DNA from: Propionivibrio soli
Lineage (GTDB): Bacteria; Pseudomonadota; Gammaproteobacteria; Burkholderiales; Rhodocyclaceae
Direction: 5' to 3'
Assembly: GCF_025770765.1 (NCBI RefSeq)
Contig: NZ_JANZKY010000002.1
Coordinates: 248,001-312,000 of the forward strand
DNA length: 64,000 bases
Shown: positions 1 through 64,000 of the stretch, in pieces
Position numbering within the stretch: position 1 is the stretch's first letter
Layout of the letters: each line of letters begins with the position of its first letter
Position numbers and translations under genes: made by a program
Notes under the pieces: model-generated
Database searches by the model: none
Seen by the model: the letters and a program-made list of their open reading frames with translations, nothing else
Told to the model about the DNA's origin: nothing

Positions 1-618
1 CGCGGCTTCGCCGTCGTCGCCGACGAGGTGCGCAAGCTGGCCGACCGTACAACCCATGCGACGGCCGACATCTCGAAATTGGTCACGGGCATCCAGGCGG
101 AAACGGCTTCCGCCCATACGTGCATTGGTGACCTCGACAAACAGTCGGCGTCCTTCAAGGTCCACGGCGACCACGCCGCGTCGGCGATCGGCCAAATCGC
201 CACACTCACGCGTGGCATGGGAACAACGATCGCGGCTACGTCGCTGCGCAGCTTCGTCGAACTCGTGAAGATCGATCATCTGCTCTACAAGCTCGACGTT
301 TATCACGTACTCACCGGCGCCTCGGAGCGCACGCACAGCCATTTCGCGGAAGCCACCGAATGCCGTCTCGGCAAGTGGTACTACGAGGGTGAAGGCCGCG
401 AACAGTATTCGCAGCTCGACGGATTCCGTGCCATCGAGGCGCCGCACACCGAGTTTCATCGTCAAGGCCGAGCAGCGGTCGACGCCTATCATGCCGGCGA
501 TACCGCGGCAGGGAGTTCTGCGATCGAGCAAATGGAAAAAGCAAGCGCCGCGGTGCTTGAGAGCCTTGAGCGCGTTGCCCGCAGCGGCGAACAAGCGGCC
601 GGTCATCTGGTTTCCTAG
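1..618 (+). CDS. Methyl-accepting chemotaxis protein, C-terminal part, with CZB zinc-binding domain (partial)
   Basis: The reading frame is open from base 1, so the N-terminus lies outside the window. The first residues read RGFAVVADEVRKLADR, the conserved hairpin tip of the chemoreceptor signalling domain that contacts CheA and CheW. After a helical stretch, the C-terminal part (about residues 85-200) looks like a chemoreceptor zinc-binding (CZB) domain: a KIDHLLYK helix, the CRLGKWYYEG motif and an HTEFH pair supply the expected His/Cys ligands. Family knowledge links CZB domains to zinc and to hypochlorous-acid sensing by cytoplasmic or membrane chemoreceptors. Membrane segments and the ligand-binding domain cannot be judged here. 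The next gene begins 18 nt downstream and is unrelated. Confidence 0.9.
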   Translation, partial: RGFAVVADEVRKLADRTTHATADISKLVTGIQAETASAHTCIGDLDKQSASFKVHGDHAASAIGQIATLTRGMGTTIAATSLRSFVELVKIDHLLYKLDVYHVLTGASERTHSHFAEATECRLGKWYYEGEGREQYSQLDGFRAIEAPHTEFHRQGRAAVDAYHAGDTAAGSSAIEQMEKASAAVLESLERVARSGEQAAGHLVS

Positions 619-636
619 TACGCCATACCGTTCGAT

Positions 637-1293
637 ATGCCAAATCGTACGTCCTTATCCTCCGCGCGCCATATCGTCGTCGAAGGCCCGATCGGTGTCG
701 GCAAGACAAGCCTTGCTCGCCGCCTCGGTGAGCATCTCGACGCCGAACTCCTGCTCGAACAGCCGGAAACCAACCCCTTCCTGCAGCGCTTCTATACCGA
801 CCAGGCACGCTACGCGATGCAAACGCAGCTTTTCTTTCTCTTTCAACGGCTCGACCAGCTGCGCGACCTTTCTCAGCCAGACCTCTTCCCGCGCACGGTA
901 ATCTGCGACTACCTGCTAGACAAGGATCCGCTGTTCGCCCGCCTGACTTTGAGCGATGACGAATATCGGCTCTATCGGCAGATTTACGACCGAGTCTCGG
1001 CGCATGCGGCGGCCACGCCGGATCTCGTGATTTACTTGCAAGCCAAGCCGGAAACGCTCATTGCGCGCGTGCGCAAGCGGGGCGTCGAGGCCGAGCGCAA
1101 GATCAGCGACGATTACCTGACGCTGCTCGGTGAGAGCTACACGCGCTTCTTCCACACCTATGACGCTGCGCCCGTCATGGTGGTCAATTCGGAGAATCTC
1201 AACTTCGTCGACAACGAAGACGATTTCCAACTTTTGGTGCAGCGCATCGAAGGCATGCGCAGTCACCGCGAATACTTCAACAGAGGTGAATAA
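637..1293 (+). CDS. dgk: Deoxynucleoside kinase (deoxyadenosine/deoxyguanosine kinase type)
   Basis: This 218-residue protein phosphorylates deoxynucleosides in purine deoxynucleotide salvage. The P-loop [16 protein letters not shown] is at residues 14-29, and the LID-like region [13 protein letters not shown], which closes over the nucleotide, is near residues 147-159. Length and motif order match the deoxyadenosine/deoxyguanosine kinase family (dNK) rather than thymidylate kinase. The ATG at 637 precedes the P-loop by the usual short distance. panB starts 4 nt after the stop with its ribosome-binding site (AGAGGTG) inside this gene's end, so the two are probably co-transcribed. A dNK gene next to panB and panC is a familiar betaproteobacterial arrangement. 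Exact substrate preference cannot be read from sequence. Confidence 0.85.
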
Positions 1294-1297
1294 GAAT

Positions 1298-2110
1298 ATG
1301 TCCAGTCATATCGAAACCCGCCGGCTGACGCACGTCGATCTTGCCAAGCTGCGCGCCAGCGGCGAAAAGATCGCCATGCTGACGTGCTACGACGCGAGCT
1401 TCGCGCAGCTCTGCGAGAAAGCGGGCGTTGAATCATTGCTCGTCGGCGATTCGCTCGGCATGGTCGTGCAAGGTCATGATTCGACACTGCCGGTCACCGT
1501 TGACGAGATTGCCTACCATACGCGCACGGTCGTTCGTGGCTGCCGCCGGCCGCAGATCATCGCCGACATGCCATTCGGAAGCTACCAGGAGAGCCCCGAG
1601 TCGGCCTTCCGTAACGCCGTAACGCTGATGCGTGCCGGCGCGCAAATGGTCAAGCTCGAAGGCGGCGTCGAGATGGCCCAAACCACGCGCTTCCTGACAT
1701 CGCGCGGCATCCCCGTCTGTGCCCACGTCGGGCTGACGCCGCAGTCGGTACATCAGCTCGGCGGCTATCGCGTGCAGGGCAAGGATGAGGAGTCGGCCAA
1801 ACGCGTTATCGCGGGAGCCATTGCACAGCAGGAGGCAGGCGCAACGTTGATCGTGCTCGAGGCCATGCCGTCGACCGTAGCCGAAGAGACCACCCGACAA
1901 CTGTCGATTCCGACCATCGGCATCGGGGCCGGCGTGCAGTGTTCCGGCCAGGTGCTCGTCCTGCACGACATGCTCGATGTATCGGCAGGACGGAAGGCGC
2001 GCTTCGTACGCAACTTCATGGCCGGGCAAACATCGATCGCCGAGGCCTTGGCGGCGTACGTGGCGGCCGTCAAGGACGGCAGTTTCCCCGGACCAGAGCA
2101 TTGCTACTGA
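1298..2110 (+). CDS. panB: 3-methyl-2-oxobutanoate hydroxymethyltransferase
   Basis: PanB transfers a hydroxymethyl group from 5,10-methylene-tetrahydrofolate to 2-oxoisovalerate, giving ketopantoate, the first committed step of pantothenate and coenzyme A synthesis. The 270-residue protein has [20 protein letters not shown] (metal-binding Asp and substrate pocket), [22 protein letters not shown] and IGIGAG, all in PanB order and at usual length. The frame is open further upstream, but the ATG at 1298 has a purine-rich ribosome-binding site and avoids overlapping the kinase gene, so it is preferred. panC follows after a 163-nt gap with no clear terminator; shared transcription is plausible but not shown. 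Confidence 0.97.
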
Positions 2111-2255
2111 CCGCTGTGACCTGGCGGCGACGGCTGACTTGAATCATCGCCGAACGACAAGCGAAACCGACGCCAACGACACCGCAGGTCACACTTTCCA
2201 CCGAACGGCTTTCACCGGAGCCTCTCGCGCCTCACACAGGGACGGCCCCACATAA

Positions 2256-3101
<846 letters not shown>

Positions 3102-3108
3102 GTCCTGC

Positions 3109-3135
3109 GGGCGGCCGCAAGTCCGCCCCCACCTT
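3109..3135 (+). terminator. Weak candidate terminator after panC
   Basis: A GGGCGG/CCGCCC stem (3109-3114 and 3123-3128) with an 8-nt loop starts 7 nt after the panC stop codon. It is followed by CCACCTTTT, a short and interrupted T tract, so intrinsic termination would be weak. Confidence 0.35.
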
Positions 3136-3325
3136 TTGCGCGCAGCCCGCGAGCATGGGCGCCCGTCCCCGGCACAGGGCACCAGGCACGGCGGTCGGTT
3201 TCCGGCTTTGCCCTTTAAGCGTGCAATTTCGCTAGAATTGGTGATTCCCACGGCTTAGGGACCACGAGATCACCGCCCTCGTCCCCGCACAGAAATTCTC
3301 CAACATCAAGAAAGGACTACGTTCC

Positions 3326-4408
3326 ATGGATCGGATCTTCAATTTCAGCGCAGGACCGGCCGCCCTTCCGCTGGCCGTTCTCGAACAAGCTCGCGACGAA
3401 CTGGTGAACTGGCATGGTTGCGGGATTTCCGTCATGGAGATGTCGCACCGCGGCAAAGAGTACATGGGCATACACGCCGAAGCCGAAGCCGACCTGCGCG
3501 AACTGATGGGCATCCCGGCGAACTACAAGGTGCTCTTCATGCAAGGTGGCGCCGCGGCTGAATTTGCCATCGTGCCGATGAACCTGTACGGCGACAAGAC
3601 GTCGGCGGATTACATCAACACCGGCGAATGGTCGAAAAAAGCAATCAAGGAAGCGAAGAAGTACGGCAACGTCAACGTAGCCGCGTCTTCGGAAGATAAG
3701 AACTTCACGTACGCACCGGCTCAATCGACCTGGAAGCTCGACCCGAACGCCGCCTACGTGCACTACACAGCCAACGAGACGATCGGCGGCGTCGAGTTTT
3801 TCTGGACACCGGAAACCGGCAACGTGCCGTTGGTGTGCGACATGTCCTCCAACGTACTGTCGCGTCCGATCGACGTCTCGAAGTTCGGATTGATCTACTT
3901 CGGCGCGCAGAAGAACGTCGGCCCGGCCGGCCTGACGATCGTCATCGTGCGCGAAGATTTGCTCGGCAAGGCGCAGAAGTGCACGCCGACGGTTTTCGAT
4001 TTCAAGACGCAGGCCGAAAACGACTCGATGTACAACACGCCGCCAACCTACGCGATCTACATGGCCGGGCTCGTATTCAAGTGGCTCAAGGCGAAGGGCG
4101 GTCTCGTCGAGATGGAGAAGATCAACCGCGCCAAGGCCAACCTGCTCTACGACGTGTTGGATTCCTCTAGCTTCTTCCAGTCCCCGGTAGCGCGTGAAAA
4201 CCGCTCGCTGATGAATATTCCGTTCACGTTGAAAGACGCGTCGCTTGACGAGGAATTCCTCAAGGCCGCGAAAGCCCGCGGGCTGGTGCAGCTCAAGGGT
4301 CACCGTTCGGTAGGCGGCATGCGAGCCTCGATCTACAACGCGATGCCGATCGAAGGCGTGCAAGCGTTGGTTGAGCTGATGAAGGACTTCGAGAAACAAC
4401 ACGGCTGA
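3326..4408 (+). CDS. serC: Phosphoserine aminotransferase
   Basis: SerC is the PLP-dependent aminotransferase that converts 3-phosphohydroxypyruvate to phosphoserine in serine synthesis; it also acts in pyridoxal phosphate synthesis. The 360-residue protein begins with the hallmark [11 protein letters not shown] and contains GGAAAEFA, the TADYxNTGxWS-like stretch [12 protein letters not shown], and [12 protein letters not shown], whose lysine is the PLP Schiff-base residue. [13 protein letters not shown] near the C-terminus binds phosphate. Length is standard. An AAGGA ribosome-binding site precedes the ATG. A strong terminator separates it from serA, the enzyme acting one step earlier, so the two neighbours are probably separate transcripts or attenuated. 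Confidence 0.97.
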
Positions 4409-4423
4409 CCCGTCGAGACGACA

Positions 4424-4459
4424 ACGCGCGCGCCGGAGACCTCCGGCGCGCGCGTTTTG
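4424..4459 (+). terminator. Rho-independent terminator between serC and serA
   Basis: A perfect 15-nt inverted repeat (4424-4438 and 4441-4455, almost all GC) is followed at once by TTTTGT. It starts 16 nt after the serC stop and ends about 40 nt before the serA start. Confidence 0.85.
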
Positions 4460-4497
4460 TTCTCCAGCCCCCCATGACACCGACCCGAGGAAACAGC

Positions 4498-5667
4498 ATG
4501 ACGCGTAAGATCCAGACGCTAAACGCGATCTCCAAAAAAGGCCTGGCCCACCTGCCCGCCACCTACGCCGTAAGCAACGACGCGACCCATCCCGACGCGA
4601 TTCTGGTCCGCTCGCAGGTGATGCACGACATGCCGATCCCGGCCAGCGTACTGGCCATCGGCCGTGCCGGCGCGGGCACCAACAATATCCCGGTTCCGGC
4701 GATGAGCCAACGCGGCGTCGTTGTATTCAATACGCCGGGCGCCAATGCAAATGCCGTCAAGGAATTGGTCATCGCGGGCATGCTGATGGGCACGCGCAAT
4801 ATCGCCGCCGCCCTGAACTTCGTCGAGAGCCTGCGCGGCGACGACGAGTCGCTGCACAAGCAGGTGGAAGCGGGCAAGAAGCATTTCGTCGGCCACGAAC
4901 TGCGGGGCAGTACGCTCGGTATCGTCGGCCTCGGTGCCATTGGTTCGATGCTTGCCGATGCAGCAATCAACCTCGGCATGAATGTCATCGGTTTCGACCC
5001 GGAAATCACCGTAGACGCCGCGTGGCGCCTGCCCTCGCAGGTGAAGAAGGCGCTCAGCGTCGATGAACTTGTCAAACGAGCCGACTTCGTCAGCCTGCAC
5101 GTTCCCCTGCTGCCAGCGACGAAGAACCTGATCAACGCCGATCGCGTCAAACTGATGAAGAAGGGCGCCATCCTGCTCAACTTTGCACGCGACGGGATCG
5201 TGAACGAACAGGCCGTGCTCGATGGTCTGAATGAAAACCGGCTGCATGCCTACGTCTGCGACTTTCCGAGCAACCTGCTGCGGCAACATCCGCGCTTCGT
5301 GGCTTTGCCGCACCTCGGTGCCTCCACGGAGGAAGCGGAGGAAAACTGCGCAGTGATGGTCGCCGAACAGGTCACGGACTACCTTGAGAACGGCAACATT
5401 CTCAACTCGGTGAACTACCCGAATATCAGCATGCCGCGCGAATCAAAGTACCGGCTGGCCATTGCGAATGCCAACGTGCCGAACATGCTCGGGCAAATTT
5501 CGACCGCGCTCGCCGAAGCGGGCCTGAACATCCCGAACATGGTCAACAAGTCGCGCGGCGATTTCGCTTTCACGCTCGTTGATGTCGACAGCGAGGTTCC
5601 GCAAGCGGTCATTGATCGTTTGACGGCGATCAGCGGCGTCCTGCGCGTTCGCTACTTGCCGTCCTGA
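4498..5667 (+). CDS. serA: D-3-phosphoglycerate dehydrogenase (ACT-domain form)
   Basis: SerA oxidises 3-phosphoglycerate to 3-phosphohydroxypyruvate with NAD, the first step of serine synthesis. This 389-residue protein has the D-isomer 2-hydroxyacid dehydrogenase layout: an N-terminal substrate lobe with GRAGAGTNNIPV, a Rossmann core with TLGIVGLGAIGSMLAD, the arginine region INFxRxG seen as LLNFARDGIV, and LPHLGASTEEAEENC with the active-site histidine. Residues from about 315 form a small C-terminal ACT domain (ANVPNMLGQISTALAEAGLNI), which in relatives binds serine for feedback inhibition. The ATG at 4498 is chosen over 4474 because of the CGAGGAAAC ribosome-binding site. It lacks the large extra domain of long-form enzymes. 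Confidence 0.93.
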   Translation: MTRKIQTLNAISKKGLAHLPATYAVSNDATHPDAILVRSQVMHDMPIPASVLAIGRAGAGTNNIPVPAMSQRGVVVFNTPGANANAVKELVIAGMLMGTRNIAAALNFVESLRGDDESLHKQVEAGKKHFVGHELRGSTLGIVGLGAIGSMLADAAINLGMNVIGFDPEITVDAAWRLPSQVKKALSVDELVKRADFVSLHVPLLPATKNLINADRVKLMKKGAILLNFARDGIVNEQAVLDGLNENRLHAYVCDFPSNLLRQHPRFVALPHLGASTEEAEENCAVMVAEQVTDYLENGNILNSVNYPNISMPRESKYRLAIANANVPNMLGQISTALAEAGLNIPNMVNKSRGDFAFTLVDVDSEVPQAVIDRLTAISGVLRVRYLPS

Positions 5668-5685
5668 TCCAGACCTCTTTCTCGG

Positions 5686-5715
5686 GGGCGCGGGGGTCTT
5701 CTCCGCGCCCTTTTT
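5686..5715 (+). terminator. Rho-independent terminator after serA
   Basis: GGGCGCGG (5686-5693) pairs with CCGCGCCC (5703-5710) across a 9-nt loop and is followed by TTTTT. It starts 19 nt after the serA stop. Confidence 0.8.
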
Positions 5716-5804
5716 CGTTTACAGATCACCGACGGTCGCTCACATCGGGCGCACGGCAAGAAAACCCGCTCCTACTCCTCTACGATGGCGATCGCGGGAC
5801 TCCG

Positions 5805-7133
5805 CTAGGCAGGAGTTTCGGGCGTCGTTGCCTTCGGTTTGCGCGGCCGGCGACTACGTGAAGCGGCTCGCTTGGGTGGAGTTTTTTCCGTCGCCGCAGA
5901 TGGCGGAGCATCGCTGGCTGGCGCGGGGGCATCGTTCTCGCTCGGCATCGCTATGGTCGCCGCGGACACTGCGGACGTTACAGGCACACTCGCTGTTTCG
6001 ACTCGCGGTTCGCCAACGGTCGGTTCCACGGCAGACGCTCTCGCTTCGCCAGCCGTTATGATTTCTTTGGCCGATTGCGGCACGGCGGTTCCATTCTCCT
6101 TGCCCGCCCTCGCGCTTTCCTTGCGCGGCGCCCGGCGGCCGCCGCGACGTTTGGGAACCGCTGGCATCGTCGGCTCGTTGCTCGACACAGATTCGCCCTC
6201 AGGCGCCGGGAGTCCCGGTTCCGCTGTTTGCGGTTCGGTGGGCGCCGTCTCTGCGGCCGCTGCTTCGACTGAAACGAGCTCGGGGGTTTGGCCAGAGCTC
6301 TCGGCACGCGCCTGACCCGCACCGCGGCTGACGAACGCTCCGGATTTTTCATCACGGCCAATCTCGAGCAAGCCGCGCGCTTGCGCCTCTTCAAGCAAAT
6401 TACCGAAGCTGCGGAAGCCGTAGTACCCCTCGTTGAAATCCGGCTTGCGCCGCTTGATCGCCTCCTTGAGCATCGATGCCCAGATCTTGCCGCTATCGCC
6501 GCGCTCAACGACCAGCGCCTCGAAGGTCTCCACGGCCAGGTCGACCGCCTGGCTCTTGCGCGCTTCGTTCTCCTCCTTGCGCCGTTTATCCTCCTCCGGA
6601 CTCCGTTTCGTGACCGGCTGGCTGGCCTTTGAGTCGCGGCGCGCCGCCCGATGCATCTCGCGTACGAGGTCGTCGTAGAAAATGAACTCGTCGCAATTGG
6701 CAATCAGCAGGTCCGAGGTCGACTGCTTGACGCCGACGCCGATTACATACTTCGCGTTCTCACGCAGCTTGGAGACGAGCGGGGAAAAGTCGGAGTCCCC
6801 GCTGATGATGACGAACGCGTTGACGTGCGACTTCGTGTAGCAGAGGTCGAGCGCGTCGACCACCATCCGGATATCTGCGGAATTCTTGCCCGACTGCCGT
6901 ACGTGGGGAATTTCGATCAATTCGAAGTTCGCCTCGTGCATCGTCGCCTTGAAGTTCTTGTAGCGATCCCAGTCGCAATAGGCTTTCTTCAACACGATGC
7001 TGCCCTTGAGCAACAAGCGTTCGAGCACCGGCTTGATATCGAACTTCTCGTAATTGGCATCGCGCACGCCAAGAGCAACGTTCTCGAAGTCGCAGAACAC
7101 CGCCATGCTGATGGTATCTTGGGGTGCAGCCAT
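5805..7133 (-). CDS. NYN-domain (LabA/DUF88-like) protein with LOTUS/OST-HTH domain and basic disordered tail
   Basis: This 442-residue protein has a PIN-like NYN domain at about residues 10-155, with acidic clusters typical of metal-dependent RNases: AVFCDFENV, NSADIRMVVDALD and SGDSDFSPL. After a charged linker, residues about 195-270 resemble a LOTUS/OST-HTH RNA-binding domain (WASMLKEAIKRRKPDFNEGYYGFRSFGNLLEEA). The last 170 residues are rich in Ala, Pro and Glu and end in Arg/Lys patches such as KRRGGRRAPRK, suggesting a disordered nucleic-acid-binding tail. The ATG at 7133 is preferred because GGAGAAACCC precedes it; ATG 7145 is the alternative. Family members are thought to act on RNA, but the target here is unknown. 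It stands alone on the minus strand. Confidence 0.85.
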   Translation of the reverse strand: MAAPQDTISMAVFCDFENVALGVRDANYEKFDIKPVLERLLLKGSIVLKKAYCDWDRYKNFKATMHEANFELIEIPHVRQSGKNSADIRMVVDALDLCYTKSHVNAFVIISGDSDFSPLVSKLRENAKYVIGVGVKQSTSDLLIANCDEFIFYDDLVREMHRAARRDSKASQPVTKRSPEEDKRRKEENEARKSQAVDLAVETFEALVVERGDSGKIWASMLKEAIKRRKPDFNEGYYGFRSFGNLLEEAQARGLLEIGRDEKSGAFVSRGAGQARAESSGQTPELVSVEAAAAETAPTEPQTAEPGLPAPEGESVSSNEPTMPAVPKRRGGRRAPRKESARAGKENGTAVPQSAKEIITAGEARASAVEPTVGEPRVETASVPVTSAVSAATIAMPSENDAPAPASDAPPSAATEKTPPKRAASRSRRPRKPKATTPETPA

Positions 7134-7431
7134 GGGTTTCTCCATTGGAATTGTCAGCAGATCAGTATACCGCTGCCACAAGGGCAGCTACATGCGAAGC
7201 CCCGTCGACATTTCGCCCGATGACCCGCCTTAGCCCTCCGGCATAGGTACCGGGGTCGATCGAAGGCGCAAGCCCCTTCATCTACCAAGGTCTTACGCCT
7301 GATCGCTGATACGACGTTTCGCTGTCATTACGAGGAACCTTCACTGATCCCGATGTCTACATACCGTTCGGGAACATCCCTTGCCCCCGCTGTCCGCCCT
7401 GCCTCGCGCAGGCAATGCTCCGGAGAATTCC

Positions 7432-8697
7432 ATGACGATGTACAGACTTCCGTCACCGCAGGCTGGTTTTGGCTTTGGTTCATATCTCCGGCCGGGTGCC
7501 CGAAAAGCCGTCGGCATGCGCGTCTGGCCGTTGGCCGGACTCATCGCAGTGGCTCTCGTCCTCTCGGCCTGCAGCAAACCTCAGGCCCAACAGGCCGGAA
7601 TGGGCGGCGGTCCCGCCCCCGTGTCCGCAATTACCGTGCAACCGGAAGCGCTGCCGATTACCCTTGATTACACTGCGCAAACGCTCGGTTCGCGGGAAGT
7701 CGAGGTCCGAGCCCGCGTCACCGGACTGATCGTCAAGCGCAACTACGTCGAAGGCAGCAAGGTGAAAGCCGGGCAGTCGCTGTTCACGATCGACCCCGTG
7801 CCCTACCAGACGGCTGTTGCACGCGCCGAAGCGGACGTCGCCGCCGCCGAAGCGCGCCGGGCGCAGGCCGCGCGCGATGCCGCCCGGCTCGCCCCGCTGA
7901 TCGAAGCCAAAGCGGTCAGCCGCAAGGACTATGACGATGCGGTGTCGGCGGAAGCCATCGCGGGTGCTGATCTGCTGGCCGCAAAGGCCCGGCTGCGCGA
8001 GGCGCGGCTCAATCTGGACTGGACCCGCGTCGAATCACCGATCAGCGGCATCGCCAGCCGGGCTTTGAAATCCGAAGGTTCTCTGGTATCGGGGCCAGAT
8101 GTGCTGTTAACCACCGTGACGCAATCCGATCCGATGCAAATCATCTTCGGCATCCCGGACAATGAACGCCTGCGGCTGCGTCAGGACGTCGAAGCCAACC
8201 GGCTGCAGTGGCCCAAGGACGGCCGCTTCAAGGTGACGCTCAAGCTCGCCGACGGAACGACGTACAGCAAGACCGGCTATACCGACTTCACCGATCTGCG
8301 CGTTTCACGCGAGACGGGAACCAGCGAGGCGCGGGCCGAAGTGGCAAACGCCGACGGGCTATTGCAACCCGGGCAGTTCGTCCGCGTCCAGCTATCCGGC
8401 GCCGTGCGTTCCGGCGTCTTCCGCATCCCGCAACGTGCTGTTATGGAAGGGCCACAAGGCAAGTTCGTCTATGTCGTCGGCAAAGAGAACAAGGCTGAGA
8501 TGCGCCCCGTGCAGACCGGCGATTGGCGCGACGGTGACATTGTCGTGAGCCAAGGGCTCACCCCGGGCGAGCAGGTAATCGTCGATGGCGTTCTGAAACT
8601 CGGCCCTGGCGCTCCGGTGCAGGTCAGCGCAGCGAACGCCGCACCCGGCGCAGCCCAAGGTGCCCCCGCCCCCGCCAACGCAAGCAAGGGGGGCTGA
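7432..8697 (+). CDS. RND efflux periplasmic adaptor lipoprotein (AcrA/MexA family)
   Basis: This is the membrane-fusion subunit that bridges the inner-membrane RND pump and the outer-membrane channel. The 421-residue protein has a lipoprotein signal (WPLAGLIAVALVLSAC) whose Cys is at about residue 50, then the biotinyl-lipoyl half-motifs around GSREVEVRARVTGLIVKRNYVEG and WTRVESPISG, an alpha-hairpin rich in Ala, Arg and Glu between them, and a C-terminal beta-barrel and membrane-proximal domain. The ATG at 7432 has a CGGAGA ribosome-binding site; ATG 7516 would give a more ordinary signal peptide but has no ribosome-binding site. It is followed 3 nt later by the pump gene, so the two are co-translated. 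No regulator gene adjoins. Confidence 0.93.
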   Translation: MTMYRLPSPQAGFGFGSYLRPGARKAVGMRVWPLAGLIAVALVLSACSKPQAQQAGMGGGPAPVSAITVQPEALPITLDYTAQTLGSREVEVRARVTGLIVKRNYVEGSKVKAGQSLFTIDPVPYQTAVARAEADVAAAEARRAQAARDAARLAPLIEAKAVSRKDYDDAVSAEAIAGADLLAAKARLREARLNLDWTRVESPISGIASRALKSEGSLVSGPDVLLTTVTQSDPMQIIFGIPDNERLRLRQDVEANRLQWPKDGRFKVTLKLADGTTYSKTGYTDFTDLRVSRETGTSEARAEVANADGLLQPGQFVRVQLSGAVRSGVFRIPQRAVMEGPQGKFVYVVGKENKAEMRPVQTGDWRDGDIVVSQGLTPGEQVIVDGVLKLGPGAPVQVSAANAAPGAAQGAPAPANASKGG

Positions 8698-8700
8698 TCG

Positions 8701-11700
8701 ATGTTTTCCCGCTTCTTCATCGACCGGCCGATCTTCGCGATGGTGATTTCGATCTTCATCATCATCGCCGGCCTGGCCTCGATGCGCACGCTGCCGATCG
8801 CTCAGTACCCGGAGATCGCGCCGCCGCAAGTACTCGTTGCCGCCACCTACCCCGGCGCCTCCGCGGACGTGCTCGAAAAAACCGTGGCGGCACCGCTCGA
8901 GACGCAGATCAACGGCGTCGAAGGCATGATCTACATGAGTTCGACCTCCGCCTCGAACGGCCGTGTCGAAATCAACGTCACCTTCGACATCGGCACCGAT
9001 ATCGACCAGGCGGTGATCAACGTCAACAACCGTGTCAAGCAGGCGGAAGCCCGCTTGCCGCAGGAAGTGCGCCGGCAGGGCATTCAGGTCGAGAAGAACT
9101 CGAGCTCGTTCCTGCAGGTGCTGGCGTTCACCTCGCCGGACGGCCGCTACGACGATCTGTACACGAGCAACTTCGTGACGCTGAACGTCCTCGATGTGCT
9201 GAAGCGCGTTCCGGGTACAACGAACGTGCAGATCTTCGGCGCCAAGGACTATGCAATGCGCATCTGGCTGCAGCCCGACCGGCTCGCGCAACTGCGGTTG
9301 GCCACCTCGGACGTGGTGCGTGCGATCAACGAGCAGAACGCACAATACGCGGTAGGGCGTATCGGTCAGCCGCCGACGGCCAAAGGCCAGGAACTCGCAC
9401 TGACCATCAACACTAAGGGGCGGCTCGCCGACGTAGCCGAGTTCGAGAACATCGTCGTGCGCGCCGGCGACGACGGCTCGGTCCTGCGATTAAAGGACGT
9501 TGCTCGTGTCGAATTGGGGTCGAAAGACTACGACTTCATCGGCCGGCAGAACGGCCAGCCCGCAACGCTCGTCGGCATCTTTCTGAAACCAGGTGCGAAC
9601 GCGCTCGATACGGCACAGGCGGTGAAGAGCACGTTGCAGGAACTTTCCGGCCGCTTCCCGGATGGGCTGACCTACACGGTCCCGTACGATACGACGGACT
9701 TCGTGCAGGTGTCGATCCGCGAGGTGGTCAAGACGCTTGGCGAGGCGATGGTCCTCGTCTTCCTCGTCGTCTACCTCTTCCTGCAGAACTGGCGGGCGAC
9801 GCTGATCCCAACGCTGGCCGTGCCCGTCTCGCTGATTGGCACCTTCGCCGGCCTGCTGATGCTCGGGTATTCGATCAACACGCTGACGCTGTTCGGCATG
9901 GTGTTGGCGATCGGCATCGTCGTGGACGATGCCATCGTCGTCCTCGAGAACGTCGAACGGATCATGCACGAAGAAGGCCTGCCGGCGAAGGCGGCCGCGA
10001 TCCAGGCGATGCGCGAAGTCACCGGGCCGGTGATCGCCATCGTCCTCGTGCTGTGCGCGGTGTTCGTGCCGATCGCCTTCCTCGGCGGACTCTCCGGCGA
10101 ACTCTACCGTCAGTTCGCGGTGACAATCGCCATCGCGGTCGTCATCTCCGGCATCGTCGCCCTGACGCTCACTCCGTCGCTGTGCGTGCTTATCCTGCGC
10201 CACGAGCACAAGGCGAGCAACCGCTTCTTCGATGCCTTCAACCGCGGTTTCACACGTATCACCGGCCGTTATACCGGAGGCGTCGCCTGGCTGATCCGGC
10301 GCGGCGCACTGGGGCTCCTGCTCTTCGCCGGGATGGTGGTGATCACGGCGGGTCTATGGAAACTCACGCCGGGCAGCCTTGTTCCGGATGAGGACCAGGG
10401 CTACTACATCAGTGCCGTTTACCTGCCCGACGGCGCATCGCTCGAACGTACCGACCGCATCGTGCAGCAGGTGGACGAAATCATCCGCAGCAACCCGAAC
10501 GTCGCGCGGACGATCGTATTCACCGGTTTCGACTTCATCGGCGGCAGCTTCAAAAACAATGCGGCCACCTTCTTTGTGACGCTCAAGCATTGGGACGAGC
10601 GCGAGGTGCCCGCGAACGCCTTGGTCGGCGAGCTGTTCATGAAGACGGCGCACATCAAGGAGGCGCTCGTCCTGGCTTTCGGCCCGCCGGCCATCTTCGG
10701 TCTGGGCAATTCCGGCGGATTCGAACTGTACCTGCAGAATCGCGGCGAAGGCGACGCCAAGCGCCTCGGCGAAGTGAGTCAGCAATTCATCGGCAAGCTG
10801 CACCAGGATAAAACGTTCGGCATGGTGTCGTCGCTCTGGCGCTCCAACGTGCCGCAACTTGACGTCGATGTCGACCGCGAAAAGGCCAAGACGCTCGGCG
10901 TGCCGATCGACGGCTTGTTCGACACGCTGGCGGCGACGCTCGGCACCTACTACGTGAACGACTTCAACAAGTTCGGCCGCACTTGGCAGGTGCTGATGTC
11001 GGCGGAGCAGAGTTTCCGCAACAACCCCAGCGACATCGGCGGCATCTACGTGCGCTCCGAGCGCGGGCAGATGGTGCCGCTCTCGGCGCTGGCACAGGTT
11101 AAGCAGACGACCGGCCCGGAAACACTGGAGCGCTTCAACAACCTGCCGTCCGTGAAGATCATCGGCAACGGCGCTCCCGGCATGTCGTCCGGACAGGTCA
11201 TCACTCAGGTCGAACGCATTGCGCGCGAATCGTTGCCGCCGGATTTCAGTTACGACTGGGGCGGCGCCTCGTTCCAGGAGAAAAAATCGAGCGGCTCGTC
11301 GAGCTACGCGCTGATCCTTGGGGCCATCATGGTTTTCCTGATCCTGGCCGCACAGTACGAACGCTGGTCGTTGCCGCTGGCCGTCCTGCTCGCGTTACCC
11401 TTCGGCACCTTCGGTGCTCTCGCGGCGGTATGGCTGCGCAACATGGACAACGACGTGTACTTTCAGATCGGTCTCGTCACCCTGCTCGGCCTTGCCGCCA
11501 AGAACGCCATTCTGATCGTCGAATACGCGGTCTACAAGAACGGCGAAGGCATGAGCGCCGCCGCCGCCGCGATCGAGGCGGCCCGGCTGCGCTTCCGACC
11601 GATCCTGATGACCTCGCTGGCGTTCATTCTCGGCGTCGTTCCGCTTGCCTTCTCGCACGGTGCGGGTGCTGGCGCACGGCGCGCCGTCGGTACCGGCGTC

Positions 11701-11901
11701 ATGGGCGGCATGCTCGCCGCGACGTTCCTCGCGGTGTTCTTCGTGCCGCTCTTCTATCGGGTGATTACCGACCGGCGGCTGAGCGAAAAACGCAGCACCG
11801 CCGATATGTTCGAAGAAGTGAGGGAAACCCATGCCAAGACGCACGAGCGCCTGGTCAAACGGGCGCAACGCGACGAATACGTCGGAGACGAAGATGCGTA
11901 A
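8701..11901 (+). CDS. RND efflux pump inner-membrane transporter (HAE1 family)
   Basis: This 1066-residue proton-driven exporter fits the AcrB/MexB type in length and layout, with twelve predicted membrane segments and two large periplasmic loops. It begins MFSRFFIDRPIFAMVISIF as in the family. The TM4 proton-relay Asp pair is visible in GIVVDDAIVVLENVERI, and TM10 has GLAAKNAILIVEYA with its conserved Lys. The porter region contains SSFLQVLAF and NNRVKQAEARLPQEV. Family members export drugs, dyes, detergents or solvents; substrates cannot be inferred here. The gene lies 3 nt after its adaptor and overlaps the outer-membrane channel gene by 8 nt, making a complete tripartite operon. Confidence 0.97.
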   Translation: MFSRFFIDRPIFAMVISIFIIIAGLASMRTLPIAQYPEIAPPQVLVAATYPGASADVLEKTVAAPLETQINGVEGMIYMSSTSASNGRVEINVTFDIGTDIDQAVINVNNRVKQAEARLPQEVRRQGIQVEKNSSSFLQVLAFTSPDGRYDDLYTSNFVTLNVLDVLKRVPGTTNVQIFGAKDYAMRIWLQPDRLAQLRLATSDVVRAINEQNAQYAVGRIGQPPTAKGQELALTINTKGRLADVAEFENIVVRAGDDGSVLRLKDVARVELGSKDYDFIGRQNGQPATLVGIFLKPGANALDTAQAVKSTLQELSGRFPDGLTYTVPYDTTDFVQVSIREVVKTLGEAMVLVFLVVYLFLQNWRATLIPTLAVPVSLIGTFAGLLMLGYSINTLTLFGMVLAIGIVVDDAIVVLENVERIMHEEGLPAKAAAIQAMREVTGPVIAIVLVLCAVFVPIAFLGGLSGELYRQFAVTIAIAVVISGIVALTLTPSLCVLILRHEHKASNRFFDAFNRGFTRITGRYTGGVAWLIRRGALGLLLFAGMVVITAGLWKLTPGSLVPDEDQGYYISAVYLPDGASLERTDRIVQQVDEIIRSNPNVARTIVFTGFDFIGGSFKNNAATFFVTLKHWDEREVPANALVGELFMKTAHIKEALVLAFGPPAIFGLGNSGGFELYLQNRGEGDAKRLGEVSQQFIGKLHQDKTFGMVSSLWRSNVPQLDVDVDREKAKTLGVPIDGLFDTLAATLGTYYVNDFNKFGRTWQVLMSAEQSFRNNPSDIGGIYVRSERGQMVPLSALAQVKQTTGPETLERFNNLPSVKIIGNGAPGMSSGQVITQVERIARESLPPDFSYDWGGASFQEKKSSGSSSYALILGAIMVFLILAAQYERWSLPLAVLLALPFGTFGALAAVWLRNMDNDVYFQIGLVTLLGLAAKNAILIVEYAVYKNGEGMSAAAAAIEAARLRFRPILMTSLAFILGVVPLAFSHGAGAGARRAVGTGVMGGMLAATFLAVFFVPLFYRVITDRRLSEKRSTADMFEEVRETHAKTHERLVKRAQRDEYVGDEDA

Positions 11902-13375
11902 GCTCCCCTGCTCAAGCCACCCCGGTGACCGAACTAAAAGCCTTTCGGTGGCCGTTCTCACCGCACTCGCGTTGGCCGGTTGCGCCATTGGCCCTGATTA
12001 CCAGCGTCCAGACATCGACCTGCCAGCGCAATGGCGCTCGACACCGGCGGCCGACGCCGATGTTGCCCGGCCGGTGTCGGAAACCGGTGAGCGCTGGTGG
12101 TCAGTGTATGGTGATCCCGTGCTCGAACGTTTGGTCGACGAGGCGTTGAGCAACAACGCCGACGCGGCGATCGCCACCGCGCGGGTTCTGGAAGCGCGAG
12201 CAATCGCCAGCCAGACCGACGCCAACCTCTACCCGGACGTTTCCGCCAACTTCTCCGGCAGTCGCACTCGCAATACGCAGCGCGGCACCATGCCGGCGGG
12301 AGCGACGCCGCGCATGCAGAACTACTACAGCGCAACCTTGGACGTCAGCTACGAGATCGATTTGTGGGGCAAGTACCGGCGTGCAAGCGAGGCGGCGCGT
12401 GCCGACATCTTTGCGGCCGAATCGGCCCGCGAAGCGGTGCGCCTGTCGCTTGTAGCACAAGTCGCCCAGCAATACTTCGCCCTCCTCGCCGCCGACGCCC
12501 AAGTCGAAGTGGCCCGCCGTACGCTGACTTCGCGCGGCGAAACGCTGAATCTCTTTACCCGGCGCGTGGAGGCCGGAACGCTTTCGGAATACGAATTGCA
12601 CCAGGCCGTAGCCGAGCGCGAGGCGACCCGGTCGCAGCTTGCCAGCTTGATGCAAACGCAGGACCGTGCCGAGAGCGCGTTGTCGGTACTGCTCGGCCGA
12701 TCGCCGCGCGAGGTGATGAGCGGAGCGATGGAACGCGGCACACCAGCGCCTGTCAGGGACGTCGTGATTCCCGCCGGGCTCCCGTCCGAACTGCTCCTGC
12801 GCCGCCCCGATCTGCGCGAAGCGGAGGAAGCGCTGATCGCCGCCAATGCCCGTATCGGCAGCGCCCGCGCGCAGTTCTTCCCGTCGATCGGACTGACCGC
12901 CTTCCTCGGCAGCGAAAGCACGCAGTTTTCCGATCTCTTCAGTGGACCGGCCCAGGTCTTCCAGTTCGCCGCCGCCATCACACAGCCGATCTGGAACGCC
13001 GGTCGCATCCGGGCCGGGGTCTTCATCACCGAGGCGCGGCGCGATCAAGCCCTTGCACGCTATCGCAACGCCGTGGCGAGCGCCTTCAAGGACGTGCGCG
13101 ACGCGCTGGCAGCGCAAAGCGCGGCTCGCGAAACCCTGACGGCGGAAACGGCCCGCACCGCGGCCCTGGAAAAGGCGCTTGCCCAGGCGCAGTTACGCTT
13201 CGACGCCGGCGTTTCAAGCCGCATCGAAGTACTCGACGTCGAGCGCAACCTGCTCTCCTCGGAACTGGCGCGTATCGATAGCGAACGCCAACGCAAATCG
13301 GCGCTCGCCGACATGTTCAAGGCGCTGGGCGGAGGCTGGCCCGAGCCAGCGCCGGTCGGCGCCCTATCAAGATAG
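11894..13375 (+). CDS. Outer-membrane efflux lipoprotein (NodT/OprM family)
   Basis: This 493-residue TolC-like channel completes the tripartite pump. It has a lipoprotein signal ending ALAGC near residue 30, the family start CAIGPDYQRPDIDLPAQW, and two OEP repeats (about 75-270 and 290-475) with GLPSELLLRRPDLREAE and FFPSIGLTAFLGSES, typical of NodT proteins. The ATG at 11894 overlaps the end of the pump gene by 8 nt and has a GGAGACGAAG ribosome-binding site; the longer upstream frame is a shadow of the pump. It forms an outer-membrane trimer in relatives. The 86 nt that follow end in the terminator of the converging DUF1810 gene. Confidence 0.95.
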   Translation: MRKLPCSSHPGDRTKSLSVAVLTALALAGCAIGPDYQRPDIDLPAQWRSTPAADADVARPVSETGERWWSVYGDPVLERLVDEALSNNADAAIATARVLEARAIASQTDANLYPDVSANFSGSRTRNTQRGTMPAGATPRMQNYYSATLDVSYEIDLWGKYRRASEAARADIFAAESAREAVRLSLVAQVAQQYFALLAADAQVEVARRTLTSRGETLNLFTRRVEAGTLSEYELHQAVAEREATRSQLASLMQTQDRAESALSVLLGRSPREVMSGAMERGTPAPVRDVVIPAGLPSELLLRRPDLREAEEALIAANARIGSARAQFFPSIGLTAFLGSESTQFSDLFSGPAQVFQFAAAITQPIWNAGRIRAGVFITEARRDQALARYRNAVASAFKDVRDALAAQSAARETLTAETARTAALEKALAQAQLRFDAGVSSRIEVLDVERNLLSSELARIDSERQRKSALADMFKALGGGWPEPAPVGALSR

Positions 13376-13421
13376 GGCAGGAAAGACCGCGGGCGCTCGA
13401 ATGCCGGTCGACTAGCCAGGC

Positions 13422-13444
13422 AAAAAAGGAACCCCAACGGGTTC
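13422..13444 (-). terminator. Rho-independent terminator after the DUF1810 gene
   Basis: Reading the minus strand, GAACCC and GGGTTC pair around a 4-nt loop and are followed by CTTTTTT. It lies 17 nt past the DUF1810 stop and may also serve the converging efflux operon. Confidence 0.7.
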
Positions 13445-13461
13445 TGGCAACAAACCGTGCG

Positions 13462-13926
13462 TTATTTGGTGCCGAGCAAGCTCAGCGTCAGGCGGTCGCG
13501 CTGTCCGGAGTAGTACTTCTCGATGGCATCCGCGAACGGCCGGGCCGCAGCGGTACCTAACCCGGCGGCGGCTTCGAACAGCGTCACCGACGAGCAGAAT
13601 TTCAAATCATCCGGTTCGCCAAAGATTTCAAGCGCGCTTCGCCCGCTTACGGCATTGACGCATTGGGTACATTCAACAAGACGAGCCCCGAGAACGGGAT
13701 GCGCCAGGTAGGCGCTTGCTTCCTCCAAACCCTTTATCGCGTAGTAGCGGGCCGTGGAACTGCGCCCCAAGCCATCGAGTTGCGGAAAGATGAACCAGAT
13801 CCAGTGGGTGCGCTTGCGGCCGGCCGCCAGCTCAGCCAAGGCTTCGCCATACACCGTACGCTGGGCCGAAATGAAGCGTTCTAGGTCGAATTCGTCGCGC
13901 GCGGGGCCTTGGCCCGCCTCAGCCAT
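13462..13926 (-). CDS. DUF1810 family protein
   Basis: This 154-residue protein carries the DUF1810 signature: FDLERFISAQRTVYGEALAEL near the start, then THWIWFIFPQLDGLGRS, followed by a helical domain ending DAIEKYYSGQRDRLTLSLL. The function of the family is not established; it is a small soluble alpha-helical protein often found next to unrelated housekeeping genes. The ATG at 13926 sits 8 nt inside the end of the RlmN-like gene, so the pair is translationally coupled. The longer open frame upstream of this start only mirrors the RlmN-like gene. No signal peptide or membrane segment is visible. Confidence 0.85.
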   Translation of the reverse strand: MAEAGQGPARDEFDLERFISAQRTVYGEALAELAAGRKRTHWIWFIFPQLDGLGRSSTARYYAIKGLEEASAYLAHPVLGARLVECTQCVNAVSGRSALEIFGEPDDLKFCSSVTLFEAAAGLGTAAARPFADAIEKYYSGQRDRLTLSLLGTK

Positions 13927-15013
13927 TCGCGCCACCTTGTCGCCCCTCTGGCCGGGCGTTTTCCGCGTTGGCGGCCCGGAATTGCGCTGGGGCCACCTTT
14001 TCCAGCGGTATCGCCAACGTTCGTGCGCGCAACTGGCCGCAACCGCCGTCGATATCTTGTCCGGCGGAATCACGCAGGCTCGCCACGATGCCGCGCTCGC
14101 GCAACCGGCGCGCCAAGTCGACCGCACGCTCCCACGCCGGACGCTTGAACCCCAGCCCATCCACGGTGTTGAAGGGAATGAAGTTCATCATCGCGTACTT
14201 GCCGGCGAGCAACTCGGCCGCTCGGTCGACGTCGGCCTCGTTGTCGTTCACCCCTTCGAGCAAGGTCCACTGGTATTGGATCGGGTATCCCGTCGTCCGC
14301 GCATAGCGTTCGCCGTGCTCGATGAGTTCTTCGGGCGGCACGTGCGGCGCACGGGGCAGCAGCCGGGCACGCAATTCGCTGTTCGTTGTATGCAGCGAAA
14401 TAGCCAGCGCCGGTTTCACGCGGCCTTGCATCAGCCGATCGAACACGCGACGGTCGCCGACAGTCGAAAACACGAGGTTCTTGTGCCCGATCGCACCCTC
14501 CGTACCGAGCAGATCGATGGCTTCGAGCACATTGCCCATGTTGTGCGCCGGTTCACCCATGCCCATGAAAACCACTTTGCCAACCTTGCGGCGATGACGC
14601 GCAAGCACCACCTGGGCGACGATTTCGGCGCTGCCCAATTGGCGCCGGAGCCCTTCCCGGCCGGTCATGCAGAAGGCGCAGCCGACCGCACAGCCGACCT
14701 GTGTCGACACACAGACGCCGTCGCGCGGCAGCAGGACGCTCTCGACAGTCTGCCCGTCAGCCAAACGGACCAGCAATCGCGCCGAACCGTCCTGCCCCGG
14801 GTGTTCCGAGTACACTTGCGCCATGCGCTCGAGTTCGGAGGCCACCGCTGGGAGAACACCGCGCACACCGAGCGGCAGGAAGTCTTCGGAGCGCTGCCGT
14901 CGCGTGCCCTCGTCGAGCGATCGGGCATGCACCCACGCGCGCAGGACGCGCTGCTCATGACACGGCTTGGCACCATGATCGCGCAGGCTTTGGCGGATTT
15001 GTTCGATACGCAT
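13919..15013 (-). CDS. RlmN/Cfr-like radical SAM RNA methyltransferase (probable paralogue)
   Basis: This 364-residue protein has the radical SAM cluster motif CAVGCAFC at about residue 110, the FMGMGEPAHN region, SLHTTNSELRARLLP and the C-terminal GQDIDGGCGQL. The Cys just before the cluster (GVCVSTQ) and the one in GGCGQL occupy the places of the two catalytic Cys of RlmN and Cfr, which methylate A2503 of 23S rRNA (RlmN also acts on some tRNAs). The N-terminus (MRIEQIRQSLRDHGAKPCHE) does not look like typical RlmN, and none of the usual betaproteobacterial rlmN neighbours (ndk, ispG, hisS) is here. It is therefore more likely a paralogue with a different site. It overlaps the DUF1810 gene by 8 nt. 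Confidence 0.8.
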   Translation of the reverse strand: MRIEQIRQSLRDHGAKPCHEQRVLRAWVHARSLDEGTRRQRSEDFLPLGVRGVLPAVASELERMAQVYSEHPGQDGSARLLVRLADGQTVESVLLPRDGVCVSTQVGCAVGCAFCMTGREGLRRQLGSAEIVAQVVLARHRRKVGKVVFMGMGEPAHNMGNVLEAIDLLGTEGAIGHKNLVFSTVGDRRVFDRLMQGRVKPALAISLHTTNSELRARLLPRAPHVPPEELIEHGERYARTTGYPIQYQWTLLEGVNDNEADVDRAAELLAGKYAMMNFIPFNTVDGLGFKRPAWERAVDLARRLRERGIVASLRDSAGQDIDGGCGQLRARTLAIPLEKVAPAQFRAANAENARPEGRQGGANG

Positions 15014-15153
15014 GGGGAAGGCCCAATGTTAACACTCGAACGCCACCCCGCGGTAGCGGACGCGGCAAAGAAAAGGTAAATTCCCGGGCCGCCCTCGATT
15101 GCGCGCCCCAAGGCAAGACTAAATGGCAATTGCGCGGCAACTGTGCGGCCATT

Positions 15154-15172
15154 GCGACGCTCAGGGCGTCGC
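15154..15172. repeat. Perfect inverted repeat in the rlmN-like/guaC divergent region
   Basis: GCGACGC and GCGTCGC flank a 5-nt loop. There is no T tract on either side, so it is not an obvious terminator. It sits about 140 nt upstream of the RlmN-like start, within the 378-nt gene-free stretch 15014-15391. Confidence 0.5.
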
Positions 15173-15207
15173 GGTTATTGGTACTTGGGCCCATCGGGCT
15201 GAAATAA

Positions 15208-15266
15208 CGGTCTATAAATCGCGGTTTATAAATCGGAGCGGTTCGTAAATCGGGGCCCGTAAATCG
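15208..15266. repeat. Four degenerate 14-nt tandem repeats ending TAAATCG
   Basis: Units 15208-15221, 15222-15235, 15236-15252 and 15253-15266 all end in TAAATCG and share a C/G-rich first half. Three are 14 nt and one is 17 nt. The array has no coding frame across units and lies in the divergent region upstream of guaC. It may be a regulatory site cluster or an eroded minisatellite. Confidence 0.6.
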
Positions 15267-15352
15267 AAATCGGTAAGGCCGGCAGCGTAGAGCGCCAGGT
15301 CGTAACACGCTGGACACGGGGCCATCAGAATTGTATCGGCCCGGGGACTTTT

Positions 15353-15371
15353 CAGGATATACATTATCCTG
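15353..15371 (+). promoter_or_regulatory. Palindrome CAGGATA-N5-TATCCTG just upstream of guaC
   Basis: The 7-nt arms are perfect, and the site ends 20 nt before the guaC ATG. It overlaps AT-rich, -10-like sequence (GATATACATTAT). This position suits an operator or a 5' untranslated hairpin; no regulator gene is adjacent. Confidence 0.5.
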
Positions 15372-15391
15372 GCATATTCAAGGAGAATGCA

Positions 15392-16435
15392 ATGCGCATT
15401 GAACAAGACATGAAGCTCGATTTCAAGGACGTTCTGCTGCGTCCAAAACGCTCGACGTTGACGTCGCGTTCGGAAGTCGACATCTCGCGGGAATTCGTCT
15501 TCCTGCACTCGAAACGCAAGTACCACGGCATACCGATCATCGCCGCCAATATGGACGCCACCGGTACCTTCCAGATGGCACGGGCGCTCGCCAAGCATCA
15601 GCTGTCGGTGGCGCTGCACAAGCACTACGGCGACCAGGAGCTGCTCGACTTCTTTGCCGAGCAGCCTGAATCGCCGCCCATGTTCTACTCGATGGGAATC
15701 ACGGCACCGGACTACGAGAAATTTTCGCGCGTCATGAAAGGGGCGCGCGGCACAATCCAGAACGTGTGCGTAGACGTGGCCAACGGCTACACGAAAGCCT
15801 TCATCAACTTCATCGTCAAGCTGCGCACGGCGCATCCTGAACTCACCATCATGGCGGGCAACGTCGTTACCGGCGAGATGACCGAGCAGTTGATCCTGGA
15901 CGGCGTCGATATCGTCAAGGTCGGCATCGGTCCGGGCTCCGTGTGCACAACGCGGCGCATGTCGGGAGTCGGCTATCCGCAACTGTCGGCAATCATCGAA
16001 TGCGCCGACGCGGCCCACGGCCTGCACGGCCTGATCTGTGCCGACGGCGGCTGCACGTCGCCAGGCGATCTGGCCAAGGCGTTCGGCGCCGGTGCCGACT
16101 TCGTGATGCTCGGCGGCATGCTCGCCGGTCACGACGAGTGCGGCATGGATGTAGTTGAGGAGAACGGCGTGCGCAAGATGCGCTTCTACGGCATGAGTTC
16201 GCGCGAGGCGATGAACAAATATGCCGGCGGCGTAGCCGATTATCGCGCATCAGAGGGCAAGGAGGTGCTTCTTGAATGCCGCGGCCCGGTCGAGAACACG
16301 CTGCAAGACATTCTCGGCGGCGTGCGCTCCGCCTGCACTTACGTCGGCGCCCGGCGCCTCAAGGAGCTTTCGAAACGCACGACCTTTATCCGGGTGTCGC
16401 AGCAACTGAACGAAGTATTCGGCTCGGTCGGCTGA
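15392..16435 (+). CDS. guaC: GMP reductase
   Basis: GuaC converts GMP to IMP with NADPH and ammonia release, returning guanine nucleotides to the purine pool. The 347-residue length equals that of the well-known enterobacterial enzyme. Visible features are [13 protein letters not shown] at the N-terminus, [12 protein letters not shown], the catalytic loop [12 protein letters not shown] with its Cys, and [19 protein letters not shown] domains found in the related IMP dehydrogenase are absent, which supports GuaC. An AAGGAG ribosome-binding site precedes the ATG. The gene stands alone, converging on an ABC exporter operon; its upstream region contains a palindrome and a repeat array that may regulate it. 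Confidence 0.96.
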
Positions 16436-16478
16436 CCGGCAGATCGGACGCCCTCGGAGCGACAAACGCGCGTCGCTC

Positions 16479-17657
16479 TCAGGCGGCGCGCAGCGCATCG
16501 ACAATGTTCATCCGCGCCGCGCGAGCGGCCGGAAGGACACCGCCTACCAACCCCATCGCCAGCGCAAAGGCGAGGCTCTTTCCCACGATACCGGGCGTCA
16601 GCGTGAACGAGAAGGCCAGTTCGGAGAACGACTGCCAATTCATCGTCGAAATCGTCAGGAGTTGCATGGTGGACGCGAGGCCAAGCCCGATCGCGCCACC
16701 AAGCAGCGACAGGAAGAGCGATTCGAGCAGAAAAGCCGCCAGCACGCTGCCCTTGCGAAAACCCAGCGCACGCAGCGTCCCTATCTCGCCGGTACGGTTC
16801 GACACGGCGGCGTACATGGTGATCATGGCGCCGATCACGGCACCGATCGAGAAGATCACCGAGAGCGAAAGCCCGAGAATGCGTATGAAGGTCGACAGCG
16901 CTTGCGACTGGTCGGCATAGAACTGCGTCTCGCGCTTCGCCTCCAGCGTCAGGCGCTGGTCGCTCTCGATGGCCCCCTTGACCGCGTCGAAGGCCGCCGA
17001 ATCGCTGAGCCGGAAAACGAGCGCCGAATACACGGGCCGGCGGAACGCCTGCATCAACTGGTCGACGTCACCCCAGATTTCGGAGTCGAATCCTGACTTG
17101 TTCGCGTCGAAGAGGCCGACGATGACCCACTCGCGCCCGCCGAAGCGCAACGACTCGCCGAGGCCGGCATTGGCGAAACGCTCGGCGATCGCGCGGCCGG
17201 CAACGATCTCATTGCTGCCGGGCCGGAACAGGCGTCCGTTCACGACTTGTATCTGCGGCCGCAAAGCGAGCCCCATTGGCGACACGCCGCGAATGACGAC
17301 GTTCGACGGCTTTTGCGGCGCGGCGCCAACCTGCCGCTTGTTGAGCGAGATCAAGACGACGGTTTCCTTCGACACCTGGCGCTCACCATCGGCACCGAGC
17401 GCGATTTGTGGCAGGCTCTCGACGATCGCCGCCTGCGCGCGTTCCATCGCGCTTTGAACCTCCGTCCCCGACGCACGGCGGGTCACGACCACGTTCTCGG
17501 GTGAGCCAGTTTCAACGAGCGTCCGGCGCAGACCTTCGTCGAGCATCAGTACGGCGGCGAAGACGAAAACGACAAGCGCCAGACCGCCGGCCGTAAGCGC
17601 CGTCGTCAGCTTGCGCGTCCAGAGATTGCGCAGGGAGTAAGCGATCGGTAGACGCAT
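16479..17657 (-). CDS. ABC exporter permease, FtsX/MacB-like (second permease)
   Basis: This 392-residue membrane protein has the FtsX-type layout: one N-terminal membrane segment (TTALTAGGLALVVFVFAAVL), a periplasmic domain of about 220 residues, then three membrane segments near the C-terminus with RTGEIGTLRALGFRKGSVLAAF between the first two. The start ATG at 17657 gives the usual MRLPIAYSLRNLWTRK cytoplasmic lead; the longer frame overlaps the neighbouring gene. It lies 8 nt after a second, different FtsX-like permease, so the exporter is probably a heteromer. The substrate is unknown; relatives move lipoproteins, peptides, macrolides or glycolipids. Confidence 0.9.
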   Translation of the reverse strand: MRLPIAYSLRNLWTRKLTTALTAGGLALVVFVFAAVLMLDEGLRRTLVETGSPENVVVTRRASGTEVQSAMERAQAAIVESLPQIALGADGERQVSKETVVLISLNKRQVGAAPQKPSNVVIRGVSPMGLALRPQIQVVNGRLFRPGSNEIVAGRAIAERFANAGLGESLRFGGREWVIVGLFDANKSGFDSEIWGDVDQLMQAFRRPVYSALVFRLSDSAAFDAVKGAIESDQRLTLEAKRETQFYADQSQALSTFIRILGLSLSVIFSIGAVIGAMITMYAAVSNRTGEIGTLRALGFRKGSVLAAFLLESLFLSLLGGAIGLGLASTMQLLTISTMNWQSFSELAFSFTLTPGIVGKSLAFALAMGLVGGVLPAARAARMNIVDALRAA

Positions 17658-17665
17658 GCCGTCAG

Positions 17666-18820
17666 TCACCCGATGCTGCGTAAACCGTCGACGATCTTCA
17701 CCCTCGAGGCATTGAACGCGGGCAGCGCGGCGGCCACCAAGCCGACAGCTGCCGCGCAGGCGATCTGCCAACAGAGCGTCGCTTTCGAAACGACGAAGAC
17801 TGGAAAGAGCGTTCCCATTGCCTTGGCGAAGGCGTCGGCAACCGGGAACGTAAGCGCGATACCTACAGCCCCGCCAATGCCGGCGATGGCCAGCGACTCG
17901 CCGTAGATCAAAGCCATCACGAACGCCGGTCCAAAACCCAGTGCTTTCAACGTGGCGTATTCGGCCGTGCGCTCGCGCGCGGTCATCGCCATCGTGTTGG
18001 CCATGACCGCGAGGATAATGAAGATGACGAGATACGAGACGACTCGGATCGCGACCACGATCGCTTCCGTCATCGACACGAAGCCGAGTTGGAAAGCCTT
18101 CTCCGTCTCGGTCAGCGTTTCGGCATTGCTGTTCCTGAACTCGGCGTCGATCGCGCGGCTCACTTCAGCAGCCCGCGCAGGATCGCCGACCTCGACGATA
18201 TACACGCCCACCTGATTCCCGCGCCGGGGTACGCGGACCTTCATCGTCTCGTTGAGATAATCCCAATGGAACAGCATTTGTGCCACATCGGTGCGGGCAT
18301 CGCGCCCCGTGTAGATTGCGCGCACGACGAAGTCCCATTCGCCCGGATAGATCGTTCCCTTGAGCGTTACCGTATCGCCGCGTTTGAAACCATAGGTCGC
18401 CGCGAGTTTCTCGCCGACCATCACGCCCTTGCGGTCGCGCAGGAAGTCGCGGCGGTCCACGTCGCTGAGGACGAATTCGGGGTAGAGGTCGAGGTAGGTC
18501 GACGGGTCGATGGCGAACTGAACGAAGAAATTCTTCGGGTCCTTGTAGATGCCGCCGAACCAGTTGGCGAGCGACACCGCCTTCACGCCATCGATCTGAT
18601 GGATTTTCTGTTCGTACGTGAGCGGTAGCGGGAACACGAGTGAAATCGAGTTGCGCACGATCAGCCGCGCGTTCGATGCACCCTCCGCGCCGGCGTACCA
18701 CGCTTCGATCACGGTCGACAGCAGGCCGAAGGCGAGCACGGCGACGGTCAGCCCGACGACGGTCAGCGCTGTGCGCAGCTTGTGGCGGAAGGCGTTGCGG
18801 AAGACCAGCGCGAGGATCAT
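17666..18820 (-). CDS. ABC exporter permease, FtsX/MacB-like (first permease)
   Basis: This 384-residue protein has the four-segment FtsX fold: LRTALTVVGLTVAVLAFGLL near the N-terminus, a periplasmic region of about 230 residues, and three C-terminal segments with TAEYATLKALGFGPAFVMALI in the coupling loop. It starts 5 nt after the ATPase gene and is followed 8 nt later by a second permease with a different periplasmic domain. The four genes (adaptor, ATPase, two permeases) read as one operon. The arrangement resembles MacAB-like and DevBCA-like exporters, except that the ATPase is a separate protein. Cargo cannot be assigned. Confidence 0.9.
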   Translation of the reverse strand: MILALVFRNAFRHKLRTALTVVGLTVAVLAFGLLSTVIEAWYAGAEGASNARLIVRNSISLVFPLPLTYEQKIHQIDGVKAVSLANWFGGIYKDPKNFFVQFAIDPSTYLDLYPEFVLSDVDRRDFLRDRKGVMVGEKLAATYGFKRGDTVTLKGTIYPGEWDFVVRAIYTGRDARTDVAQMLFHWDYLNETMKVRVPRRGNQVGVYIVEVGDPARAAEVSRAIDAEFRNSNAETLTETEKAFQLGFVSMTEAIVVAIRVVSYLVIFIILAVMANTMAMTARERTAEYATLKALGFGPAFVMALIYGESLAIAGIGGAVGIALTFPVADAFAKAMGTLFPVFVVSKATLCWQIACAAAVGLVAAALPAFNASRVKIVDGLRSIG

Positions 18821-18825
18821 CGTTC

Positions 18826-19563
18826 TCAGCGCACCTGTTCGCGCGCCGACAATTCGCCCTTTTCAAGGTGCATGATGGCGTGGGCGTACGCCGCGGCGCG
18901 GCTATCGTGCGTGACCATGATGATCGCCTTGCCGATCTCGTCGTTCAGGCGCTGCATCAAATTGAGGATCTCGTTCGCCGACTCCCGGTCGAGGTCGCCG
19001 GTCGGCTCGTCTGCGACGATCACCGTCGGGTCGGTAATAAGCGCCCGCGCGATGGCCACCCGTTGCTGCTGCCCACCTGAAAGTTCGGAAGGAACATGCG
19101 CCATGCGGTCGGCCAAGCCGACCATCTCCAGCGCAAGCTCGGCCCGCTCGCGCCGCTCAGTCCGTGGCATGTCCTTCAGCAGCAGCGGCAGAGCGACGTT
19201 CTCCACCGCTGAAAGCACCGGCATCAGGTTGTAGAACTGAAAGATGAAACCGACATGTTGCGCCCGCCAGTCGGCGAGTTCCGCTTCGCTCAGCCCGCCG
19301 ATGTCTTCGCCCGCGACGATCAGTTCCCCGGAGTCCGGACGATCGATGCCGGCGATGAGGTTGAGCAACGTGCTCTTGCCCGAACCGGAAGGCCCCATCA
19401 ACGCCAGGAACTCGCCCGCGGCGATATCGAAGCTGATCCCCGCCAGCACGGGAACTGTCTGCTGGCCGCGTCGATAGCTCTTGACAATGCGGCGCAACGA
19501 AACCAGTGGCGGCACGTCCGCCACGTCGCCGACCGTCGCATCGACCTCGCTCGGCTGATTCAT
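18826..19563 (-). CDS. ABC exporter ATP-binding protein (LolD/MacB-NBD type)
   Basis: This 245-residue nucleotide-binding subunit energises the two adjacent FtsX-like permeases. It shows Walker A GPSGSGKST, Q-loop FIFQFYNLMPVL, signature LSGGQQQR, Walker B VIVADEPTGDLD and H-loop MVTHD. The FYNLMPVL sequence after the Q-loop is typical of the LolD/FtsE/MacB-type subgroup. The ATG at 19563 overlaps the adaptor gene's TGA by one base (TGATG), so translation is coupled; a GTG one codon earlier is the alternative. The first permease starts 5 nt downstream. Confidence 0.93.
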   Translation of the reverse strand: MNQPSEVDATVGDVADVPPLVSLRRIVKSYRRGQQTVPVLAGISFDIAAGEFLALMGPSGSGKSTLLNLIAGIDRPDSGELIVAGEDIGGLSEAELADWRAQHVGFIFQFYNLMPVLSAVENVALPLLLKDMPRTERRERAELALEMVGLADRMAHVPSELSGGQQQRVAIARALITDPTVIVADEPTGDLDRESANEILNLMQRLNDEIGKAIIMVTHDSRAAAYAHAIMHLEKGELSAREQVR

Positions 19564-20744
19564 CACGGCTTGGCCGCGACACTGACCTTGTCGCCGTCGC
19601 GCAGGTTATCCGCAGGGCGCGCAACCACCTTTTCGCCCGCATGCAACGCCGTCTCGGCTTGCAGGGCGACGAGGTCGTTGATCTTCTGACCCGTTTGAAC
19701 GGGAATCATGCGCGCTCGCCCATCGGCGACGGCGAAAACCACAGCCTTTCCATCCCGTTCAGCGAGCGCATCCCGATGCACGGCAGTCAGGGAGCGGCGT
19801 TCGGCGGCCGGAATCTCTTTTTCGAGGAAGGCGACCTTGGCGCTCATCTCGGGCAGTACCGCACGGTCGCGATCGACGAAGCGCACCTTGACGAGCACCG
19901 TAGCCTTGGCGCGATCGACCGTGGGCACGGTGCGGCTGACGACACCGCGCAGCCGTTTTTCAGGGAAGGCGTCGAGCTGGATTTCGCACGGCTGGCCGAC
20001 GCGGATTTTGGCGACGTTGGCTTCGGACACATCGGCCTCGACCTCCAGCGTCTCCATGTCGGCCATTGTCACTACGGCGCCTTTGCTTTCCAACGCCGAC
20101 GAGAACGGCGTAATGACATCCCCGACGTTGGCCGTCTTGGTCAGCACGACGCCGTCGAACGGCGCGCGGATTTGCGTCTGGTCGGCGGCCACCTGCGCCG
20201 CACGACGGTTCGCCTGCGCCACGCCGACGCCCGCCTTGGCCTTGTCGAAACGCGCCTGTGCCGTATCGAGTGCCGATACGGAGATGAATTTCTGCCGGGC
20301 AAGATCACGCGCCCGCGTCAGTGCCTGCTCGGCGTCCATGAGCTCGGCCTTTGCGGCATTAACGCTCGCGTTGGCCTGCTCAACTTGCGCCTGTGCGTCG
20401 CGATTCTCCAAACGCGCGATCACCTGCCCGGCCTTCACCTGGCTGCCTTCCGCCACGCCGAGCCACTCCAGCCGCCCCGTGGCCTTCGACGCCACTGAGG
20501 CCTTGCGCTGAGCGACCACATAGCCCGCCGCGTTGAGTTGCGTCGCCGCTTGATACGGATAGGCGGTCGTCACCGCAACCGTTTCGACGGGTTTGGCGCC
20601 GTTGAACTTCGCCCATCCGAGCCCCGCAGCGCCTACAAGGATGAGGGCGCCGATCCATAACCAGCGTTTGCGGCCGCCATACCGCCGGGGCGCAGCGCTC
20701 GGCGTACGGTCTATCGTGAGGCGCGACAAATCCTGGTTTGGCAT
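19563..20744 (-). CDS. Periplasmic adaptor (MacA/HlyD-like membrane-fusion protein) of the ABC exporter
   Basis: The 393-residue protein has one N-terminal membrane anchor (WLWIGALILVGAAGLGW, about residues 29-45), the split biotinyl-lipoyl domain (ASKATGRLEWLGVAEGSQVKAGQ and TQIRAPFDGVVLTKTANVGD), an alpha-hairpin of about 70 residues between the halves, and a beta-barrel domain towards the C-terminus. It lacks a lipobox Cys. Such proteins connect inner-membrane transporters to an outer-membrane channel; no channel gene is present here, so a shared TolC-like partner is likely. It is the first gene of the four-gene operon running to 16479. Confidence 0.9.
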   Translation of the reverse strand: MPNQDLSRLTIDRTPSAAPRRYGGRKRWLWIGALILVGAAGLGWAKFNGAKPVETVAVTTAYPYQAATQLNAAGYVVAQRKASVASKATGRLEWLGVAEGSQVKAGQVIARLENRDAQAQVEQANASVNAAKAELMDAEQALTRARDLARQKFISVSALDTAQARFDKAKAGVGVAQANRRAAQVAADQTQIRAPFDGVVLTKTANVGDVITPFSSALESKGAVVTMADMETLEVEADVSEANVAKIRVGQPCEIQLDAFPEKRLRGVVSRTVPTVDRAKATVLVKVRFVDRDRAVLPEMSAKVAFLEKEIPAAERRSLTAVHRDALAERDGKAVVFAVADGRARMIPVQTGQKINDLVALQAETALHAGEKVVARPADNLRDGDKVSVAAKP

Positions 20745-20935
20745 GGCTCTCGCTGAAGAAGGATGCCCGGCAAGCCGGGGAAAGCGGTCGCTTTAATGGA
20801 GTTCCACGGCGACACTGCGTACGCGGACGGCAAGAACGGAGCCCTGCTTGGCAAGACGTTCCGCTCCCAGGCCCGAGAAACCCTCGGGCTTCCCGCTCGG
20901 TTTCGAGTCCGAACAGCGGCGCAGGTTCCGGACGC

Positions 20936-21895
20936 TTAGACCTTGGAAGTTTCCGGCGCGCGCTTCTGGCACGCGCCCGCCGTCGTTTCGCGCACAATCT
21001 CGGCGAGACGGCGCACGCCCGGCCCGGCAAGGTCGGGCGCGGCAACGATCAGATACAGCGGGACAAGACGCTCCTTCTCGTCGCGCAACGGTAGCGGTTT
21101 GAGGAGACCGCTTTCGAGTTCGCTGCGTATGTGCTCGCGGGGTAGCCAGGCGAAACCGTGCCCCGAAGCGACGGCCTCGATGGAGGTGGAGAGCTGGCTG
21201 ACCGTCCAGCGTTGATCAACGTCGACAGTGCCCGTCTTCCGGTCGCGTCGGCCCCCGGTGTCCCGCACGACGATATGGCGGTGCACGCGCAAATCGCGGA
21301 CCGTCACCTCCCGTCCCAACTGATGCAGCGCGTGATCGCGATGTGCGACGGCGAACAGCGGCAGCGTCATCAAAAGCTCGCCGAAGAAGCCCGGCGGAAT
21401 CCGCGGCGAGATCGCCAAGTCGACCTGCCCCTGCAACAGGGCCTCCGATGTGCCGCCAAGGACGGATTCGATGACCTCGACCCGCGTGTGCGGGCTTTCT
21501 GCGCCAAAGCGGCCAAGGCAGCCGATCAGCAGCCATGGAGGAAAGAGGATTTCAGCGACGACGTGGATCTCGGCCTCCCAGCCCGCTGACAGAGCCCGCG
21601 CCGCACGTTCCAGTTCGCCGGCCTCGGCAACCAACGCACGCGCTCGCCGATAGAGCATTTGCCCTTCCCGCGTCAGCACGGCCTTGCGCCCTTCGATCGA
21701 GAACAGCTTCACGTCAAGCAAGGCCTCGATCTTCTGCACGGCGTACGTAACGGCCGACTGGCTCTTGAAGAGGGCCTCGGCCGCCTGCGCGTAACCGCCC
21801 GCGTCGACAACGGCGATCAGGGCCCGCCATTGTTCCAGCGTGATGTGCGGCGCACTTTGCGGGGCGGATTCCAGCCCATCGGATTCCGTCGCCAT
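20936..21895 (-). CDS. LysR-family transcriptional regulator
   Basis: The 319-residue protein has an N-terminal winged helix-turn-helix (WRALIAVVDAGGYAQAAEAL, KSQSAVTYAVQKIEALL) and a LysR substrate-binding domain from about residue 90. It is divergent from an azoreductase and pirin pair, which it probably controls, as is usual for LysR proteins. Start choice is uncertain: ATG 21895 is used here, while ATG 21922 or TTG 21931 would add 9-12 residues; none has a strong ribosome-binding site. The inducer is unknown; quinone-like or electrophilic compounds would fit the neighbours, but this is inference. Confidence 0.88.
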   Translation of the reverse strand: MATESDGLESAPQSAPHITLEQWRALIAVVDAGGYAQAAEALFKSQSAVTYAVQKIEALLDVKLFSIEGRKAVLTREGQMLYRRARALVAEAGELERAARALSAGWEAEIHVVAEILFPPWLLIGCLGRFGAESPHTRVEVIESVLGGTSEALLQGQVDLAISPRIPPGFFGELLMTLPLFAVAHRDHALHQLGREVTVRDLRVHRHIVVRDTGGRRDRKTGTVDVDQRWTVSQLSTSIEAVASGHGFAWLPREHIRSELESGLLKPLPLRDEKERLVPLYLIVAAPDLAGPGVRRLAEIVRETTAGACQKRAPETSKV

Positions 21896-21949
21896 TGTTT
21901 TGTTATCTAATTTTTCGACCATATCAAACAATATTCTCTACTTTTCTAT

Positions 21950-21973
21950 CGTATCAACAAATCGTTTAATACG
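21950..21973. promoter_or_regulatory. Candidate LysR-type dyad between the regulator and azoR
   Basis: CGTAT and ATACG face each other across 14 nt in the divergent intergenic region, a layout compatible with LysR regulator sites. Short arms mean that chance occurrence is possible. Confidence 0.35.
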
Positions 21974-22003
21974 GCCATACCCTCTCACCCAAGGAGATGT
22001 GCC

Positions 22004-22606
22004 ATGAAAACCTTGCTTCAACTGAACACCAGCCTCTTCTCCACCGGCGGACAATCGAGCCAGCTCGCGGATGCCTTCGTTGCCGAATGGCGGCGCCGCC
22101 ATCCTGATGCACACGTGGTTTCCCGCGACCTCGCCGCCGCCCCGCTGCCTCACCTCGATGCCGAGCGCTTCCTGTCGTTTCTCGCCAAGCCGGAGGAGCG
22201 TACGCCCCGCCAAGAGGCTATCGTGGCCGAATCCGACGCGCTCATCGAGGAACTGAAGTCGGCCGATACGCTGGTGATCGGTTTACCGATGTACAACTTC
22301 GGCATCCCTTCCACGCTCAAGGCCTACTTCGACCATATTGCCCGCGCGGGGGTCACATTCCGCTACACCGCCGAAGGTCCGGTCGGTCTGCTCACTGGCA
22401 AGAAAGCCTACGTTTTCGCCGCGCGCGGCGGGCTCTATGCAGGAACCCCGCGCGACACGCAGACCGGGTACGTGCGCGACTTCCTCGCGTTCATCGGCAT
22501 CACCGACGTCGAGTTCGTCTATGCGGAAGGACTGAATATGGGCGAGGCAGGGAAACAGGTGGCTCTGGCCAATGCCCGGGAACGTCTTGCTCAGTTGGCG
22601 GCCTGA
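22004..22606 (+). CDS. azoR: FMN-dependent NADH:quinone reductase / azoreductase
   Basis: The 200-residue protein is a flavodoxin-fold reductase of the AzoR family, which reduces quinones and azo compounds in two-electron steps. Features are LNTSLFSTGGQSSQLADAF (FMN phosphate loop), LPMYNFGIPSTLKAYFDHI, which stacks on the flavin and is diagnostic, and ARGGLY near residue 145. Length matches the family. An AAGGAG ribosome-binding site precedes the ATG. It is divergent from a LysR regulator and followed after 24 nt by a pirin gene; the pair is a common LysR-controlled detoxification unit. Confidence 0.93.
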   Translation: MKTLLQLNTSLFSTGGQSSQLADAFVAEWRRRHPDAHVVSRDLAAAPLPHLDAERFLSFLAKPEERTPRQEAIVAESDALIEELKSADTLVIGLPMYNFGIPSTLKAYFDHIARAGVTFRYTAEGPVGLLTGKKAYVFAARGGLYAGTPRDTQTGYVRDFLAFIGITDVEFVYAEGLNMGEAGKQVALANARERLAQLAA

Positions 22607-22630
22607 GCCTCTTTGCCCCGCGAGGACGCC

Positions 22631-23491
22631 ATGACGACACGCCGCCTGCAGCAAATCATCCGCGCCGCACCAACCTCAGACGGCGCGGGGGTCAAGCTGC
22701 GTCGCAGCCTCGGGCAAGCCCCGGGACTGCGTCTCGACCCCTTTCTCATGCTCGACGAGTTTTCGTCCGAGAACGCGGAGGACTACATCGCCGGCTTTCC
22801 CAGTCACCCGCATCGCGGCTTTGAGACCGTGACGTATATGCTCGAAGGCCATATGCTGCATGAGGACCATCTCGGGCATCGCGGCGAGCTGAAAAGCGGC
22901 GGCGCGCAGTGGATGACGGCCGGCCGCGGCATCATCCACTCCGAAATGCCGCAACAGCAGAGCGGGCGTTTGCATGGCTTTCAGCTCTGGATCAATCTGC
23001 CAGCGCGCGAGAAGATGAAACCGGCGTCGTACCGCGACATCGCACCCGAGGAGATTCCCACGGTCGAACTCGACAGCGGCGGAACGGCGCGTGTCGTTGC
23101 CGGAATATTGCGCTTAGACACTGGCGCCACGACCGGACCAATCACCGGCATCAGCACCGATCCGTTGTTCCTGCATGTGGAATTGCCTGCCGGCTCACGT
23201 TTTGAACATGAGCTTCCCGACGGACACAACGCTTTTATCTATGTTTACGACGGTCGCGTGGCAATCGAAGACGCTGGCGAGAATCGCTCGCTCGCAGCGC
23301 ACGAGGCCGGTCTTCTCGGCAAAGGTAACCGCCTGCAGGTCGCGGCCAGCGAAGATGGTCCCGCCGCCTTCCTGCTGCTCGCCGCCCGCCCGCTCAACGA
23401 ACCGGTCGTGCAATACGGTCCGTTCGTGATGAACACCCGCGAAGAAATCGAGCAGGCGATCAACGATTATCAGAACGGCGTGCTGGCGTAG
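22631..23491 (+). CDS. Pirin family protein
   Basis: The 286-residue bicupin has the pirin metal site: HPHRGFETVTYML followed by LGHRG and GRGIIHSE, supplying three His and one Glu. A second cupin follows, ending near VMNTREEIEQAINDYQ. Bacterial pirins bind iron or other metals, and some oxidise quercetin; the physiological role is usually unknown. The ATG at 22631 has a CGAGGA ribosome-binding site and is preferred over an upstream TTG at 22613. It sits 24 nt after azoR in what is probably the same transcript, consistent with a redox or electrophile-response role. Confidence 0.92.
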   Translation: MTTRRLQQIIRAAPTSDGAGVKLRRSLGQAPGLRLDPFLMLDEFSSENAEDYIAGFPSHPHRGFETVTYMLEGHMLHEDHLGHRGELKSGGAQWMTAGRGIIHSEMPQQQSGRLHGFQLWINLPAREKMKPASYRDIAPEEIPTVELDSGGTARVVAGILRLDTGATTGPITGISTDPLFLHVELPAGSRFEHELPDGHNAFIYVYDGRVAIEDAGENRSLAAHEAGLLGKGNRLQVAASEDGPAAFLLLAARPLNEPVVQYGPFVMNTREEIEQAINDYQNGVLA

Positions 23492-23911
23492 GCCAACACA
23501 GGCTTCCCGCTTGGCGGGTTAAAAACGAACTACGTGACTGTTCGACCTGCGCCGGGTTTGCGGGCGCCCACAGTGGCGTCTCCAAGGCTCGGCGATAGAC
23601 GCCGGACCGGTCGCTCTCTCCACGGAGGAAACAAGGAGAAGGTGCCTCCTAGAGGAGGTCTAGCGGACAAGCGCTCGGGGTCGGCGGACAGCCTATCTTC
23701 AGACTGACCGAGGGTTCCGTATCGTCGCCCCTTGAGGCTCGTTACGACAAGGTTTATTGGGGTAGATTCAGGAGCACATTTGCAGCCAGGTTGCCTTAGA
23801 AAGCGAGTGCCCGCTTAGCACGGAACTCAACGACAGCGACTGCCCCTTGCCCGGGCGAAGGTCAGATGCGACGATGGGGCCTCATCCCTAGACGATCCTC
23901 AGCGTTTCGAC
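23492..23911. other. Gene-free stretch between pirin and the Crp/Fnr gene
   Basis: No convincing coding frame or RNA gene is seen in these 420 nt. It contains a CCCGC/GCGGG hairpin followed by TTAAAAA soon after the pirin stop (a weak terminator at best) and an inverted repeat CCTCC-TAGA-GGAGG at 23645-23658. The promoter of the Crp/Fnr gene must lie at its right end but is not clear by eye. Confidence 0.5.
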
Positions 23912-24601
23912 ATGACGGAAAACTCCACGATCGACATCGGCACCGAACTCTCGCACGTCGCCCTTTTCAGCAGCCTCGCCCCGGACGAAATTGCTCGCGT
24001 GGCACACGGCACCCGCGAAGTGAAAGCGGCGCGCGGCGAAGTCCTCTTTCACAAGGGCGACCCGTCGACCGGATTTCACCTCGTCGTCGACGGTCAGATC
24101 AAGCTCGCCTTCACATCGCCGCAAGGCACCGAAAAGGTCATTGACATTGTTGGCCCCGGCCACACCTTCGGCGAAGCAGCGATGTTCATGGACAAACCGT
24201 ACATGGTCTATGCGCAAGCGCTCGCGGACGCCCGCCTGCTGCACATCGGTAAAGCGGCCATCCTCGGCGAACTCGAGCGCGACCCGAAACTTGCCCGCAA
24301 AATGCTCGCCAGCCTCTCAATGCGCCTTCACCACCTCGTCACCGACGTGGAGTCATACTCGCTGCACTCCGGCCGCCAACGCATTATCGGCTACCTCCTG
24401 CGCGAGAACCCCGACAGCGGCACCCGCTCGCTCGCGGTAACGCTCCCCACCAGCAAAGGCGTCATCGCCTCCCGCCTCAACCTCACCCAAGAACACTTCT
24501 CGCGCATCCTCCACCAGCTTTCGGAAGAAGGGCTAATCGAGGTGGCTGGGAGAAGGATCGCTATTCCAGATGTGGAGAAGTTGCGAGGTTATGATTTATA
24601 A
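23912..24601 (+). CDS. Crp/Fnr-family transcriptional regulator (Dnr-like)
   Basis: The 229-residue protein has an N-terminal cyclic-nucleotide-binding-like sensor domain (ALFSSLAPDEIARVA to about residue 125), a long dimerisation helix, and a C-terminal helix-turn-helix (ASRLNLTQEHFSRILHQLSEEGLI). There is no cysteine anywhere in it, so it cannot hold the iron-sulphur cluster of true Fnr. The recognition helix HFSRILHQL resembles Dnr-type regulators that respond to nitric oxide through heme. Nothing in the neighbourhood (pirin upstream, pilin glycosylation downstream) reveals its targets. Ligand and regulon are therefore unassigned. Confidence 0.85.
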   Translation: MTENSTIDIGTELSHVALFSSLAPDEIARVAHGTREVKAARGEVLFHKGDPSTGFHLVVDGQIKLAFTSPQGTEKVIDIVGPGHTFGEAAMFMDKPYMVYAQALADARLLHIGKAAILGELERDPKLARKMLASLSMRLHHLVTDVESYSLHSGRQRIIGYLLRENPDSGTRSLAVTLPTSKGVIASRLNLTQEHFSRILHQLSEEGLIEVAGRRIAIPDVEKLRGYDL

Positions 24602-24975
24602 GGCCTCTGATAACGGTGGCTTACTAATGGGATTTTCCGCCGCGCTGGCTAGCACTGTTCGAAAAAACGGCCTCTTAACAAGCAGTTCGACGTCGCATTG
24701 CGCGACGAAGTGCTGACGGGCGGTAACCAAGCAGGGGATTGAATTCAGGGCTGGCTCGGCACGGCTTCAGCAAGGGTTCGTTGACTACTTAGGTTGACTA
24801 CTTAGGTATTTCTGCTTAATGCCTGTGGGAAAATCCAAGATGCGTAGCCGATAGGAACAGTGCCAGCCGCCGAAAGGTCTCTGGACGCGAGCATGCAGCG
24901 AAATCGTGTCTTGATGGAGATGTGAGAAAAATCGTTGCCGGCAAGATTGCCGTGAGTAGCCCCTAGTCCCTCTCC
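24602..24975. other. Gene-free stretch between the Crp/Fnr and pglL-like genes
   Basis: These 374 nt lie between two converging genes. Composition looks lower in GC than the surroundings. Apart from a 13-nt tandem duplication and a short GC hairpin near 24690-24710, nothing recognisable is present. Confidence 0.5.
24780..24805. repeat. Tandem duplication of a 13-nt unit
   Basis: GTTGACTACTTAG occurs twice without a gap (24780-24792 and 24793-24805) in noncoding DNA. This looks like a recent slippage duplication. Confidence 0.75.
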
Positions 24976-26706
24976 TCACCGAGCTTCGGAAAACGGCGAC
25001 AACGTTACCGAGGTCCCACCGAAATCCGGTGGTTCAACGCGGCTCAATTGCGGATAACGTTCTTGGAGGGCAAACCAACTCTCGCGTGCCTCCTTGCAAC
25101 GTGCAGGTAGATGAATATGGCAAATAAGCTGCAACGTGTGCGCGGCGGTTTCTGTCTGCCCGCTCAACCCGGCCGCTAACGCAAATCGCAACAAGATCGG
25201 AGGGTAGGGATAACGTGTTGCGACTTTCCTCATCCATTCCAACTTGTCCGGTGCTGTGTCCGTAGTGGCTTCTGTGCGGTAGTAACGCATTAAGGATTCG
25301 AGTTGCGTTAGCAGTTTTCCTTCCTGCCAAGGAGCCCTCTGGAGGTGAATGCCGATTCGCGCCATTTCGAAGCGCAAATCGCGATACCGTTCCTCGACGC
25401 TAATGTATTCGTTAGCAACCCATAAAAATAGGGCGATCAATATAGCCGCGAATGAGAACGCCACTTTTCTGTTCATGACGAGTTCGCGTCTCTTCGGCTC
25501 CCCGTTGGCTTCCACAATGCCCATGGAAAGTCCGATTGGGATAAGGAAATACGCGTATGCGAGCGGGTACTCCAGCATTCCATGCGAAAAAATGCCGCCA
25601 ACCACGGCCAAGAAACATGCAGAGTAAGGATCCCCGCATAGCCGAAGGTGCCGGAAACCCCACGCGGTGACCAACGCTACAATGAGGCCTCCGGCAAGCA
25701 CTCCGTTCCATAGAAGAATATCCAGGAAGAAGTTGTGACTGTGGTCAAATAACGCGCCAAGTGGCGCGTTATCAAGCGCGACACGCAGTTGCGCCGCCCC
25801 AATTTGCTGCCATCCATACCCAAATAGCGGCGCTTTTCCAAGGGCGCCCAGCATTACCCACCACAGACGAAAACGCACCCCTTCCTGAAATTGATCTTCG
25901 ACCGAACGTTCGACTCCCAACAAAAGCAAGTTCCCGAAAGCGGGCCATAGTAATACGCCCAACGAAAAGGCCACACCGATGAAGCACAAGACCCGTTTCC
26001 CTATGCGTAGGCGGGATTTTCTGCGGGCGATACTCAACCAAGCGACAAGTAACCCAATCTGGGCCCACCCCGTACGTGACTGCGCAGCCACCATGCCTAG
26101 CAAAAGGATAAAAGTACCGAGGTAAAGGACGGGTTCGCCTACCTTTCGGCTCTCATACAAGAAAAGCAGACCGCATAACCCTATGTAACACAGTGTGCAG
26201 AGATGATTTGGTTGCGCCACGTTTCCAAAAGGGCGTGTTCCGGGCAACAGATCCGCTCCGTAAATGTTCAACGCCAAGGACTGAGTCCATTGCGCCATTG
26301 CTATGCCGACCGACACGAGCGCTGCAAGGCACCATCCGGCCGCAAGAGCCGAAAGCAAACCATCCCCGTCTGGCGACGTCACCATGGCGCGCCCCACATG
26401 GACTGCAGCCAGCCAGAAGCAAACATACATAACCGCCATAACGGCGTCACCAAGAAACAGGATCGTCCCCGTGGCAAGTTGGATCAGTATGGTGGCGCAG
26501 CAAATGCCCGCAATAGCGACGGCTGTCCTCGACACGCTGCACTTTCCTCGGGCCAGAACCAACGCGAGTCCCAACAAGCAAACGATGACTTCACCGTCGT
26601 TCCATGCCGAAAGCCACGGCTGATAGTGATTGGGGACGAGCCAAGCCCCACTAGCAAGAACCGCAAGCGCAATGGCACACGCTCTTGAAAGATTAACAGC
26701 GCGCAT
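24976..26706 (-). CDS. pglL: PglL/Wzy-family O-oligosaccharyltransferase (probable pilin glycosylation)
   Basis: The 576-residue polytopic membrane protein has about ten to twelve hydrophobic segments, the PglL-type FGNVAQPNHLCTL near residue 165, and the Wzy_C motif DHSHNFFLDILLWNGVLAGG near residue 325, whose His is essential in relatives. It transfers lipid-linked glycans to Ser or Thr of exported proteins in the periplasm. A soluble C-terminal segment of about 150 residues follows the last helix. It lies directly downstream of a type IV pilin on the same strand, the usual context for pilin-specific PglL or TfpO enzymes. Base composition looks less GC-rich than the core genes, hinting at transfer. 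Distinguishing it from an O-antigen ligase needs phylogeny. Confidence 0.85.
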   Translation of the reverse strand: MRAVNLSRACAIALAVLASGAWLVPNHYQPWLSAWNDGEVIVCLLGLALVLARGKCSVSRTAVAIAGICCATILIQLATGTILFLGDAVMAVMYVCFWLAAVHVGRAMVTSPDGDGLLSALAAGWCLAALVSVGIAMAQWTQSLALNIYGADLLPGTRPFGNVAQPNHLCTLCYIGLCGLLFLYESRKVGEPVLYLGTFILLLGMVAAQSRTGWAQIGLLVAWLSIARRKSRLRIGKRVLCFIGVAFSLGVLLWPAFGNLLLLGVERSVEDQFQEGVRFRLWWVMLGALGKAPLFGYGWQQIGAAQLRVALDNAPLGALFDHSHNFFLDILLWNGVLAGGLIVALVTAWGFRHLRLCGDPYSACFLAVVGGIFSHGMLEYPLAYAYFLIPIGLSMGIVEANGEPKRRELVMNRKVAFSFAAILIALFLWVANEYISVEERYRDLRFEMARIGIHLQRAPWQEGKLLTQLESLMRYYRTEATTDTAPDKLEWMRKVATRYPYPPILLRFALAAGLSGQTETAAHTLQLICHIHLPARCKEARESWFALQERYPQLSRVEPPDFGGTSVTLSPFSEAR

Positions 26707-26758
26707 CGACTAGAAATCGAATTTGTACGCGGCGTATCACGCCTGAAACCTCTTTGTG

Positions 26759-26786
26759 AAAAAGAAGAGCCGCCCGAAGGCGGCTC
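26759..26786 (-). terminator. Rho-independent terminator after pilA
   Basis: On the minus strand GAGCCGCC and GGCGGCTC form a perfect 8-nt stem with a TTCG tetraloop, followed by TTCTTTTTC. It lies 27 nt past the pilA stop and 52 nt before pglL, so most pilin transcripts should end here, with read-through or a separate promoter feeding pglL. Confidence 0.9.
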
Positions 26787-26812
26787 CCCTGACTTTAGCG
26801 CATCAAATAGGA

Positions 26813-27286
26813 TTACTTGCAGCTAGCGGGACGGTACTGGGCAGGAATATCGCCAGCGCAGACCCAAGAGCGGACCGGGACATTGGTCCCCGTTACGTAG
26901 TTAGCCGCAACAGCTGCCGTTGCGTTGCCAGCGTCCGTGTAAGGCGTGAGTGTGATGGTGTGGGCATTGACGGCGGGCGTAATGTTCTGAGCCGTAACCG
27001 TAATAACACCGGCTGCGGTCGTTGTCACGGATGCGACATATTTAGAGACAGCAGACTGGCTTTCACAACTAAATCCGTTCGCTGCTGGCGTCGAAGCCAA
27101 ACCGGTCTGTGATGCCTCGACAATGGCCGTCTTGCACATATCCGCCGCCAGGATCACCTCGGACACTTTCGCGCGCACTGTATAGTCCTGATACGCTGGC
27201 AAGGCCACAGCAGCCAGGATGCCGATGATCGCGACCACGATCATCAGTTCGATCAACGTAAAGCCTCTTTGCACTTTCTTCATCAT
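26813..27286 (-). CDS. pilA: Type IV major pilin (PilA/PilE family)
   Basis: The 157-residue prepilin starts MMKKVQRG, and prepilin peptidase should cut between this Gly and [20 protein letters not shown]. Mature Phe1 and Glu5 are present. The N-terminal helix is hydrophobic over about 25 residues, followed by a globular head rich in Thr, Ala and Val, and the D-region lies between Cys in WVCAGDI and the penultimate Cys of PASCK. Two further Cys (DMCKTA, GFSCES) suggest a second disulfide. An AGAGGGG ribosome-binding site 6 nt before ATG 27286 decides the start. A sigma-54-type promoter lies upstream, a strong terminator downstream, and a PglL-like glycosyltransferase gene follows. Other pil genes are not in this window. 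Confidence 0.95.
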
Positions 27287-27334
27287 GATGAACCCCTCTT
27301 GAGTAAGCAACGGAAAACCCGTTGGTTATCTTTA

Positions 27335-27350
27335 TTCAAGGATCGTGCCA
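27335..27350 (-). promoter_or_regulatory. Sigma-54 (-24/-12) promoter candidate for pilA
   Basis: The minus strand reads TGGCACGATCCTTGAA. This matches the -24 element TGGCACG and the spacing and TTG of the -12 element, with GA instead of the canonical GC. It lies about 49 nt upstream of the pilA ATG. Sigma-54 and PilR control of pilA is well known in related genera. Confidence 0.7.
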
Positions 27351-27435
27351 GACGAGAGCTCTCGGCGGGACCAAGCTTCACCGCTAGGTCCGGGACGGAT
27401 ATGTGTCGATTTACGGCGCTTCATGACAAAAAACG

Positions 27436-28674
27436 TCAGCTCCGATAATCCGCATTGATCTTCACGTAGTCGTACGAAAAGTCGCAGCTATAAACCTTGG
27501 CGCTTACACTGCCCCGCCCAAGATCGATGCGCACCCCGATCTCCGCCGATTTCATGATCCGCGCCCCATCCTCTTCGCGGTAGGTTTCGGCGCGACCGCC
27601 TTTTTCGGCGACGAGCACTTCCTCGCCTTCGCTTCCGAGCCAGACGCGTACGGCGTCGACGTTAAGCGCCGGGATGTCGGCGTAGCCGATGGCGGCGAGA
27701 ATGCGCCCTAGGTTGGGGTCGGACGCGAAGAAGGCGGTTTTGACGAGCGGGGAGTGACCGACGGCGTAGCCGACGCGTTTGCACTCGTCTCGGTTTTTCC
27801 CGCCCTCGACGGCGATCGTGATGAACTTCGTGGCGCCTTCAGCATCGCGGATAATAGCTTGGGCGAGTTCGAGCGCAACGGCGATGACGGCCGCGCGCAG
27901 AGCCGCGTAACCGGGAGCGTTTTCGTCGGCGAAAGCTACGCCGGACTGCCCGGTGGCGATGAGGATAAAGGAATCGTTCGTCGAGGTATCACCATCAACG
28001 GTGATGCAGTTGAACGATTCGTCGGCAGCTTCGCGTACCAGTTGGCGGAGCAACGGCTCCGCGATCCCGGCGTCAGTGGCGACAAAACCGAGCATGGTCG
28101 CCATATTCGGCTTGATCATGCCGGCGCCCTTGGACATGCCGGTGATGCTCACCGTCTTGCCGTTGATTTCGACGCGCCGAGAAGCGGCCTTGGCGACGGT
28201 GTCGGTAGTCATGATGCCGTGCGCCGCCGCATGCCAGTTGTCGGCCTTGAGATCACCGACGCAGCGGGGAAGCCCGGCCACGAGGCGATCAATCGGCAGC
28301 GGTTCGAGAATCACGCCGGTCGAAAACGGCAGCACTTGCTCGGGCTGGATACCAAGCAGCTGGCCAAGTGCCGCGCACGTTTTCTCCGCAGCACGCAGGC
28401 CGGGCTCGCCGGTTCCGGCGTTGGCAATGCCGGTATTGATGACCAGCGCGCGAATCTCGCTGCCGGAGTCAAGGTGGCGGTGGCAAAGATGGACGGGGGC
28501 CGCGCAGAAGCGGTTCTGCGTAAACACGCCAGCGACCGTGCATCCGGGGTCGAGCGCCAGCAGCGTCAGGTCGCGTCGGTCCGCCTTGCGAATCCCGGCC
28601 TCGGCAAGCCCGAGACGAACACCAGGAACGGGAAACAACGCTTCAGGGGCGGGCGTGGCGTAGTTGACCGGCAT
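27436..28674 (-). CDS. argJ: Bifunctional ornithine acetyltransferase/N-acetylglutamate synthase
   Basis: ArgJ moves the acetyl group from N-acetylornithine to glutamate in the cyclic arginine pathway; many members also make N-acetylglutamate from acetyl-CoA. The 412-residue precursor has the self-cleavage site [16 protein letters not shown] near residue 190, where the Thr becomes the N-terminal nucleophile of the beta chain. Other features are [32 protein letters not shown] and a C-terminus ending [11 protein letters not shown]. Length is normal. It is the last gene of the block running from mraZ through secA, and separation from secA by 122 nt suggests its own promoter. Confidence 0.96.
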
Positions 28675-28796
28675 GTGCTTGACCTCTGTTGATACGCAAG
28701 ATTGTCTGGGATAAACAGATCACCGAGATACGTCGCTGGAAACGCCGAGCAAACCGCCGCCCTATTCGCGTTATCCAGCCGCGGTCTTCCTCCGCT

Positions 28797-31508
28797 TCAG
28801 CTCAATTTTCCGTGGCACTGTTTGTATTTCTTGCCCGAACCGCACGGGCACGGATCATTCCGGCCAATCTTTGGTCCCGCGTGGATCGGCGACACTCCAG
28901 CCGCCGCCTCGTCAGATGGTCCCGCCAACGCCGTGTCGTAATCCGTGTGTTGGTATTGCACATTCTGCATTTCGGCGGGCGGTGGCGTTTCCTGTACTTC
29001 TTCGGCACGGATCTGCACCGTCATCAGCAGACGATTGACGTCGGTACGCACCGCGTCGAGCAGCAGTTCGAACAGTTCGAACGCCTCGCGCTTGTATTCC
29101 TGCTTCGGATTCTTCTGCGCGTACCCACGAAGGTGAATACCTTGACGCAAATGGTCAAGCGCGGCCAGATGTTCGCGCCAATGGGTATCCACGCTCTGCA
29201 GCATTACATTGCGCTCGAACTGGTGGAACGGCTCGGCGCCGACGAGTTCGACCTTTTCAGTGTACGCCTTGTCGGCGTGCTCGATGATGCGCTGCAGGAT
29301 GGCCTCATCGCCCAGCGTCGGCTCGTTCTTGAACCACTCGACGATCGGCAACGACAGGAGCAGTTCGGTCGCCAGCTCTTTCTCGAGGGGAGAAAGCTCC
29401 CATTGCTCTTCGACACTATCCGCCGGTACGTACTTGCGGAAAATGTCGGTCAGAACACCGTGGCGCATCGCGGTGACGGTCTCGGAGATGTCGTCGCTCT
29501 CAAGCAGTTCATTGCGCTGCGCATAGATGACTTTGCGCTGGTCATTGGCGACGTCGTCGTATTCCAGCAGCTGCTTACGGATGTCGAAGTTGCGGCCCTC
29601 GACCTTGCGCTGCGCAGATTCCAGCGAACGCGAAACGAGAGGATGCTCGATCGCCTCTCCCTCGGGCATCTTCAGGCGTTCCATGATCGCCTTCAGCCGG
29701 TCGCCAGCAAAGATACGCAATAGCGGGTCTTCCAGCGAAAGATAGAAACGCGACGACCCTGGGTCCCCTTGGCGGCCGGAACGGCCCCGCAGCTGGTTGT
29801 CGATACGACGCGACTCATGCCGCTCGGAGCCGATGATATGCAGACCGCCGGCCGCGACCACCTGATTGTGCAACAGCTGCCATTCGGCACGCAAAGCGGC
29901 GATACGCGCTTCTTTGTCGGCCGCCTCGATCGATTCGTCGTCGCGGATGGCCGCGATCTGCTTCTCGATGCTGCCGCCAAGGACGATGTCGGTACCACGG
30001 CCCGCCATGTTCGTGGCAATGGTGATCACGCCCGGACGGCCGGCCTGCATGACGATTTCCGCTTCCCGCGCGTGCTGTTTCGCATTCAGCACCTGGTGCG
30101 GAAGTTTCTCGCGGTTGAGCAGGTCGGACAGCAGTTCCGAATTCTCGATCGACGTCGTACCGACAAGGACCGGTTGCCCGCGGTCCCGGCAATCGCGAAT
30201 GTCGGCGATGATCGCTTCGTGCTTCTCTTTCGCCGTGCGGAAGATCTGGTCGTTGTTGTCGACACGGATCATCGGCAAATTCGTCGGGATGACGACAGTC
30301 TCCAGACCGTAGATCTGCTGGAACTCATAGGCCTCGGTATCGGCCGTTCCCGTCATGCCAGCGAGTTTGCCGTACATGCGGAAATAGTTCTGGAAGGTGA
30401 TCGAGGCCAGCGTCTGGTTTTCATTCTGAATCTGCACGCCCTCCTTGGCCTCAACGGCCTGGTGCAGTCCGTCCGACCAGCGGCGCCCGGCCATCAAGCG
30501 GCCCGTGAATTCATCGACGATGATCACTTCACCGTTCTGCACGACGTACTGCTGGTCGCGCAAGAACAACGTGTGGGCGCGCAAGGCGGCGTAGAGGTGG
30601 TGGATCAGAACGATGTTCGACGCGTCGTAGAGACTGCGGCCTTCGGGCAGCAGCCCAACCTGGGTCAGGACTTGCTCGGCGTGCTCATGACCTGCTTCGG
30701 TCAGCAGTACTTGATGGCCCTTTTCGTCGACCCAGTAATCGCCGGGACCATTTTCCTCCTGGCAACGGGTCAGCATTGGTGCGACCTTGTCCATGCGCAC
30801 ATACAGATCAGTGCGATCTTCCGCCTGACCCGAAATGATCAGCGGCGTGCGCGCCTCGTCGATAAGGATGGAGTCCACTTCGTCGACGATGGCGTAAGCA
30901 AGCTTGCGCTGGACGCGCTCCGACGCGCTATACACCATGTTGTCACGCAAGTAGTCGAAACCAAACTCGTTGTTGGTTCCGTAGGTGATATCCGCCGCGT
31001 ACGCTTCCTGCTTCGCCGCGTGTTCCATCTGCGTGAGGTTGACACCGACCGTGAGACCAAGGAATCGGTGCAGGCGCCCCATCCACTCTGCGTCACGGCT
31101 CGCCAGGTAGTCGTTGACGGTCACGATATGGACACCGTTGCCTGCCAGCGCATTCAGGTACGCCGGTAACGTGGCGACGAGCGTCTTGCCCTCGCCTGTA
31201 CGCATTTCGGCAATCTTGCCGTTGTGCAGGACCATGCCACCGATCAACTGCACGTCGAAATGCCGCATCCCCAGCGCACGCTTTCCCGCCTCGCGTACGA
31301 CCGCGAACGCCTCCGGCAATAACGCGTCGAGCGTTTCGCCGCTGGCTACACGCGCCTTGAACTCCGCCGTCTTTCCGCGCAGCTCATCGTCCGAAAGCGC
31401 GCTGATGGCCGGCTCCAGCGCATTGATCTGGCGGACGGTGGACGAGTACTGTTTGATCAGCCGATCATTGCGGCTGCCAAAAATCTTCTTGAGGATGCCC
31501 GAAATCAT
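28797..31508 (-). CDS. secA: Preprotein translocase ATPase SecA
   Basis: SecA drives protein export through SecYEG at the inner membrane. The 903-residue protein has [20 protein letters not shown] (Walker A), the DEAD-like [19 protein letters not shown], the [15 protein letters not shown] helicase region, [13 protein letters not shown] and [21 protein letters not shown]. The C-terminus [19 protein letters not shown] is the zinc-binding SecB-interaction tail. The ATG at 31508 gives the conserved [16 protein letters not shown] start; the upstream in-frame extension has no support. Position next to the M23 peptidase and after the dcw cluster is typical of betaproteobacteria. Confidence 0.98.
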
Positions 31509-31604
31509 TCTGACGGTATTGGAGCGCGTAAAAAGAAGGCATTCTACCACCGCCACTCCACGGAAAGTCGGAGCGGCGATTGGCTTGCCTGGGAATGGAT
31601 TCGG

Positions 31605-32618
31605 TCAGCGCGTCGGCTTGAAGGAAGCGGAGACACGGGGCCCCGACGCAACGCTGCGCGTTTGCCCGTTCTTCGAAGATGATGGTTCTGGATTGTAGAG
31701 GGCAAACTGCGTGTCCTGCTGCAGGAACCGTGCTGGATTTTGTGCCACGCCCTTGAACCGAACTTCGAAATGCAAATGAGGGCCGGTGGAGCGCCCCGTA
31801 TTGCCACTAAACGCGATCTGCTGTCCGCGCTTGACGATCTGTCCGAGCTTGACACCAATCTTCGACAAATGGGCATAGCGAGAGGTGAACTCATTTCCGT
31901 GATCGACCTCGATCATGTTTCCATATTGCGGATGGTATTCCGCAGTAATGATCACACCGCCTGCGGAGGCAGTGACCGGCGTTCCAACGTCGGCGACGAA
32001 ATCAATGCCCTCGTGCATCGCCCCTACCCCGGCGATGGGGTCGATGCGACGGCCAAACGTGGAGCCGATGTGATCGGCCTTGATCGGCGCCAACGTCGGC
32101 AGCAAGACGCTCTTGATCCGCCGTTCCATCAACTGGGATTCGAGGGCGGTCAGGTGATCGTTGCGGTCCTCAACGACCTCCGCGAGCCGGTCGATCTCGC
32201 GTTTCAGTTCATCGACACCAAGTGGCTGCAGCGAAAGGACGAGCGGACCGCCAGACGCACCAACGGGCCCTTTGCCCGCACTTTCGTCCTTGGACGCATT
32301 GACGCCGGAAAGCTTGGAAATCCGGTCGCCGAGAGAGTCAAGCCGCATGACTTGAGCCTGCATTTCGCCCAGCTTCACGGCCATCGCGGAAATGTTGTCG
32401 CGGACGTAGGCTTCGGTCTTGCGGTTCTGCGACTCTTGGGCCGTCGCCGCTAATTCGGCTGCAATCGGCAGATTAAGGCGCATGCCGATCCACGACAAGG
32501 CGAAGGCCAGCGCCACACAGAGCGCAAGCACGGCACCGGCCAAGGCCAATGCAAGGCGCGGCGACACATTCACCGTTTTCGCGGTTGCTAGGTGATTGGA
32601 GACGAGAATAATATGCAC
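31605..32618 (-). CDS. M23-family metallopeptidase, membrane-anchored (LytM/NlpD-like)
   Basis: The 337-residue protein has a cytoplasmic start, one membrane segment (about residues 22-45), a coiled-coil region with QAQVMRLDSLGDRISKL and ELKREIDRLAEVVEDRNDHL, and a C-terminal LytM domain. Zinc ligands are visible in HEGIDF (His and Asp) and the HLHFEV motif. Family members cut peptidoglycan cross-links or activate amidases during cell separation. Start GTG 32618 is supported by GAGGAGAAGC upstream. It is divergent from dciA, with only 23 nt between the start codons, and lies upstream of secA. With all ligands present it is probably catalytic, not a degenerate activator. Confidence 0.9.
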   Translation of the reverse strand: MHIILVSNHLATAKTVNVSPRLALALAGAVLALCVALAFALSWIGMRLNLPIAAELAATAQESQNRKTEAYVRDNISAMAVKLGEMQAQVMRLDSLGDRISKLSGVNASKDESAGKGPVGASGGPLVLSLQPLGVDELKREIDRLAEVVEDRNDHLTALESQLMERRIKSVLLPTLAPIKADHIGSTFGRRIDPIAGVGAMHEGIDFVADVGTPVTASAGGVIITAEYHPQYGNMIEVDHGNEFTSRYAHLSKIGVKLGQIVKRGQQIAFSGNTGRSTGPHLHFEVRFKGVAQNPARFLQQDTQFALYNPEPSSSKNGQTRSVASGPRVSASFKPTR

Positions 32619-32641
32619 GTTGCTTCTCCTCGAAGTTCCCG

Positions 32642-33076
32642 ATGCAAAAATCCCTCGAAAACTACCTCGAAGCAGCCGATGGCGCCGGAAAGGTGCTCAC
32701 CCACGCGCGACTGCTGATCAAACTGGCGCGCCTCTATCAGCAAGTGGCGCCGCCACACCTGGCTCAGTCGAGCCGGTTGGTCAATTTAAAGTCCGGAACG
32801 TTGGTCATTCACGCCGCCAGCGGCGCGGTTGCTGCCAAGTTGCGCCAGTTGGCGCCGACCTTGGTCGACATTTTTCTTAACCGGGGGATCGAGTGTAACG
32901 ACGTCCAAGTCAAAGTGCAAGCTCGCGATTACCGAGAGCAATCAAGCACTTCCACATTGAAGCCGCTTAGCTCGCGTGCCAGCGGCGAACTAACGACGTT
33001 GCGCGACTCGCTGCCGAACTCCTCGCTGCGGTCAGCGATAGAGACGTTGCTCGAGCGTTCTGCTAGACGGGAATGA
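32642..33076 (+). CDS. dciA: DUF721 family protein, DciA-like helicase loader candidate
   Basis: This 144-residue protein carries the DUF721 domain over about residues 5-95 (LARLYQQVAPPHLAQSSRLVNLKSGTLVIHAAS is its core), followed by a Ser-rich linker and a short C-terminal helix. DUF721 proteins include DciA, the ancestral partner that helps load the replicative helicase DnaB in most bacteria lacking DnaC. It is the only plus-strand gene inside the minus-strand envelope block. Its start lies 23 nt from the divergent peptidase gene and its end overlaps the converging small membrane gene by 14 nt. Assignment as DciA follows family knowledge and common synteny with secA and lpxC. Confidence 0.8.
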   Translation: MQKSLENYLEAADGAGKVLTHARLLIKLARLYQQVAPPHLAQSSRLVNLKSGTLVIHAASGAVAAKLRQLAPTLVDIFLNRGIECNDVQVKVQARDYREQSSTSTLKPLSSRASGELTTLRDSLPNSSLRSAIETLLERSARRE

Positions 33077-33251
33077 CGGCAACCCGCTCGAGAATCAGCA
33101 GGCCAAAGACCACCAAGGCGACAATGACGGCGTAACGGAAAAGCCGCCAGGTAAATCGCAGATAGCGCACATCACGGGTAACAAAAAACAGGGCAACGCC
33201 GCTTCCGACGGCAATCGCAACAAGGACTCCGAGCAGCCGGAGCACCCACAT
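33063..33251 (-). CDS. Small two-helix membrane protein
   Basis: The 62-residue frame encodes two hydrophobic segments (LLGVLVAIAVGSGVALFFV and YAVIVALVVFGLLILERV) joined by a basic loop DVRYLRFTWRLFR. I know no function for it. Similar short open frames occur between lpxC and DUF721 genes in other betaproteobacteria, which together with the clean hydrophobic pattern argues for a real gene. It begins 10 nt after the lpxC stop on the same strand and may be its last co-transcribed partner. Its end overlaps dciA tail to tail by 14 nt. The lack of longer conserved motifs keeps confidence moderate. Confidence 0.65.
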   Translation of the reverse strand: MWVLRLLGVLVAIAVGSGVALFFVTRDVRYLRFTWRLFRYAVIVALVVFGLLILERVAVIPV

Positions 33252-33261
33252 GTCGCAGTCC

Positions 33262-34191
33262 TCAGATGGCCGGCTGAGCCAGCCAACGGGTCACGGCTTG
33301 CGGAGCCGCGGCCTGATCAGCGAAAGTCACGTACTCCCATGCATCCGGGTTGGCGAGGAGTTCGCGTGCGAGTAGATTATTCAAGGCGTGGCCGGATTTA
33401 TGAGCGGTAAAAGCAGCCAGCAGCGGGGAGCCGAGCAGGTAGAGGTCGCCGATGGCGTCAAGCACCTTGTGCTTGACGAATTCGTCGCTGTAACGAAGGC
33501 CATCGGAGTTGAGCACCCGGAATTCGTCGAGAACCACCGCATTATCCAGGCCACCACCTTGTGCAAGGCCGTTCTCGCGCAGCCATTCGACCTCTTGCAT
33601 GAAACCGAACGTGCGGGCGCGCGCAACTTCCCGCACGTAGGAATGCTGGGCGAAATCGACGGTCACTTCCTGCCCGGTGCGGTCGATCGCGGGATGATTA
33701 AAGACGATCGAGAATGTAAGCTTGAAGCCATCATGGGGTTCAAAACGAGCCCATTTGTCGCCCGTACGGTCCGCCTCGCGGACTTCGATCGGGCGCTTGA
33801 CACGAATAAACTTCTTGGCCGCCGGCTGTTCCTCGATGCCTGCCGATTGAATCAGGAAAACAAAAGGCGACGCCGACCCGTCGAGTATCGGTAGTTCCGG
33901 CGCGTCCAGATCGACGTAAGCGTTGTCGATGCCCAGTCCGGCGAAAGCCGACATCAAATGTTCGATGGTGCCCACCTTGGCACCGTCACGTTCGAGACAC
34001 GAGCACATGCGCGTGTCGCCAACCATAAGCGCAGAGGCCGGGAGATCAACGACCGGATCGAGATCGATGCGGCGAAACACGATTCCCGTATCCGGAGCGG
34101 CCGGCCGCAAGGCCATGTTGACCTTGATGCCCGAATGAAGGCCTACGCCCGAGGCGCGGATGAGGGATTTGAGGCTGCGCTGTCTCAGCAT
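33262..34191 (-). CDS. lpxC: UDP-3-O-acyl-N-acetylglucosamine deacetylase
   Basis: LpxC is the zinc-dependent deacetylase of the committed step of lipid A synthesis. The 309-residue protein shows [17 protein letters not shown] with the first zinc His, the second zinc-ligand region [14 protein letters not shown] (His and Asp), and HKSGHALNN with the catalytic His. N-terminal ASGVGLHSG is conserved. Length is standard. It follows ftsZ by 100 nt at the end of the dcw cluster, an order shared by many proteobacteria, and therefore couples outer-membrane and cell-wall synthesis genetically. Confidence 0.98.
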
Positions 34192-34291
34192 GTCACTGAA
34201 AAAGTTGGGAAATCGGCGAATTGTAACACAGCGGTGACATGCTCCGCAGGCTGCAATCCGCCGATCCCTTTGCGAAGAGAGTAAATCTACG

Positions 34292-35464
34292 TCAGTCGGC
34301 CTGCTTCCTCAGGAAAGCGGGGATGTCGTAACGATCGACGCCACTGTTGGCGAGCGCTTCCACCGTCGAGCTGCGCCCCTTGCGCACGACAGCCGGCACG
34401 TCGAGCTGGCTATAGTCGATCGCCGACCCGTTGGCGAAGACGCCGTCGGTTCCCGTACCCTGCATCACCGGTGTGTTGATCACCTCAAAACTCTGCCGCT
34501 TGGCTTGTGCCTGCCCGAGGCCGGTGGCAACGACGGTAACGCGGATTTCCTCGCCCATCGATTCGTCGTAGACCGCACCGAAGATGATATGTGCGTCTTC
34601 GGCCGCGAACTCGCGCACCGTGCTCATCACCTCATTGACTTCCTTCATCTTGAGGCTGCGGGTTGCGGTGATGTTGACCAGGACGCCCTTGGCGCCGGAG
34701 AGATTGATGCCTTCCAGCAACGGCGAAGCGACCGCCTGCTCGGCCGCAATGCGCGCGCGGTCCACGCCGGAGGCGTTCGCCGAGCCCATCATGGCCATGC
34801 CCATTTCCCCCATTACCGTGCGCACGTCTTCGAAGTCGACGTTGACCAGACCCGGGAAGTTGATGATTTCGGCGATACCGCCGACAGCGTTGCGCAGAAC
34901 GTTGTCGGCCGCCTTGAAGGCTTCGTCCATCGAGACGTCGTCGCCGAGCACATCCATCAACTTGTCGTTCAGAATGACGATCAGCGAGTCCACGTTCTTC
35001 TGGAGTTCGGCGATCCCCTCTTCCGCGACTTTCAGACGTTTGCCTTCGAAGGCAAACGGCTTGGTGACAACAGCGACCGTCAATACGCCGAGCTCGCGTG
35101 CAACTTCAGCGACGATCGGGCCGGCGCCGGTTCCGGTACCACCGCCCATGCCGGCGGTAATAAACACCATGTGCGCGCCCTTGAGCGCCTCGGCAATCTG
35201 GTCGCGTTCTTCGATCGCTGCGGAACGTCCCATCTCGGGCTTGGCCCCGGCGCCGAGGCCCGTGCGGCCCAGGCGAATCTTTTTGTGCGCAACGCTGCGC
35301 TTGAGCGCTTGTGCATCAGTATTGGCGGCAATGAACTCCACCCCCATGACGCCATCCTGGATCATGTGATCCACGGCGTTGCCGCCCGCACCGCCGACCC
35401 CGATGACCTTGATCACGGTGTCGGATTCGGCGCCAACGTCTTCCTTCTCGATGATTTCAAACAT
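34292..35464 (-). CDS. ftsZ: Cell division protein FtsZ
   Basis: FtsZ is the tubulin-like GTPase that assembles the division ring. The 390-residue protein has [10 protein letters not shown], the tubulin signature [10 protein letters not shown], the synergy-loop region [11 protein letters not shown], and a C-terminal conserved peptide [12 protein letters not shown] that binds FtsA and ZipA. The linker between globular core and tail is short. AAGGAGAG precedes the ATG. It follows ftsA after a 41-nt gap that is AT-rich and may hold an extra ftsZ promoter, as in other species. Confidence 0.99.
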
Positions 35465-35505
35465 GGCTCTCTCCTTCGCAAAAAACTCAAAAAATCAAAA
35501 ACTGG

Positions 35506-36735
35506 TCAGAAGTTCTTTTCGAACCAGGCCCTCATACGTCCGAAGACCTGCTTCATATCGCGTGTCTCGCGTACCTTGAGTCCGCGCTTGCGCTGCGTTT
35601 GCGCTTCGAGCAGCAGCCCATACGACGTAGCGAACCGCGGCGTCTGAATAACGTCGGCCAGTGCTCCCTGATAACGCGGAATACCCAGACGCACGGGCAT
35701 GTGAAAGACTTCTTCGCCGAGTTCGATCATGCCCGGCATGACTGCCGAACCGCCGGTGAGCACGATGCCGGACGAGAGCACCTCCTCGAAGCCGGACCGG
35801 CGCAACTCGGCCTGCACAAGCTCGAACAATTCCTCGACGCGCGGCTGGATCACGTCGGCCAATGCTCGACGCGACAACTTGCGCGACGGACGATCATCGA
35901 CGCCGGCGACATCGAGCACGTCCTCGGGATCGGCGAGCTCGGAAAGCGCACAGCCGTAGTTGCGCTTGATTTCCTCCGCCTCGCGTGTCGGTGTACGTAA
36001 TGCCATGGCGATGTCGTTGGTGATCTGGTCGCCGGCGATCGGAATCACCGACGTATGGCGGATGGCCCCTTGCGTCCACACCGCGATATCCGTCGTACCT
36101 CCGCCAATGTCCACGAGGCAGATGCCGAGATCCTTTTCATCCTCGGAGAGCACCGCGTAGCTCGACGCGAGCGGTTGCAGAACGAGATCGTTCACCTCAA
36201 GGCCACAGCGACGCACACACTTGACGATGTTCTGTGCCGCGGAAACGGCACCGGTGACGATGTGCACCTTCACCTCCAGGCGGAAGCCGCTCATCCCGAT
36301 CGGCTCGCGGATGCCGTCCTGATCGTCGATGATGAATTCCTGCGTCAGGATGTGCAGAATCTCCTGGTCGGCGGGGATCGGCATGGCGCGCGCCGTCTCG
36401 ATGACCCGCTCGACGTCCATCGGAGTGACTTCCTTTTCCTTGATGGCTACCATGCCATTCGAGTTGAAACTCTTGATATGGCTGCCCGCGATGCCGGTAT
36501 AGACATCCTTGACCTTGCAGTCGGCCATCAGCTCGACTTCCTGCAGAACGCGGGAGATCGTCGCCACCGTGTCTTCGATATTGACGACAACGCCTTTCTT
36601 CAGGCCCCGCGAGTCTTGCGACCCCATGCCGATGATGTTCAAGCGGCCCTCGGGCGTGATTTCGGCGACCAGCGCGACGATCTTGGTCGTTCCGATATCG
36701 AGGCCGACGATGATTTCCTTGTTGTCCCTGCTCAT
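35506..36735 (-). CDS. ftsA: Cell division protein FtsA
   Basis: FtsA is the actin-like membrane tether of the FtsZ ring and recruits late division proteins. The 409-residue protein has the phosphate-1 motif GLDIGTTKIVALVAE, phosphate-2 LVDIGGGTTDIAVW and adenosine motif SSGIVLTGGSAVMPG. The C-terminal ARMRAWFEKNF is the amphipathic membrane-targeting helix. The ATG overlaps the ftsQ stop by 4 nt (ATGA). Length is normal, and the 1C subdomain region (about residues 85-165) is present. Confidence 0.98.
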   Translation of the reverse strand: MSRDNKEIIVGLDIGTTKIVALVAEITPEGRLNIIGMGSQDSRGLKKGVVVNIEDTVATISRVLQEVELMADCKVKDVYTGIAGSHIKSFNSNGMVAIKEKEVTPMDVERVIETARAMPIPADQEILHILTQEFIIDDQDGIREPIGMSGFRLEVKVHIVTGAVSAAQNIVKCVRRCGLEVNDLVLQPLASSYAVLSEDEKDLGICLVDIGGGTTDIAVWTQGAIRHTSVIPIAGDQITNDIAMALRTPTREAEEIKRNYGCALSELADPEDVLDVAGVDDRPSRKLSRRALADVIQPRVEELFELVQAELRRSGFEEVLSSGIVLTGGSAVMPGMIELGEEVFHMPVRLGIPRYQGALADVIQTPRFATSYGLLLEAQTQRKRGLKVRETRDMKQVFGRMRAWFEKNF

Positions 36736-37487
36736 GGTTTCCCTTTGTTCTCAGTGGCCGCCGCAGCCGCCAGACGCAATGCAAAGCCGTTCGGATAGCG
36801 CATGTCGACCGTGGTTGGCTTTTGCCGGGCGATGGTCAACAAGCTCGCGTAATGCTCGACAAAGCGCTCTAGCCGCTGGTGAACGGGCGCCTTCGTCTGC
36901 TCGCGCCCCAGTTCCACAACCATGCCGTCGTCCAACCGGATTTGCAGCGCTAGCCGGGGTGACAACACGAGGTGCTGCGGTGAGCGGCCGGTCGGTTTCA
37001 GCATCTCTTCGGCCTCGCGCAGGTAACCCAACAATTCGGGCGCCAGATCGGCCGGCCCGGTCAGAGTCGGCATCGGTTTCTCTTCCGGCGTGCTCATCGT
37101 TGCGGCAAACACCTCGCCGTGCGAATTCACCAATTGCCCGCCGTTCTGCCCCCAGTGCGCGACCGGCACGTGTTCCTCCAGCGTAATCTCGATGCGCGAA
37201 GGCCATTGCCGCCGGACCTCTGCGTGGCGAATCCACGGCAACTCCTCCAGCGATTGGCGCACCGCATCCAGATTGACGCTGAAAAAGTTGCCGCGCAGCC
37301 GTCCGGCCAACGCATCCTCCAGCTCGCTGCGACGCACTTCCCGCAATTCGTGCATCACAACAATGTCGCGTACCGGAAACCACGGCAGACGTGCGCCCCA
37401 GAGCACCGCGGCCACAAGCAGACCCGCCGCGCCTGCTACAAAGAGCAGGTCGGCAACGGCGGTCATCAGTTGCGGCTTGTTCCACAT
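36732..37487 (-). CDS. ftsQ: Cell division protein FtsQ
   Basis: FtsQ is a bitopic inner-membrane protein that joins FtsB and FtsL in the periplasm to control septal wall synthesis. The 251-residue protein has a short cytoplasmic tail, a membrane segment (VADLLFVAGAAGLLVAAVLW), a POTRA domain starting at FPVRDIVV with LEELPWIRHAEVRRQWPSRI, and the beta domain containing VNSHGEVF. It starts 3 nt after the ddlB stop and overlaps ftsA by 4 nt. Confidence 0.95.
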   Translation of the reverse strand: MWNKPQLMTAVADLLFVAGAAGLLVAAVLWGARLPWFPVRDIVVMHELREVRRSELEDALAGRLRGNFFSVNLDAVRQSLEELPWIRHAEVRRQWPSRIEITLEEHVPVAHWGQNGGQLVNSHGEVFAATMSTPEEKPMPTLTGPADLAPELLGYLREAEEMLKPTGRSPQHLVLSPRLALQIRLDDGMVVELGREQTKAPVHQRLERFVEHYASLLTIARQKPTTVDMRYPNGFALRLAAAAATENKGKP

Positions 37488-37490
37488 TGA

Positions 37491-38402
37491 TCATCCCAGG
37501 GAGGCGAGCGCCAAGATGCGCACGACGAGCTCGTCATACGAAATACCGGCTGCCCGCGCCGCCATCGGCACGAGCGAGTGATCGGTCATTCCCGGCGCGG
37601 TGTTGACCTCCAGGAAGTAGGCGTGGCCGGCGCCGTCCATCAAGAAATCGACGCGCCCCCAGCCACGGCATCCAAGTACGCGAAATGCCTCAAGCGCCGT
37701 CGCGCGCAGTTCGAGCTCACGGGACTCCGGGAGACCGCAAGGGCAGCGATAGGTGGTGTCGTCGCGCAAGTACTTCGCTTCGTAATCGTAGAAATCGGTC
37801 GCCGGCTCGATCTTGACAATCGGCAACGCCTCGTCGCCAAGAATGCCGACGGTGTATTCGCCACCGAGAATCCCTTGCTCGGCAATGACGGCTCGGTCGT
37901 AATTCGCGGCTTCGACATACGCTTTGGAAAGTTCGCCCGGCAACCGCACCTTGGAAACGCCGATCGACGACCCTTCGCATGCCGGCTTCACGAAGAGCGG
38001 CAAGCCGAGTTGGCCTTCGATGGCGGCGAAATCACTGTTCGCGTTGAGCATCGCGAACGCTGGGACATCGATGCCGACTGCATTCCACAAGAGCTTGGTA
38101 CGCCATTTGTCCATGCCGACGGCAGAGGCCATGACGCCGCTCCCGGTGTACGGAATGCCCATGAGTTCGAGCGCCCCCTGGATGGTCCCGTCTTCGCCGT
38201 ACCGACCATGCAACGCGATGAACACGCGATCGAATGCGGTCAGTTCGTCGAGTTTTCGCTCAGCCGGATCGAAGGCGTGCGCGTCCACGCCCTGCCTCTG
38301 CAGCGCCGCCAGCACGCGACCACCACTATTGAGCGATACTTCGCGCTCGGTGGAACGACCTCCAAGCAGAACTGCCACTCTTCCGAAATCCTTAACGTTC
38401 AT
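37491..38402 (-). CDS. ddlB: D-alanine-D-alanine ligase
   Basis: Ddl makes the D-Ala-D-Ala dipeptide for peptidoglycan. The 303-residue ATP-grasp enzyme has [67 protein letters not shown] and the metal-binding [14 protein letters not shown] 38402 is chosen because it gives the usual short lead before [12 protein letters not shown] 38423 would add seven residues and neither has a strong ribosome-binding site. It lies between murC and ftsQ, as in enterobacteria; murB is absent from this cluster. Confidence 0.96.
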
Positions 38403-38471
38403 CGCTTTGCCCTGATTCCTCATTCGCCCGTCCGTACCCTTTTTCCATCCACCGTACCTGTCGGCAATCCC

Positions 38472-39860
38472 TCAATTTCCAGCCAGCTTGCCGGGGACGC
38501 CACCGATCGACCCGGCACCCATCGTGATCACCACGTCGCCGTCACGCGCAACGCCAAGAACGGCTTCCGGCATACCTGCAATGTCCTCGACAAACACGGG
38601 TTCCACTTTCCCCGCGACACGTAGCGCGCGCGCCAGCGTCCGTCCATCGGCCGCAACAATGGGCGTCTCACCGGCCGCGTAGACTTCCGCAAGCACCAGC
38701 GCGTCGACCGAACTCAAGACGGAAACGAAGTCCTCGAAACAGTCGCGTGTACGCGTATAGCGATGAGGCTGGAATGCGAGCAGCAACCGTCGTCCCGGGA
38801 AAGCACCGCGTGCGGCCGCGATGGTGGCGCGCATTTCAGCCGGGTGATGGCCGTAGTCGTCGATCAGCGTGAAATGCCCGCCACCCGGAACGGCGACTTC
38901 ACCGTAGCGCTGGAATCGGCGGCCAACGCCCCGGAACTCACCGAGCGCCTTGACGATTGCCTCGTCCGAAATACCGACCTCGCTGGCAACCGCGATAGCC
39001 GCCAGCGAGTTGAGCACGTTATGCATACCGGGAAGATTGACGGTCACCGGGAAGCGCGTGACCGCACCGTTGACGCGCACACAGTCGAATGTCATTTGGC
39101 CGTCGTGGGCCACCACGTTCTCGGCACGAACGTTGGCCGTCGGCGACAAGCCGTAGCTCACGATCTGTTTCGTCACCTGCGGCATGATGGCCGCAACGTT
39201 GGGATCGTCAGCACAGAGAACTGCGACGCCGTAGAACGGCAAGCGCTGGAGGAAGTCGACGAAGGCTTGTTTGAGCCGGCCGAAATCGTGTCCGTAAGTC
39301 TCCATATGGTCGGCGTCAATGTTCGTGACTACCGAGACCACCGGCGAGAGAAAGAGAAAGGAGGCGTCCGACTCATCGGCCTCTGCCACGATAAAGTCTC
39401 CGGACCCCAAACGCGCGTTTGCTCCGGCCGCATTGAGTCGGCCGCCTATAACGAACGTCGGATCAAGCCCGCCCTCGGCAAGAATTGAGGCGACGAGGCT
39501 GGTCGTGGTGGTCTTTCCATGCGTACCGGCGATAGCGATGCCGTGCTTGAGGCGCATCAACTCGGCCAGCATTTGTGCGCGCGGGACGATTGGAAGCTTG
39601 CGTTCGCGCGCGGCAATGACTTCCGGGTTGTCTTCCTTGACCGCCGTCGACACGACAACCGCGTCGGCATTTCCTACATTGAGCGCTGCATGCCCGGTCG
39701 CGATGCGGATGCCAAGGCCAGCAAGACGACGCGTCGTCGCGTTGTCGGCCAAATCAGAACCGCTCACGCCGAAGCCGAGGTTTGCCAGCACTTCTGCGAT
39801 ACCGCTCATACCGGAGCCGCCGATGCCGACGAAATGGATGTTTTTGACTTTGTGCTTCAT
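38472..39860 (-). CDS. murC: UDP-N-acetylmuramate-L-alanine ligase
   Basis: MurC adds L-alanine to UDP-MurNAc, starting the peptide stem. The 462-residue protein has the N-terminal [17 protein letters not shown], the ATP loop [16 protein letters not shown] near residue 112, and [13 protein letters not shown] and [10 protein letters not shown], both diagnostic of MurC. Length and motif order are standard. It is separated from murG by 93 nt and from ddlB by 69 nt, larger gaps than elsewhere in the cluster, so internal promoters are possible. Confidence 0.98.
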
Positions 39861-39953
39861 CTCAAAACTCGATCTGCGCTCCGAGGCGCAAAGAAAAAGG
39901 TTGTATCGGCGACAGCGCGCCTTCTGGCCAGCGGTTGATCGCGCTATCGGCGT

Positions 39954-41024
39954 TCATCGCGCAAGCTCCTCGCATACCTGGGCCACTTCGGCCACTGCGT
40001 CTGGCTTGGCAAGCGCGCGCGCCTTTTCCGCCATCTGCAATAATTGGCCACGGGTGTAGTTGCGGATCAGGCTCACCGACTCCGGCGTCATTTCGTTCTG
40101 CGGCAACAGAAACGCACCGCCCGCGGAGACGAGGAACTTGGCATTCGACGTCTGGTGGTCATCCACGGCGTGCGGAAAGGGAACCAAGGTGCTGGCCACC
40201 CCAGCGGCTGCGATCTCCGCGACGGTTAAGGCGCCGGCTCGGCACAACACAAGATCGGCCCACTCGTAAGCCCCCGCCATATCGTCGATAAACGCCACGC
40301 AATTGGCGCGCACGCCAGCGGCCGCGTAGTTCTCCTTCAGCGTCTCGAGGTGGCGGGCTCCCGCCTGGTGCACTACCCGTGGCCGGATTTCCTCTGGAAT
40401 GAGACTCAGCCCCTTGGGCACGATGTCGTTGATGGCGGCCGCGCCGAGGCTGCCGCCGAGTACGAGCAGATGCAAGGGCTCATCGCCCTCAGCCTCCCGG
40501 TCGCCATAGCGCTCGGCAGGTAATCGCATCTGCGCGATTTCAGGCCGCACCGGGTTGCCGACCCAGCGGCTCTTCGACAACACGTCGGGAAAACCCGCGA
40601 CAACGCGCGAGGCCACCATGGCGAGCACCCGATTCGCCAAACCGGCGATCGAGTTCTGTTCGTGGACCACCAGCGGCCGCCCGAGCAGAACGGCCATCAT
40701 TCCCCCCGGAAAAGTGATGTAGCCGCCCATACCAAGCACCACGTCCGGTTGGATATGTCGTATCTCACGCAACGCCTGCCAGAAACCGGCAAGCAGTGCA
40801 TAAGGGAGCAGCAGCTTGCGCAGCAGGCCCTTGCCGCGGAGCGCACCGAAACGCACCCAGGACATCTCGTAGCCGCGGGATGGAACAAGCTTGGCTTCCA
40901 TACCATCCGGATTGCCCATCCAGACCACGCGCCAACCACGACTGCGCAACAGGTCGGCCACGGCAAGCCCCGGGAAGACGTGCCCCCCGGTTCCCCCCGC
41001 CATGACGAGAAGCGTCTTAGCCAC
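39954..41024 (-). CDS. murG: Undecaprenyl-PP-MurNAc-pentapeptide GlcNAc transferase
   Basis: MurG adds GlcNAc to lipid I to form lipid II at the inner face of the membrane. The 356-residue GT-B enzyme has [60 protein letters not shown] and [16 protein letters not shown]. Start GTG 41024 is preferred over ATG 41054 because GGGGGAATAACC lies just before it and it gives the conserved short lead before LLVMAGG. ftsW ends 57 nt upstream. Confidence 0.97.
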
Positions 41025-41081
41025 GGTTATTCCCCCATGACTGGCCGGCATCATAGCTTCGCAGCACAGCGCTCACCGCTC

Positions 41082-42242
41082 TCACAGCTTGGCTCCCCGC
41101 ATCAATTGCCGGTTCTCCCAATCGACACGCAGGAGAATGGCAAGGGCGACGCAGTTAGCGACAATGCCGGCCCCGCCATAGCTCATCAATGGCAACGTCA
41201 GGCCCTTCGTGGGCAAGAGCCCCATGTTGACACCCATGTTGATGAAGCTCTGGATACCGATCCAGATGCCAACCCCTTGAGCAACGAGTGATGGGTACAC
41301 GCGCTCGAGCGCCACCGCTTGCCGGCCGATCGCGAAGGCACGCTGGATCAGGAGCCCGAAGAGGACGACGACGAGGATCACTCCCGAAAAACCGAGTTCC
41401 TCGGCGATCACCGCGAGTAGGAAATCGGTGTGCGCCTCGGGCAGGTAGAAGAGCTTCTCGACGCTCGCGCCGAGACCGACGCCAAACAGCTCGCCCCGAC
41501 CGAATGCGATCAGCGCATGGGAAAGCTGATAGCCGCGCCCGAACGCGTCCGACCATGGATCCATAAAACCGAAGATGCGGTCGCGCCGGTACGGGGAGAC
41601 GATAATCAGCACAGCGAATGCGACGACGAGCACAACAATCAGGATCGCGAACAGCCGCGCCCGCATGCCACCGAGGAAGAGGATACCGATCGCGATCGAG
41701 GTAATCACAACGAAAGCCCCGAAGTCGGGTTCCTTGAGCAACAGCACACCGACGGCGACCATTGCTCCGGCCATCGGCAGGAAGGCTTTCTTCAGATCGT
41801 GCATGTGCGGCATCTTGCGCACCGTGTAATCGGCGGCATAGAGCACAGCGAACAGTTTCATGAGTTCCGACGGCTGCGGGTTCACGAAACCGAGCGTGAT
41901 CCAGCGACGCGCGCCATTGACCTCGCGGCCGATGCCCGGGATCAGAACAATGGCGAGCAGTACGAAACCAGCGACAAAAAGCCATGGCGCCGCCTTCTGC
42001 CACGCCGACAGGGGCACTTGGAATGCAACGGCGGCGGCGACGAGTCCTACAGCGAGGAAGACGCCGTGCCGAACGAGGAAGTAGGCCGGCTGGTTGCCAG
42101 TCATGCGCCCACCCTCGGCGATCGCCACCGAAGCGGAATAGACCATGATCAGGCCGATCATGAGCAGGATCAGGCTGCTCCACAGGAGCGCCAAGTCCAC
42201 TTCGGCAGGCATCCGCCGCGGAGCGTCGATCGCCGGCACCAT
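41082..42242 (-). CDS. ftsW: Septal peptidoglycan glycosyltransferase FtsW
   Basis: FtsW is the SEDS-family polymerase that works with FtsI at the septum. The 386-residue protein has about ten membrane segments, [30 protein letters not shown], and [19 protein letters not shown], typical of SEDS proteins. Its ATG shares the A of the murD TGA stop (TGATG). The cytoplasmic N-terminus is about 20 residues. It sits between murD and murG as in other proteobacteria. Confidence 0.97.
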
Positions 42243-43621
42243 CAGCGCTTGCTCCTTTGCAGTGACCGCACGGCTTCAACGAACACCTGCGCGCGATGCG
42301 CGTAGTTGCGGAACATATCGAAGCTCGCACACGCCGGGGACAGCAGTACGGCGTCGCCCGGTAACGCTTGTGCGGCACACCAGCGGACCGCCGACTCCAT
42401 GTCGGAGCAGCGCTCCATCGGCGCCCCCCAACCGGTGATGGCCGAGCCGATAATCCCCGCATCGCGGCCGATCAGCGCGACGGCCCGTGCGTACTCGGCC
42501 AATGCGGGCTTCAGCGGCGAGAAATCCTGCTCCTTGCCCTCGCCCCCGAGGATAATCGCCACCTTGCGGCCCATGCCTTGCACGGCCGCCAAGGTCGAAC
42601 CGACGTTCGTTCCTTTCGAGTCGTCGTAATACGAAACGCCATCGATTTCCGCGACGAGTTCAACGCGGTGCGGCAAGCCGGCGAATTCGGCAAGCCCCGG
42701 CAACATGGTGCGCGGCATCGCACCAACGGCTTCGCACAGCGCCAGCGCGGCCATGGCGTTGGCCGCGTTGTGCAGACCCACGAGTTTCATGGAGTCAAGC
42801 GCGATCAAGCGCTCGGTACCGCGCGTGATCCAGCCGCTCTCGATACCGTAATCACCCATTCCAGGCGCTGCTTGCAAACCGAAGCTCACTAGGCGCCGGC
42901 CAGAGCCCGCTCGTGCGGCAAAGCCTGCGTTATAGGCATCGTCCCGATTGATGACCAGCGTCCCATGCCCTTGAAACACGCGTTCCTTGGCCGCCGCGTA
43001 CTCAGGCATGCCGGCATAGCGGTCGAGGTGGTCTTCGCTGATGTTAAGCACCGTCGCGGCGTCCGCGCTCAGCGTGTACGTCGTTTCGAGTTGAAAACTC
43101 GAAAGCTCAAGAACCCAAACGGCCGGAGCCTGAGCTTCGCCGTCGACGACGCTCATCAATGCGTCAAGAACCGACGGCGAGATGTTGCCGCAGGCAATCG
43201 CCGGCATTCCCGCGGAGTTGAGCAGATGCGCGGCCAGAGCCGTAGTCGTCGTCTTGCCGTTGCTGCCGGTAATCGCGATGACCTTTGCCTGAGGAGTCAG
43301 TACGCGGATCGCCCAAGCAAACAGCTCGACCTCCGAAACCACCGGAACGCCGCGTGCCGCTGCTGCCTGCAGCGCCGGCGTCTGTACCGGCACACCGGGT
43401 GAAACGGCGATGAGGTCGACACTTTCGAAACTCGCCTTGACAAACGGTCCGGCCACCAGTTCGGCGTTCGGCACCGCTTTATGCAGCGCGTCGACGTTAG
43501 GCGGGCGTTCGCGGCTGTCGACGACACGCACAGCGGCGCCTTGGCGCGCCACCCAGCGTGCCATGGCGAGACCGCTTTCCCCGAGACCGACGACGAGTAC
43601 GCGCTTTCCTGCGAGTTCCAT
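42242..43621 (-). CDS. murD: UDP-N-acetylmuramoylalanine-D-glutamate ligase
   Basis: MurD adds D-glutamate to UDP-MurNAc-L-Ala. The 459-residue protein has [16 protein letters not shown], the ATP loop [39 protein letters not shown] and [13 protein letters not shown], all in MurD order. Length is normal. The ATG lies 1 nt before the mraY stop region, and its TGA overlaps the ftsW start by one base, so translation is tightly coupled. Confidence 0.98.
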
Positions 43622-43622
43622 A

Positions 43623-44711
43623 TCAGCGCAACTTCAAGGTGGAGAGGCCGACCAGCACCAACATGATGGTGATGATCCAGAAGCGGACGACAACCTGGGT
43701 TTCCTTCCATCCGCCGAGTTCGTAGTGGTGGTGCAACGGCGCCATGCGGAAGATCCGCTTGCCGCCGGTGAACCGGAAATAGAGCACCTGCGCGGCGACC
43801 GACAACGTCTCGGCAACGAACACGCCCCCCATGACGGCGAGAACGATCTCCTGACGGACGATCACCGCAACCGTTCCGAGCGCCGCGCCGAGCGCGAGCG
43901 CGCCCACGTCGCCCATAAAGACTTCGGCGGGATAGGCGTTGAACCACAGAAAGCCAAGGCCTGCGCCGGCCATGGCGCCGAGAAAAACGGCCAGTTCTCC
44001 GGCACCAGCGATATATGGCAGAAGCAGGTATTTGGAAAACACCGCGCTACCGGCGACGTAGGAAAAGATGGCCAATGCGCCGGCGATCATCACGGTCGGC
44101 ATGATGGCCAGCCCATCCAACCCGTCCGTCAGGTTGACGGCGTTACTGGTCCCGACGATGACGATGTAAGTCAGGATGATGAAGCCAATCGCACCGAGCG
44201 GATACGCCACGGTCTTAAAGAACGGCACAATAAGCTCGAGTTGGGCCGGCACGGTTGCCGAGATGGAGAGATAGACAGCGACCGTCAGGCCGAGCACCGA
44301 CTGCCAGAAGAATTTCCAGCGGCTGGCGAGGCCCTTGGGATCGCGGTAAACGACCTTACGCCAATCGTCATACCAGCCGATCGCTCCGAAACCGAGGGTG
44401 ACGATGAGCACGACCCAGACGTAGCGGTTAGTGAGGTCGCCCCAAAGCAGGGTGGTGATGCCGATGGCGATCAGGATCAGCGCGCCACCCATCGTCGGTG
44501 TTCCCGATTTGACGAGGTGCGTCTGCGGTCCTTCCGTGCGCACGGCCTGCCCGATCTTCTTCTCCGCCAGCCAGCGGATCACGCGTGGGCCAGCCATGAA
44601 CGAAATGATCAGCGCCGTCATCGCGGCAAGCACCGTACGCAACGTGATGTAGTTGAAAACGTTGAAACCGCGTATGTCCTGCGCCAACCATTGTGCGAGC
44701 GTCAATAACAT
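43623..44711 (-). CDS. mraY: Phospho-N-acetylmuramoyl-pentapeptide transferase
   Basis: MraY transfers phospho-MurNAc-pentapeptide to undecaprenyl phosphate, forming lipid I in the inner membrane. The 362-residue protein has ten predicted membrane segments, [43 protein letters not shown] and [12 protein letters not shown], which together form the magnesium and nucleotide sites. Its start overlaps the murF stop by 1 nt and its stop is 1 nt from murD. Confidence 0.98.
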
Positions 44712-46102
44712 TATTTTTCTCCCCCCGCCGCCGGCGCGGCGAGAGCATCAGCGACACGCTCCATGCGCATGAAGCGCGATCCTTTGACGAGGACCGTCGT
44801 TTCCGCGGCGAGCTCGGCCGTTGCCGCTTCAATGAGTTCTTCGATCTTCTTGAAGTGCCGCCCACCGGCGCCAAAGTTATGCGCCGCCAGCGCGCTGGAT
44901 TCCCCGAAGGCGAGCAGCATGTCGATACCCTGGCTCTTGGCGTATCCGCCAATTTCATCGTGAAACTGGCCCGTCATGTCACCGATCTCGCCCATATCGC
45001 CGAGGACCAGAATCTTCCTGCCCACAGTAGCCGCCAGCACGTCGATGCCTGCACGCACCGAGTCGGGATTAGCGTTATACGTGTCGTCGAGCACCATCGA
45101 GCCATTGAGGCCGACGCGCCGTTGCAGGCGCCCCTTGACGCCGCGGAAGGCGGCAAGCCCTTCGCGCACGTTGTCGAGCGAAGCGCCCGCGGCAAGCGCC
45201 GCGGTAGCTGAGCCGAGCGCATTGCGCGCGTTATGAGCCCCCGGCAATGCCAATGAAACTTCGATCTCCTTGCCCTGCCGGATGATCGTCAGGCGGTTAT
45301 CGAGGCCGTGAGAGCGATAGCGTCCATTGACTTCCGCGGGCCGCTCGAAGGCGAACGACATCACCCGGCGATTGACGCTTTGCACGCGCCAAAGCGCGGC
45401 CCATTGATCGTCGGCATTGAAGACCGCCACCCCCTGCTCGTCGAGGCATTTGAAAACACTGCCCTTCTCGGAAGCAATTGTTTCGATCGTTCCCATCCCG
45501 GCCAGGTGCGCGCGTTGCGCGTTGGTCACCAGGGCAACGGTCGGCCGGGCAATGCGCGCGAGGTAGGCGATCTCGCCCGGGTGGTTCATTCCCATCTCGA
45601 TAATCGCCGCGTGGTGCGCGGTGTCGAGTTGCATCAACGTCAAAGGTAAACCGATGTCGTTGTTGAGATTGCCCTGGGTCGCAAGGATGGTGTCGCCGAA
45701 CGCCGCCTTCATGATGCTGGCGATCATCTCCTTACTGGTGGTTTTGCCGTTGCTGCCGGTAACGGCGATGATCGGGATGGAGAAGCGCTGCCGCCACAAA
45801 GCGGCCAGAGAACCGAGTGCCAATCGCGTGTCGTCAACCACGAGCAATGGCAATCCAAGGCCCGCGAGACGGCTGGCGGCCGCTGTATCTACAACGGCCG
45901 CTGCGGCACCGCGCGTCTTCGCCACGTCAACGAATTCGTGCCCGTCGAACGTTTCTCCGCGCAGCGCGAAGAAGAGCTCGCTGGGGGCGATTTTTCGACT
46001 GTCAGTCGATACGCCGACGAACTCCACGGCGGCCGGTGAATTGCTGATCAACCGCCCTGCCAGGCCCGAGGCTGCTTCCTGCAATGTCATTCTTATGGTC
46101 AT
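44711..46102 (-). CDS. murF: UDP-N-acetylmuramoyl-tripeptide-D-alanyl-D-alanine ligase
   Basis: MurF adds the D-Ala-D-Ala dipeptide made by Ddl, completing the pentapeptide. The 463-residue protein has [20 protein letters not shown], the ATP loop [33 protein letters not shown] and [12 protein letters not shown]. Length is standard. The ATG overlaps the murE stop by 4 nt, and the TAA end overlaps the mraY start by 1 nt. Confidence 0.98.
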
Positions 46103-47592
46103 TGTGCCCCCTCTCTACGGGCGGCTAGGGCAGCGGCGGCTTCTGTCAAGTCTGAGAATGGCCGTCGTACGCCGGATATTTCTTGATAGGGTTCGTGCCC
46201 TTTGCCTGCGAGCAGAACCACGTCGAGCGGGTGCGCCGAAATGATCGTGCGTCGTATGGCAACGGCCCGATCCGCTTCGACCTCGGCCGTCGGCGCGGCT
46301 TGGCGAATTTCGTCGATGATCGCCTGCGGCTGCTCGCTACGCGGGTTGTCGCTAGTGAGGACTACGGTGTCTGCCAGGCGAGTAGCGATTTCGCCCATCA
46401 AGGGACGTTTCCCATGATCGCGATCGCCTCCGCAACCGAAAGCAACGACCAGCCGTCCGCCTCGCACCGCCGCCACGGGGCGCAGCGCCTTGAGCGCGCT
46501 CTCCAAGGCATCCGGCGTGTGCGCGTAATCAACGACCACCAGCGGCTCTCCATCGCCCCCGATCTTTTCCAAACGCCCCGGGGGTGACGACAGAGCGGCA
46601 AAGCGGTCGGCGATTTGCGACGCACTCAGCCCGGCGTCGACCAATACGGCGGCGACCGCAAGCAGGTTGGACACGTTGTAACGGCCGAGCAATCCCGTCT
46701 CGACAATCGCACGGCCATTCGGCGTCGAAAGCCCGAACCGCAATCCGTTTACCGTCTCCTGAACGTTCTCCGCACACACCGCGCCGGTATGCTCAACCGG
46801 ATCGTCGGAAATCGTATAAGGCAAAACACGCGTGGCCGTCGTCCGTTGCATGAGTTCGCGACCGAACGGATCATCCAGATTGATGACGGCAAGGCGAAGC
46901 CGAGGCCACGTAAACAGGCGCTCCTTGGCGCGCGCGTAGTCCTCCATCGAGCCGTGGTAATCGAGGTGGTCTCGCGTGAGGTTGGTAAAGACGGCGGTAT
47001 CGATACGCGCCCCGTCCAGACGCCCCTCTTCGATGCCGATCGACGACGCCTCAAGCGCGCATGCCTGTGCGCCCGCTGCAGCGAATTCGGAAAGATAACG
47101 GGTAAGCGTCGTCGCCTCGGGTGTTGTGAGCCCGGTTGCTGTCATGCCGTCCGGAAAACCGGCGCCGAGCGTTCCGACCACCGCACACGGCCGCGGATGC
47201 GTGCGCCCGGTCCATTGAGTAATGGTCGTTTTTCCGTTGGTCCCCGTCACGGCGATCAGCGACAAGCGCTCGCTCGGCCGGCCAAACACGGTGTGAGCGA
47301 GCGGTCCGCAGAGTTGCCGAAGACCGTTTGTCGACACGTTGGCGACCTGCCATTCCGGATTCCACGCAAAGTCGCCACCCGGCTCCCAAAGTACGGCACA
47401 GGCTCCACGGGTGAGTGCATCCGGAATATAACGACGACCGTCGGCCAAGTCTCCAGGATAAGCAATGAACAAGTCGCCGCGCCTTACCTGGCGGCTGTCG
47501 TCAGCGACCCCCGCCGGCTGGACGCCGCGCAGCGCGAACTCCTGCAAAATGGCCGAAACGGTGGAATCAACAGACACGGGGCGCAAACTCAC
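46099..47592 (-). CDS. murE: UDP-N-acetylmuramoyl-tripeptide synthetase (meso-diaminopimelate-adding)
   Basis: MurE adds the third residue of the peptide stem. The 497-residue protein has DSRQVRRGDLFIAYPG, the ATP loop VTGTNGKTTITQW, LEASSIGIEEGRLDG, NLTRDHLDYHGSMEDYARAK and VVDYAHTPDALE. The SDNPRSEQP sequence matches the DNPR motif that selects meso-diaminopimelate, expected for a Gram-negative wall. It starts with GTG 47592, which overlaps the ftsI stop (GTGA), and ends in a 4-nt overlap with murF. Confidence 0.98.
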   Translation of the reverse strand: MSLRPVSVDSTVSAILQEFALRGVQPAGVADDSRQVRRGDLFIAYPGDLADGRRYIPDALTRGACAVLWEPGGDFAWNPEWQVANVSTNGLRQLCGPLAHTVFGRPSERLSLIAVTGTNGKTTITQWTGRTHPRPCAVVGTLGAGFPDGMTATGLTTPEATTLTRYLSEFAAAGAQACALEASSIGIEEGRLDGARIDTAVFTNLTRDHLDYHGSMEDYARAKERLFTWPRLRLAVINLDDPFGRELMQRTTATRVLPYTISDDPVEHTGAVCAENVQETVNGLRFGLSTPNGRAIVETGLLGRYNVSNLLAVAAVLVDAGLSASQIADRFAALSSPPGRLEKIGGDGEPLVVVDYAHTPDALESALKALRPVAAVRGGRLVVAFGCGGDRDHGKRPLMGEIATRLADTVVLTSDNPRSEQPQAIIDEIRQAAPTAEVEADRAVAIRRTIISAHPLDVVLLAGKGHEPYQEISGVRRPFSDLTEAAAALAARREGAQ

Positions 47593-49340
47593 AGCGCCTC
47601 CCTTTCAGCCCGAGCGACTGTCAAGTTCTTGGGCGTAGGGAACGGCGTATCGGGTGGTATGCCCAGCGTGCGCAACGCACCGCCCATCAGGCTGGCGAAC
47701 GTGGGACCGGCAACGTCGCCGCCGTAGTGCTGCAGGCCGCCCGGCTCGTCGATCATGATCGCAACGACCAAGCGCGGATCCGACGCTGGTGCAAAGCCAA
47801 CGAAGGAAGCGACATACTTCTTCGCGTACTGCCCACCCTCCAACTTATAGGCCGTTCCCGTCTTGCCAGCGACGCGATAGCCGGGAATCTGGGCGCGCGG
47901 GGCCGTACCTCCCGGCTGCACCGCCATTTCGAGCATGGCTCGCATCTCGCGGGCCGTCTGCTGACTGAACACCGGCGTGGATGGCGGAGTGGCGTCAACG
48001 CGGGTCAGCGACAGAGGAATCAGGTCGCCTTCGCGGGCGAACACGGTATAAGCGCGGGCGAGTTGGAGCAGCGACACGGATATCCCGTGCCCGTACGACA
48101 TCGTGGCTTGCTCGATCGGCCGCCAACTCTTCCAAGGCCTTACCCGGCCGCCAACTTCGCCGGGAAATCCGAGCCGTGATATTTGGCCGAAACCCACCGC
48201 ATCGAACATTTCCCACATCTGTTGCGGCGTAAGCGTGGCGGCGATTTTCGCAGCCCCGACGTTGGAGGACTTTTGGATGACCTGCGCGACGGTGAGCGGC
48301 CCATGTGGGTGGGCATCCGAAATTGTCGCCGTCCCGATGGTGAGGCGCCCCGGCGCGCAGTCGATGATCGAGTCAAAGCGAACCTTGCCGTCTTCGAGCG
48401 CCAGGGCGACCGAGAACGGCTTGAGCGTCGAGCCGGGTTCAAACGTGTCGGTCACTGCCCGGTTTCGCAGTTGCGCTCCAGACAACCGTTCGCGGTTGTT
48501 CGGGTTGTACGTCGGCCAGTTGGCGAGAGCCAGGATTTCGCCGGTCTTCACATCAATGACGACCGCGCCGCCTGCCTTAGCCTTGTTGTCGGCAACTGCC
48601 TGCTTCAGATGCGTATAGGCGAGGTACTGAATCTTCGAATCAAGCGCCAGACGAATGTCCTTGCCGTCCTGCGGCGGTTTGATAGATCCCACGTCCTCGA
48701 CGATCTGGCCGCGGCGATCCTTGATCACGCTGCGGCTCCCGGGGTGTCCAAGCAACTGGCTCTGAAAAGCGAGTTCCACGCCTTCCAGTCCCTTGTCGTC
48801 GACTCCGGTGAAGCCGACCATGTGCGCCGTCATCTCGCCCGCCGGATAGTAGCGGCGGTATTCGCGGTCCTGACCGATACCGGGCAGTTTGAGCGCCGCC
48901 ACCTTGTCACCGATTTCCGGAGGCAACTGCCGCTGCAGGAAAACGAAGGACTTGTCGCTGGCCAAGCGCCGCGCCAGTTCCTTAGCGTCCATTTCAAGCA
49001 GAGCGGCGAGCTGCTTGGTCTGTTCGGGTGTTAGCCGCGCCTCCGCGGGAATTGCCCAAACCGATTTCATCGGAGTCGAAATCGCCAGCACATCGCCGTG
49101 CCGATCCGCGATTCGTCCGCGCGACGCGGAAATCTCAAGATCCCGGCGATAACGCGACTCGCCCTTTTCCTGGAGGAATTCGTTGTGCAAGACCTGCAGG
49201 TAGAACGAACGCCCGATCAGAATGGCGAAGCCGCCGAGGATCAACATGCCGATCATGCGCGACCGCCAGGCGGGCAAGCGCAACTTCAAAAGCGGGCTCT
49301 CGGCGAATTTGTGCGCGCGCGCTCCCTTGAAATTGATCAT
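47589..49340 (-). CDS. ftsI: Septal peptidoglycan transpeptidase (penicillin-binding protein 3)
   Basis: FtsI cross-links septal peptidoglycan and partners with FtsW. The 583-residue protein has a short cytoplasmic tail, a membrane segment (MIGMLILGGFAILIGRSFYL), a pedestal domain with SASRGRIADRHGDVLA, and a transpeptidase domain with the active-site Ser in FEPGSTLKP, SSN in KSSNVGAAK, and KTG in VAGKTGTAYK. The ATG at 49340 overlaps the ftsL stop by 4 nt and is preferred over the longer frame that runs into ftsL. Confidence 0.98.
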   Translation of the reverse strand: MINFKGARAHKFAESPLLKLRLPAWRSRMIGMLILGGFAILIGRSFYLQVLHNEFLQEKGESRYRRDLEISASRGRIADRHGDVLAISTPMKSVWAIPAEARLTPEQTKQLAALLEMDAKELARRLASDKSFVFLQRQLPPEIGDKVAALKLPGIGQDREYRRYYPAGEMTAHMVGFTGVDDKGLEGVELAFQSQLLGHPGSRSVIKDRRGQIVEDVGSIKPPQDGKDIRLALDSKIQYLAYTHLKQAVADNKAKAGGAVVIDVKTGEILALANWPTYNPNNRERLSGAQLRNRAVTDTFEPGSTLKPFSVALALEDGKVRFDSIIDCAPGRLTIGTATISDAHPHGPLTVAQVIQKSSNVGAAKIAATLTPQQMWEMFDAVGFGQISRLGFPGEVGGRVRPWKSWRPIEQATMSYGHGISVSLLQLARAYTVFAREGDLIPLSLTRVDATPPSTPVFSQQTAREMRAMLEMAVQPGGTAPRAQIPGYRVAGKTGTAYKLEGGQYAKKYVASFVGFAPASDPRLVVAIMIDEPGGLQHYGGDVAGPTFASLMGGALRTLGIPPDTPFPTPKNLTVARAEREAL

Positions 49341-49612
49341 TGGGTCACTCCCGCCGCCGGAATCGTCAGCGTCTTGCCCGGTTCCGGCGTACGCATCTTG
49401 AGTTTCTCGCGCGCGATTTTCTCGATGCGCGGCGAAGTCGCCCACGTCGACAACTCGAGTTGCAATTGCCCGTACTCGACATCGAGTTGGCGCGCCCGTT
49501 CCTGCTCATGCTCCAACGCCTGGAACAAACGACGTGCTTTGTGCTGCGACGTAACAACGCCCAGCGCGCAAACGACAACGGCGATAAGGAGCAGAAGGTT
49601 GAAGCGGACCAT
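49337..49612 (-). CDS. ftsL: Cell division protein FtsL
   Basis: FtsL is a small bitopic protein that forms a periplasmic coiled coil with FtsB and activates FtsWI. The 91-residue protein has a membrane segment right after the start (FNLLLLIAVVVCALGVVTS) and a heptad region ARRLFQALEHEQERARQLDVEYGQL, ending with the IEKIAREKLKM signature. The ATG at 49612, 1 nt after the rsmH stop, is chosen because the longer frame only mirrors rsmH. It overlaps ftsI by 4 nt. Confidence 0.93.
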   Translation of the reverse strand: MVRFNLLLLIAVVVCALGVVTSQHKARRLFQALEHEQERARQLDVEYGQLQLELSTWATSPRIEKIAREKLKMRTPEPGKTLTIPAAGVTQ

Positions 49613-49613
49613 T

Positions 49614-50555
49614 TCAGGCACGCCCCCCGCCGACTCTTTCGGCGACACGCATGACAGCGCTGCGCGCCCGTGGATTGGCAACGATCTCCTCGGGCGTCGC
49701 CTTGACCGGCTTGCCAACCAGCCGCAGTTTTGGCGTCGGTAGATCAACGGAACGCAGAGGAAGATTCTTCGGCAGCGTGTCAGGCGACGCCGCCTCGCGC
49801 ATATAGCGCTTGACGATGCGATCTTCCAGCGAATGAAAACTGATGACCACGAGCCTTCCGCCGTCAGTCAGTGCGTCGGTTGCCTGCGGAAGAACTAGCG
49901 CAAGTTGCTCGAGTTCTTGATTGACGTGAATCCGTAAAGCCTGAAACGTACGCGTCGCCGGATCCTGGCCGGGCTCGCGGGTCCGCACGGCCTCGCGTAC
50001 GAGCGCGGCGAGCTGCCCCGTGGTTGCAAGAGGCCGCTCGCCCCGAGCAGCCACAATCTTCTTTGCAATCTGGAAAGCAAACCGTTCTTCGCCATAGTTT
50101 TTTATTACCTCCGTTATTTCCTTCACCTCGGCGCGTGCCAGAAACTCGGCGGCCGTTTCTCCCTGCGTGGTGTCCATCCGCATGTCGAGCGGCGCATCGA
50201 ATCGGAAGCTGAAACCGCGCTCGCCCTTGTCGAGCTGCGGCGACGAGACCCCGATATCGAGCAGCACGCCGTTCACGGCAGCCAGGCCAAGTTCGCGCAG
50301 AACGTGCGCCAACTGACCGAAGTTGGCGTGAACGACTTTCAGCCGCTTATCGTCGATGGCGCGTGCCGCCGCCAGGGCTTCCGGATCGCGATCAAGGGCG
50401 ACGAGGCGCCCGTCCCGACCTAACGCACTCAAAACGGCGCGCGCGTGGCCACCGCGGCCAAAAGTGCCGTCGACGTAGATGCCGGAGGGATTGATTCGCA
50501 ACGCCTCGACCGCCTCCTTCAGCAGCACCGTGCGGTGCGGCAAAAGAGCGGTCAC
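49614..50555 (-). CDS. rsmH: 16S rRNA (cytosine-1402-N4)-methyltransferase
   Basis: RsmH (MraW) methylates C1402 in the 16S rRNA decoding centre with S-adenosylmethionine. The 313-residue protein has [13 protein letters not shown], the SAM loop [46 protein letters not shown] and [16 protein letters not shown], all in family order. The ATG overlaps the mraZ stop by 4 nt, so it is the second gene of the dcw transcript. Confidence 0.98.
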
Positions 50556-50998
50556 AGCGCCAGGTCCTCAAGGTCGGGCGGCAGCGCTTGATCGCCCATG
50601 GCGAAGAAGATTTCCTGCTGTTTCTGCCAGCCGATGTCGGACCAGATTTCAAAGTGGCTTCCCTGCCCGACGAGCCAAACCTGCTTATCGAGTTGAGCGA
50701 ATTGGCGCAACTCCGGGGCGACGAGCAAACGCCCGGCCGAATCCATTGCCTCGTCCCTGGCGTTACCAACAAGCAGCCGCTTGATCGCGGCCGACTGGGG
50801 ATTGAGGCTGGACGCCGCGAGCACCTTGTCTCGAATCGGTTCCCAGGCCGGTGCCGGATAGAGCAGAAGGCAGCGATGGGGATGCGCGGTAAGCACCAAC
50901 TGGCCATCCGACGCGGCGACGAGCGCCTCCCGGTGGCGAGCCGGAATGGCCAGCCGACCTTTGACGTCGAGACTCAACGCTGCCGCACCTTGGAACAT
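50552..50998 (-). CDS. mraZ: Transcriptional regulator MraZ
   Basis: MraZ is an AbrB-like DNA-binding protein with two SpoVT-AbrB folds that usually represses its own dcw operon. The 148-residue protein starts [20 protein letters not shown] and has a second half-repeat containing [20 protein letters not shown]. The DxxGR signature is present in both halves. ATG 50998 follows a GAGAGGGTG ribosome-binding site and avoids reading into its own promoter. Four cognate repeats lie 34-68 nt upstream. Confidence 0.96.
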
Positions 50999-51031
50999 CG
51001 AACCGCACCCTCTCCTGCTGGCGAACTGGAA

Positions 51032-51066
51032 ATCCCCGATTTCCCACTTTTCGCCACTAACTCCCA
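51032..51066 (-). promoter_or_regulatory. MraZ operator: four pentamer repeats spaced 10 nt
   Basis: On the minus strand TGGGA, TGGCG, TGGGA and GGGAT start at 51066, 51056, 51046 and 51036, exactly 10 nt apart. This is the TGGGN-N5 pattern bound by MraZ in other bacteria. The array begins at the -10 box of the mraZ promoter, so bound MraZ should block initiation. Confidence 0.88.
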
Positions 51067-51094
51067 CTTTAAGGCAAAGAATCGGCTAACGCAA
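51066..51094 (-). promoter_or_regulatory. Sigma-70 promoter of the mraZ/dcw operon
   Basis: The minus strand has TTGCGT (51089-51094), a 17-nt spacer and TAAAGT (51066-51071). The box overlaps the first MraZ repeat by one base. The rest of the gap up to rnpB (to 51363) shows AT-rich sequence but no gene. Confidence 0.65.
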
Positions 51095-51363
51095 GCGGTT
51101 TTCGTGATGTTTTTTCAATCGCAACAAAGACTTACCGTCGCTTTTGCATGCAGAAGCGTAAGAAATTTTTCCTTAATAAACAAGAAGGAAAAAACACAAC
51201 TTAAAGTGGTTTGTGATCAGAGAAGAGTGGCGACCGCGAAATAGACACGGAAAGAGAAGCACGACATGCCGAAGGGGTACCGTTAGACCTTGAAAACCGC
51301 AATTTGAGCCGGGTCAACGGAGGAAAGCGCACCCTTCTCGCTCCAGGGAATCCACGGAATGAA

Positions 51364-51782
51364 GGGGGAAGTCGGCCGATAAGCCGGGTTCTGTCGAGGG
51401 CAACCATTCCTCTAGGCGCACCGTTACCGGTGCACTCAAGCAGCCTACCCGGAAGCAGCGCGAGCCACGCCTATGCTTCCCTATTTGGCCTTGCTTCGGA
51501 TGGGGTTTACCGTGCCGTCCGTGTTACCACGTCCGCGGTGAGCTCTTACCTCGCCGTTTCACCCTTGCCTGAGCCGGCGGAGCCGGTTTCCCTGCCCCAC
51601 ATGAAGAACTTCTTGGCCTTGCGGCGACGAAGTCCTTGCGGCCATCGGCGGTCTACTCTCTGTTGCACTTTCCGTCACCTTACGGTGCCCGGCCGTTAGC
51701 CGGCATCCTGCTCTGCGAAGCCCGGACTTTCCTCTCGGCTTGGGCTTGCGCCCTTGCCCAGCGATTGCCTGGCCGACTTCCC
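51364..51782 (-). ncRNA. rnpB: RNase P RNA (bacterial type A)
   Basis: The catalytic RNA of RNase P, which matures tRNA 5' ends, reads on the minus strand. Its ends pair perfectly as helix P1 (GGGAAGTCGGCC with GGCCGACTTCCC, 12 nt). Hallmarks are GAGGAAAGTCCGGGC near the 5' end, ACAGAGAGTAGACCGCC and GGTAAGGGTGAAACGG in the middle, and the conserved CCCGGCTTAT just before the 3' strand of P1. Length (about 419 nt) suits the type A architecture. Its location just upstream of mraZ is usual for betaproteobacteria. Open frames crossing it are meaningless. Confidence 0.97.
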
Positions 51783-51789
51783 GGCCTGG

Positions 51790-51795
51790 ATTATA
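51790..51795 (-). promoter_or_regulatory. -10 box of rnpB
   Basis: A consensus TATAAT lies on the minus strand exactly 7 nt before the predicted RNase P RNA 5' end. The -35 region, within the end of the lipoprotein gene, is a poor match. Confidence 0.65.
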
Positions 51796-51812
51796 CGGGC
51801 GATTGCACGGGC

Positions 51813-52256
51813 TCAGTTGGTCGGCGCCGGATTCGGCGCCTCAGACGGGGCTGCCGCTCGGTTGAAAACGAGTTTGCCATCGGTCATCTCGAACGTCCCC
51901 ATCAAGCGACCGAGACCACCCTCCGGAACACCTTCCAGCGGGGCGAAGCCTTCGCAGGTTCTCGTTTCGACGACGAACATTCGCCCTGCCTGACGGAGAA
52001 TCCACGCGTTGTTGCCGGGAGAGAACACTTCAACCTTGGCCCTAGCATCAACCTCCGACATCGCATGACGTCGCATGCAATCAGGCATCCGCGCCGCCAC
52101 CACCGAGAATTTGGCCGTCTTGTCCCATGGCCAGGAAACGACTCGGATCAGGCTGAGCGCATGCGCGCTGCCCTGGATCTCGAATGTCGCTCGCTCGTCG
52201 GAACATCCCACCAGAAATGGCAGAGCAAACAATGGCAAGAAACGCTTCAGCAACAC
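51813..52256 (-). CDS. Small predicted lipoprotein, unknown function
   Basis: The 147-residue protein starts at GTG 52256 (GAGGGGGTGCC upstream) and has a lipoprotein signal LLKRFLPLFALPFLVGC with the lipobox Cys at residue 18. The rest is soluble, with beta-rich segments such as SLIRVVSWPWDKTAKFSVVAARMPDCMRRHA and a Cys in TRTCEGF; the tail is Ala- and Pro-rich. I do not recognise a family. It lies between pyrC (28 nt upstream) and rnpB, a position held by similar small lipoprotein genes in other betaproteobacteria. The frame upstream of the GTG mirrors pyrC and is not used. Confidence 0.75.
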   Translation of the reverse strand: MLLKRFLPLFALPFLVGCSDERATFEIQGSAHALSLIRVVSWPWDKTAKFSVVAARMPDCMRRHAMSEVDARAKVEVFSPGNNAWILRQAGRMFVVETRTCEGFAPLEGVPEGGLGRLMGTFEMTDGKLVFNRAAAPSEAPNPAPTN

Positions 52257-52284
52257 GGCACCCCCTCGGCCTATCGGACCATTC

Positions 52285-53319
52285 TCAGTCGACCTGTTTC
52301 CAGTGTAGCCGTTCACCGGCACGCAAGGGCACAAGCCCCTCCCCTCCGGCATAAGGAAGCTCTTCCGGTACAGTCCACTCCTCTTGCTGCAACGTCACTT
52401 TCGCGGCGTTCCGCGGCAGACCGTAGAAGTCCGGGCCGTTGAAACTGGCAAACGCCTCCAGTTTGTCCAGGGCTTGAGCCGCTGCGAACGCCTCGGCATA
52501 GAGTTCAAGGGCCGCATGAGCCGTATAGCAGCCGGCGCAACCGCAGGCAGCTTCCTTAGTGTGTCGGGCATGCGGTGCAGAATCGGTTCCAAGAAAGAAC
52601 TTTCCGCTATCCGACGTGGCCGCCCGCACCAGTGCCAGCCTGTGCGTTTCGCGCTTGAGCACCGGCAGACAGTAATAGTGCGGGCGCACACCGCCGACGA
52701 GCAGGGCGTTACGGTTATAGAGCAAATGATGCGCGGTGATCGTCGCCGCTATATTCGCCCCTGACTCGGCAACAAACTCCACGGCATCGCGAGTTGTAAC
52801 GTGTTCAAACACCACACGTAATCCGGGATAGCGGTTCAGCAGCGGACGCAACACGCGTTCGATGAAAACGGACTCGCGATCAAAGATATCGATTCCGGGA
52901 TCGGTGACTTCACCGTGTACGAGCAGTGGTAATCCGCATTTTTCCATCTCCGCAAGCGCCAGGGCGCAGCGCGCGAGATCGGTGACCCCGGCGGTGGAGT
53001 TCGTCGTCGCTCCAGCCGGGTAGAGTTTTACGGCTTTCACGAAACCGCTATCGGCCGCCCGCCGAATCTCGTCCGCCGTAGTCACGTCCGTCAAATACAG
53101 GGTCATGAGGGGCTCGAACGAAGCATCGGGCGGTAATGCCGCGAGAATTCTGGCGCGATAAGCAGCCGCCAAGGCGACTGTCGTCACGGGCGGCCGCAGG
53201 TTCGGCATAACGATCGCGCGAGCGAACTGGCGCGCGCTATGCGGCAGCACAGCGGCCAAGGCTTCTCCATCACGCAGATGCAGATGCCAATCATCGGGAC
53301 GGGTAATGGTCAGGCGCAT
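52285..53319 (-). CDS. pyrC: Dihydroorotase
   Basis: PyrC closes carbamoyl-aspartate to dihydroorotate in pyrimidine synthesis. The 344-residue, class II (enterobacterial-type) enzyme has the zinc HxH in [22 protein letters not shown] with the carboxylated Lys, [21 protein letters not shown] and LGTDSAPH with the catalytic Asp. Length is typical. It is probably the first gene of a short transcript with the lipoprotein downstream. Confidence 0.97.
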
Positions 53320-53573
53320 AAATCACCACCGGGTCAGGAATGCGGAATTCTAAAGCAAAGCTCACATTCCCGAGCCGAACGAACAGTTCGTCGGCATTGA
53401 AAACCCTGCTCAAATGGCCGTGTTATTCCACTTCTCCCGACGAACGCCGTCGCTTACAAATGAACACACCAAGGAAAACGGACGAGCCCCTCCGCGTTCA
53501 GCGTTCGCCAAGCAGATTTAGGCGGTGCATACGGCCACCGCCCACATTCCGGGACATGGCTAGAACACTCTTA

Positions 53574-53589
53574 GGGGGCGGCGTTTGCT
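53574..53589 (+). promoter_or_regulatory. Sigma-54-like promoter upstream of the PEP-CTERM gene
   Basis: GGGGGCGGCGTTTGCT has GG and GC spaced 10 nt apart and a consensus TTGCT -12 element; the -24 element is only partly matched. It lies about 160 nt before the ATG. RpoN with PrsR control is established for many PEP-CTERM genes. Confidence 0.4.
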
Positions 53590-53603
53590 ATGACCATAGT
53601 CAT
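53590..53603. repeat. Inverted repeat ATGAC-N4-GTCAT
   Basis: The perfect 5-nt arms lie immediately after the -12 element of the sigma-54-like box. It may be a transcript-start-proximal hairpin or a protein site, but short arms allow chance. Confidence 0.4.
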
Positions 53604-53746
53604 GTCGGGGGTTTTTACAACAACCCATTGATAGAAAGTCACCGAGACCCTCCAACCCCTGGCCATACAACCGATTCAGGCGAGTGGCTCGATTTTCGCT
53701 TACCACCGCAATGGAGGAACTGGCCTTCGTAAATTGGAGAAAATCA

Positions 53747-54301
53747 ATGAAACAGAACAGGACAGAACAGAGGGGACAATCCGCAAAAAGCTTGCGTAAA
53801 ATAATCGGCGGAGTCGCCACCGCGCTATGCCTCGGACTTGCGGGCTCGGCCAACGCGATGCTCAGCCCTTCAATCACCAACACGGGCGGCGCCGAGTATG
53901 ACACGGCCGGCGTCTACTTCTTTGGCGATATCACGTTTACCGGCTCGGTCAACGATGCGGGCGGCTACGATCAAGCATTGTTCCGCATTTGGGACGATGG
54001 CGTGAAGAAATTCGAGAAACTGCTCCAGGTACTCGTCGGCACCACGATGACCTTCCATGTCGAAACGCAATACCCAGGACTGATCGGCAGCAGCGCACCC
54101 GGTCTGGGACTGGACCTTTACGACATGCCATCCGGCCAGAACGTTCTGAGCATCGATCCGTTCTATCTCCCCCACTACGCAGATCCGAGCCAATGCCAAG
54201 TCAATTGCGGCCCGCAAGGCGTTCCTGAGCCAGGAAGCCTGCTGCTAACGGCGCTTGGTCTGGGCGCTCTTGGACTACGTCGTCGGACGAAGGCAGATTA
54301 A
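53747..54301 (+). CDS. PEP-CTERM sorting-domain exported protein
   Basis: The 184-residue protein has a Sec signal (IIGGVATALCLGLAGSANA, cleavage about residue 37), a central domain of about 110 residues with no recognised fold, and a C-terminal PEP-CTERM sorting signal: VPEPGS, then a hydrophobic stretch LLLTALGLGALGL and RRR. Exosortase cuts such proteins, and they are usually linked to exopolysaccharide or floc matrix in Gram-negatives. The exosortase is not in this window. GGAG 8 nt before ATG 53747 decides the start. A strong terminator follows, so it is monocistronic. Confidence 0.9.
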   Translation: MKQNRTEQRGQSAKSLRKIIGGVATALCLGLAGSANAMLSPSITNTGGAEYDTAGVYFFGDITFTGSVNDAGGYDQALFRIWDDGVKKFEKLLQVLVGTTMTFHVETQYPGLIGSSAPGLGLDLYDMPSGQNVLSIDPFYLPHYADPSQCQVNCGPQGVPEPGSLLLTALGLGALGLRRRTKAD

Positions 54302-54363
54302 GCTACCCTGATGCTGTCGGGGCGCGACACCGAATAAGCGCCTCGGTATCTCTAGTCCCGACG

Positions 54364-54391
54364 AAAAGCGCGCGATCTACGCGCGCTTTTT
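54364..54391 (+). terminator. Rho-independent terminator after the PEP-CTERM gene
   Basis: AAAAGCGCGCG and CGCGCGCTTTT pair perfectly over 11 nt around a 5-nt loop, and the T tract continues by one base, then C, then TTT. The A and T flanks make it potentially bidirectional, serving rsmI on the minus strand too. Confidence 0.9.
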
Positions 54392-54513
54392 CTTTCCGAT
54401 CGTTTCGTCACACCAACGCTACTCCCGTAGGGCCTAAAACGTATGAAGCCCTGCACTTGCCGCTCGTTTTCTCGACCACACCACGTGGCGCGGCGAAAGC
54501 GCAGCCCCGTCGT

Positions 54514-55362
54514 TTATTCCGTCCGTTTCTTCAGTTCCAGCGCAGCCTCGTACATCGCGTTCTTTCCTGCCCCGGTGATCGCATGCGCAAGCTTCGCCGC
54601 CTGCTTGACCGGCAGGCCTTCGTCAAGCAACAGCCCAAGAACACGCAGGCCGTCATCATCGTCATCGTTGGGGCCAGGCCCGGAGACGAGAAGAACGAAT
54701 TCCCCTCGTTGCCGGTTCGGATCATCTTCCAGCCATCGCACAGCGTCCTTCAAAGAAACGCTGTGAATCGTCTCGAAGAGTTTTGTCAGTTCCCGTGCAA
54801 GCACGACAGTACGGTCGCCGCCGAGCACTGTCGCCAGGGCGGCGACAGTTTCCAGGATGCGATGCGGAGCTTCATAAAAGACGAGCGTGTAAGGAAACGC
54901 TGCGAGCAACTGAAGCTCCGCCTCGCGCTGCTTGGCTTTGGCAGGCAGAAACCCGTAGAAAAGGAAGTGCGGATCGACGAGGCCCGAGGCAGACAGCGCC
55001 GTCACGGCCGCGCAGGCGCCCGGCAGGGGAATGACACGAAAGCCGGCCTCTCGTACACGAGCCACCACGCGGGCGCCGGGATCTGAAACGGCCGGCGTCC
55101 CCGCGTCGGATACGAAGGCAACGGATTCTCCAGCATGCAGCCTGTCGATGATCTGATGTGCGGCGGCCTCCTCGTTATGCTGATGCGCTGCCATGAGGCG
55201 GGCGGAAACACCGTAGTGCTTGAGCAGCGGGGCCGTATGCCGGGTGTCTTCAGCGGCCACCCAGGGGACCGACCGCAAGACCTCGATGGCACGCAGCGTC
55301 ATGTCGCCAAGATTCCCGAGCGGAGTGGGCACTACATATAATGTGGCAGATTCGTGTGTCAT
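54514..55362 (-). CDS. rsmI: 16S rRNA (cytidine-1402-2'-O)-methyltransferase
   Basis: RsmI methylates the ribose of C1402 in 16S rRNA, the same nucleotide that RsmH modifies on the base. The 282-residue tetrapyrrole-methylase-fold protein has TLYVVPTPLGNLGDMTLRA, AEDTRHT, SDAGTPAVSDPG, PLPGACAAVTALSASG and FYGFLP. The ATG at 55362 gives the conserved lead; the longer frame has no support. It is divergent from yraN, and rsmI-yraN-diaA-dolP is also the enterobacterial order. Confidence 0.96.
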   Translation of the reverse strand: MTHESATLYVVPTPLGNLGDMTLRAIEVLRSVPWVAAEDTRHTAPLLKHYGVSARLMAAHQHNEEAAAHQIIDRLHAGESVAFVSDAGTPAVSDPGARVVARVREAGFRVIPLPGACAAVTALSASGLVDPHFLFYGFLPAKAKQREAELQLLAAFPYTLVFYEAPHRILETVAALATVLGGDRTVVLARELTKLFETIHSVSLKDAVRWLEDDPNRQRGEFVLLVSGPGPNDDDDDGLRVLGLLLDEGLPVKQAAKLAHAITGAGKNAMYEAALELKKRTE

Positions 55363-55378
55363 GGCGAAGACGCAAACA

Positions 55379-55751
55379 ATGGGCAACAAAGATACCACGA
55401 TGACCAATTCCAACACGGCCAGGTCGGCTACCGCATCGGCCGGCCGACAAGCGGAAGAACAAGCCGCGCGATTCCTCGCTCAACGAGGATTGAAGATCCT
55501 CGCCCGCAATGTGCATTGCCGGGGTGGCGAGTTGGACATTGTCTGCCAGGAAGGCAAGACAATTGTCTTCGTCGAGGTTCGCCTGCGCCGCAACGTATCT
55601 TTTGGTGGCGCCGCGGCGAGCATTACTCAAACCAAGCAGCGTAGAGTGGTCCTCGCCGCGCAACATTTTCTCGTCACACAAGGAAAGACGAACGCCGACT
55701 GCCGTTTCGATTGCGTTTTGCTCGACGGAGAAACCATTGACTGGGTGCGCG

Positions 55752-55771
<20 letters not shown>
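55379..55771 (+). CDS. yraN: YraN family (UPF0102) nuclease-fold protein
   Basis: The 130-residue protein has the UPF0102 core: GRQAEEQAARFLAQRGLKIL, ARNVHCRGGELDIVCQEG, VFVEVRLRR and FDCVLLDG. The ELDIV, FVEVR pattern resembles an endonuclease-like fold of the Holliday-junction-resolvase type; the normal role is unknown. The start is uncertain: ATG 55361, 55379 and 55400 all keep the domain, and none has a strong ribosome-binding site. It is divergent from rsmI and its end overlaps the HIRAN gene by 20 nt. Confidence 0.88.
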
Positions 55772-57423
<1,652 letters not shown>

Positions 57424-57553
57424 CGAGAACACCTACCGCTAGTAGTAGGCGAAAGAAAGCGGTCCCGCCGCCGTACCCTGCCCAACGGCAGATGCGCGGC
57501 GTGAGTCCGTCTGGCGGGAGACAACGAAGCGGATTTCAGAGGCGGTTGTGGGC

Positions 57554-58963
57554 TCAGTTCACGCGTTCCGATCGCGAGGTCCGTCGCGGCAACTCAATGG
57601 CCGCGCAAAGCCCGCCTTCCGTACGGTTGGTCAGCCGAATATCACCGCCGTGGGCTCGAATCAAGTTGCGCGCAATGGTGAGGCCGAGCCCGCTCCCGCC
57701 GGTTTCCCGATTGCGGGAGGTCTCCGCACGAAAGAACGGGTCGAACACTTTTTCCAGCAAGTCCTGCGCAATCCCCGGCCCTTCGTCGAGAACGCGAATC
57801 ACGAGGCGTTCTGCTGAATCTTCAATCTCGATCCGAGCGCTCCCACCGAACTTCAGCGCATTGTCGACGAGGTTTTGCGTTGCGCGAGTGAGCGCTCTCA
57901 GAGCACCCCGATAAGGCTGCTGAGCCGTTCCCGACAGTGTGCAGTCCCCTCCGGCATCTGTCGCGTCGTCGACCATTCCTTCGAGCCAGTGATTGACTTC
58001 GATCGCACTGTGCGGCTCAGAGGGATGAGCACTGCGCGCATAATCCAGCCCTTCTCTCACAAGACCGGCCATGAGATCGACATCGGCCACCATACGCTCG
58101 CGATGCGAGTCGCACTCGATCGCTTCTGCCCGCAAGCGGAGTCGGGTCAACGGCGTTTGAAGGTCATGTGAAATAGCCGCCAGGATCTGCGTGCGCTCGT
58201 CGAGTTGACGCAGAATGCGCTCGCGCATCCCGTTGAATACGGCGGCCGCACGTTTGAGTTCTATGAGCCCGGTTTCCGGCAGCGGCGGCGAGGCAATGTT
58301 ACGACCGAAACGTTCGAGGGCGTCGAGCATGATCGTGATTCGCCGCATCGTGAGACGTACCGCCCACCACACAAAGGGAGTCACGGCGACGAGGACGGCG
58401 AGTAGGTAGAGTGCGAGCGTGCCGCCGCTCGGTCGGGCAAACGGGTCGACCAGATGCAAAACCATCGTTTGCTGTACGTCCAGCGGGAGCAGGATCTGCA
58501 CGTACGTTTCATCGAGGTCGCGGCACATCGACCACGTCATGCAATAAAGCGGCAATAGAAGCCGCTGAAGTTTCGACGCGTTGGCCGTCACTTCGGCAGC
58601 CTGAGGATGCAGGAAAACGGGCTTTACGTCGGCGGGAAGGTGCTGCTCGAGCAATCTCAGGAGGCCGGCGACACGTCGATCTTCTTCGAAGCCAACGGTC
58701 GCCCCTGGAGCGGATTTCCGGTCCAGAAGGGAGAAAGTGTAATAGCCGCGGTCCAACCGGGGCAGCCATGCGATTCGCTCCTCAGGCGGCAAGGAACGCA
58801 TGAACTCGAACACGAAGGCCACGTCAGCCCCCATGAACCGCTCCATCTGCAGGCGGCTTTCATTGCCGCGAAAAGCAAGAAAGGCCCCGAAGCTGCCAAC
58901 CTGAACGACCACCAAGCCGATGGCCAGGATGGCAAAGACACGTGCGGATAACGACTGGAACAT
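57554..58963 (-). CDS. Two-component sensor histidine kinase (EnvZ-like)
   Basis: The 469-residue protein has a membrane segment at about residues 10-30, a periplasmic sensor region of about 150 residues containing two Cys (YCMTWSMC), a second membrane segment (LALYLLAVLVAVTPFVWWAV), HAMP, the dimerisation box ISHDLQTPLTRLRLRAEA with the phosphorylated His, and an ATPase domain with NLVDNALKFGG, DEGPGI and GGSGLGLTIARNLI. It is 2 nt downstream of its response-regulator gene. It probably senses an envelope signal and controls the divergent transport operon; the signal is unknown. Confidence 0.93.
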   Translation of the reverse strand: MFQSLSARVFAILAIGLVVVQVGSFGAFLAFRGNESRLQMERFMGADVAFVFEFMRSLPPEERIAWLPRLDRGYYTFSLLDRKSAPGATVGFEEDRRVAGLLRLLEQHLPADVKPVFLHPQAAEVTANASKLQRLLLPLYCMTWSMCRDLDETYVQILLPLDVQQTMVLHLVDPFARPSGGTLALYLLAVLVAVTPFVWWAVRLTMRRITIMLDALERFGRNIASPPLPETGLIELKRAAAVFNGMRERILRQLDERTQILAAISHDLQTPLTRLRLRAEAIECDSHRERMVADVDLMAGLVREGLDYARSAHPSEPHSAIEVNHWLEGMVDDATDAGGDCTLSGTAQQPYRGALRALTRATQNLVDNALKFGGSARIEIEDSAERLVIRVLDEGPGIAQDLLEKVFDPFFRAETSRNRETGGSGLGLTIARNLIRAHGGDIRLTNRTEGGLCAAIELPRRTSRSERVN

Positions 58964-58965
58964 GG

Positions 58966-59703
58966 CTACCCCTCGTAGCGCACGGTCTGCGCGAAGACGT
59001 AGCCCTCGTTGCGTACCGTGCGAATGTACTGGGGATCGCGCGCGTCGTCGGCGAGACGCCGGCGAAGGCGGCTAACGCGCAAATCGATCGATCGGTCAAA
59101 TACATCCGACTCTCTGCGAACCAGTTGTGCCAGCAACTGGTCGCGGCTGAGAACGCGTTGCGGATGATCGAGGAATAGCCGAAGCAATGCATACTCCGCG
59201 CTGCCGAGGGGCGTCACGACGTTGTCGGCATCAACGAGATTGCGCTGAGCCAAGTCGAGGCGCCATGCGCCGAAATGCGCGACGCGTGCCGGCGCCTCCA
59301 CCATAGCGCCCGGTGGGAGCATGCGCGTGCGCCTAAGCACCGCGCGGACCCGTGCCACGAGTTCCCGGGGGACAAACGGCTTGGTGAGGTAATCGTCAGC
59401 CCCCAGCTCGAGCCCGATGATGCGGTCCACGTCATCCGAGCGCGCCGTCAGCATGAGTACCGGGACGGCATCCCGACGTCGCGTTCTCAAATCCCTGAAC
59501 AGAGTCAATCCGTCTTCGCCGGGCAGCATGAGGTCAAGCACGATGAGATCCACTGGAACCCCCTCGGCCAGCGTCTCGCGCATCTGCTTTCCGTCGCGGG
59601 CGAGCGATACGCGGAAACCATTGCGTTCGAGATAGTCGCCAACCAGTTCCCGGATGCCGCGGTCGTCGTCCACCACAAGAATGTGGTCGAGCCGTTCCTC
59701 CAT
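58966..59703 (-). CDS. OmpR/PhoB-family response regulator
   Basis: The 245-residue protein has a receiver domain with the acidic pair VVDDD, phosphorylation site DLIVLDLMLPGEDG, the Thr/Ser MLTAR and Lys in YLTKPF, then a winged-helix DNA-binding domain (LGSAEYALLRLFLDHPQRVLSRDQLL to RRRLADDARDPQYIRTVRNEGY). ATG 59703 gives a normal lead (MEERLDHILVVDDD). It pairs with the downstream histidine kinase and is divergent from an ABC transport operon. Four hexamer half-sites in the intergenic region may be its operators. Confidence 0.95.
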   Translation of the reverse strand: MEERLDHILVVDDDRGIRELVGDYLERNGFRVSLARDGKQMRETLAEGVPVDLIVLDLMLPGEDGLTLFRDLRTRRRDAVPVLMLTARSDDVDRIIGLELGADDYLTKPFVPRELVARVRAVLRRTRMLPPGAMVEAPARVAHFGAWRLDLAQRNLVDADNVVTPLGSAEYALLRLFLDHPQRVLSRDQLLAQLVRRESDVFDRSIDLRVSRLRRRLADDARDPQYIRTVRNEGYVFAQTVRYEG

Positions 59704-59811
59704 CTGTTCGCAAGCCTCCCAATCGTCTTGGCGGCGGGCATGCCACGCACCTTCTTGGGCAGCATTACACGCGTTTCGCACAGGGTTGCCAAGCGGGAGC
59801 GCCGCGCGATT

Positions 59812-59887
59812 TGTATCCCAATGTATCGAGCTCGTCGACGACAAGAAACGATACAAGTCCCACGCGCATCGACAAATGAGCGATACA
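59812..59887. promoter_or_regulatory. Four TGTATC/GATACA half-sites in the divergent promoter region
   Basis: TGTATC occurs at 59812-59817 and 59822-59827, exactly 10 nt apart, the spacing typical of OmpR-family direct repeats. The complement GATACA follows at 59850-59855 and 59882-59887. All lie between the response regulator and the ABC operon, so autoregulation and operon control are plausible. The remaining parts of the 293-nt gap show nothing else. Confidence 0.6.
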
Positions 59888-59996
59888 TCGACGGCTTCAA
59901 ATGCTAACTAACGCCGGTGGCATTTCGAAAACGCGATCTCTTTCCATCAGCTCTGCGCTGAAGGGCACCGGCCAAACGCTCCACAGGAGACAGACA

Positions 59997-60710
59997 ATGG
60001 TTTCAGCCACAGCAACACCCGCCGCGCAGTTACGCGGTATTCATAAACACTACCGACTCGGAGAGGTGGATGTCCCGGCGTTATGCGGAATCGATCTCGA
60101 TCTTCCCCGCGGCGTGTTCTCGGTCATCGGCGGCCCGTCGGGGAGCGGCAAAAGCACGTTGCTCAACCTGCTTGGTTGCATCGACGCGCCCGATGCAGGC
60201 AGCGTAGACGTCGATGGCCAAGCCGTGGCCGCGCTGGGCGACACGCAGCGGACACGTTTCCGGGCCCGCCATGTCGGTTTCGTGTTCCAGAATTTCAATC
60301 TGATCCCCGTACTCACGGCGATCGAAAACGTCGAATATCCTTTACGTCTGCTCGAGGACAACGCGCCCCGTCGGCGCGATATGGCGCGCTCGGCCTTGAT
60401 CGAGGTAGGACTGGAAGGCCTGGAGGACCGGCTCCCCTCCGCGCTCTCCGGTGGGCAGCGTCAACGCGTCGCGGTCGCTCGGGCGCTGGCCAAACGGCCC
60501 GCGCTCGTCCTTGCCGATGAGCCGACAGCCAACCTCGATCAGGCCACCGGCCGCGGGCTGATCGACCTGATGCGGCGCATTCAGAGCGCGACGGGCGCCA
60601 CGTTCGTTTTCTCTTCACACGATCCGCAGTTAATCGCGGAAGCCGATTTGCGCGTCCATCTCGTCGACGGGAGGGTAACGGCCATCGATACGCGGGGAGG
60701 AAACGCATGA
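59997..60710 (+). CDS. ABC transporter ATP-binding protein (LolD/MacB type)
   Basis: The 237-residue ATPase has Walker A GPSGSGKST, Q-loop FVFQNFNLIPVL, signature LSGGQRQR, Walker B LVLADEPTANLD and H-loop FSSHD. The NFNLIPVL sequence is typical of the LolD/MacB subgroup that pairs with FtsX-like permeases. ATG 59997 follows AGGAGACAGACA; the longer frame lacks support. It overlaps the permease gene by 4 nt. It is divergent from a two-component system and begins the transport operon. Confidence 0.94.
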   Translation: MVSATATPAAQLRGIHKHYRLGEVDVPALCGIDLDLPRGVFSVIGGPSGSGKSTLLNLLGCIDAPDAGSVDVDGQAVAALGDTQRTRFRARHVGFVFQNFNLIPVLTAIENVEYPLRLLEDNAPRRRDMARSALIEVGLEGLEDRLPSALSGGQRQRVAVARALAKRPALVLADEPTANLDQATGRGLIDLMRRIQSATGATFVFSSHDPQLIAEADLRVHLVDGRVTAIDTRGGNA

Positions 60711-62098
60711 ACTCCCTCAATCTTGCGTGGCGCAACATTCTGCGTAATCGTCGGCGTTCGCTGCTCACCCTTGCGGCGATCGGGGTCGGCAGTTTCGCGA
60801 TCATCCTCTTCGGAGGGCAAGTCGTCTCGACGATCCGCGGCCTCTACACGGAGACGATCCGTGCGGCCGGACACCTGCAAATCCAGCAGAAAGGCCACCT
60901 CGAATTCGGGCGGGCGAATCCCGGCCGTTTTGCGATTTACAACTATGAGGCCCTTGTCGATCAGCTCCGCAATGACGAGTACCTGGCACCTCGCCTGGCC
61001 GTCGTCACTCCGATCCTCCATGTACAAGGGGTGGCCGGGAACTTTGATGCCGGCATGTCCAGCGCCTTCTCGGGACAAGGCGTCGTTCCCGCCGATCAGA
61101 AAACGATGCTGGCCTGGGACGGCCTTCGCCTGGGGCAGGCGCCGACCGCATCGCCTCTCCTCCCCGACGACCCGAACGGCGGCGTTATCGGGCGCGGATT
61201 GGCGCAACTTCTCGGGCTGTGCCCTGCGCTGGCTCTCACCGATTGCGCCCAAATGCCTCCGGAAACGATTGCCGACGCAGCGCCCTTGCCCACCGATGTC
61301 GCCGCGCTGGCCGAAAAAACCGCGTCGCCAACGGCGCCTGAAAAACACAACGGCCGGGTAGGCATCGAACTGCTTGCCGCTTCGCCCAGCGGTGCCCCCA
61401 ATGTCGTGCGCATGGATGTGCTGGCCGCGGAAAGGCAAGGTGTGCGCGAACTCGACAATGTACTCATCGGGCTGCCACTGCCGCTGGCACAGAAAATGGT
61501 ATTCGGCGCCGCTACGCCGGCCGTTTCATCGATCGTCGTTCAACTCAAGCACGCCGGCGACCTGGAACCCGCCCGTACCCGTATTCAAGAGATCGTTGCA
61601 CGCAACGGAGCCCCTCTCGAAGTGCTCGACTTCCACGTCATCAACCCGACGTTCGACCAGATCATCGGCATGTTCGGCGCCATCTTCCGCTTCATCGCCC
61701 TGCTCATGAGTATCGTCGCCTTGTTCTCGGTCGCCAACGCCGTAAATATGGCAGTCAGCGAGCGTGTGGGAGAGATCGGCACGTTACGCGCGCTCGGTTT
61801 TGAGCGACGCCACATTCGAGCCATTTTCGTTACCGAGGGAGCCCTGCTTGGGCTGGTCGGCTCGATCGCCGGTTCTCTCGCAGCCGTCGCGCTCGCCACC
61901 TGGATAAACCGCGTCGGGGTAACGTGGACGCCACCGGGAAGAACCGCCCCCGTCGCGCTTGGGGTCGACGTTTTTGGTGACTCCCGCCTGCTTTTGCTCA
62001 CGGTTGCCGTTACGATCGGTCTGGCCTGTGTGTCCGCATGGCTTCCATCCCGGCGCGCGGCCCGCATGGAAATCGTGGAGGCGCTGCGCCATGCGTGA
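60707..62098 (+). CDS. ABC permease, FtsX/MacB-like
   Basis: The 463-residue protein has one N-terminal membrane segment (LLTLAAIGVGSFAIILFGGQ), a periplasmic domain of about 280 residues with QIQQKGHLEFG, and three C-terminal segments; VGEIGTLRALGFERRHIRAIF couples to the ATPase. The periplasmic domain is larger than in the second exporter of this window and includes a low-complexity Ala/Pro stretch. A single permease gene suggests a homodimer. Its start overlaps the ATPase gene by 4 nt and its end overlaps the LolA-like gene by 8 nt. Confidence 0.92.
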   Translation: MNSLNLAWRNILRNRRRSLLTLAAIGVGSFAIILFGGQVVSTIRGLYTETIRAAGHLQIQQKGHLEFGRANPGRFAIYNYEALVDQLRNDEYLAPRLAVVTPILHVQGVAGNFDAGMSSAFSGQGVVPADQKTMLAWDGLRLGQAPTASPLLPDDPNGGVIGRGLAQLLGLCPALALTDCAQMPPETIADAAPLPTDVAALAEKTASPTAPEKHNGRVGIELLAASPSGAPNVVRMDVLAAERQGVRELDNVLIGLPLPLAQKMVFGAATPAVSSIVVQLKHAGDLEPARTRIQEIVARNGAPLEVLDFHVINPTFDQIIGMFGAIFRFIALLMSIVALFSVANAVNMAVSERVGEIGTLRALGFERRHIRAIFVTEGALLGLVGSIAGSLAAVALATWINRVGVTWTPPGRTAPVALGVDVFGDSRLLLLTVAVTIGLACVSAWLPSRRAARMEIVEALRHA

Positions 62099-62924
62099 TA
62101 TACCTTTTGCCACAGTCTTCCGGCGCGCTTTCGTATTGGTTTCCTGCACGCTGTTTGCCGGCTTTGCTTACGGAGCCGACGACCTGCCGCCGCGCTCTCC
62201 GAATCCCGCACGCAAAGGGGAAGCGCAGGCGCTGATCGCCGCCACCGACGCCGTACGAAATCCCGAGGGGAGCTTTGCGGTCGACGTATTGCTCAATGAA
62301 TACCGCAATGGCCGGCTCAATGCGTCGTCGTCCCTGATCGTCTATTCCCGCCCCAACCCGAATTCCGGTCAATACCGGAATCTGGTGCGCTTCGCCGCAC
62401 CCGCCCGAGACGCCGGAAAGTTGATGTTACGCAACGGCGTCGACCTCTGGTTCTACGATCCGGCAAACCGCGCCAGTGTCCGCATCTCGCCACAACAAAG
62501 GCTACTCGGGCAGGCGTCGAACGGCGATGTCATGACCACGAATCTCTCGCGCGACTTCGACGCGGAGTGGATGGGAGAAGAAACAATCAGCGACGGCGAG
62601 AAGCGGGAGCGGCACTCCGTGGTTCTGAGGTTGCGCGCGACCCGAGACGACGTCGCCTATCCGCTCGTCGATTATTGGGTCGACCCGGTAAACAAGCAGC
62701 CGATCAAGGCGGCCTATTACACGGATCAAGGGCGGCTGCTGAAAACCGCGTGGTTCCGGCGCTTCGAAGAAGAACTGGGTACCGTGCGCCCGACCGAAAC
62801 AATCATTGTGGACGGACTCAACAACCAGTGGGTCACGATCATGCGCAATTCAAACTATCGCTACCGCGACGTACCGGAAGCATGGCTGCAGCGCGACTAC
62901 CTTGCCCGCTTCACGGGGGATTAG
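62091..62924 (+). CDS. Periplasmic outer-membrane lipoprotein-sorting protein (LolA-like)
   Basis: The 277-residue protein has a signal peptide (AFVLVSCTLFAGFAYGA, cleavage about residue 27) and a LolA/LolB-like half-barrel fold signature: LMLRNGVDLWFYDPANRASVRISPQQRLLG, SRDFDAEWMGEE, YPLVDYWVDPVNKQPIKAAYY. Such proteins carry hydrophobic lipids or lipoproteins across the periplasm in a lipid-binding cavity. It overlaps the permease by 8 nt, with GGAGG before the ATG, and is followed 3 nt later by a predicted beta-barrel gene. Its pairing with an FtsX-type ABC transporter rather than with lolCDE is notable. The cargo is unknown. Confidence 0.88.
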   Translation: MRDIPFATVFRRAFVLVSCTLFAGFAYGADDLPPRSPNPARKGEAQALIAATDAVRNPEGSFAVDVLLNEYRNGRLNASSSLIVYSRPNPNSGQYRNLVRFAAPARDAGKLMLRNGVDLWFYDPANRASVRISPQQRLLGQASNGDVMTTNLSRDFDAEWMGEETISDGEKRERHSVVLRLRATRDDVAYPLVDYWVDPVNKQPIKAAYYTDQGRLLKTAWFRRFEEELGTVRPTETIIVDGLNNQWVTIMRNSNYRYRDVPEAWLQRDYLARFTGD

Positions 62925-62927
62925 GCC

Positions 62928-64000
62928 GTGTATCGCGCGCCACGACTCTGGGGCGGACGTCGTTTTCTGGGCGGCGTGGCAACCTTGGCCTCACTCGCGG
63001 CGTATCAACTCAGTGGCACAGCGGTGGCGGCGGCGATCAACCCCCTCGATCTCTCGATTGAACCGGTGCCATCGTCGCCAGTACCTGCAGAAACAAGGAG
63101 TAGCGACCAGACAAGCCTTGAGGCCTGGCTACAGGGATATACCTGGCGCAACGCGGACCGTTCTGCCTCGGAACCCGCGCCGGATCGCCAGGCACGCGTC
63201 GCGCTCGACTACCGGCGCGACTGGCGGCTTTCATCGCAGTGGCGCGCCAGCGTTTCAGACCGTCTCGAAAGCGCGCGCGGGCTGAACGATTCATGGCGCG
63301 AGACGCACCACATGCTGCGCGAGGCGTATCTCACCTGGAATAACGACAGTGGCGGCAAGAACGACACGAGTGACGGCGCAGCGGGCGGACGTACCGAATT
63401 GTTCGTCGACGTTGGCCGCATCAACCAGCGTCTAGGCGTAGCCACCGGCTATAACCCCACCGATTATTTTCGTGGGGGGGCTGTCGTCAGCACGACTTCA
63501 CAGAACCCGGCGACGCTTCGGCAGAACCGCCTCGGTACCGTGGCAACCCGCGCGCAATGGGTGACCGCAGGCCAATCTTTATCGTTTTCCTGGGTCCCGC
63601 GCCTTTCCCATCGCGACACCCCGGACGATGGCGACTTCGCGCTTGGACTGGAACGGACGAATCGCGAAGAAGCGTTTTTGTTCCGCTGGTCGCCGCGGGT
63701 GGATGAGAGGTTCTCGCTCGACGTCCCGCTGCTCATGCGCGGTTCGCGACTTGAGACCGGAACCAACGCCACGCTCCTTGTCGGCGACGCTTTGGTTTTC
63801 GCTTTCGAAGCGAGTGTAGCCAAACGCGAAAGCCTGCCGGAAGTCAGGCAAGCCATGGCTGGACTGTCGAGTGGCGAACAGCGTTACACCCGCGCGGCGT
63901 TCGGCGCGACGTGGACCGCCGAATCAGGAATCTCGCTCACTCTAGAGCGGCATCACGCTGGAGACGCGTTGTCGCGCGACGCCTGGGCCTCCTGGCGGAG
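62928..64000 (+). CDS. Predicted outer-membrane beta-barrel protein of the transport operon (partial)
   Basis: The frame from GTG 62928 stays open to the window end (357 codons). An N-terminal signal-like stretch (FLGGVATLASLAAYQLSGTAVA) is followed by a linker and then repeated amphipathic strands with aromatic belts, such as ARVALDYRRDWRLSSQWRAS, EAFLFRWSPRV and SLSFSWVP, as expected for an outer-membrane barrel. GRINQRLGVATGYNPTDYFR resembles motifs in alginate-export-like or DUF1302-like barrels, but I cannot assign a family. It begins 3 nt after the LolA-like gene. The start is uncertain, since a GTG with weak ribosome-binding site is used. Confidence 0.75.
   Translation, partial: MYRAPRLWGGRRFLGGVATLASLAAYQLSGTAVAAAINPLDLSIEPVPSSPVPAETRSSDQTSLEAWLQGYTWRNADRSASEPAPDRQARVALDYRRDWRLSSQWRASVSDRLESARGLNDSWRETHHMLREAYLTWNNDSGGKNDTSDGAAGGRTELFVDVGRINQRLGVATGYNPTDYFRGGAVVSTTSQNPATLRQNRLGTVATRAQWVTAGQSLSFSWVPRLSHRDTPDDGDFALGLERTNREEAFLFRWSPRVDERFSLDVPLLMRGSRLETGTNATLLVGDALVFAFEASVAKRESLPEVRQAMAGLSSGEQRYTRAAFGATWTAESGISLTLERHHAGDALSRDAWASWR

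Follow-up and report, generated by a model that had tools for sequence, protein, structure and literature searches.

What does an operon that joins a LolD-like ATPase and an FtsX-like permease to a LolA-like carrier and a barrel-like protein carry across the envelope, and under whose control? The operon lies at the end of a 64-kb stretch of Propionivibrio soli DNA (64,000 nucleotides; hereafter the window), and comprises the following features.

57554..58963, minus strand: EnvZ-like sensor histidine kinase, 469 aa (HisKA and HATPase_c; HAMP under cut-off)
58966..59703, minus strand: OmpR-type response regulator, 245 aa, counted from the ATG at 59703
59812..59827, plus strand: direct repeat TGTATC-N4-TGTATC, putative regulator operator, between regulator and operon
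59997..60710, plus strand: ABC ATPase of the LolD/DevA/MacB type, 237 aa, counted from the ATG at 59997
60707..62098, plus strand: FtsX-like (type VII ABC) permease, 463 aa
62091..62924, plus strand: LolA_like periplasmic carrier (PF17131), 277 aa, N terminus signal-peptide-like by eye
62928..64000, plus strand, running past the window end: putative outer-membrane beta-barrel, GTG start

The initial annotation described a kinase and regulator divergent from an overlapping run of these four genes. Open reading frames and Pfam matches (HATPase_c, 1.7e-25; Response_reg, 1.5e-29; ABC_tran, 9.1e-31; FtsX, 9e-19; LolA_like, 2.2e-34) confirmed both the gene set and its divergent order. Its 3 to 8 nt overlaps were confirmed for the ATPase and permease genes (4 nt) and for the permease and carrier genes (8 nt), whereas the barrel gene begins 3 nt past the carrier gene and does not overlap it. 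The ATPase start was picked by eye from an upstream AGGAG. In the contig (L009) the putative barrel reaches 469 aa, and its end corresponds to window position 64337. Since the next long open reading frame, SHMT-like by eye, is convergent, the operon probably ends at the barrel. The carrier belongs to PF17131, scoring 119.2 bits against a Pfam gathering score of 30, and its nearest solved structure is 3buu (NE2245; 4.1e-33). Cys172 and Cys180 of the permease are invariant among 52 aligned sequences.

The ATPase, FtsX permease, LolA_like carrier and barrel make up a genuine four-part machine that is widely conserved and has a switch of its own. A genome scan returned 336 relatives, of which 80 were taken into the comparison. 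The barrel gene (family alignment A4) directly followed the carrier, in the same order and on the same strand, in 81 of 81 related loci, mainly from Betaproteobacteria, a count that is partly circular because 55 of these loci seeded the barrel profile. Upstream of the carrier, an ATPase was found in 76 and a permease in 75 of the 81; in 5 of the 80 (L072, L075, L076, L083, L095) the permease went unmatched despite upstream DNA being present. This conserved order upholds the earlier proposal that the parts act as one transport unit. Sugar-nucleotide and catalase-related genes beside one betaproteobacterial branch, recognized by eye, were set aside as ordinary neighbors.

The putative barrel matched no Pfam family even at E<=10, DUF1302 (PF06980) and, as far as family profiles go, the Omp85 family included. 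Kinship with DUF1302 was rejected further when the profile was compared with that of the DUF1302 barrel encoded in this genome (0.2% probability). Among 57 members of the barrel family, weak Pfam matches fell to OMP_b-brl (3) and to Porin_O_P, BBP2 and OmpA_membrane (1 each), with best E-values of 0.0015-0.048; 5 of the 57 matched DUF7259. A C-terminal F, Y or W was present in 53 of 76 uncut relatives vs 32 of 633 neighboring open reading frames, and beta-amphipathicity was weak, being equally high in 31 of 500 shuffles. The family is tied to the operon: 15 of 17 other barrel matches had the LolA-like gene and/or the permease at the locus, one had neither, and one was cut by a contig end. A 38% match in genome G393 (L015/L017) lay inside an open reading frame resembling an HpnE-like desaturase by eye and was judged a chance hit.

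The two-component pair belongs to the EnvZ/OmpR superfamily by sequence; we do not call the proteins orthologues, as the kinase scored 174.6 bits vs an EnvZ equivalog cut-off of 415 and the regulator 248.3 vs 331 for OmpR. Regulators 61-70% identical to it occur at all 8 sister operons, and kinases 34-45% identical to the window kinase over most of its length occur at 6 of them; the kinase matches in L033 and L093 were shorter. The direct repeat occurs exactly once in the whole 4.76-Mb genome, vs 0 occurrences of a reversed-pattern control, and 0.07 occurrences with up to one mismatch would be expected in the window. Exact copies were found in 3 of the 80 relatives, each of them one of the 8 loci that share this regulator type; when one mismatch was allowed, the repeat was present at 6 of these 8 loci vs 1 of the 72 others, and it was degraded in L073 (2 mismatches) and L093 (3 mismatches). 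Further reverse-oriented GATACA motifs lie at 59850 and 59882, and a scan of the regulator/operon intergenic region for sigma-70-like promoters found none. The repeat is probably a private operator of the regulator, and its conservation and position support the two-component control put forward in the initial annotation.

Evidence on the cargo comes from what surrounds the relatives. The window permease falls inside a clade of 12 (support 100/100), of which 9 have an OmpR-type pair and 3 are linked to biosynthetic clusters. Two trees place the window row differently, with the two-component rows (98/38) or with the cluster rows (89/56), so its closest partner is unsure. The nearest branch without an OmpR-type regulator consists of those 3 loci, from Rubrivivax and two myxobacteria, which share one acyl biosynthetic cluster (three KAS III-like proteins, a GNAT-like protein, ATP-grasp, ACP, MATE and acyl-CoA dehydrogenase); the Rubrivivax proteins are 41-65% identical to those of both myxobacteria. 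Of the enzyme classes queried (KS, KAS III, ACP, AMP-ligase, malonyltransferase, FabZ, PPTase and acyl-CoA dehydrogenase), KS, KAS III or ACP matched in the stretches examined for only 3 of the 80 relatives, all in this one branch, and 5 more (L035, L056, L062, L065, L067) had only an AMP-ligase/A-domain, acyl-CoA dehydrogenase or malonyltransferase match. Among 17 distant stretches (L117-L133), only L117 gave an enzyme match. Neither the window nor L009 matched any of the 12 query enzymes.

Modules of other lineages also sit in acyl or natural-product clusters: L117/L134, L121/L135 (the latter partly by eye), and those of Enterobacter, Aliiroseovarius, an E. coli plasmid, Rahnella and Burkholderia cenocepacia. 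In Aliiroseovarius, a regulator/kinase pair and ketosynthases both adjoin the module. Other distant modules have LytS/LytTR regulators. A plasmid search gave 43 match rows, some from the same record, and 9 loci were opened, five picked first for breadth and four added later as a check. Profiles confirmed the module in L168-L172, and annotation identifies it in L173-L176. Acyl or peptide biosynthetic genes lie near it in 5 of the 9 (L168, L169, L170, L172, L176). L171, labeled a biosynthetic cluster in the tree, is a weak case with no more than a P450 and a phosphopantetheinyl transferase, and 3 loci (L173, L174, L175) have no biosynthetic genes annotated near the module, whose gene order differs in L175 (Bdellovibrio). 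Named by eye were the GNAT-like and GcvT-like genes, the dehydratase, dehydrogenase and AMP-ligase genes of L134/L135, and the citrate-synthase-like and methyltransferase genes of L168.

Because several relatives sit in clusters that apparently make fatty or lipopeptide compounds, a lipid-like cargo is the most likely. We give about even chances that the operon is a switchable, ATP-driven, Lol-like trans-envelope exporter of an acylated lipid-like small molecule or lipopeptide, rather than a lipoprotein sorting system. The observations beneath this reading are gene order, family membership, conservation of the unit, the conserved, genome-unique repeat and the same-clade cluster linkage of three loci; from them we infer regulator binding, the direction of transport, the handover steps and the class of cargo. 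The kinase would sense a signal, and the regulator, by binding the TGTATC repeat, would activate the divergent operon. The ATPase, together with a permease dimer, would then pull the amphiphile from the inner membrane, the LolA_like protein would shield its acyl part through the periplasm, and the barrel would take it to the outer leaflet or the medium. As no cargo-making genes lie beside the window operon, the cargo would be made elsewhere in the genome or come from outside. The inner-to-outer-membrane logic of the initial annotation is supported, while its "lipid or lipoprotein" cargo holds on the lipid-like side only, so that the interpretation as a whole is partly supported. Weighing against export are the lack of a biosynthetic gene in the window, cluster linkage in just 3 of 80 relatives, and normal AFC-BC11 production after afcI deletion in the available text of PMC12186527.

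The operon could instead encode an inducible resistance pump, in which foreign membrane-active amphiphiles such as lipopeptides or polyketides would be sensed by the kinase, removed from the inner membrane and expelled by the operon's products, stand-alone two-component versions being immunity cousins of the cluster-linked exporters. Consistent with this, stand-alone modules with an OmpR-type or LytTR-type pair are common (kinase present at 8 and 14 of 81 loci, respectively), the module layout recurs with a LytTR pair on a Vibrio and a Plesiomonas plasmid (by annotation only), the window module lacks nearby biosynthetic genes, and distribution is patchy, the barrel being found in none of 27 genomes of the same genus, several of which are incomplete. 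However, the available passages of the literature on related systems record no such phenotype, and a dedicated barrel plus a soluble carrier would in our judgment be costly for efflux. We consider this explanation rather unlikely.

Less probable still is an additional Lol-like pathway dedicated to particular lipoproteins, in which the barrel would serve for surface display. LolABCDE likewise combines an ATPase, an FtsX-type permease and a LolA-superfamily carrier, and lipoproteins are among the non-polar ligands proposed for Borrelia BBJ23-29 in the accessible part of PMC13078400. However, the ATPase scored 195.9 bits vs 307.75 for LolD (TIGR02211), still its best of the 25 families shown, the permease, despite its LolC/E-like FtsX domain, scored 65.1 vs 362.45 for LolC/E (TIGR02212), and a separate true LolC/E (521.5 bits) is encoded elsewhere in the genome. 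At E<=0.1, PF17131 was the only Pfam match of the carrier, which falls outside the classical LolA family (PF03548). No operon protein matched the LolB family, a barrel-like gene standing where LolB would be. Together with the acyl clusters of relatives from several branches, these scores are why we narrow the cargo from lipid or lipoprotein to a lipid-like small molecule or lipopeptide. Stress-controlled handling of the bulk envelope lipids, as in phospholipid, glycolipid or hopanoid homeostasis, would fit EnvZ/OmpR-like control and the stand-alone module of most of the 80 relatives, but it is likewise improbable given the cluster linkage and a rare, patchy barrel (2 of 59 genomes, its own included), unlike a housekeeping lipid path.

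Extending the export reading, we tentatively suggest, at somewhat under even odds, an unnamed class of export machine in Pseudomonadota and Myxococcota. Such machines would work in a Lol-like manner and pass acylated natural products, lipopeptides among them, through a barrel of their own; some would be embedded in biosynthetic clusters, and others would form stand-alone operons with a private two-component switch. The copy in the window would then be an orphan, with a regulator that senses its cargo. The passage of hydrophobic natural products through the periplasm and outer membrane is in large part an open question. A compact four-gene module that has a recognizable carrier and barrel and recurs in acyl biosynthetic clusters offers a testable route without a TolC-type conduit. 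It could also serve to find such clusters, and its private regulator, for which a candidate operator is defined, gives a handle on the signal. A likely role would also fall to solved LolA-superfamily structures such as 3buu, a group whose functions are mostly unknown according to the available text of PMC6394551.

Among known systems, MacAB-TolC differs: the ATPase and permease genes are separate here, MacB_PCD fell under its cut-off (23.4 vs 27 bits), and no fusion protein was matched among the scanned operon proteins. The statement that no characterized system has this layout needs qualifying, as Borrelia BBJ23-29 (PMC13078400) and afc (PMC12186527) hold comparable parts, with trafficking roles that the available texts propose rather than demonstrate. 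YbbAP-TesA, a type VII ABC system for which extraction of hydrophobic molecules is proposed, has a periplasmic hydrolase partner, and its abstract names no carrier or barrel (PMC12646458). In the portions available, AmeABCD of Castellaniella (PMC6394551) and ApeLMN of aryl polyene clusters (PMC8253772, where LolA-like transport of aryl polyene lipids is proposed) likewise pair a LolA-superfamily carrier with an inner-membrane pump for hydrophobic cargo, and AmeABCD adds an outer-membrane protein. In contrast to the window operon, however, their pump is RND rather than ABC, and the further component is a DUF1302 barrel (Ame) or a LolB-like protein (Ape). BBJ23-29 is a computationally described cluster of type VII ABC permease and ATPase, LolA-like carrier and outer-membrane barrel; its barrel, however, is of the Omp85 family, it has two further chaperones and one unknown protein, and the accessible text mentions no adjacent two-component pair (PMC13078400).

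The afc cluster of the Burkholderia cepacia complex is also comparable. The available text proposes trafficking of AFC-BC11 across both membranes and describes AfcI as an outer-membrane channel, whose deletion left a wild-type AFC-BC11 production profile (PMC12186527). The B. cenocepacia locus L168, a stretch without annotated genes, is probably this cluster: an ATPase, a permease (4.6e-48), a LolA_like carrier (3.7e-22) and a weak barrel match (2.5e-4) adjoin homologues of KAS III, a PLP decarboxylase and an A-domain. BCAS0219, a PF17131 protein in the surface-exposed immunoproteome table of PMC7565204 (seen in part), would be the L168 gene. Differences remain, in that the L168 carrier and permease are only ~24% identical to those of the window, the afc cluster holds biosynthetic genes, and the passages available (PMC12186527, PMC6301696) place it under ShvR, a LysR-type regulator, rather than a two-component pair.

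In the 4.76-Mb genome holding the window (G000:C12:248001-312000), the operon and its adjoining two-component pair are laid out as follows.

57554-58963, leftward, histidine kinase
58966-59703, leftward, OmpR-type regulator
59997-60710, rightward, ATPase
60707-62098, rightward, FtsX permease
62091-62924, rightward, LolA_like protein
from 62928, past the window end, rightward, barrel-like protein

The 3-8 nt overlaps described in the initial annotation were present between the ATPase and permease genes (4 nt) and between the permease and LolA_like genes (8 nt), while the LolA_like and barrel genes are separated by a 3-nt gap. The barrel gene is interrupted by the window end, its full product in the contig being 469 aa, and the next long ORF after it is convergent. 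Cys 172 and Cys 180 of the permease, which presumably lie in its periplasmic portion, were invariant in 52/52 aligned sequences and possibly form a disulfide loop. A DolP-like double BON-domain lipoprotein gene (56767-57423; 138.1 of 184 bits with the NCBIfam model) adjoins the operon, downstream of ORFs that by eye are RsmI-, YraN- and SIS-like. PEP-CTERM-like C termini were likewise seen by eye on ORFs near the operon, in the window (53684-54301) and in the contig past its end (L009, 12262-13326).

The carrier, being better conserved, served as query and returned 336 relatives in named genomes; the best 80 of these were kept and, together with the locus of genome G038, gave 81 loci. Using a barrel profile built from 56 seed sequences, of which these 81 loci themselves supplied 55, we found the barrel after the carrier in 81/81, lying ~1.2 kb downstream in L064. 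Upstream of the carrier, the ATPase was found in 76/81 loci and the permease in 75/81, some of the misses reflecting contig ends. These genes are therefore conserved together, as expected from the earlier proposal that they form one unit. Five loci (L072, L075, L076, L083 and L095) had no permease match despite the presence of upstream DNA; in these the ATPase is followed directly by the carrier and barrel.

The barrel protein had no Pfam match, even at E<=10. An aromatic last residue was present in 53/76 uncut barrel relatives compared to 32/633 neighbouring ORFs, and weak matches among 57 family members were to OMP_b-brl (3) and to Porin_O_P, BBP2 and OmpA_membrane (1 each). Because aromatic C termini are common and relatives display these weak barrel-family matches, the protein is likely an outer-membrane barrel. 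DUF7259 matched 5 of the 57. The family is rare near home, occurring in 2/59 genomes (own genome counted) and in 0/27 same-genus genomes, several of them incomplete. A barrel-profile search of 369 class and 398 phylum genomes yielded 17 distinct matches besides the window's own, 15 of which have LolA and/or the permease at the same locus. Of the remaining two, L099/L131 is cut by a contig end and L105/L124 lacks both LolA and the permease, the latter being the one case among the 17 of a barrel separate from the operon, an arrangement that the initial annotation had named as refuting its interpretation.

We next consider the relation to the Lol pathway. The ATPase scored 195.9 of 307.75 bits with the LolD model and the permease 65.1 of 362.45 bits with the LolC/E model; a separate LolC/E elsewhere in the genome scored 521.5 bits. 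The carrier belongs to PF17131 and has a solved relative in NE2245 (3buu, 4.1e-33). The nearest solved relatives of the permease (YtrF, LolF, LolE and LolC) align with its C-terminal part, from residue 231 or later. The module is not the Lol pathway, yet it is built from Lol-like parts. A second LolA_like system is encoded in the same genome (L013; G000:C4:95000-114000, 9268-18823), in which the carrier is divergent from a LolD-like ATPase, followed by a DUF1302 barrel (7.6e-8) and a PEP-CTERM protein; further genes there are methyltransferase-, nitroreductase- and ThiF-like by eye, together with two FtsX permeases.

Type VII ABC systems do not pass their substrates through a pore; powered by the ATPase, their permease pushes or extracts them on the outer side of the inner membrane. 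In the module, the LolA_like carrier would receive the cargo and deliver it to the barrel, which would stand in for LolB. Extraction of hydrophobic molecules is proposed for YbbAP-TesA (PMC12646458).

The permease tree groups the window with 11 other loci in a clade that has full support. A divergent EnvZ/OmpR-type pair is present in 9/12, window counted, and the regulators of the eight others share 61-70% identity with that of the window. The window's intergenic region contains TGTATC-N4-TGTATC (59812-59827; half-sites 10 bp apart). Best matches to this repeat in the other eight intergenic regions were exact in L018, L019 and L020, carried one mismatch in L030, L033 and L053, and were degraded in L073 (two mismatches) and L093 (three). 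In 1.18 Mb of sequence from the 80 named loci, exact copies of the repeat were confined to the same three, and with one mismatch it occurred in 6/8 loci bearing the regulator vs 1/72 others (L031). The exact repeat occurs once in the window's own genome (reversed-pattern control, 0), and was missing from the three regulator-less clade members. The simplest explanation is that the repeat represents a private operator of the OmpR-type regulator; lying between regulator and operon, and tied to loci with such a regulator, this candidate site supports the two-component control predicted initially.

An ORF with a common signature sequence lies between the regulator and ATPase in 5/9 of these two-component loci (L018, L019, L020, L030 and L033) and is absent from the window. 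In L030 (4998-5468) it is DUF2141 (PF09912, 1.7e-35), the family being assigned for L030 alone. At other loci an alternative pair was found downstream, with a LytS-type kinase gene in 14/81 (family tested with the G038 kinase) and a LytTR-type regulator in 12/81. Nine genes adjoining distant modules were scanned: five encode PF06580 kinases (L099, L103, L111, L112 and L114), and the other four a peptidase, a phosphodiesterase, a thiolase and an acyltransferase. On Vibrio and Plesiomonas plasmids, the annotated row is ATPase, permease, carrier, hypothetical protein, histidine kinase and LytTR regulator.

The remaining three clade loci, from a Rubrivivax MAG (L032), Myxococcus dinghuensis (L060) and Hyalangium versicolor (L087), have one common cluster on the downstream side of the module, ordered KAS III-like, GNAT-like, two KAS III-like, ATP-grasp and ACP, then MATE and acyl-CoA dehydrogenase. 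It begins 33-34 nt past the barrel in the two myxobacteria and ~6 kb past it in Rubrivivax, behind a ketosynthase and other genes. The Rubrivivax proteins are 41-65% identical to those of the myxobacteria, and the cluster's occurrence in these three suggests transfer between phyla. It spans 4268-17494 of L166 and is also seen in L159 and L160.

More distant modules lie in other clusters of this kind. Ketosynthases and an acyltransferase lie near the L117/L134 module; a halogenase-like flavoprotein, with acyl-CoA dehydrogenase and AMP-ligase genes by eye, near that of L121/L135. In Aliiroseovarius, one module has two ketosynthase genes and an RR/HK pair next to it, and other cluster-linked modules are from Enterobacter bugandensis, Rahnella and an IncK2/Z plasmid of E. 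coli (L172; NZ_CP060058.1, 322-10708), where genes for an ACP, a ketosynthase-like protein and an enoyl-CoA hydratase accompany the module. On a Burkholderia cenocepacia replicon (L168), it adjoins homologues of KAS III-like, decarboxylase, A-domain and acyl-CoA dehydrogenase proteins, which we read as the afc cluster. The afc report (PMC12186527) gives the product as the N-acyl-tetrapeptide AFC-BC11, terms AfcI an outer-membrane channel, proposes trafficking across both membranes, and describes a wild-type production profile for the afcI deletion. On a tree of 44 permeases, several cluster-linked rows of which sit on long branches and one of which (L171) has a weak label, four changes of the cluster-linked label are required, and well-supported branches force at least three of them.

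The strongest rival to export of a lipid-like metabolite is that the window copy acts as an inducible pump conferring resistance to foreign amphiphiles. Weighing against a metabolite cargo, KS, KAS III or ACP matches were found for only 3 of the best 80 (of 336) relatives in the stretches examined, all in one branch; for a further 5 of the 80, the only match was to an AMP-ligase/A-domain, an acyl-CoA dehydrogenase or a malonyltransferase. Twelve query enzymes had no match in the window or in L009. Among the 17 distant stretches, L117 gave the sole biosynthetic match, the cluster of L121 being visible in its extension (L135), and biosynthetic genes were not found at 3/9 plasmid loci opened. In the order of Hyalangium versicolor the barrel occurs in 4/145 genomes, and by eye no cluster and no two-component pair could be seen in the two besides L060 and L087 (L157 and L158). 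The window's closest partner within the clade also differs by tree, being the two-component rows (98/38) in one and the cluster rows (89/56) in another. Switchable, Lol-like export of a lipid-like metabolite, to which the clusters beside relatives point, remains our main reading.

No paper on the module as a family was found among the literature matches listed, judged by title and start of abstract in a search with preprints and most subscription papers outside its scope. The closest among the matches listed were the Borrelia cluster BBJ23-29 (PMC13078400), the afc membrane genes (PMC12186527), and Ame (PMC6394551) and Ape (PMC8253772), both of which are RND-based. Beside these systems, we file the module as Lol-like parts combined with a new barrel family, putatively under private two-component control, and with kin in biosynthetic clusters.
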